23,296 nt of DNA from the IMG/VR virus record IMGVR_UViG_3300020424_000031, positions 1 through 23,296 of that record; one strand, 5' to 3'. Made by a program: the position numbers and the translations under genes. The notes beneath the pieces were generated by a model. It was not told where the DNA came from. It ran no database searches and saw only the letters and a program-made list of their open reading frames with translations. Shown here piece by piece: positions 1 to 23,296 of the stretch. The first letter of the stretch is position 1, and each line of letters begins with the position of its first letter. Source of the DNA: a virus.

Positions 1-116
1 ACATAAAATGTATCAACATTGTCAGCAGCAATATCTACTACGTAAGGTACTGCACTAATTTGGTATTCTGGAGCAAAGTTATGCCCGACTGATCTTGGTA
101 TATGTGATATTGCCAT
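1..116 (-). CDS. N-terminal fragment of an unidentified gene next to the prohead protease (truncated by window edge)
   Basis: An open frame starts with ATG at 116-114 and runs off the left edge, giving 38 residues that begin MAISHIPRSVGHNFAPEYQ and go on through a hydrophobic ISAVPYVVDIAAD-type stretch. The ATG shares one base with the TAA stop of the protease gene (TAATG), and a GGAG-type ribosome binding site lies just upstream, inside the protease gene, so this is a real start. It follows portal, an unknown gene and protease, where T4 has scaffold (gp22) and major capsid (gp23). A head or virion structural protein is therefore likely by position. The 38 residues do not identify it, and I do not recognise the family with certainty. 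A TATAAATA motif at 178-185 could give this gene its own late transcript. Confidence 0.75.
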   Translation of the reverse strand, partial: MAISHIPRSVGHNFAPEYQISAVPYVVDIAADNVDTFY

Positions 117-718
117 TATTTCCACTCCAATATGTCGTTAAAAATTCTATCTATTCTATCTGTTTTGTTAAATACATTATTTATAAACTGGGGAGAAACT
201 TCTTTTCCTTCACGCATCATAAATGCGCCTGGTGTTGAAGGCTCACTTACAAAGTCCCAGCAAATTAGTTGAAAATCATCTTGTACTATTTGCATATTAC
301 CTTCTGGTCTTGTACTACCAACTCCTCTTGAAGATATTCCTAATGTTACACCACTTTCTACTAATGATTGTAATATTTTGCCACTAGGTGTATTTAATAT
401 CTCCACAGTACCATAAACTATATTGCCTTCCATATAAGCTTCTTTGATATTATGAGATGCATTTTTTAATTCTACTACAGAAGAATCAGGATGATCTAAT
501 TCACCTAAAGCTCTGTTTTCCTTTATAAACTTTTGGTAATTTCTTATTTCTCTTTCAAGAATAGATTTTGGGTAAACTCTTCCATTTTGATTTAAAGTTT
601 CTGCTTTTTGTAAAATACCTTTCATTATTAAAGGCTGATTTGCTTCTTTTTGCTCTTTAATAATCTTAGGATCATATTCAAAATTAACCCACTCAGTTAT
701 AAGTCTTTGTGTATTCAT
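116..718 (-). CDS. 21: Prohead core protease, T4 gp21-like (peptidase U9 type)
   Basis: A 200-residue serine protease of the phage prohead, expected to cleave scaffold and other head proteins during maturation inside the assembling capsid. T4 gp21 is of similar size (about 212 residues). The N-terminal part carries the family pattern GILQKAETLNQNGRVYP (34-50). The likely catalytic histidine is H76 in GELDHP, and the nucleophile is S129 or S130 in the GISSRG loop (127-132). A conserved acidic segment, CWDFVSEPSTPGAFM, follows at 153-167. Motif order and spacing match herpes-fold phage prohead proteases. The start is fixed by an AGGAGA ribosome binding site six bases upstream, and its ATG overlaps the TAA of the preceding gene. 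It lies downstream of portal and one unknown gene, as in T4-type head operons. Assignment is by motif recognition, not alignment. Confidence 0.9.
   Translation of the reverse strand: MNTQRLITEWVNFEYDPKIIKEQKEANQPLIMKGILQKAETLNQNGRVYPKSILEREIRNYQKFIKENRALGELDHPDSSVVELKNASHNIKEAYMEGNIVYGTVEILNTPSGKILQSLVESGVTLGISSRGVGSTRPEGNMQIVQDDFQLICWDFVSEPSTPGAFMMREGKEVSPQFINNVFNKTDRIDRIFNDILEWK
178..185 (-). promoter_or_regulatory. Candidate T4-type late promoter core (TATAAATA)
   Basis: The minus strand reads TATAAATA here, an exact match to the T4 late promoter core. It lies inside the protease gene, 61 bases upstream of the ATG at 116 of the next gene. In T4, capsid genes are commonly served by late promoters inside the preceding gene. 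Caution: the DNA is so AT-rich that the same octamer occurs about a dozen times on this strand by eye, mostly deep inside genes. Only position favours this copy. Confidence 0.35.
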
Positions 719-1548
719 TAATCTTCTCCTATTAATTCTTCTTTAAGTTTAGCTAACGTCAAGAACTTTTGCATGTTTTCTTTAGACATATCTTTTTCAT
801 CCAAAGATTTAAACTTAGAAAAAACATTATTTTGTTTTTCTAATAAAATATTATTATTACAATCTTTAATATATTCTTCAAGAAGAATTTTGCTAGAAGA
901 CTTTAATGCCAAATATTTATTTTCTAATAGTTTTTCATCGTCTTTTATAAATGCCGATATTATTTCTTGTTGGGTCTCGTTAAGCTTTGAATTATATTTT
1001 TTATTAAACATTTCTTTCATAAGCTTATAAGTAAGCTTGTCAACTTTAGGCATTACTTTAGTATCTGTGATTACATTTTTGCTTGTTAAGCTTTCATGCA
1101 GCTTAATTTCATATTCAGTAACTTTGTCAAAATCACTTGAAGATTTTCTCCACTCATTAAGTAAAGTTTGAATTGTTGCATATGTTCTATAGTTTTTAAT
1201 TTTTTCTTCAAATATTAAGCCCTTGCCTATGTTATGATTTAATTCTCTTATTAGATTTGACTTTTCTTTTTCCAAAATTTCGTTATTAAACATATAATTG
1301 CAAGCTTTTTTAGCTTCTGTAATTATTGAAGAAGCAAGATGATCTGAAACGTTGTGTGTTGATGCCAAAGCCTTAAAAAGTTTGTACTCCTTGTATAACT
1401 GTGTATCTTTTTTAAAATTATTTTTAATAATTTTAATTGCAACTTCAGCTTTATCTTTTTCTTTGTTCATTAATTTATTACAAACATAGTTTATTATTTG
1501 TTCATAAATAATGCCTACATTTCTCTTTTTATTATGAGATCTTGCCAT
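718..1548 (-). CDS. Uncharacterised helical protein between portal and prohead protease
   Basis: A 276-residue, lysine- and glutamate-rich protein with long predicted helical stretches and no signal peptide, membrane segment or catalytic motif that I can see. It begins MARSHNKKRNVGIIYEQII, a basic N-terminus followed by an amphipathic helix, and ends in a charged helix (LAKLKEELIGED). Both its start and its stop are TAATG overlaps, with portal upstream and protease downstream, so it should be translated together with the head genes. T4 has the small prohead core proteins gp67 and gp68 in this interval. A core or scaffold-assembly role is therefore plausible by position, but at 276 residues it is much longer than gp67 or gp68, and no sequence link is visible. 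Function unknown. Confidence 0.85.
   Translation of the reverse strand: MARSHNKKRNVGIIYEQIINYVCNKLMNKEKDKAEVAIKIIKNNFKKDTQLYKEYKLFKALASTHNVSDHLASSIITEAKKACNYMFNNEILEKEKSNLIRELNHNIGKGLIFEEKIKNYRTYATIQTLLNEWRKSSSDFDKVTEYEIKLHESLTSKNVITDTKVMPKVDKLTYKLMKEMFNKKYNSKLNETQQEIISAFIKDDEKLLENKYLALKSSSKILLEEYIKDCNNNILLEKQNNVFSKFKSLDEKDMSKENMQKFLTLAKLKEELIGED
725..730 (-). promoter_or_regulatory. Strong ribosome binding site of the prohead protease gene
   Basis: AGGAGA on the minus strand, six bases from the protease ATG at 718 and inside the last codons of the 276-aa gene. It fixes the protease start and shows that reinitiation at the TAATG overlap is assisted by a good site. Confidence 0.7.
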
Positions 1549-3557
1549 TATTCTTCGCCTTTTTCATCTTTTAATAAATCATCATCTATAAATATGTCGT
1601 AATCTATATCATTGTTTTCTTTAAGTAATGAATTTTTATTATTATTCATATTTAAAGTGTTAGACATTCTTTCAAAATCTTTTGACATCCTATAACTAAG
1701 TTTCTTCTCTACATAGTCTTTAACAACTGGACTTTGTGGCATAATACCATCTGACAAACTTCCACTAGGCAAGTCTGAAGTCTTTATCGGACCTATATTG
1801 CTGGTAACATTTGCTCCAAATCCACTAGACAAAGAAGAAGGTGATATTGGACCTAATCCTACATCATTACCTGTTAAAAAATTTGGTTTCTTTCTTTTTT
1901 TAGGTTTTGTTGACTTAGGCTTTGATTTGTTTTTCTTCTTTTTTTCAGCATCAACGTCATCATCTTCTTCAATTAGTTTGTCGACTTCTTCAAGCTCTTC
2001 TTCTGACATTAATTTTCCGCTTTTTATTTCTCCTGCAAAAAGATCACCTAATCCTCCACCGCCACCTTGATTGCCACTTTCATCACCAGCGCCAAACATA
2101 TCATCTCCACCACCACTATCAGCCTGAGCTTGTTCTAAAGCATCTTCTTCAGAAGTCGGCAGCTGTACAGCTTCAAGCTCCATTTCTCTAAGCTTATCTG
2201 TTTCCCTGCCTTTTTCTATTCTTGAAATCTCATCGTTATTTAAGTCAAGTATATGCTTTCTAATCCATTCTTTATCAACAATACCTTCAGGAGCTGCTGA
2301 TGATATGTCAAACTTTGTTCTTATTAGTTCTAGTTTTTGTTGTTGTGCTATACTTGATGGATTACACAACCTTAATTCAAAATCAAGCAGGCTTTCATCT
2401 GTATAACCATGTGTATACAAATGAATCATTGCGAGCTTACTAAGCTCAGATACAATTGTTTTCTGTATTCTCTGTATTGTTCTACTAAACCTTATATCTT
2501 CTTGAGCAAGTGTTGCTTTAGCACCAATGTCTTCATCATAGCCAAGATATGCTTTAGGGACTTTTAGTGCAGCAAAAAGTTTCTTTTGTATATATTCTAC
2601 GTCTTCTATGGCTGTAGTGTTAGATCCTCCTGCTAATGTATCTATTCTAGTACCAGTATCTCCTCCTCTCACAGGAAGAAAATAATCTTCATCAACAGAA
2701 AGCGGATTGTATCTTAAGTCTACTTGGCCTGTTGACTTATCAACAACAGCATTTCTTTTTAAAGAGCTTTGTGCTTCTTCTAAATAATCTGCAATATTTT
2801 CAGGTGGAATATTGCCTACATCAATATAGAATACACGACGTTCAGGAGATCTTATTACTCTATACACTAGCATAGCATCTTCAATAAGAATTAACTGTCG
2901 CCAAACACGTCTTGCTCCTTCTAAAACAGAAGATCCGTATGGCAAAAATGCATCACTGCCCAAAAGCCTGAAGTGTGAAACTTGCCAATTTTCTAAAACT
3001 CTATTGCCTTGTGTTACCCATCTAAATCTTACAGCACCTGGGTCTGTAGGATCAAAACCTTCTTCTCTTTCTATTTCTGATATAGGAATAGGAAAAGCAT
3101 TTATTACTCCATATTCTGGATGAATATCATTAAATAAGAAAAAGTCTCCGTACTTACAAAGATTTCTTACCCACATGACAAGATTAAAGTCTATGTTTAG
3201 TGTATCGTAAAAAAGTTCGTTAAGAATTTTTTTAATCATTCTATTTTCAGAGTATATATGCAAAACTTGACCTTCAACATCAGGAGAAACACATTCTTCG
3301 GCGTAAATATCTAGTGCTGAGTTAATTTCAGGTGTCGCTTCCATTTCTGAAAAATCTGAATATCTTGCCATTCTATCATATGACCCGTAAGCTCTTAACG
3401 TACTGTTATATACATCACTGTGGGCTTTTCTAAATACTTCTAAAGAAGACTTTGAGCTAGATGTTTGATTAAGAGTTTTTACTTTTCTTTTAATAACTGG
3501 GCCTGAACGAAATAGACCAGTAAGCTTTTGAAATAAGTTACTATTATCAGTTGCCAT
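1548..3557 (-). CDS. 20: Portal vertex protein, T4 gp20-like, with long low-complexity C-terminal tail
   Basis: A 669-residue portal subunit, expected to form the dodecameric ring at the unique capsid vertex through which terminase pumps DNA and to which the tail attaches. The portal core spans about residues 40-465. It has the highly characteristic segment YRVIRSPERRVFYIDVGNI (232-250), the preceding SSVLEGARRVWRQLILIEDAM region (209-229), and KVPKAYLGYDEDIGAKATL (332-350), all typical of gp20. T4 gp20 is 524 residues; the excess here is a tail of about 200 residues. That tail contains a Gly/Asp-rich run (481-505), an acidic segment (518-537), a Lys-rich segment (539-557), and then a Ser/Gly/Pro-rich region with two GPI motifs. 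The start has an AGGA site about nine bases upstream and lies three bases after the terminase stop. Order terminase-portal-unknown-protease supports the call. Confidence 0.95.
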   Translation of the reverse strand: MATDNSNLFQKLTGLFRSGPVIKRKVKTLNQTSSSKSSLEVFRKAHSDVYNSTLRAYGSYDRMARYSDFSEMEATPEINSALDIYAEECVSPDVEGQVLHIYSENRMIKKILNELFYDTLNIDFNLVMWVRNLCKYGDFFLFNDIHPEYGVINAFPIPISEIEREEGFDPTDPGAVRFRWVTQGNRVLENWQVSHFRLLGSDAFLPYGSSVLEGARRVWRQLILIEDAMLVYRVIRSPERRVFYIDVGNIPPENIADYLEEAQSSLKRNAVVDKSTGQVDLRYNPLSVDEDYFLPVRGGDTGTRIDTLAGGSNTTAIEDVEYIQKKLFAALKVPKAYLGYDEDIGAKATLAQEDIRFSRTIQRIQKTIVSELSKLAMIHLYTHGYTDESLLDFELRLCNPSSIAQQQKLELIRTKFDISSAAPEGIVDKEWIRKHILDLNNDEISRIEKGRETDKLREMELEAVQLPTSEEDALEQAQADSGGGDDMFGAGDESGNQGGGGGLGDLFAGEIKSGKLMSEEELEEVDKLIEEDDDVDAEKKKKNKSKPKSTKPKKRKKPNFLTGNDVGLGPISPSSLSSGFGANVTSNIGPIKTSDLPSGSLSDGIMPQSPVVKDYVEKKLSYRMSKDFERMSNTLNMNNNKNSLLKENNDIDYDIFIDDDLLKDEKGEE

Positions 3558-3560
3558 AAA

Positions 3561-5201
3561 TTATTTTCCTATTAACCACGTAAGATCACCTAGTGGATTT
3601 TTTCTTGTCATTTCTTTATTAGTTTTATTATCGCTAAAAGTTGTTTGAGGCATATATACTGGAATAAAAGGATTCACAGAATTCTGATTATTATTATAGA
3701 AAGGTGAAATAACAGTTTTATCTATTTTTGTATTATTTGTCCCCATGCCTTTTAAAATAGCATCAGCTTGCTTCATTTGACCAATATTATAAGAACTTGA
3801 ATTGCTTTCTGATAACCAGCACCCTATTGCAAGAGACATAATAATATCATCATTATAGCCTTTCATTGAAGTAATTTTTTTACCATTCCATATAAAAGTT
3901 TTAAGCTCGCTTATTAATCTATGAGAATATGTTTTAATTCTACCGTTTCTCAAAGCTTCTTCAAAATTAGCTAAAATTTTATCCCTGCTTTCTTTATTTG
4001 TATTAAAGCCAGCTTTTCCTAGATTGTTGCCTTCACCATAAAGATACCTGTATTTTTCTTTCTCAGAAGAAAAATAAATATTTTTATATCCAAGATCACC
4101 AAGCCTAAGTAAAGTTGTATATCCATAAGCATTATTTTCTGGACATATCATTGCTTGATTAAATCTTCTAGCTATATCATATAGCAAAGATGCAAATTGG
4201 TCGGGAGGAATTTTACCTTTAAATTCAACAGAGACTGACATATCTTTTGTATTAATTACATGAAATGTCGAATAATCTCCGCTATCACCTCTTGCAATAT
4301 CTGCTGAAAGTGTATATGCTACACCTTCCAGAGGATATTCCCAATACCAAACATTATTACCAGGCCCGCTTTTTTCTACGGGAAATTTAGTTAATATTCT
4401 TAATTTATCTAGTACTTCGCCAGATATAAAAGTATCTCCAGAAGACGCAAAGTCGCATAAAAGCTCTTGAGATATTTGCTTTTTGGACATGTTTTTGGTT
4501 TCTTTATTAAACCATTCATCATCTCTTTCAGGATGAACATCCCACATTAACTTTATTGGATTAAACTCATTTTCTTTGCGCTCAGACTTGGTATATATTT
4601 CATGATATTGCCCACCAACGCCGTTGGGCGTTGATAAAAGTATTGCTCTACCACCTGTTGATAAAGTAGGATATAATCCCATCCAAAGCTCGTCAAAGTT
4701 TCTGACAAAAGCTGCCTCGTCAACTATTAAAAGTGATAGTGCTTCTGAACGGCCTGCATCTTCAGAAGTTGGAACAGCTTTTATCTGTGATCCATTAGAG
4801 AACTCAACTTGTTGTTTATTGTTTGCTGTTATAACAGGAACTAAAAGCCAGCTTGGCATGCTTTTTATATAAGTCTTTACTTTTCTAATAAAGTTTTGAG
4901 CAACAGCAAGCTTTGTTGCAATAATTAATATATTTTTTTCTTTGTAAAATATTGCCTGCCAAACAGCATAAGCCGCTACTAGTGTTGATAATCCTAACTG
5001 TCTAGACTTAAGAATAATATTAAATCTATGATTATTAAAGTCATCTACACAGTCATCCTGAAATTTAAAGGTATTAAATGGAATAAGTCCTTTAAGAGGA
5101 TGTTGTATTTTTAAATACTTGTTCATAAAATAGACAGGATCTTTTCCACATTTTACTATTTCTGTAATTTGATGTTTTTTAGACCTTGCCGATTTGCTCA
5201 T
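3561..5201 (-). CDS. 17: Terminase large subunit, T4 gp17-like packaging ATPase/nuclease
   Basis: A 546-residue motor that cuts concatemeric phage DNA and drives it into the prohead by ATP hydrolysis, docked on the portal. The ATPase half has a deviant Walker A, KSRQLGLST (65-73). Its lysine is at the first position and a leucine replaces the usual GK lysine, a variant known in large terminases. Walker B is LLIVDEAAF (157-165, D161/E162), and the coupling motif is LLSTPNG (188-194). The RNase H-fold nuclease half shows three acidic sites: D301 in SADIARG, E355 in ICPENN, and D451/D452 in YNDDIIMSLA. Motifs, order and size (T4 gp17 is 610 residues) all agree. The gene lies between a 123-residue unknown and portal, with gaps of three bases each side. 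No sheath or tube gene separates it from portal, unlike T4. Confidence 0.96.
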   Translation of the reverse strand: MSKSARSKKHQITEIVKCGKDPVYFMNKYLKIQHPLKGLIPFNTFKFQDDCVDDFNNHRFNIILKSRQLGLSTLVAAYAVWQAIFYKEKNILIIATKLAVAQNFIRKVKTYIKSMPSWLLVPVITANNKQQVEFSNGSQIKAVPTSEDAGRSEALSLLIVDEAAFVRNFDELWMGLYPTLSTGGRAILLSTPNGVGGQYHEIYTKSERKENEFNPIKLMWDVHPERDDEWFNKETKNMSKKQISQELLCDFASSGDTFISGEVLDKLRILTKFPVEKSGPGNNVWYWEYPLEGVAYTLSADIARGDSGDYSTFHVINTKDMSVSVEFKGKIPPDQFASLLYDIARRFNQAMICPENNAYGYTTLLRLGDLGYKNIYFSSEKEKYRYLYGEGNNLGKAGFNTNKESRDKILANFEEALRNGRIKTYSHRLISELKTFIWNGKKITSMKGYNDDIIMSLAIGCWLSESNSSSYNIGQMKQADAILKGMGTNNTKIDKTVISPFYNNNQNSVNPFIPVYMPQTTFSDNKTNKEMTRKNPLGDLTWLIGK

Positions 5202-5204
5202 TTT

Positions 5205-5576
5205 TTATTCTACCTCATAAACATATGTGCAGGAAAACTTTATCTTTTTCATTGGGCTAAAAGGGCTATTTGTTAATGTTTCACAAGAATCATAATCTTT
5301 TATTTTTTTGTTCTTCAAAGCTCGACCTGAAGATTTTTTAAATTCTTCTTTTATCGTCTTTAGTCTTTCAGTTATCATTTGATTTGCTTCTCTTTTTAAC
5401 TCTTTCATTTGAAAGTGTAAGTCTTCTTCTCTTACAATATTTAAAATTGTTCTATAAGTAATCAACAAACACTCATTATCAAAACTTGTGACAGTTTTTC
5501 TAGAGCCACTTTCCGAAGAATAATTGTATACATTGTCAATTGCAGTTCCTATATTAGCAACTAAATCATATTTCAT
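5205..5576 (-). CDS. Uncharacterised 123-aa protein immediately upstream of terminase
   Basis: A small charged protein with a central helical, Lys/Glu-rich region (about residues 50-90) and a C-terminal part that looks like short beta strands (KIKFSCTYVYEVE). There is no signal peptide or membrane span. The ATG at 5576 is preceded by AAGGA (5585-5589) at eight-base spacing, a good start. It is the first gene after the only sizeable gap in the window and precedes terminase by three bases, so it probably heads the packaging/head transcript. The small terminase subunit (gp16) sits immediately upstream of gp17 in T4 (164 residues). A gp16 role is conceivable by position, but no helix-turn-helix or other diagnostic motif is visible, and a small virion protein is equally possible. 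Function unknown. Confidence 0.8.
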   Translation of the reverse strand: MKYDLVANIGTAIDNVYNYSSESGSRKTVTSFDNECLLITYRTILNIVREEDLHFQMKELKREANQMITERLKTIKEEFKKSSGRALKNKKIKDYDSCETLTNSPFSPMKKIKFSCTYVYEVE

Positions 5577-5584
5577 TATTAAAT

Positions 5585-5589
5585 TCCTT
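5585..5589 (-). promoter_or_regulatory. Ribosome binding site of the 123-aa gene
   Basis: The minus strand reads AAGGA, eight bases upstream of the ATG at 5576-5574. It lies in the one intergenic gap of the window, so it owes nothing to overlapping coding sequence and supports that start. Confidence 0.7.
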
Positions 5590-5632
5590 AAACTACCTTT
5601 ATTCTATTAAATATATATCAAGTTTAAATTAC

Positions 5633-5887
5633 TTATTTATAAGGTCTCCAACCATTTTCCCATTTTTCTTTATTAGGATAGTAATATATTATTTGACATT
5701 CTTCACAAACATCATACTTTTTTACTGATTCTACATCCTCTATAGTAGATATTAATACTTTACAGCAAGGGCAATCAATAGATACAGTTTCATGATTGAC
5801 AGGCCTAATAAATCTTATATCTTTTCTAATAAATTCTTCAGTTTCATTATCAAGTCTATACCAGTTTTTTTTATTCATAATGGACAT
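5633..5887 (-). CDS. Small zinc-ribbon protein of unknown function
   Basis: A protein of about 84 residues with a four-cysteine zinc-ribbon pattern: C-P-C-C and, 18 residues later, C-E-E-C (CxxC-x18-CxxC, counting the outer cysteines). An aromatic, charged C-terminus ends KEKWENGWRPYK. The frame overlaps the end of the SbcD-SbcC gene. Three in-frame ATGs are available, at 5896, 5887 and 5878. The AAGGA at 5898-5902 is only one base from the first but ten bases from the second, so 5887 is preferred here. The third would give the short ATG/stop overlap typical of coupled phage genes. The paired cysteines suggest metal binding and perhaps contact with nucleic acid or a polymerase, but nothing shows a specific role. 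Confidence 0.75.
   Translation of the reverse strand: MSIMNKKNWYRLDNETEEFIRKDIRFIRPVNHETVSIDCPCCKVLISTIEDVESVKKYDVCEECQIIYYYPNKEKWENGWRPYK
5634..5641 (-). promoter_or_regulatory. Candidate T4-type late promoter core (TATAAATA) ahead of the packaging/head genes
   Basis: The minus strand reads TATAAATA, overlapping the stop region of the zinc-ribbon gene and ending 57 bases upstream of the ATG of the 123-aa gene. The motif equals the T4 late promoter core. It stands at the junction between the DNA-metabolism block and the terminase-portal-protease block, where a late promoter would be expected. The rest of the gap (5577-5632) is AT-rich without a clear -35 element. The octamer is frequent by chance in this DNA, so only its position makes it a candidate. 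Confidence 0.4.
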
Positions 5888-8800
5888 AAGAGTCATTTCC
5901 TTTCACGTTTATTTCAATGTTTTTATCAACAATATCTTTTATTGCATCAACATGAGATATGACAATTATTGTCTTGAAGTACTTTTTAAGACTAGTCAAT
6001 AATCTGCCACAAGCCTCTACGTTTGATTCATCTAAAGCTCCAAATCCTTCATCAATTATAAATATATCAGGTTTTGAAAGTGAAGATATATTTGTCAAAG
6101 CAACTCTTATTGCAATTGAAGACATCATCTTTTCCATTCCGCTTGCACACTCAATAACTCTTTTAGAGTCACCATAGTCAATATATACATTTAAATTATT
6201 GCTATCTTCTTCATCCTGAAGATAAACTTTAAAGCTTGTTACACCATTTAATATTTTACTTATCTCATTGTTTATTTTAGGTAAACAAGACTTTATAAGC
6301 ATAGTAGGAATACCTTTTTTAGATATAGCATAGGAAAAAAGGTCATATACTTTCCATTTTTTAACTAAATCATTATATTCTTCTTTTTCTTTTTTTAGGC
6401 TTTCTATTTTTACATCAATTTCAAACTGGTTCTTTTCTAATTTTTTTGATTTAATTTCTTCATTATAGATTAAATCGCTAACTCTATTTAAGCTACGCTT
6501 GATATCTTTTAATTTTAAACCTAAATCATTAGAATCAAAAATCATTAACTCCTCAATTAAAACAGATAACTTTTCTATTTTTTCTAGATTTATTGAATAT
6601 TTTTCTTTTAAAGCTTTGATTTTTACTTCTGTGTTTTCTAAGTCAACATTAAGCTTGTATTCTTTGTTAATAACATCATTGTACTTTTTAAGCTTTGTTT
6701 CTATGTTTTCTTTCTCTATACTTTTAACTACACCTTGAACTTCAAATATTGATCCTTCTATTTCTTTAAGATTTTCAATTATATCTTTGTTTTTATCTAT
6801 AGAGCTATAAGCGTTTTCAATGAACATACATGAAGGATATTTATTTTCACATGGAACTTGATTAAGTATTTTAAGATCTTTGTCTACATTCTTTTTTTCT
6901 TGTTCTAGACTAAATTTTAAAGCCTTAAAGTCTCTTAGCTTTTTTAATAAATTATTAAGCTTTGTTTTTTCTTCTTCTAACTCTTCAACAGGATACTGTG
7001 ACTTAAATCTATATATTTTATCTATAGAAGACTTTATATTTTCTTTTTTTAAGCATAATTCTTTTATTTGTTTATCTATTCTTGTTTTTCTTTCTTTAAG
7101 ATTATTAATCTCTTTGTTTGCATTATCTAGAGTATATCCTGAAGGATGTGTTTTTGAATTTGACAGTGTTTCTTTTTCTTCAAGCCTTAAAGAAACTTCT
7201 TCTTGTCTTAATGCTGACAGTTTATTTCCTGTCTCTGCAATTAGCTTTTTATTTGTCTCTATTTCTTTTAGTAAAGAATTTATTAATCCTTGCCAGTCTT
7301 TTTCTTCAATTCTTTTTAAAGAATTTTTTAGTACAATATACTCTTCTCTAGACTGCTTATATAGCTCTTCATATATATCTAAATTTAAAAACTTTGAAAT
7401 TACTGATTTTCTTGCTGAAGATTTTTCTTTAATAAAAGTGTTCATTTCACCTTGAGATGCAAAACTGGTGTATAAAAAATCTTCAGACGTACCAATTATT
7501 TTCCTTAAAACTTTTTCAGTTTCTCTTCTTTGCTCCTCAGTTTCATCATTTTCAAAATCGTCATTTAAATTAATTAGCTCAAGCTTAGTATTAGCAGAAG
7601 TTATACCTTTTTTACTGGTTTTTTTAATAGTCTCTCTAATTATGTTATATTCATCAGTACCAATGCTTATGTTTATCTTTGTTTTGCAACTACCTTTTCT
7701 AATATTGATAATATCATGATTTTTAAGAGTACCTCTATCTGTTGTATTAAATAATCCATACATTAAAGTTCCAGGTATAGATGATTTTCCTGCCCTATTG
7801 TTTCCAAATAAGCCGATAACTCCTTGCATATTGTTAAAGTTTATAAAGTTGTTTTTTCCGTAAGAAAAAGTATTATCAAATTCCATAGAATTAATTGACC
7901 ATTTTTGACCACTGACATCAGAAAAGCTATTTGGAACACTATCTAGTGACTTTACAAATATATCGTCTAAGTCGGAAATAACTTTTTCTTCTAATTTTTC
8001 ACCCCACAAATCTTTCAATAAAGAATAACGGTCACTTTTATTTCTAATATCTAACTTTGGTTTAAATTCATTTGCAAAAGTCTGACTTTCATTATTAGTC
8101 TTATTAAGAACCTGATAAACAATTTCGTGTGCACGTCTTTTTTCTTTAAGATAATAGTGCAATAATTTTATTTCAGCTTGAGATATGTTTTCTTCTGATC
8201 TTACTCTAAACCTTACACCTTTCTTAACTTTGCTTGCAAATCTTATAGTTTCTTCTACAGACCCTTTCCAATCTAATGTTAAAAACGGGTGAGGATTAGA
8301 TACACTTATAAATTTGCTTTTATAGTCATGCTTAGAGTTAATTTCCCAATAAAGAAAGCCTTTTAGAATATCTTCACCGTAGTTTTGTTGTATTGTAGAT
8401 CCTGGGTATGCTACTCTTTTATCTTCATCTAAATACTGAAATTTGTGTATGTCACCTAAAAAACTAAATTCATAATTGTCAAAAAAAGAAAGGTTAACTT
8501 CACCTTCAAGCTCCCAGTCTGTATCCGTTTTTGAACCTAAAACAGAGCCGTGAAAGCAAGCAATGTTTATTTCATTATCTACAGGCTTTACGTCTTTCCA
8601 TCCTTTTTGATCAAAACAAGAAAAAACGCACCAGTTAAATCCATCAACACCAACAGGATATGTTCCACTTTTCTTGTAAAGAAAGATATTTGGGTTATTA
8701 ATTGCCGAAAGTAGTGGCGTTATTGCGTCTTGCCTGTCTTCATTAAGAATAAGACCATCATGATTACCTAATATTACATGTGTAGGTGCAATTTCAGCTA

Positions 8801-9008
8801 ATGATTCAAACCACCATGTTAAAGATTCAATGATCTCTGGTGAAATACCTTGCGTTTTAGAATGAACAATGTCACCGCCTATAAATATTGCATCTAATTC
8901 TAGACCTTTTAACTTTTTAAATATAAGCTTAAATACTTTTTTATACTCATCGTGTCTTTTAAGACCACGCCAGTGAATATCAGATATATGTGCACATTTA
9001 AAAGTCAT
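5871..9008 (-). CDS. Single-chain SbcD-SbcC / Mre11-Rad50 recombination nuclease (gp47 and gp46 in one protein)
   Basis: A 1045-residue protein joining both subunits of the end-resection complex that prepares DNA ends for recombination-dependent replication. Residues 1 to about 220 are a Mre11/SbcD metallophosphatase: SDIHW (D10, H12), GGDIVH (D46), GNHD (81-84), FHG (H153) and GDIHKF (H188). A capping region runs to about 365. The Rad50/SbcC ATPase then begins: Walker A FGNNRAGKSS (401-410), Q-loop Q519, a coiled coil from about 550 to 900 with a cysteine pair at the apex (C720, C727), a signature-like SGMEK (956-960), Walker B IFIIDE (982-987), D-loop ALDE, and switch histidine H1019. Both halves are full length compared with T4 gp47 (339) and gp46 (560), where they are separate genes. 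An AAGGA site lies five bases before the ATG. The gene sits between primase and the zinc-ribbon gene. Confidence 0.93.
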   Translation of the reverse strand: MTFKCAHISDIHWRGLKRHDEYKKVFKLIFKKLKGLELDAIFIGGDIVHSKTQGISPEIIESLTWWFESLAEIAPTHVILGNHDGLILNEDRQDAITPLLSAINNPNIFLYKKSGTYPVGVDGFNWCVFSCFDQKGWKDVKPVDNEINIACFHGSVLGSKTDTDWELEGEVNLSFFDNYEFSFLGDIHKFQYLDEDKRVAYPGSTIQQNYGEDILKGFLYWEINSKHDYKSKFISVSNPHPFLTLDWKGSVEETIRFASKVKKGVRFRVRSEENISQAEIKLLHYYLKEKRRAHEIVYQVLNKTNNESQTFANEFKPKLDIRNKSDRYSLLKDLWGEKLEEKVISDLDDIFVKSLDSVPNSFSDVSGQKWSINSMEFDNTFSYGKNNFINFNNMQGVIGLFGNNRAGKSSIPGTLMYGLFNTTDRGTLKNHDIINIRKGSCKTKINISIGTDEYNIIRETIKKTSKKGITSANTKLELINLNDDFENDETEEQRRETEKVLRKIIGTSEDFLYTSFASQGEMNTFIKEKSSARKSVISKFLNLDIYEELYKQSREEYIVLKNSLKRIEEKDWQGLINSLLKEIETNKKLIAETGNKLSALRQEEVSLRLEEKETLSNSKTHPSGYTLDNANKEINNLKERKTRIDKQIKELCLKKENIKSSIDKIYRFKSQYPVEELEEEKTKLNNLLKKLRDFKALKFSLEQEKKNVDKDLKILNQVPCENKYPSCMFIENAYSSIDKNKDIIENLKEIEGSIFEVQGVVKSIEKENIETKLKKYNDVINKEYKLNVDLENTEVKIKALKEKYSINLEKIEKLSVLIEELMIFDSNDLGLKLKDIKRSLNRVSDLIYNEEIKSKKLEKNQFEIDVKIESLKKEKEEYNDLVKKWKVYDLFSYAISKKGIPTMLIKSCLPKINNEISKILNGVTSFKVYLQDEEDSNNLNVYIDYGDSKRVIECASGMEKMMSSIAIRVALTNISSLSKPDIFIIDEGFGALDESNVEACGRLLTSLKKYFKTIIVISHVDAIKDIVDKNIEINVKGNDSYVHYE
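5898..5902 (-). promoter_or_regulatory. Ribosome binding site that decides the start of the zinc-ribbon gene
   Basis: AAGGA on the minus strand, inside the end of the SbcD-SbcC gene. It is one base before the ATG at 5896 (too close), ten bases before the ATG at 5887 (acceptable), and nineteen before the ATG at 5878 (too far). This favours the middle start. Confidence 0.5.
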
Positions 9009-9019
9009 TTATTTCCTTT

Positions 9020-10012
9020 TCAAAGCATAGATATTTTTGCCATTAGGCTGTCTTCTTTTTTATATTTTGAAGCATTATCTAACAATTCTTCAAATTGTTC
9101 TAAAGACATATCACCAACATCTTCAGCACCTCTAGTATCAACTATATTAACATCAATATCATATTCTGATAATAATTTTGCTATTTTTAATGTTTTATTA
9201 TAAACATCACTATCTAAAGCTAATGCTACAGGAGTTTTGTTTTCAACTATTTTAGAAAAAAGTTTCATGTCTTGCGTAAGAGATGAGCCAAGTAAGCAAG
9301 TTGCGTTATCATTTGTTTTTAAAAGATCTAAAGGACCTTCAACAATAGTAAGTCTTTGGCTCCAGTCAATATTTATTTCGTTAAATATAATTTTGCTTTT
9401 TTTATTATTTGAATTTTTATATTTAAAAGAATCTTTAGAAGAAACGTCTATTTTCCTGGCAGTAAAAAAATTAATTTCACCTTTGTCGTCTAAAGAAGGA
9501 AGAATTAAGCATCTTCTAAAGTTTTCGTCCAACGAATAGCCTAGCCTCAACATCCAAAACTTGTGCTTATTTGCGCCTCTTTTAATTGCGTACTTAAAAA
9601 CATCTCTTGCATCAGGATCATAAGCATTATAAGCATTTGCTAAAAGTTTAAAACCATTAGGCACTTCAACTAATTCATCTTCTTCAATATAGTCTTCTTT
9701 TCCAAATAAAGAATTTATATTTATACCTAAATCAAACTTGTTATTAACTCTTTTTTTAAAAAATCTTTCTGACTCTAAAGACTTGTTTTTATTTATTTTA
9801 GATATTAAATAGTTTACATTTGAACCTTTTTTGTCACAAACCCAACAATGATAAAAGTTTTTTTCTAAATGTATGACTAACTTAAGCTTGCTTTTGTTCG
9901 GGTGCTTACAATAAGGACACCATATACATGCATTTACACCATCTTTTGAAAGCGATACATTTGTAAAAGATTGCAAAAAGTCAAGTTTTTCATAAATTGT
10001 TTTGTTCTTCAT
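9020..10012 (-). CDS. DNA primase, T4 gp61 / DnaG-type (zinc finger plus TOPRIM)
   Basis: A 330-residue primase that would synthesise RNA primers for lagging-strand replication, working with a replicative helicase not encoded in this window. The N-terminal zinc-binding domain has C32-x2-C35 and C56-x2-C59, with H55 beside the second pair (YHCWVC), like CHC2-type primase fingers. The TOPRIM catalytic core shows the key glutamate in TIVEGPLDLL (E225), the acidic pair in LALDSD (D267, D269), and a third acidic cluster AEDVGDMS (296-303). Length is close to T4 gp61 (342 residues). The ATG at 10012 lies inside the end of the RuvC-like gene (23-base overlap). The gene ends with TGA 11 bases before the SbcD-SbcC start, so the three nucleic-acid enzymes form one tight translational unit. 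Confidence 0.9.
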   Translation of the reverse strand: MKNKTIYEKLDFLQSFTNVSLSKDGVNACIWCPYCKHPNKSKLKLVIHLEKNFYHCWVCDKKGSNVNYLISKINKNKSLESERFFKKRVNNKFDLGININSLFGKEDYIEEDELVEVPNGFKLLANAYNAYDPDARDVFKYAIKRGANKHKFWMLRLGYSLDENFRRCLILPSLDDKGEINFFTARKIDVSSKDSFKYKNSNNKKSKIIFNEINIDWSQRLTIVEGPLDLLKTNDNATCLLGSSLTQDMKLFSKIVENKTPVALALDSDVYNKTLKIAKLLSEYDIDVNIVDTRGAEDVGDMSLEQFEELLDNASKYKKEDSLMAKISML

Positions 10013-10568
10013 TATAAATTAGTGCCTTACATATTACATATGCGTCAGACATATCATAACAAGATTCATCAAATTTTACAAGACCTTTATTAGGGCCACT
10101 TTTTAAAGTCTTCATAGGCCAATCAAAATCATTTTTTAAATTACTTTTTACCCACTGAAATACTTGCTCTTTAGTAGACAAATCTAACTTCTTGTTTATT
10201 TTAATTTCTAAATTTTTTCTAGCGCTATTAACATTTATATATACAGGAATAACAGAGAATACATCTGCTGAAAGGTATGATACAATACCGTTAAACCTAT
10301 TGAGTTGTGACAACGTTTTAGCAGATGAAAATCCTTTGCTAAATGACTGAAATGATTCTTCTATACTTATCTTAAAGTCTTCTGTAAAAGAATATTTATT
10401 TTTTAATTTTGTAAATTCATCTTTAACTGCATTAGACTTACTAAAAATACATTTAATCTTTTTTAAATTAATACTACATAGATCTACTAGATCTTTATTG
10501 GAGTCTAATAAACATATACCTATAATAGAAGTTGATATATCTAGTCCTAAATATTTTATTTTTTTCAT
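9990..10568 (-). CDS. RuvC-like RNase H-fold nuclease, probable Holliday junction resolvase
   Basis: A 192-residue protein with the RuvC arrangement of acidic residues: D10 in YLGLDIST on the first beta strand, E70/E71 in ISIEES, and D172 and D175 in CYDMSDAYVIC near the C-terminus. A helix with SAKTLSQLNRFNGIVSYL (82-99) matches the central helix seen in phage RuvC-like enzymes. Such enzymes cut branched DNA (Holliday junctions) formed by replication and recombination, needed before packaging. T4 uses an unrelated enzyme (endonuclease VII, gp49) for this. The start is a TAATG overlap with the 1060-aa gene, with only a weak ribosome binding site (GGAC), suggesting coupled translation. The stop lies within the primase gene. 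Family call by motif; substrate inferred. Confidence 0.82.
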   Translation of the reverse strand: MKKIKYLGLDISTSIIGICLLDSNKDLVDLCSINLKKIKCIFSKSNAVKDEFTKLKNKYSFTEDFKISIEESFQSFSKGFSSAKTLSQLNRFNGIVSYLSADVFSVIPVYINVNSARKNLEIKINKKLDLSTKEQVFQWVKSNLKNDFDWPMKTLKSGPNKGLVKFDESCYDMSDAYVICKALIYNEEQNNL

Positions 10569-13500
10569 TAAAAGTCCATCTTTAGTCTAAACAATACATT
10601 ATCTAAACTCTTTTTAGGGAATGGTTTAGCTAACTTTGCTGTTGCTAGTATATTAAGATCATGATCATGTAAATGAATATCAGTTATATAAACAAATTTT
10701 TCATCTGAATTAAAGGCAGAATCGTCTAGTCTTAAATCTTCGTTATAAGATAAATTTCTGGAAAGATTTGTTTTACCTGCATGTGCTGGTAAATTTAATT
10801 CCATTACATTTAAAGATGTTGCACATTTAAAGTTTATTCCAAAATTATTTTTACCAAAATTTTCAAGACCTGGGTGAAGTAATGTAATCAATCCTTCACC
10901 ATATAAGCAATGACCAACAAAATTCCAAGTAGCTTGCTTTGTTAAACAATCAGCCCTATATAAACAACCTAATCCGTTATCTTTAAGTGTAACTTGCAAG
11001 GATCCACCTGATCCTTGCAAATCAACGTCTTTTATTTCTAAAGTTTCTCTTTCTATTTTCCTTCTAAATAGCTGACTAGATATATCAAAAATTACTGAAT
11101 AGTTTTCACTTCTATCTTTTGTAATATTAAATATAGGCAGCTCATGCTTGTAATATCCTACAGTATCAGGTGTAGGTTGACTATTATCAAGTTGTTTTTC
11201 GGAAATAGGTGGCAAAGTATTTCCAACACCTGATAGATAATTATCGTGTATTTTTCTTCCTAAAGGATTTGAATAATCATTAAAAAAATCTTCTCTACCA
11301 ACAGTAAAAGATGATGACATACCAGAAGTACTAGTTTTATTAATTTTCAACATTCTAGAATTATCATAAGTGTCGTCTAATACAAAAGTTGATTTAAAAA
11401 AGTTGTTTAGCGAAGTATTTTTAAATAAATTGTAACTTTCTTTAAATGTTCCTTGTAAAAGACCTAATAAAAAGTTATCTCTATCTTCTAGGTCAACTGT
11501 AAATCCTAAAGTTTCACTTTTTTCTATTAGAAAAGAATTTCCAGATATTGATTGTATAGACTGAATTGGTATAAGTGCTATATTTTCGCTATGCACATTA
11601 TTTAAATTAACAAAGCCTAAGTCAAAGTAATCATTTTCATTAATATGAAATATTCCACTATAATTTTCATAATAATTTTTAAATTCATTATATTTTTGCT
11701 CTTGTAAACCGTTATCGTTTGGAAGAATAAAGTTGTTTTTATAATTAATATTGCTGGAAAAATAAAAGCTTTGTTCATCTTGTTGGTCTAAAGAATTATT
11801 AGTTGAAATTTTTTCAAAATATACATCATTTACTGAAAAGCCTTTTTTAACTCTAATGTTTACTATGTCATCTGCATCACTAAAGTTTGAGTCACAAGCT
11901 ATTATGTTCCAAGCATCTCGAAAAGAAGAGTCATCGCTAAAGCTATTATTTATTATGAAATTTGGAGAAACTTTTTTCTTAAACTCCACTATAAAATTTT
12001 CAACTGATACTTCATGCCCTAAACACTTATTTGAAAAATAACTGTTAACAGGACCGTCTATTAATAAATTATCATCATTAATTTCATTTCTATTACTGCC
12101 ATTAGAACTTAAACCGTTCAAGTTAACAAGACCTTTTCTTTTAATATCAGATTCATAATAAAAACATGGCACTGAAAAAATTAAGTTTTCATCATTAAAA
12201 TCTTCTATAGACTTTTTACATATAAGCTCTTCAACATTTTGAATATGTCTATTATATATTCTAATATCATGAAGTTCAGCGTTTAAAGCTAGACTAGTAT
12301 TAGGTCCAACATAGTTTGCTGGCCCTCCAGAGCTAAGAGGTCCTACAAGAGTATTTTTAAAATCATGTGATATAGCGTCGTCATGTATTGCTACGGGAAC
12401 TTCAGAAATATTAGTTATGTCTGTCCCAAAGTCTATATGTTTTTTTACATAAGGACCTAACTTATCATCATTTTCTGATTTATTAATAGAGAAAAGTTTA
12501 TTGAAAATATTGCCTAGATTATTGCTATTTTCTAAGTTTATTAGAGAATCTGAAATATTTTGAAACCTATTGCCTACAGTTATAAATGTATTACTATTTT
12601 CTCCAGCGTCTGTTATTACATTATCACTTTGATCAACTTGTTTGTTGAATTCTACACTTATATTTGTAAAAAAATCTTTTATAATTCCGTCAACATACAA
12701 TTCTAAATCATACTTTTCAGTGCCTTCTGGCTTTTTAACAAAAGAAAGGCATATATTGTGCCATTTGTTGTGTTCAACAATGTTGTCTGATGTTAATAAG
12801 TAACTATTTCTTTCAAAACCAGTGTTTCCTGCAATATAATATTTGTCAGAACTATTTATATTATTTTTTAAGAAATCATTTCTGTCGAAGTTGCCTAGCG
12901 TTCCGTTACCTGTTTCTATATAAAAACGATATTTATCTGTTAAACCGTTTATATCTGTGCTTGAACCTTTTACTATATAGATACCTATTATATGGGGAAT
13001 ATGCAAAATACAACCAGGATTAAAATGGTAATCGCTTTTATTTTTTCTTCTTTGATTGATATAGAAAGAAAAAGTTAATCCTCCGTTTTGTTCTGTTTTA
13101 AAGTCATATACTTTTTTTTGAACACCATTTTCTGTATACACTAAATTAGGGTAAGCTAAACAATTACTGTGCGTTTTATTTTTTAAATCTTTAAACAAGT
13201 CATCATTTAGCTTTTCGCTTACATTGAAAAAGTTTAGAGTATTATAATTACTAAATCCCCAGTTTAAATTATGTTGTCTATATTCAATATTCTCTCTATA
13301 AAACTTGTATAAATTTTTTATTGACTTTTTTTTATTGTAGGCATTATCTTCTACTAAATATTTCTGTTGTATTCTATCAACGCCAAATTTATATTCTCCA
13401 CTTCTATCAAAAAAAAACCCTTTGCTTTCTAAAGAAGCTTCATAGTCTTGTAAATTATTTAAGATATTAAAAGGAGGATTATTAAATTTTGAATCATTCA

Positions 13501-13750
13501 AAATATTAACATTTTTTTCGCTTAAAACATCTAAAGATATATCTTTTACTTTAAATGTTCTTGGATATTCTAAGTTCCACTTATTTGCGTTGATAGACTT
13601 AGCTTTTAATTCACCAAATACGCCAGGGCTTTCTAGTTCTAGTAAGTTTAAATTATTACAATCTAGTGAAGCAGAAACAAAGCTTACTATAGGCTTAAGC
13701 TCTATTTTGTTTTTTACTATCATGTTTTTATCTATAATATTTAAAGGCAT
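10568..13750 (-). CDS. Large virion protein with LamG/concanavalin-like region, probable tail or fibre component
   Basis: A 1060-residue, asparagine-rich, beta-rich protein. Residues about 215-510 look like a LamG / concanavalin A-like jelly roll: TFSFYI near 226, W330-HNICLSFV, ELYVDGIIKDF (350-360), and a closing ELHDIRIYNRHI strand near 490. Such domains often bind glycans in phage fibres. The C-terminal 130 residues form a separate conserved-looking region that includes YRADCLTKQATWNFVGH, and its last 70 residues resemble the end of the 406-aa neighbour. There is no signal peptide or transmembrane span. An AGGG site lies seven bases before the ATG at 13750, and the stop overlaps the RuvC-like start. 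The exact structural role (fibre, baseplate, tail) cannot be read from the sequence. Confidence 0.85.
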   Translation of the reverse strand: MPLNIIDKNMIVKNKIELKPIVSFVSASLDCNNLNLLELESPGVFGELKAKSINANKWNLEYPRTFKVKDISLDVLSEKNVNILNDSKFNNPPFNILNNLQDYEASLESKGFFFDRSGEYKFGVDRIQQKYLVEDNAYNKKKSIKNLYKFYRENIEYRQHNLNWGFSNYNTLNFFNVSEKLNDDLFKDLKNKTHSNCLAYPNLVYTENGVQKKVYDFKTEQNGGLTFSFYINQRRKNKSDYHFNPGCILHIPHIIGIYIVKGSSTDINGLTDKYRFYIETGNGTLGNFDRNDFLKNNINSSDKYYIAGNTGFERNSYLLTSDNIVEHNKWHNICLSFVKKPEGTEKYDLELYVDGIIKDFFTNISVEFNKQVDQSDNVITDAGENSNTFITVGNRFQNISDSLINLENSNNLGNIFNKLFSINKSENDDKLGPYVKKHIDFGTDITNISEVPVAIHDDAISHDFKNTLVGPLSSGGPANYVGPNTSLALNAELHDIRIYNRHIQNVEELICKKSIEDFNDENLIFSVPCFYYESDIKRKGLVNLNGLSSNGSNRNEINDDNLLIDGPVNSYFSNKCLGHEVSVENFIVEFKKKVSPNFIINNSFSDDSSFRDAWNIIACDSNFSDADDIVNIRVKKGFSVNDVYFEKISTNNSLDQQDEQSFYFSSNINYKNNFILPNDNGLQEQKYNEFKNYYENYSGIFHINENDYFDLGFVNLNNVHSENIALIPIQSIQSISGNSFLIEKSETLGFTVDLEDRDNFLLGLLQGTFKESYNLFKNTSLNNFFKSTFVLDDTYDNSRMLKINKTSTSGMSSSFTVGREDFFNDYSNPLGRKIHDNYLSGVGNTLPPISEKQLDNSQPTPDTVGYYKHELPIFNITKDRSENYSVIFDISSQLFRRKIERETLEIKDVDLQGSGGSLQVTLKDNGLGCLYRADCLTKQATWNFVGHCLYGEGLITLLHPGLENFGKNNFGINFKCATSLNVMELNLPAHAGKTNLSRNLSYNEDLRLDDSAFNSDEKFVYITDIHLHDHDLNILATAKLAKPFPKKSLDNVLFRLKMDF
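10571..10780 (-). other. C-terminal module A (last 70 residues of the 1060-aa protein), related to module B
   Basis: Residues 991-1060 contain N-L-S-x-N-x-S-Y, then after a spacer YITDIHLHDHDLNILATAK, a P-x-x-K step, and an ending R-L-K-M-D-F. The same order and spacing, with one residue of offset, ends the 406-aa protein. In the last 40 residues, 11 positions are identical by hand alignment and most others are conservative. This suggests duplicated or shared assembly modules. Confidence 0.65.
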
Positions 13751-13772
13751 TTAAAAACCCTAGCTTGAAAGT

Positions 13773-14993
13773 TTAATAATCAATTCTAACACTTAAAGTC
13801 AAATCAATCTCAGGATTTTTCTCTATAGGTCTAGAAGTTTTTGCTACTGCAATAAGTTCTTGTTTGCTATTGTACAAACCAATTGTCGTAATATATGAAA
13901 AAGGATCATCTCCTGCTTCTTGAATAGATCTTATTTTTCCATTAGCATCAGTATAAGTTGGATTAGAAGAAAAGTTACCTTTATTTGGTCCAATACGACA
14001 AAAATATATTGTAGAATTAATATTGGTTTTATTAAACAAACCAAATGCAGAGCCATTTGCTCTTCCAAATCTTGTATGACATATATGATCTAATACATTA
14101 TCAATAGAACCAGAGACCCATAAATCAGGTATTAATTTTGCGTCTGTAGCCAATGTAACAGTTCCTGCATTACTATCATAATTATTATCTGTAGATCCAG
14201 TAACTGCGTTTATTGTTCCTGATATTTGCTGGTCTTTATTAAAAACTTTTTCTGCGTCTAATACTAAGATTCCTTTTTCATAAAAAACTAGTCCTACACT
14301 GTTGTTTGAACTATCTACAATAGAAGCTACTGTGCCACCATGATGTGTAACTCTTAAGCTAGACTTTGCACCAGTATCTGAATATAAAGAAAAATCCAAA
14401 CCAGAGCTAGTAACATTAGTACTAATATTAGAACTTGATGCTCCATCTTCCACATTTTTATGTAGCTTAAAAGACAACTGTTCTTTATCTAAACCATCTC
14501 TTACAAAAAGTCTTTTAAAATTTATGAAAAGAGCAGCATCAATAGTATCTGTTGCAGTTTCTGATTCAAAAGGAGCTTTAAATGACAAAGAAGAATCTCC
14601 TAGTAAAAATTGCGCATATTGTTTATATATGTTTATCTTTTCTCTCATCATTAACGTAGTATTTGGAAATATTTTTTTTCCGCTTGCATCTGTAGCAGTA
14701 GATGCTGTAGAAACGTAGCTACTACCATCATAAAAGCCTATAGTTAAATCAAGCATTTCATTTGAAGTTTGAAGCGTGTGATCTTGATCAAATACAGTAT
14801 GAAATAAAGAACTAGTTACTGGACTTTGACCTATTCCACCTGTTACAAATGTTTCGTATTTTTTTCTTGTGTTTTGATCTATATCTGATGCATTTTTACC
14901 TGCAATATCTATTTGCAATATATCTACAAGTTGTCTTATATTAGACTTTTTATTAATAATATCTTCTGACTCAATTTTTTGTTCTAAAATCAT
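13773..14993 (-). CDS. Predicted virion structural protein (406 aa, beta-rich)
   Basis: A 406-residue protein with a short helical N-terminus (to about residue 55) and a long Ser/Thr/Asp/Gly-rich, beta-type body. It has no catalytic motif, signal peptide or membrane segment. Residues near 66-92 contain LFHTVFDQDHTLQTSNEM and LDLTIGFYDGS, and the last 70 residues form a module shared with the 1060-aa protein: NFSSNPTY, then YITTIGLYNSKQELIAVAK, then a terminal R-I-D-Y. Its place between two other presumed structural genes and this shared end argue for a tail or baseplate role. The start is supported by an AGAGG site just after the 245-aa gene's TAA. I recognise the style from marine T4-like phages but cannot name a T4 counterpart. 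Confidence 0.82.
   Translation of the reverse strand: MILEQKIESEDIINKKSNIRQLVDILQIDIAGKNASDIDQNTRKKYETFVTGGIGQSPVTSSLFHTVFDQDHTLQTSNEMLDLTIGFYDGSSYVSTASTATDASGKKIFPNTTLMMREKINIYKQYAQFLLGDSSLSFKAPFESETATDTIDAALFINFKRLFVRDGLDKEQLSFKLHKNVEDGASSSNISTNVTSSGLDFSLYSDTGAKSSLRVTHHGGTVASIVDSSNNSVGLVFYEKGILVLDAEKVFNKDQQISGTINAVTGSTDNNYDSNAGTVTLATDAKLIPDLWVSGSIDNVLDHICHTRFGRANGSAFGLFNKTNINSTIYFCRIGPNKGNFSSNPTYTDANGKIRSIQEAGDDPFSYITTIGLYNSKQELIAVAKTSRPIEKNPEIDLTLSVRIDY
13776..13985 (-). other. C-terminal module B (last 70 residues of the 406-aa protein), related to module A
   Basis: Residues 337-406 show N-F-S-S-N-P-T-Y, a 19-residue spacer, then YITTIGLYNSKQELIAVAK, R-P-I-x-K, and a terminal R-I-D-Y. 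It matches the end of the 1060-aa protein in order, spacing and C-terminal position. Both proteins stop directly after the module. Confidence 0.65.
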
Positions 14994-15002
14994 TTTATCC
15001 TC

Positions 15003-15740
15003 TTAAGAAACTGTATTACTTTTAATTGTTACTGGAACAATAAGTTTAGCGCCAGACTGGTTTCCTGTAATTTCTACTTGAGTTTTTATTACAGTAGCGT
15101 CTGAAGTTGTTGAATAATACTTGTAAGTACTGTCTGTAACAACACCTGAAACTGTTATATTGATTTTTCCAACTATTTGATTTGTAAAGTCAATAGACTT
15201 TGAATCAACTGAAATATTATCATATACTGTAAACTCGCCTTCAGTTTCACCAGTAGCTCCTGTTATTTTTAAAAGTTTACTAAAAACTTTTATTGTAACT
15301 GATCTGTCAACTAATTGACTATCTAAAGTAAATGTTTCGTCTTGATTTACAAAAGACTTGAAATCAATATCAATGTTGTTTACAGAATTTGCACTTAAAT
15401 TTGAAGAAATTTCAAAGTTTGTTGTAGATGTATTTAGCACAAATGTCGGAAAAACAGATATGATATTAGTGTTAACATTATTCGTAAAGTCTCTTATAGG
15501 ATATTTAAGTGCTCTACTTTGGTCTGTTATAGCTTCAAAAATTGGAGTATTTTTTTCTATTTTTTCTTTGCCTACTATTAATCCATACTGCTCTAATATA
15601 GCATAGTCTATTTCATCATCAGAAAGTCTAAAAAAATCAATCCTTGACCTTTCACCACCTTCAGACAAAGCTTCTCTACCAACTTCTGTTAATACAGCAT
15701 CAATTATAATATTGTTTGTTGAATGATTTAAAAAACCCAT
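15003..15740 (-). CDS. Predicted virion structural protein (245 aa)
   Basis: A 245-residue protein whose N-terminus, MGFLNHSTNNIIIDAVLT followed by EVGREALSEGG, resembles a family seen among virion proteins of large T4-like phages. This rests on memory, not on a search. Residues 35-75 contain FFRLSDDEIDYAILEQYGL and a lysine/glutamate segment. From about 80 to the end the protein is Thr/Ser/Val-rich and beta-like, compatible with one or two Ig-like folds (ITGATGETEGEFTVYDNI, then GKINITVSGVV). The ATG has a strong AGGAGA site at eight-base spacing, one of the best in the window, so high expression is plausible. It lies between the 558- and 406-aa genes with gaps of 9-18 bases. Confidence 0.83.
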   Translation of the reverse strand: MGFLNHSTNNIIIDAVLTEVGREALSEGGERSRIDFFRLSDDEIDYAILEQYGLIVGKEKIEKNTPIFEAITDQSRALKYPIRDFTNNVNTNIISVFPTFVLNTSTTNFEISSNLSANSVNNIDIDFKSFVNQDETFTLDSQLVDRSVTIKVFSKLLKITGATGETEGEFTVYDNISVDSKSIDFTNQIVGKINITVSGVVTDSTYKYYSTTSDATVIKTQVEITGNQSGAKLIVPVTIKSNTVS

Positions 15741-15748
15741 TAATATCT

Positions 15749-15754
15749 TCTCCT
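15749..15754 (-). promoter_or_regulatory. Strong ribosome binding site of the 245-aa gene
   Basis: AGGAGA on the minus strand, eight bases from the ATG at 15740. Nearly the same sequence precedes the protease gene (725-730). These are the most complete Shine-Dalgarno matches seen here. Confidence 0.7.
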
Positions 15755-15758
15755 AAAC

Positions 15759-17435
15759 TTAAGTTTCTTCTATTGCAAAATTTTTAATACTAAATTCTTT
15801 TTTATGTTGAACTAATTCATTTATCTTAAATATTGTAAAACGATACTTTTCTTCCAAATTACTAACAACTTTTTGCTTATTTTTTATATTAACAAAGTCT
15901 GGAGTAACGTATAAAGAAATTTTTTTTACATTTTTAAGTACAGGCAGATTATCTACTATATTAACTTTATTTTCAAAAAATAAACAATTTTCATAGACAA
16001 ACTCGTTCGGTTTGTTTCTTTTAGCACCAGACTCAGACACAATATCTATTATAAGATTATCTTCAAACGAGTCATAAAGCAATCCTAATTGGGTGCTATA
16101 ATTTGAAAACATTCCATGAGCATCAATAGTTCTTATTGCATAAATCGTTATTTTATTAGGATTGTATGATTTATCTACATAAGAATACTTGACTTCGCCT
16201 GGTGTTTTTAAAATAAGATCATCAACTACAGTTTCGCTAGGCTCATAAAGATCGTTAGGTCCATGTCCTTCTAGCTGAGCTATTACTCTAAATGGCTCGC
16301 TTAGTGATTCTCTTTTAAGTATCTGATACCCTTTGTCATCTTCTTGAAACTCTCCTGGTCTGTTCCAATTGATCTTTAACTCATTTCTACTTTTGTAATA
16401 TTTAAACTTAACAACTCTAGGTGGCGGAGGCCTTTTAAATTCTTTACAAATAATATCTTTTGAAAATACAGGATGATCACAGATAAGATATCTATTTAAA
16501 ACGAATCTATTCGTAGGATCGGGATATGTGTACAATAAAACTTGACTTACAATATATTTATAAGTTTGACCATATCTTATAGCTTCATCCTCTAAAACAG
16601 CAGGCAAATTATTTAAAGCATCACCTTCTTCTACTTTAGGTATAGAAAAAAACTTTCCACATAAAAGATTATATGCACTGCCCTTTTTAATGAATTTTTC
16701 TACTAAAAAACCACATTTTACTGCGTTTTTGCTCGCAAATTCTTCTGTCGTAAAGTCTTCACTTATAATTGTTTCTATCTTTTTTAACTTAGGAAAAATA
16801 TTTCCTTGACTAAAGGCATAGTTTGTATCTTTAAAGTCTTTTGGGGTAGATGAAGAAAAAATTAAATTATTATAGTTTTGTATATCTAAACTTGTATCAA
16901 AATCAGGAAAAAGAGTATTACTGTATAAATCACTTAAATTAAAATTTTCTTTTTTAATTGATAATCTTTGTGATGATCTTGCCTTTATTTTAAAAGTATC
17001 TTTAGTCAAAGGTTCTTCTAGGTTATTTTTAATATAATAATCAAATTGACCAGTGGACTCACTAGTATCTAGAGTTCTAGTTAAACTCTTTCTGTTAGGC
17101 GTTAAATGATCAAGCTTATTAAAAAAAGAAAGCTGCTGCTTACCTAAAGAATCAGTTAAACTTAGATTATATATTGTATCAACAAAATTTGTTTCAGTGT
17201 TTAGTGTTTTGCGACCATATTCTGTCAAATCATTTGAATTAAATAATCGAGCATCAAATTTTAGTCTTATAAACCTACTTTTATATCTATTTCTTTCAAA
17301 TTTATTTGTTATTTTTTCATCATTTGCAACTGTTTCATTTTCTGTATAGAAATTGTATACAAAGCTAGAATTGATAGAATTATCTAAAGAGCAGTCTGTA
17401 TTTATTGAAATTGCAGAATCAGTTAACTTTGACAT
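15759..17435 (-). CDS. Predicted virion protein with fibronectin type III-like modules
   Basis: A 558-residue protein. Residues about 336-452 look like a fibronectin type III domain: a proline run (PPPP), VVKFKYYKSRNELKINWNRP with the B-C strand tryptophan, GYQILKRES, FRVIAQL, and an F-G strand pair IYAIRTIDAHGMFSNYST. A second, weaker module may precede it (about 230-320, with YGQTYKYIVSQVLLYTYP as a closing strand pair). The first 200 residues are polar and unassigned. No signal peptide or membrane span. Such domains are common in phage tail and baseplate proteins and mediate assembly or surface contact. It starts two bases after the stop of the 1769-aa gene with only a weak upstream site, so translation is probably coupled to that gene. 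Specific function unknown. Confidence 0.82.
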   Translation of the reverse strand: MSKLTDSAISINTDCSLDNSINSSFVYNFYTENETVANDEKITNKFERNRYKSRFIRLKFDARLFNSNDLTEYGRKTLNTETNFVDTIYNLSLTDSLGKQQLSFFNKLDHLTPNRKSLTRTLDTSESTGQFDYYIKNNLEEPLTKDTFKIKARSSQRLSIKKENFNLSDLYSNTLFPDFDTSLDIQNYNNLIFSSSTPKDFKDTNYAFSQGNIFPKLKKIETIISEDFTTEEFASKNAVKCGFLVEKFIKKGSAYNLLCGKFFSIPKVEEGDALNNLPAVLEDEAIRYGQTYKYIVSQVLLYTYPDPTNRFVLNRYLICDHPVFSKDIICKEFKRPPPPRVVKFKYYKSRNELKINWNRPGEFQEDDKGYQILKRESLSEPFRVIAQLEGHGPNDLYEPSETVVDDLILKTPGEVKYSYVDKSYNPNKITIYAIRTIDAHGMFSNYSTQLGLLYDSFEDNLIIDIVSESGAKRNKPNEFVYENCLFFENKVNIVDNLPVLKNVKKISLYVTPDFVNIKNKQKVVSNLEEKYRFTIFKINELVQHKKEFSIKNFAIEET

Positions 17436-17437
17436 GT

Positions 17438-20400
17438 TTATATCACTTTTACTTCTATCATATACGCATAGCTATTATGAAAATTACTTAACTTACTTAT
17501 ATCCATTGTATTTTTTATTTTTCTTTCAATCATTTTTCTTGATATTTTTACAGAAAATATGTCAAAGTATTTATCCTCTAACAGCGATTTAAATATTTCT
17601 AAGTTAGATATATCTTTATCAATTAGTTTAAAAAATTCTAAAGAATGAATATTATTGTCTATGAGATCAACTTTATTGTTTATTTCTAAATTTAAGTCAT
17701 CTATTTCTACAAATTCTCTTGATTTTGATTTGCTTTCTAAAAACACCTTTTGATATTTGCTTTCGTCAAAATCTTCAAACATAGCCAAAGAGTTTTTTGA
17801 TAAAATATTTTCTTTTACTAAACCTATCTCGTTTATTTTATTTTCGTCAAAAATATTGTTTTTAAAATAACTTAAGTTTTTAATGTAGTTTGACATTTTG
17901 TTTTGAGCAATTATAGAATTAATATTACTAAGCGATATAATATCAATTTCCTCACTGTTTCTTGACTCAAATAAATACTTTGATATTTTTCTGTTTTCTA
18001 TTAAATTGTAAAGAGCATAACCAGGTGCTGTATTAATTAAATACATATCATTAAAATTTTTAGAACCAAAATTGTAAAAACCAATATTGTTTGTAAAACT
18101 ATCCAGACTTATTGTTGTATTACTTGACATTATAGAAGAAATAATCGCCGGAGAAATATCAGTAAACATAGGTGTATAATAAAAGTCAAAATAGTCAAAC
18201 TCAATTTGAGGAAATTTATGATTAACTACATGAACTCTTATATTTAGAAGTTTTTCATTACTTAAGTGCTCAGCTAAGCTATAGTCTATTCCGAACCTTA
18301 GAATATCAAATTTTTGTATATTGCCAGGATCCTCATTAATATATATGTTTTCCATTGCAATATTTGCAAGTATCTTTTTTGATTCTTCTTCTTTTATTCT
18401 ATGCTTAAAAAAATCTTCAACTTCTTTATATTTTTCTTTTAAAGAAAAAACAAGATTACTATTGTTTATAAGCTTTTTATATAATAAGTCTCTGTAATAT
18501 AATTCATTCTGTAATATTTTGGATAACTTTGCAAGAATAATATTACTATCTAAAATATTATCTATGTCTAAATTAAAATCAAGATTTTGCTCAATCAAAG
18601 AATTAATGTTTGTTAAAAGATCAATACTTTTATTGTTTATGTCTTGAATTCTTGTCTTATTTATTTCTAAATTTACAAGATAGCCATGTATTAAATCATA
18701 AGTTAAACTTTCAAAGCAATCTGAGTTATTTAGTGTTATCAAAGAAAGATAAAGATTTATAAACTCAGAATTATAAGACTCCGCAAGGACTGATCTTTCG
18801 TTAGTAATGGAAAAGGATAAAGGCGTACTTCTTTTTTCAAATCTATTTACTAAAAAATCAATTTCTTTAAAATAAAAATCAGCACTTTCATTCCATAAGC
18901 TATCCAAATTAATACTAATTTGACTTGAAGAGTCAACATCAAATTCTGTACCATTGTTTACATTACTTGGCAAAGTATTTGTTATGATTTTATTCGTATA
19001 GATGTTGACCATCATTTCATTAATTTTTTCAAAGTAAGAAGAAAAAATTTGACAGTATGACTTTAATAGACTGTTTATATGTTCTATTAGGGGTTCATTG
19101 CTATCTATAAAGTCCTTAATTTTTTCTACATCTTGAAAATTATCTTTTTTTAAATAGAATAAAATTTCTGAAATAAAGTCATGAATTTTTTTAGAAAAAT
19201 TATATTTTCTTTTAACATGTCGAGGATAATAGTCCCACATATATGTTAAACTTGTTTGAATGTAATTTAGTCTATTCCCGATCGATATTTTATCTTCAAT
19301 TGATACTTTATTTTCATTTTCTGGGCTATATATAAAGTATTTATATGTATTTGGATCTTCCAAGTTAATGTCAGTATTATTAAGTGATAAGTATCTTAAA
19401 TAACAGGCTGAGTTTTCAATATCAAAATTGGCACTTTCTATTGAATCTTCGTAATCATATTTCGATATATAAGCATCATAATTAAATGTATAAGAACTTA
19501 AAATATCGTTTATAAATTCTATATCTTCCTTTTTTTGTAAAGGACTTCTTTCTTCGGATGATGGGTCAATTCTATTTATACAAATAGAGTTATCAAAATC
19601 GTCTTCAAGTATGTGTATATCTCTTTCTTTAGCTTTAAAAATTTTTACGTGATTTTTAAAAGGAAAAAGAAACTGTATTACTTTGCCGCCTATAACGCCT
19701 ATTAATTGATCGTCATCAATTAAACTGCTATTACTTAAAAAGTCTTTGTTTATTGTTCTTAACGTATAAGTTTTTTGATTTTTTAATGCTTCGTAGCCAA
19801 ATATATTTTTTATATGCTCATCATAATTTAAAATTTTATTAAGCTCTTCTCTTTTTTTCTTGCGTTCCTCTTGTTCTCCCCAATTATCAAAAAACCCAAG
19901 ATTGTTTTTTTCAACCAAAGATGTAAAAATTAAAAATTTTGTTGTTTCAATATTGTCTGAATTTACGATAGCATCAGATAAAAGTTTTATATAACCAAAG
20001 TCTGATTTAAATCTTTTATCCCATTTTAAACATGACTTTGAATCTTTTAAGGCTTTAACAATTACATCTTTTGAGTTTCTTAAAAAGTTTTTTGGGTAAT
20101 AAAAGGTCAAAAATTCTCTTATATTATCACTATTTATTTCTAAATTTAATGAATCAATATTCTCTATTGAGTCTAATATTTCGTTTGTTGATAATATATT
20201 TGTTGAATTGCTTTTTATAAAATTATTTTTAGAATAAAAAGCGTCTTCGAAGTCTATAAGCAAGTCACTTTCTTCCAAGCTGTACAAGCTATTATCTTGA
20301 TTTTTATCATGAAAGAAAACAATATCTTTCTGATTATCTAAAGATTTTTCTCTAACTTTACCCATATAGTCAACAAAATCTTTTGCTTCAAAATTATTTT

Positions 20401-22747
20401 CTAACTTTAAATGCTTTAAATTGCCTAGCGTTTTTTTAATGTTATATGCGTATCTAAACCAGTTATTACTTTCATTTTTTGTCTTTATATTTTTAATTAC
20501 ATTAAGTTCTTCATTAGACTCGTCGTAGCTTTCTATTAAAATTCTTTCATTAAAGTCTTCTTGACTATCTGAATATTCTGGTTTTCTTTCTAAAAACTTT
20601 TCTTTCATATTTAACAAACTATAACAGTTGTTTGAATTTTTTAGCAAATAAAACTGATTAAAATTATTAGAATTATTTACTTCAAGATTTATAAATGTGG
20701 GATCATTATAAAATGTAGATTTATCAGAATAGCTCTTGTCTTCATCTTGAGGTAATCCACTTGATCTATAAGTACTTCTAATTTTTTCTTTAATTGTATC
20801 GCTTGTTAAATCTGCGTTTATATCACAATAAACAACATTTCTAAAGTTAACGCTGCTGGTATCGCTATATAATTTAATTGAATTGGTATTTAAAAAGCTG
20901 GAGTTTTCTACGTTTATTGGCTCGCTTGAGTCTAAGTCTATTCGACCAAAAACAGACAATTTATTTCCAGCAAACTGGTTGTCTGTATGCTTGTAGTTGT
21001 CAAAACCTTGACGATTAGAATTAAATTCTTGATGATATTTAAAATATAAAAAAGTAGGAGAATTAATATTATTAACAGCTCTTCTTAGGTTGTTATTTGT
21101 ATTAACATCTAATTTTGTTAGTTTAACTTCAATTTTGCCATTATTATCTTTTTTATATGTACCTATAAAATCATATTGTTTAATACCGTCTAGATAATCG
21201 TTATAGCGAGAAATAAAACTATTTATTCCATTTTCTGAGTTTGATTCTTCTTGATTAAAAAATGGAATAAAATCGCTGTCATTTGCTCTATTTATATTAA
21301 TTTCATCAATAGAACTGACTAAATATTTACTTTGGCTAGCATATGGAAGAAAGTCTAATATTGATTCAAGGTCTCTACTTAGAAAAGTCTCGCTAAAATA
21401 CTTTTCACTTTTATGTTTATTAAATTTAAAAAAATCATTACTTATTGAATCTATATTTTTATTATAATTTTGTATATTAGTTAAATCATTATTACTATGT
21501 CTAAAAGCATCTTTGTTTTTATAATTTAAATAAACAATAGAAAACTTTTCTACTTCTTTAAAGCTTAAAAAATTTTTAATTTCCTCTGAATCGTCATCAA
21601 GATTTAAGTCGTAGCCTAGTGTATTATTATAAATATTTTTGTCTGATAAAGAAGCATTTACCAGCAATTGTCCGACCATTTTATCAGAATTTAATATGCT
21701 CGTACCATTAACAGTATTTCTTGTATTAGTAAATCTTAGCAAGTTATCATATGCTTTTTTTAGCCAGATTCTAGACAAAGGACCAAACACATTTTGTATT
21801 TCTGAATTGTATGATAGAAAACTTCTGTCGCTATGACTATTTATATCGTCAACAAAGCTACGCCTTGTTGACGATTCATTGTCCTTGCTAAATATGTTAT
21901 TATATACAAATCCAAATACATTAGAATTGCTATTTTCTAAGAAGAAATCATATACCAAATTTGCATAATTAATGCTTTTTTTAAGTTCGTCTTTTTTAGT
22001 AATAATTTCTTCTATATCTTCTTTTATGCTTTTAATTTCTTCAAAAGATTCTTTTAATTTTTTATAATGAAATTCTTTTTGTTTGTCGTTAGCATCACAA
22101 CTTATAAAAAATCTTTGTGCATTCATTTCATGAATATTTTTTATATAATTTTTTTTTAAATTAAAAACATCAACAGGTCTTAAACTATTATCATTTGAAT
22201 GTCTACTTGCTAAAATAAAGCTAGTTTCCCTAAGATTATATTTAAAAATTTCATGCGAAAGAATATCAGGTAGAGAATTTGATAAGTTAGCTTTTTCTAA
22301 GCTCTTTTGTATCAAGGTTACTATGTCATCTAATTTAGAATCTAAACCAAAACTTTCTTCATCAAAATTTTGGTAATAAATAGGGTCTACATCAATAGCG
22401 TCGATACTTTCAACAACGCTTAGTCTTCTTACTTCTTCTAGAATAGCATCACCTGGTTTACTTTGTTGAGTAGCAAAACCTTGATTATTTATTTGATTTT
22501 CAAATATTACGCTGCCAGGATTGTTTATTTCATTAAATTGACTATTGTTGTTGCTAGAAAAGTTGGTATTTATATTTCCAAGAGAGGTATTTCTAAGAGA
22601 ATTTAAAAAAGCAAGTGTCTTTTCAGTTGTATTTTCTTCATCTATATAAGTATTTGCATCTAATAAGCTTCTATTGTTTTCGCTTGTTTCGCTGTTTTCA
22701 CTAACATTTTTTCCTTGATTATTATTTAAGTCAATATTGAAGCCCAT
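17438..22747 (-). CDS. Giant uncharacterised protein (1769 aa), probable virion component
   Basis: By far the largest gene of the window: one uninterrupted 5.3-kb frame. The protein is very rich in Asn, Ser, Lys, Ile and Glu. Residues 1-100 are polar and look disordered. A short coiled coil is likely at about 223-260 (KLKESFEEIKSIKEDIEE), and another charged helix lies at about 1435-1456. No enzymatic motif, signal peptide or membrane span is evident, and I found no clear internal repeats by eye. A GAGAG-type site precedes the ATG at 22747. Its position at the head of a run of beta-rich structural genes suggests a tail, baseplate or fibre role, but an injected virion protein is also possible. 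I do not recognise the family. Confidence 0.85.
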   Translation of the reverse strand: MGFNIDLNNNQGKNVSENSETSENNRSLLDANTYIDEENTTEKTLAFLNSLRNTSLGNINTNFSSNNNSQFNEINNPGSVIFENQINNQGFATQQSKPGDAILEEVRRLSVVESIDAIDVDPIYYQNFDEESFGLDSKLDDIVTLIQKSLEKANLSNSLPDILSHEIFKYNLRETSFILASRHSNDNSLRPVDVFNLKKNYIKNIHEMNAQRFFISCDANDKQKEFHYKKLKESFEEIKSIKEDIEEIITKKDELKKSINYANLVYDFFLENSNSNVFGFVYNNIFSKDNESSTRRSFVDDINSHSDRSFLSYNSEIQNVFGPLSRIWLKKAYDNLLRFTNTRNTVNGTSILNSDKMVGQLLVNASLSDKNIYNNTLGYDLNLDDDSEEIKNFLSFKEVEKFSIVYLNYKNKDAFRHSNNDLTNIQNYNKNIDSISNDFFKFNKHKSEKYFSETFLSRDLESILDFLPYASQSKYLVSSIDEININRANDSDFIPFFNQEESNSENGINSFISRYNDYLDGIKQYDFIGTYKKDNNGKIEVKLTKLDVNTNNNLRRAVNNINSPTFLYFKYHQEFNSNRQGFDNYKHTDNQFAGNKLSVFGRIDLDSSEPINVENSSFLNTNSIKLYSDTSSVNFRNVVYCDINADLTSDTIKEKIRSTYRSSGLPQDEDKSYSDKSTFYNDPTFINLEVNNSNNFNQFYLLKNSNNCYSLLNMKEKFLERKPEYSDSQEDFNERILIESYDESNEELNVIKNIKTKNESNNWFRYAYNIKKTLGNLKHLKLENNFEAKDFVDYMGKVREKSLDNQKDIVFFHDKNQDNSLYSLEESDLLIDFEDAFYSKNNFIKSNSTNILSTNEILDSIENIDSLNLEINSDNIREFLTFYYPKNFLRNSKDVIVKALKDSKSCLKWDKRFKSDFGYIKLLSDAIVNSDNIETTKFLIFTSLVEKNNLGFFDNWGEQEERKKKREELNKILNYDEHIKNIFGYEALKNQKTYTLRTINKDFLSNSSLIDDDQLIGVIGGKVIQFLFPFKNHVKIFKAKERDIHILEDDFDNSICINRIDPSSEERSPLQKKEDIEFINDILSSYTFNYDAYISKYDYEDSIESANFDIENSACYLRYLSLNNTDINLEDPNTYKYFIYSPENENKVSIEDKISIGNRLNYIQTSLTYMWDYYPRHVKRKYNFSKKIHDFISEILFYLKKDNFQDVEKIKDFIDSNEPLIEHINSLLKSYCQIFSSYFEKINEMMVNIYTNKIITNTLPSNVNNGTEFDVDSSSQISINLDSLWNESADFYFKEIDFLVNRFEKRSTPLSFSITNERSVLAESYNSEFINLYLSLITLNNSDCFESLTYDLIHGYLVNLEINKTRIQDINNKSIDLLTNINSLIEQNLDFNLDIDNILDSNIILAKLSKILQNELYYRDLLYKKLINNSNLVFSLKEKYKEVEDFFKHRIKEEESKKILANIAMENIYINEDPGNIQKFDILRFGIDYSLAEHLSNEKLLNIRVHVVNHKFPQIEFDYFDFYYTPMFTDISPAIISSIMSSNTTISLDSFTNNIGFYNFGSKNFNDMYLINTAPGYALYNLIENRKISKYLFESRNSEEIDIISLSNINSIIAQNKMSNYIKNLSYFKNNIFDENKINEIGLVKENILSKNSLAMFEDFDESKYQKVFLESKSKSREFVEIDDLNLEINNKVDLIDNNIHSLEFFKLIDKDISNLEIFKSLLEDKYFDIFSVKISRKMIERKIKNTMDISKLSNFHNSYAYMIEVKVI

Positions 22748-22772
22748 AGAAAAATTCTCTCTTTATGTTTTA

Positions 22773-23296
22773 CTAATTATATAATACTTGAATATTAGGT
22801 TTAATAAATTTGCTTGATAATAGGTTAATTTTTAAATTGTTATTCTGCGCCTTATTGTTTAGCCTAAAATTTTCAGAAAAAGACTTAGTTATGTCTACTA
22901 AATTAGATATCATAAGATACTTTACACTTTGTGAGTCTAAACTTTTAATCTTTATTACATACCTCTCTAGTAAAAAGTCCAAGAATAGATTCGGGTCTAG
23001 CTGTTTATTTTTTGACCACAAGCTTATGCATTTATCATAATATTCTTTATTGAAGTTTGCAGTTTTATTATTTATGCCTGATATTAATAACTTGTTTTTT
23101 TCTTTTAATATCTTGAAATTATCGTTTACATAAAAGCTTTTGCTATCAATTAAAAAGTTTTCGTCTATAACACAAAAATTTTTATTGTCAATATTTTCTT
23201 TTTTAAAATCGTTAATTCCTTTATTAAAATAACAAAGATTTAAATGATGATATACTTCTACAAAGTTTTTGTTGGAATTAAATATTTCTTTATAAT
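22773..23296 (-). CDS. C-terminal part of an unidentified protein (truncated at right window edge)
   Basis: The minus-strand frame ending with TAG at 22773-22775 stays open, without any stop, to the window edge, giving at least 173 residues. An internal TTG at 23021 could be misread as the start of an 82-residue gene, but the frame continues upstream with the same composition and no plausible ribosome binding site there. The visible part is Asn/Lys/Ile/Phe-rich, with CVIDENFLIDSKSFYVND and CISLWSKNKQLDPNLFLDF segments, and it ends NIQVLYN. No motif identifies it. It is followed after 25 bases by the 1769-aa gene and is probably part of the same structural block. Confidence 0.7.
   Translation of the reverse strand, partial: YKEIFNSNKNFVEVYHHLNLCYFNKGINDFKKENIDNKNFCVIDENFLIDSKSFYVNDNFKILKEKNKLLISGINNKTANFNKEYYDKCISLWSKNKQLDPNLFLDFLLERYVIKIKSLDSQSVKYLMISNLVDITKSFSENFRLNNKAQNNNLKINLLSSKFIKPNIQVLYN

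Follow-up and report, generated by a model that had tools for sequence, protein, structure and literature searches.

Does a marine phage encode the Mre11-like nuclease and the Rad50-like ATPase as a single continuous protein, and, if it does, what would such a protein do for the phage? The locus that raises this question lies in a 23,296-nt stretch of viral DNA (the window; positions 1 to 23,296 of IMG/VR record IMGVR_UViG_3300020424_000031), whose features are collected in Table 1.

One reading frame for nuclease and ATPase

The gene is one open frame of 1045 codons that begins with ATG and has no internal stop. Residues 4-188 of its product match Pfam Metallophos (calcineurin-like phosphoesterase; E 3e-11), PHROG 77 (SbcC-like) spans residues 271-1044 (E 7e-51), and a SbcC_Walker_B match at residues 949-1005 falls under the Pfam cut-off. 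Sequence comparison with solved structures leads the N-terminal part to SbcD/Mre11 and the C-terminal part to Rad50/SbcC, which gives the order that defines the fusions of Yoshida et al. 2011: a Mre11-like nuclease and then a Rad50-like ATPase in a single reading frame.

Scanning viral contigs with a profile turned up at least 587 relatives. Among the best 80 loci, which were picked by similarity to the fused query (so that the fused share refers to those 80 and not to all of the relatives) and include a few near-duplicates, 78 have a full single-frame fusion of about 1040-1065 aa with 39-87% identity, and the remaining two run off the ends of their contigs. The proposal of the first-pass annotation, that nuclease and ATPase form one chain, is borne out by the stop-free frame and by these 78 viral contigs, all unbroken over the junction. 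The window gene is confirmed as a genuine one-chain nuclease-ATPase, a marine phage Mre11-Rad50 (SbcD-SbcC) fusion.

Table 1. Coordinates of the fused gene, its domains and its neighbours in the window.
Feature	Positions	Strand	Basis
Fused Mre11/SbcD-Rad50/SbcC gene, 1045 aa	5871..9008	-	single ORF; Pfam and PHROG matches; 78 single-ORF viral homologues
Phosphodiesterase (nuclease) domain, residues 1-228	8325..9008	-	Pfam Metallophos; ligand columns invariant (82 sequences); SbcD structural match
Capping domain, residues about 229-300	8109..8324	-	AlphaFold2 secondary structure; SbcD matches reach residue 300
Helix-loop-helix (Rad50-binding) element, residues 324-356	7941..8039	-	two helices, H324-335 and H341-356
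Inter-domain linker (fusion junction), residues 357-368	7905..7940	-	between helix-loop-helix and first Rad50 strand
Rad50 ABC N-lobe, residues 369-550; Walker A 402-410, Q-loop Q519	7359..7904	-	alignment and model
Coiled-coil arm 1, residues about 551-716	6861..7358	-	AlphaFold2 model
Coiled-coil apex, C720-X6-C727 replacing CxxC, residues 717-730	6819..6860	-	alignment and model
Coiled-coil arm 2, residues about 731-895	6324..6818	-	AlphaFold2 model
Rad50 ABC C-lobe, residues 896-1045; signature SGMEK, Walker B, D-loop, H1019	5874..6323	-	Pfam, alignment, structural match
RuvC-like Holliday junction resolvase, conserved upstream neighbour	9990..10568	-	PHROG 159 and 827; synteny
DNA primase, CHC2-type zinc ribbon, conserved upstream neighbour	9020..10012	-	Pfam/PHROG; synteny
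87-aa protein, four cysteines (CPCC...CEEC)	5633..5896	-	ORF list; synteny
Terminase large subunit, T4 type	3561..5201	-	Pfam/PHROG; synteny
Portal protein, T4 gp20 family	1548..3557	-	Pfam/PHROG
Prohead protease, T4 gp21 family (Peptidase S77)	116..718	-	Pfam/PHROG

Domain organization and the coiled-coil apex

The AlphaFold2 monomer prediction, made from 75 sequences, has a mean pLDDT of 83 and a pTM of 0.48, so the domain folds of the model are usable and the arrangement of the domains is not. Model residues 1/2-300 superpose on SbcD from S. aureus (7dog; Z 24.4, rmsd 2.8, 275 aligned) and E. coli (4lty; Z 24.1), while residues 370-1045 match SbcC/Rad50 at Z about 30 (E. coli SbcC: Z 29.8, rmsd 3.1, 353 aligned), with residue 370 lined up with residue 1 of both E. 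coli SbcC and P. furiosus Rad50. The family profile aligns through the helix-loop-helix (HLH), a weakly conserved stretch, to the C-terminus of T. maritima Mre11. Because the HLH ends at residue 356 and residue 370 corresponds to the first residue of SbcC in the model, the true linker is only ~12 residues long, and the region of about 220-365 that had been described as capping/linker turns out to be mostly an ordinary Mre11 cap and HLH. By the reckoning of Yoshida et al., spanning the T. maritima complex takes 9-12 linker residues (PMC3175470), and the fusion, which keeps both cap and HLH, has a linker close to that length.

The coiled coil is short and antiparallel, with about 165 residues per arm. 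Indels are almost absent from arm 1 among 82 aligned homologues, and the distance between Walker A and the hook differs by only a few residues, although the coils diverge freely. At the apex, the CxxC zinc hook of Rad50/SbcC occurs in none of the 75 proteins of the window clade; instead, 72 of them have a CX6C apex (consensus PCGDxFPxCKFI), and the remaining three have wider or extra cysteines. A CxxC apex is found in T4 gp46, T5-like D13, herellevirus SbcC and the other phage fusions. One tentative reading, about which we remain rather doubtful, is that the marine clade, whose coiled coil is of almost constant length, has rebuilt its apex, a CX6C loop taking the place of the zinc hook, and that this loop and the covalent fusion together would leave the complex differently tethered. 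If so, the apex might, for example, dimerise inside one M2R2 particle, form a disulfide or adopt another zinc geometry, in contrast to the reversible inter-complex hook of Rad50. A narrow literature search for variant hooks in phage Rad50 gave only RloC, and a described CX6C apex was not found in it.

Proposed function and gene neighbourhood

By analogy with established Mre11-Rad50 and T4 gp46/gp47 biology, from which the oligomeric state, the nuclease activity and the replication role are all carried over (the T4 roles are summarised in PMC3175470), the fusion would very probably work as a homodimer, an M2R2-like nuclease that resects DNA ends for recombination-dependent phage replication. 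Each chain would contribute one nuclease with its cap and HLH, the short linker, a complete Rad50 head and a short coiled coil, and two chains would pair via their nuclease domains and ATP-bound heads into an M2R2-like machine. By opening and closing with ATP, the heads may then admit a DNA end to the two-metal nuclease, and the nuclease pair would process this end into a resected 3' tail for the phage RecA/UvsX and for recombination-dependent replication. The earlier suggestion of a single-chain M2R2 was overstated: one chain is M1R1, and two chains are therefore still needed for M2R2. An "always-assembled" complex is plausible. Yoshida et al. explained such fusions by guaranteed equal amounts of the two halves and by gene co-transfer (PMC3175470). 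Counting against the resection machine are the Asp of motif V in place of His206, the lack of a canonical CxxC, a structure model that is of the monomer only, with its low pTM, and the size of the window, a 23-kb fragment in which the phage's own RecA and polymerase are not seen.

In most of the best 80 loci, the genes follow one order: tail/structural genes, RuvC-like resolvase, primase, fusion, small genes, terminase, T4-type portal, a conserved ORF and prohead protease. The gene of the 87-aa four-cysteine protein overlaps the 3' end of the fusion by 26 nt and adjoins the fusion in many loci. Fifteen long relatives (93-237 kb) extend this picture. In them, no second metallophosphatase and no second real SbcC match stand beside the fusion (two further weak SbcC matches are coiled-coil noise), so that, where T4 has gp46 and gp47 as two separate genes, there is one chain in sole copy; the lack of a second copy is suggestive only, because the database classes these records as fragments. 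All 15 carry a T4-type portal and 12 of the 15 a RecA recombinase, which fits the role in resection for recombination-dependent replication that the first-pass annotation had put forward. The psbA-type photosystem reaction-centre gene (PF00124), a cyanophage marker, was found in none of the long relatives, and the host is therefore not narrowed down.

The same neighbourhood bears on whether the main job of the protein could instead be the degradation of host DNA or the processing of packaging or replication intermediates. According to their annotation, T4 gp46/gp47 are required for host-DNA degradation as well as for recombination, and the fusion gene stands beside terminase and portal; however, its immediate upstream neighbours are the RuvC-like resolvase and the primase, and a RecA recombinase is usual in related genomes, and we consider such a main job unlikely. 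Resection and these other roles are not mutually exclusive.

Active-site motifs, motif V and selection

The nuclease half carries DIH (10-12), GDIVH (45-49), GNHD (81-84), FHG (152-154) and GDIH (185-188), and the ATPase half carries Walker A GNNRAGKSS (402-410), Q-loop Q519, signature SGMEK (956-960), Walker B/D-loop IIDEGFGALD and His1019. All of these motifs are invariant or nearly so across 82 full-length homologues. In these aligned proteins, the metal-ligand positions D10, H12, D46, N82, H83, H153, D186 and H188 do not vary at all, nor do N404, G407, K408 and S409 of Walker A, Q519, SGMEK, D986, E987, D993 and H1019. The chain therefore has the five phosphodiesterase motifs of Mre11/SbcD with their two-metal ligands, one His being replaced by Asp, and the Walker A, Q-loop, signature, Walker B, D-loop and H-loop of Rad50/SbcC around an antiparallel coiled coil. 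The first-pass annotation had credited the frame with all five metallophosphatase and all Rad50 motifs, which stands insofar as the motifs were located and their ligands are invariant in the 82 sequences, but motif V reads GDIH and the apex is not the canonical CxxC.

In a profile alignment, the T. maritima Mre11 residue that faces D186 is the first His of its GHIH, and Yoshida et al. equate this motif V position with P. furiosus His206 (PMC3175470). The His of GDxxH is also present in T. maritima Mre11. Such an invariant Asp where T. maritima has His might mean that the nuclease half is dead or altered and that the protein is mainly an ATP-dependent DNA-end tether or scaffold. We regard this as improbable, since every other ligand is invariant and the domain is slow to evolve: in the comparison with L001, the closest relative at 87% identity, dN/dS comes to 0.055 in the nuclease and 0.04-0.06 in the ATPase lobes and reaches 0.18-0.23 in the coils, the ratios for more distant pairs being rough because dS is near saturation. 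Asp is, moreover, able to bind metal. GDxH also occurs in separate phage gp47-like nucleases (GDIH in Vibrio phage MAR10, GDLH in the T5-like My1) and in most other fusions, whereas the fusion of phage PAU has GHIH; the Asp at motif V is thus ruled out as a fusion-specific trait and is not a sign of decay either. Mimivirus R555 has the same substitution at the His206 position, plus a His in GDxxH (PMC3175470). A dead nuclease is, in sum, not supported by the invariant ligands, the low dN/dS and the separate nucleases with GDxH.

Homologues and origin of the fusion

An 87% identical protein, equally long and again in a single frame, is encoded on a contig from another sample. Five contigs of the genome collection were matched, four of them (L085, L086, L087 and L088) phage-like with part of the gene order and the fifth (L089) a split member, and plasmid relatives matched in the ATPase half only. 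That an assembly join or frameshift near 7905-7940 caused two neighbouring genes to be misread as one has a negligible chance: the window is a metagenomic contig, but 78 independent viral contigs and two MAG contigs have the same single frame with nearly constant motif spacing, the GenBank-complete phage Mel-JY01 has a 1066-aa version, and the 78 viral homologues rule such an artefact out for the family.

Trees built from phage sequences only, one for each half and one for the two joined, place every sampled phage fusion in one group, with support of 100/99 in the joined tree, 99/99 in the ATPase tree and 80/85, which is not strong, in the nuclease tree. The group also holds the split member, from a rumen MAG contig. 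Its nuclease ORF (277 aa) stops short of the capping domain, while another ORF of the same genome (792 aa) opens with the end of the capping/HLH region and continues as Rad50. A split inside the nuclease subunit is in an odd place, which speaks for a fused gene that later broke apart and less for halves that were separate from the start. Together, these sequences suggest a single fusion in the phage clade with a later fission in the rumen member; two independent fusions are the less likely alternative. Beyond phages, Yoshida et al. found that R555 and the bacterial and eukaryotic fusions are not monophyletic (PMC3175470).

Significance and comparison with known systems

What was inferred in 2011 from short metagenomic reads, that R555-like fusions belong to aquatic phages, can now be seen in long phage contigs that share their gene order and carry T4-type virion genes and RecA. 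The family offers small single-chain Mre11-Rad50 proteins that should express easily for structural studies of resection. It also includes a naturally split member, with nuclease and capping domain parted, and its altered hook is a means of testing to what extent the zinc hook is required. That the fusion is unusual, as was initially thought, is not the case: it was described in 2011 (PMC3175470), and a search for how widespread it is found it in several cultured phages and in hundreds of aquatic viral contigs, which makes it very common among aquatic phages. The fusions of cultured phages are deposited as "metallo-phosphoesterase", "DNA repair exonuclease" or "AAA domain containing protein", and a limited open-literature search found no papers on phage gp46/gp47 fusions after 2011. 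The known systems compare with the window fusion as follows:

(i) The 2011 paper of Yoshida, Claverie and Ogata covers Mre11/Rad50 fusions from one phage as well as from Mimivirus, plasmids, bacteria and eukaryotes. It also reports that aquatic phage homologues are abundant, and argues that R555-like genes in aquatic metagenomes are phage-borne (PMC3175470).

(ii) Mimivirus R555, likened here by its published description, shares with the window fusion an N-terminal nuclease and a C-terminal ATPase in one chain, cap and HLH, a short linker, and two deviations from the classical motifs, a His in GDxxH and an Asp at the His206 position. R555 has 1351 aa and a longer coiled coil, whereas the window fusion has 1045 aa and a CX6C apex and belongs to a T4-type phage. 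The best full-length matches in a viral structure library are giant-virus relatives of R555.

(iii) Microcystis phage Mel-JY01 (WWT39521.1, "AAA domain containing protein") has a one-chain fusion that is 28.6% identical over its full length, with a primase upstream. Unlike the window, it has a CxxC hook and a small gene between primase and fusion, and terminase and portal do not adjoin.

(iv) Tenacibaculum phages pT24/PTm1/PTm5, Sphingomonas phage PAU, Chryseobacterium phage MA9V-1 and the 735 kb phage LR756501 have one-chain fusions that fall in the window's clade in the tree of either half. These differ from the window fusion in their size (1202-1326 aa), longer coiled coils and CxxC hooks, and LR756501 has a separate SbcC besides its fusion.

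(v) T4 gp47/gp46 are a homologous nuclease and ATPase, and the virion genes of the window are of the T4 type. In contrast to the window, T4 has two genes with two small ORFs between them and a CxxC hook, and its proteins fall outside the fusion clade.

Set beside these systems, the fusion itself has been known since 2011, and the hook variant is what is worth testing.

Other genes of the window

The four-cysteine protein lies next to the Mre11/SbcD-Rad50/SbcC fusion at 58 loci in the neighbourhood comparison, and in the window its start overlaps the 3' end of the fusion gene by 26 nt. The same comparison places homologues of the large conserved protein, which had zero matches in a PHROG search, at the equivalent position in most related contigs. 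No homologue of the 1769-aa ORF was detected in the compared neighbourhoods, whose flanks often end short of it.

Features of the window and of related contigs
Feature	Location	Length	Remark
Four-cysteine protein	window 5633-5896	87 aa	
Large conserved protein	window 10568-13750	1060 aa	
Large ORF	window 17438-22747	1769 aa	
ORF within the LR756508.1 insert	L005:5665-6582	305 aa	many CxxC pairs
Split relative, ORF 1	L089:6001-6834		nuclease domain only
Split relative, ORF 2	L098:1372-3750		capping/HLH region joined to Rad50

Interrupted genes and probably misbinned contigs

In the 484 kb phage LR756508.1, the homologous fusion gene (L005:4944-9169) is split by an insert directly after metallophosphatase motif V (GDIHK). 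This insert is probably an intein or an intron that carries a homing endonuclease and sits at the nuclease active site. The portal gene of another related contig (IMGVR_UViG_3300008952_002784, 102559-106161) is a single open frame of 1897 aa, and because its T4-type portal match falls into three stretches within that frame, two in-frame inserts, possibly inteins, are suggested. The phage gene block also occurs on three contigs (L085, L086, and L087) binned into Methylococcaceae, archaeon, and Gemmatimonadetes MAGs, respectively, which are probably misbinned phage contigs.

Split and coexisting forms

A natural split relative of the fusion, encoded by two ORFs in one genome, is found in CACYXI010000001.1, from a Bacteroidales bin. 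The 735 kb phage LR756501.1 carries, in addition to the fusion, a separate SbcC-like gene (670999-672753, L095; 566 aa from the ATG), and thus the two forms can coexist in one phage genome.
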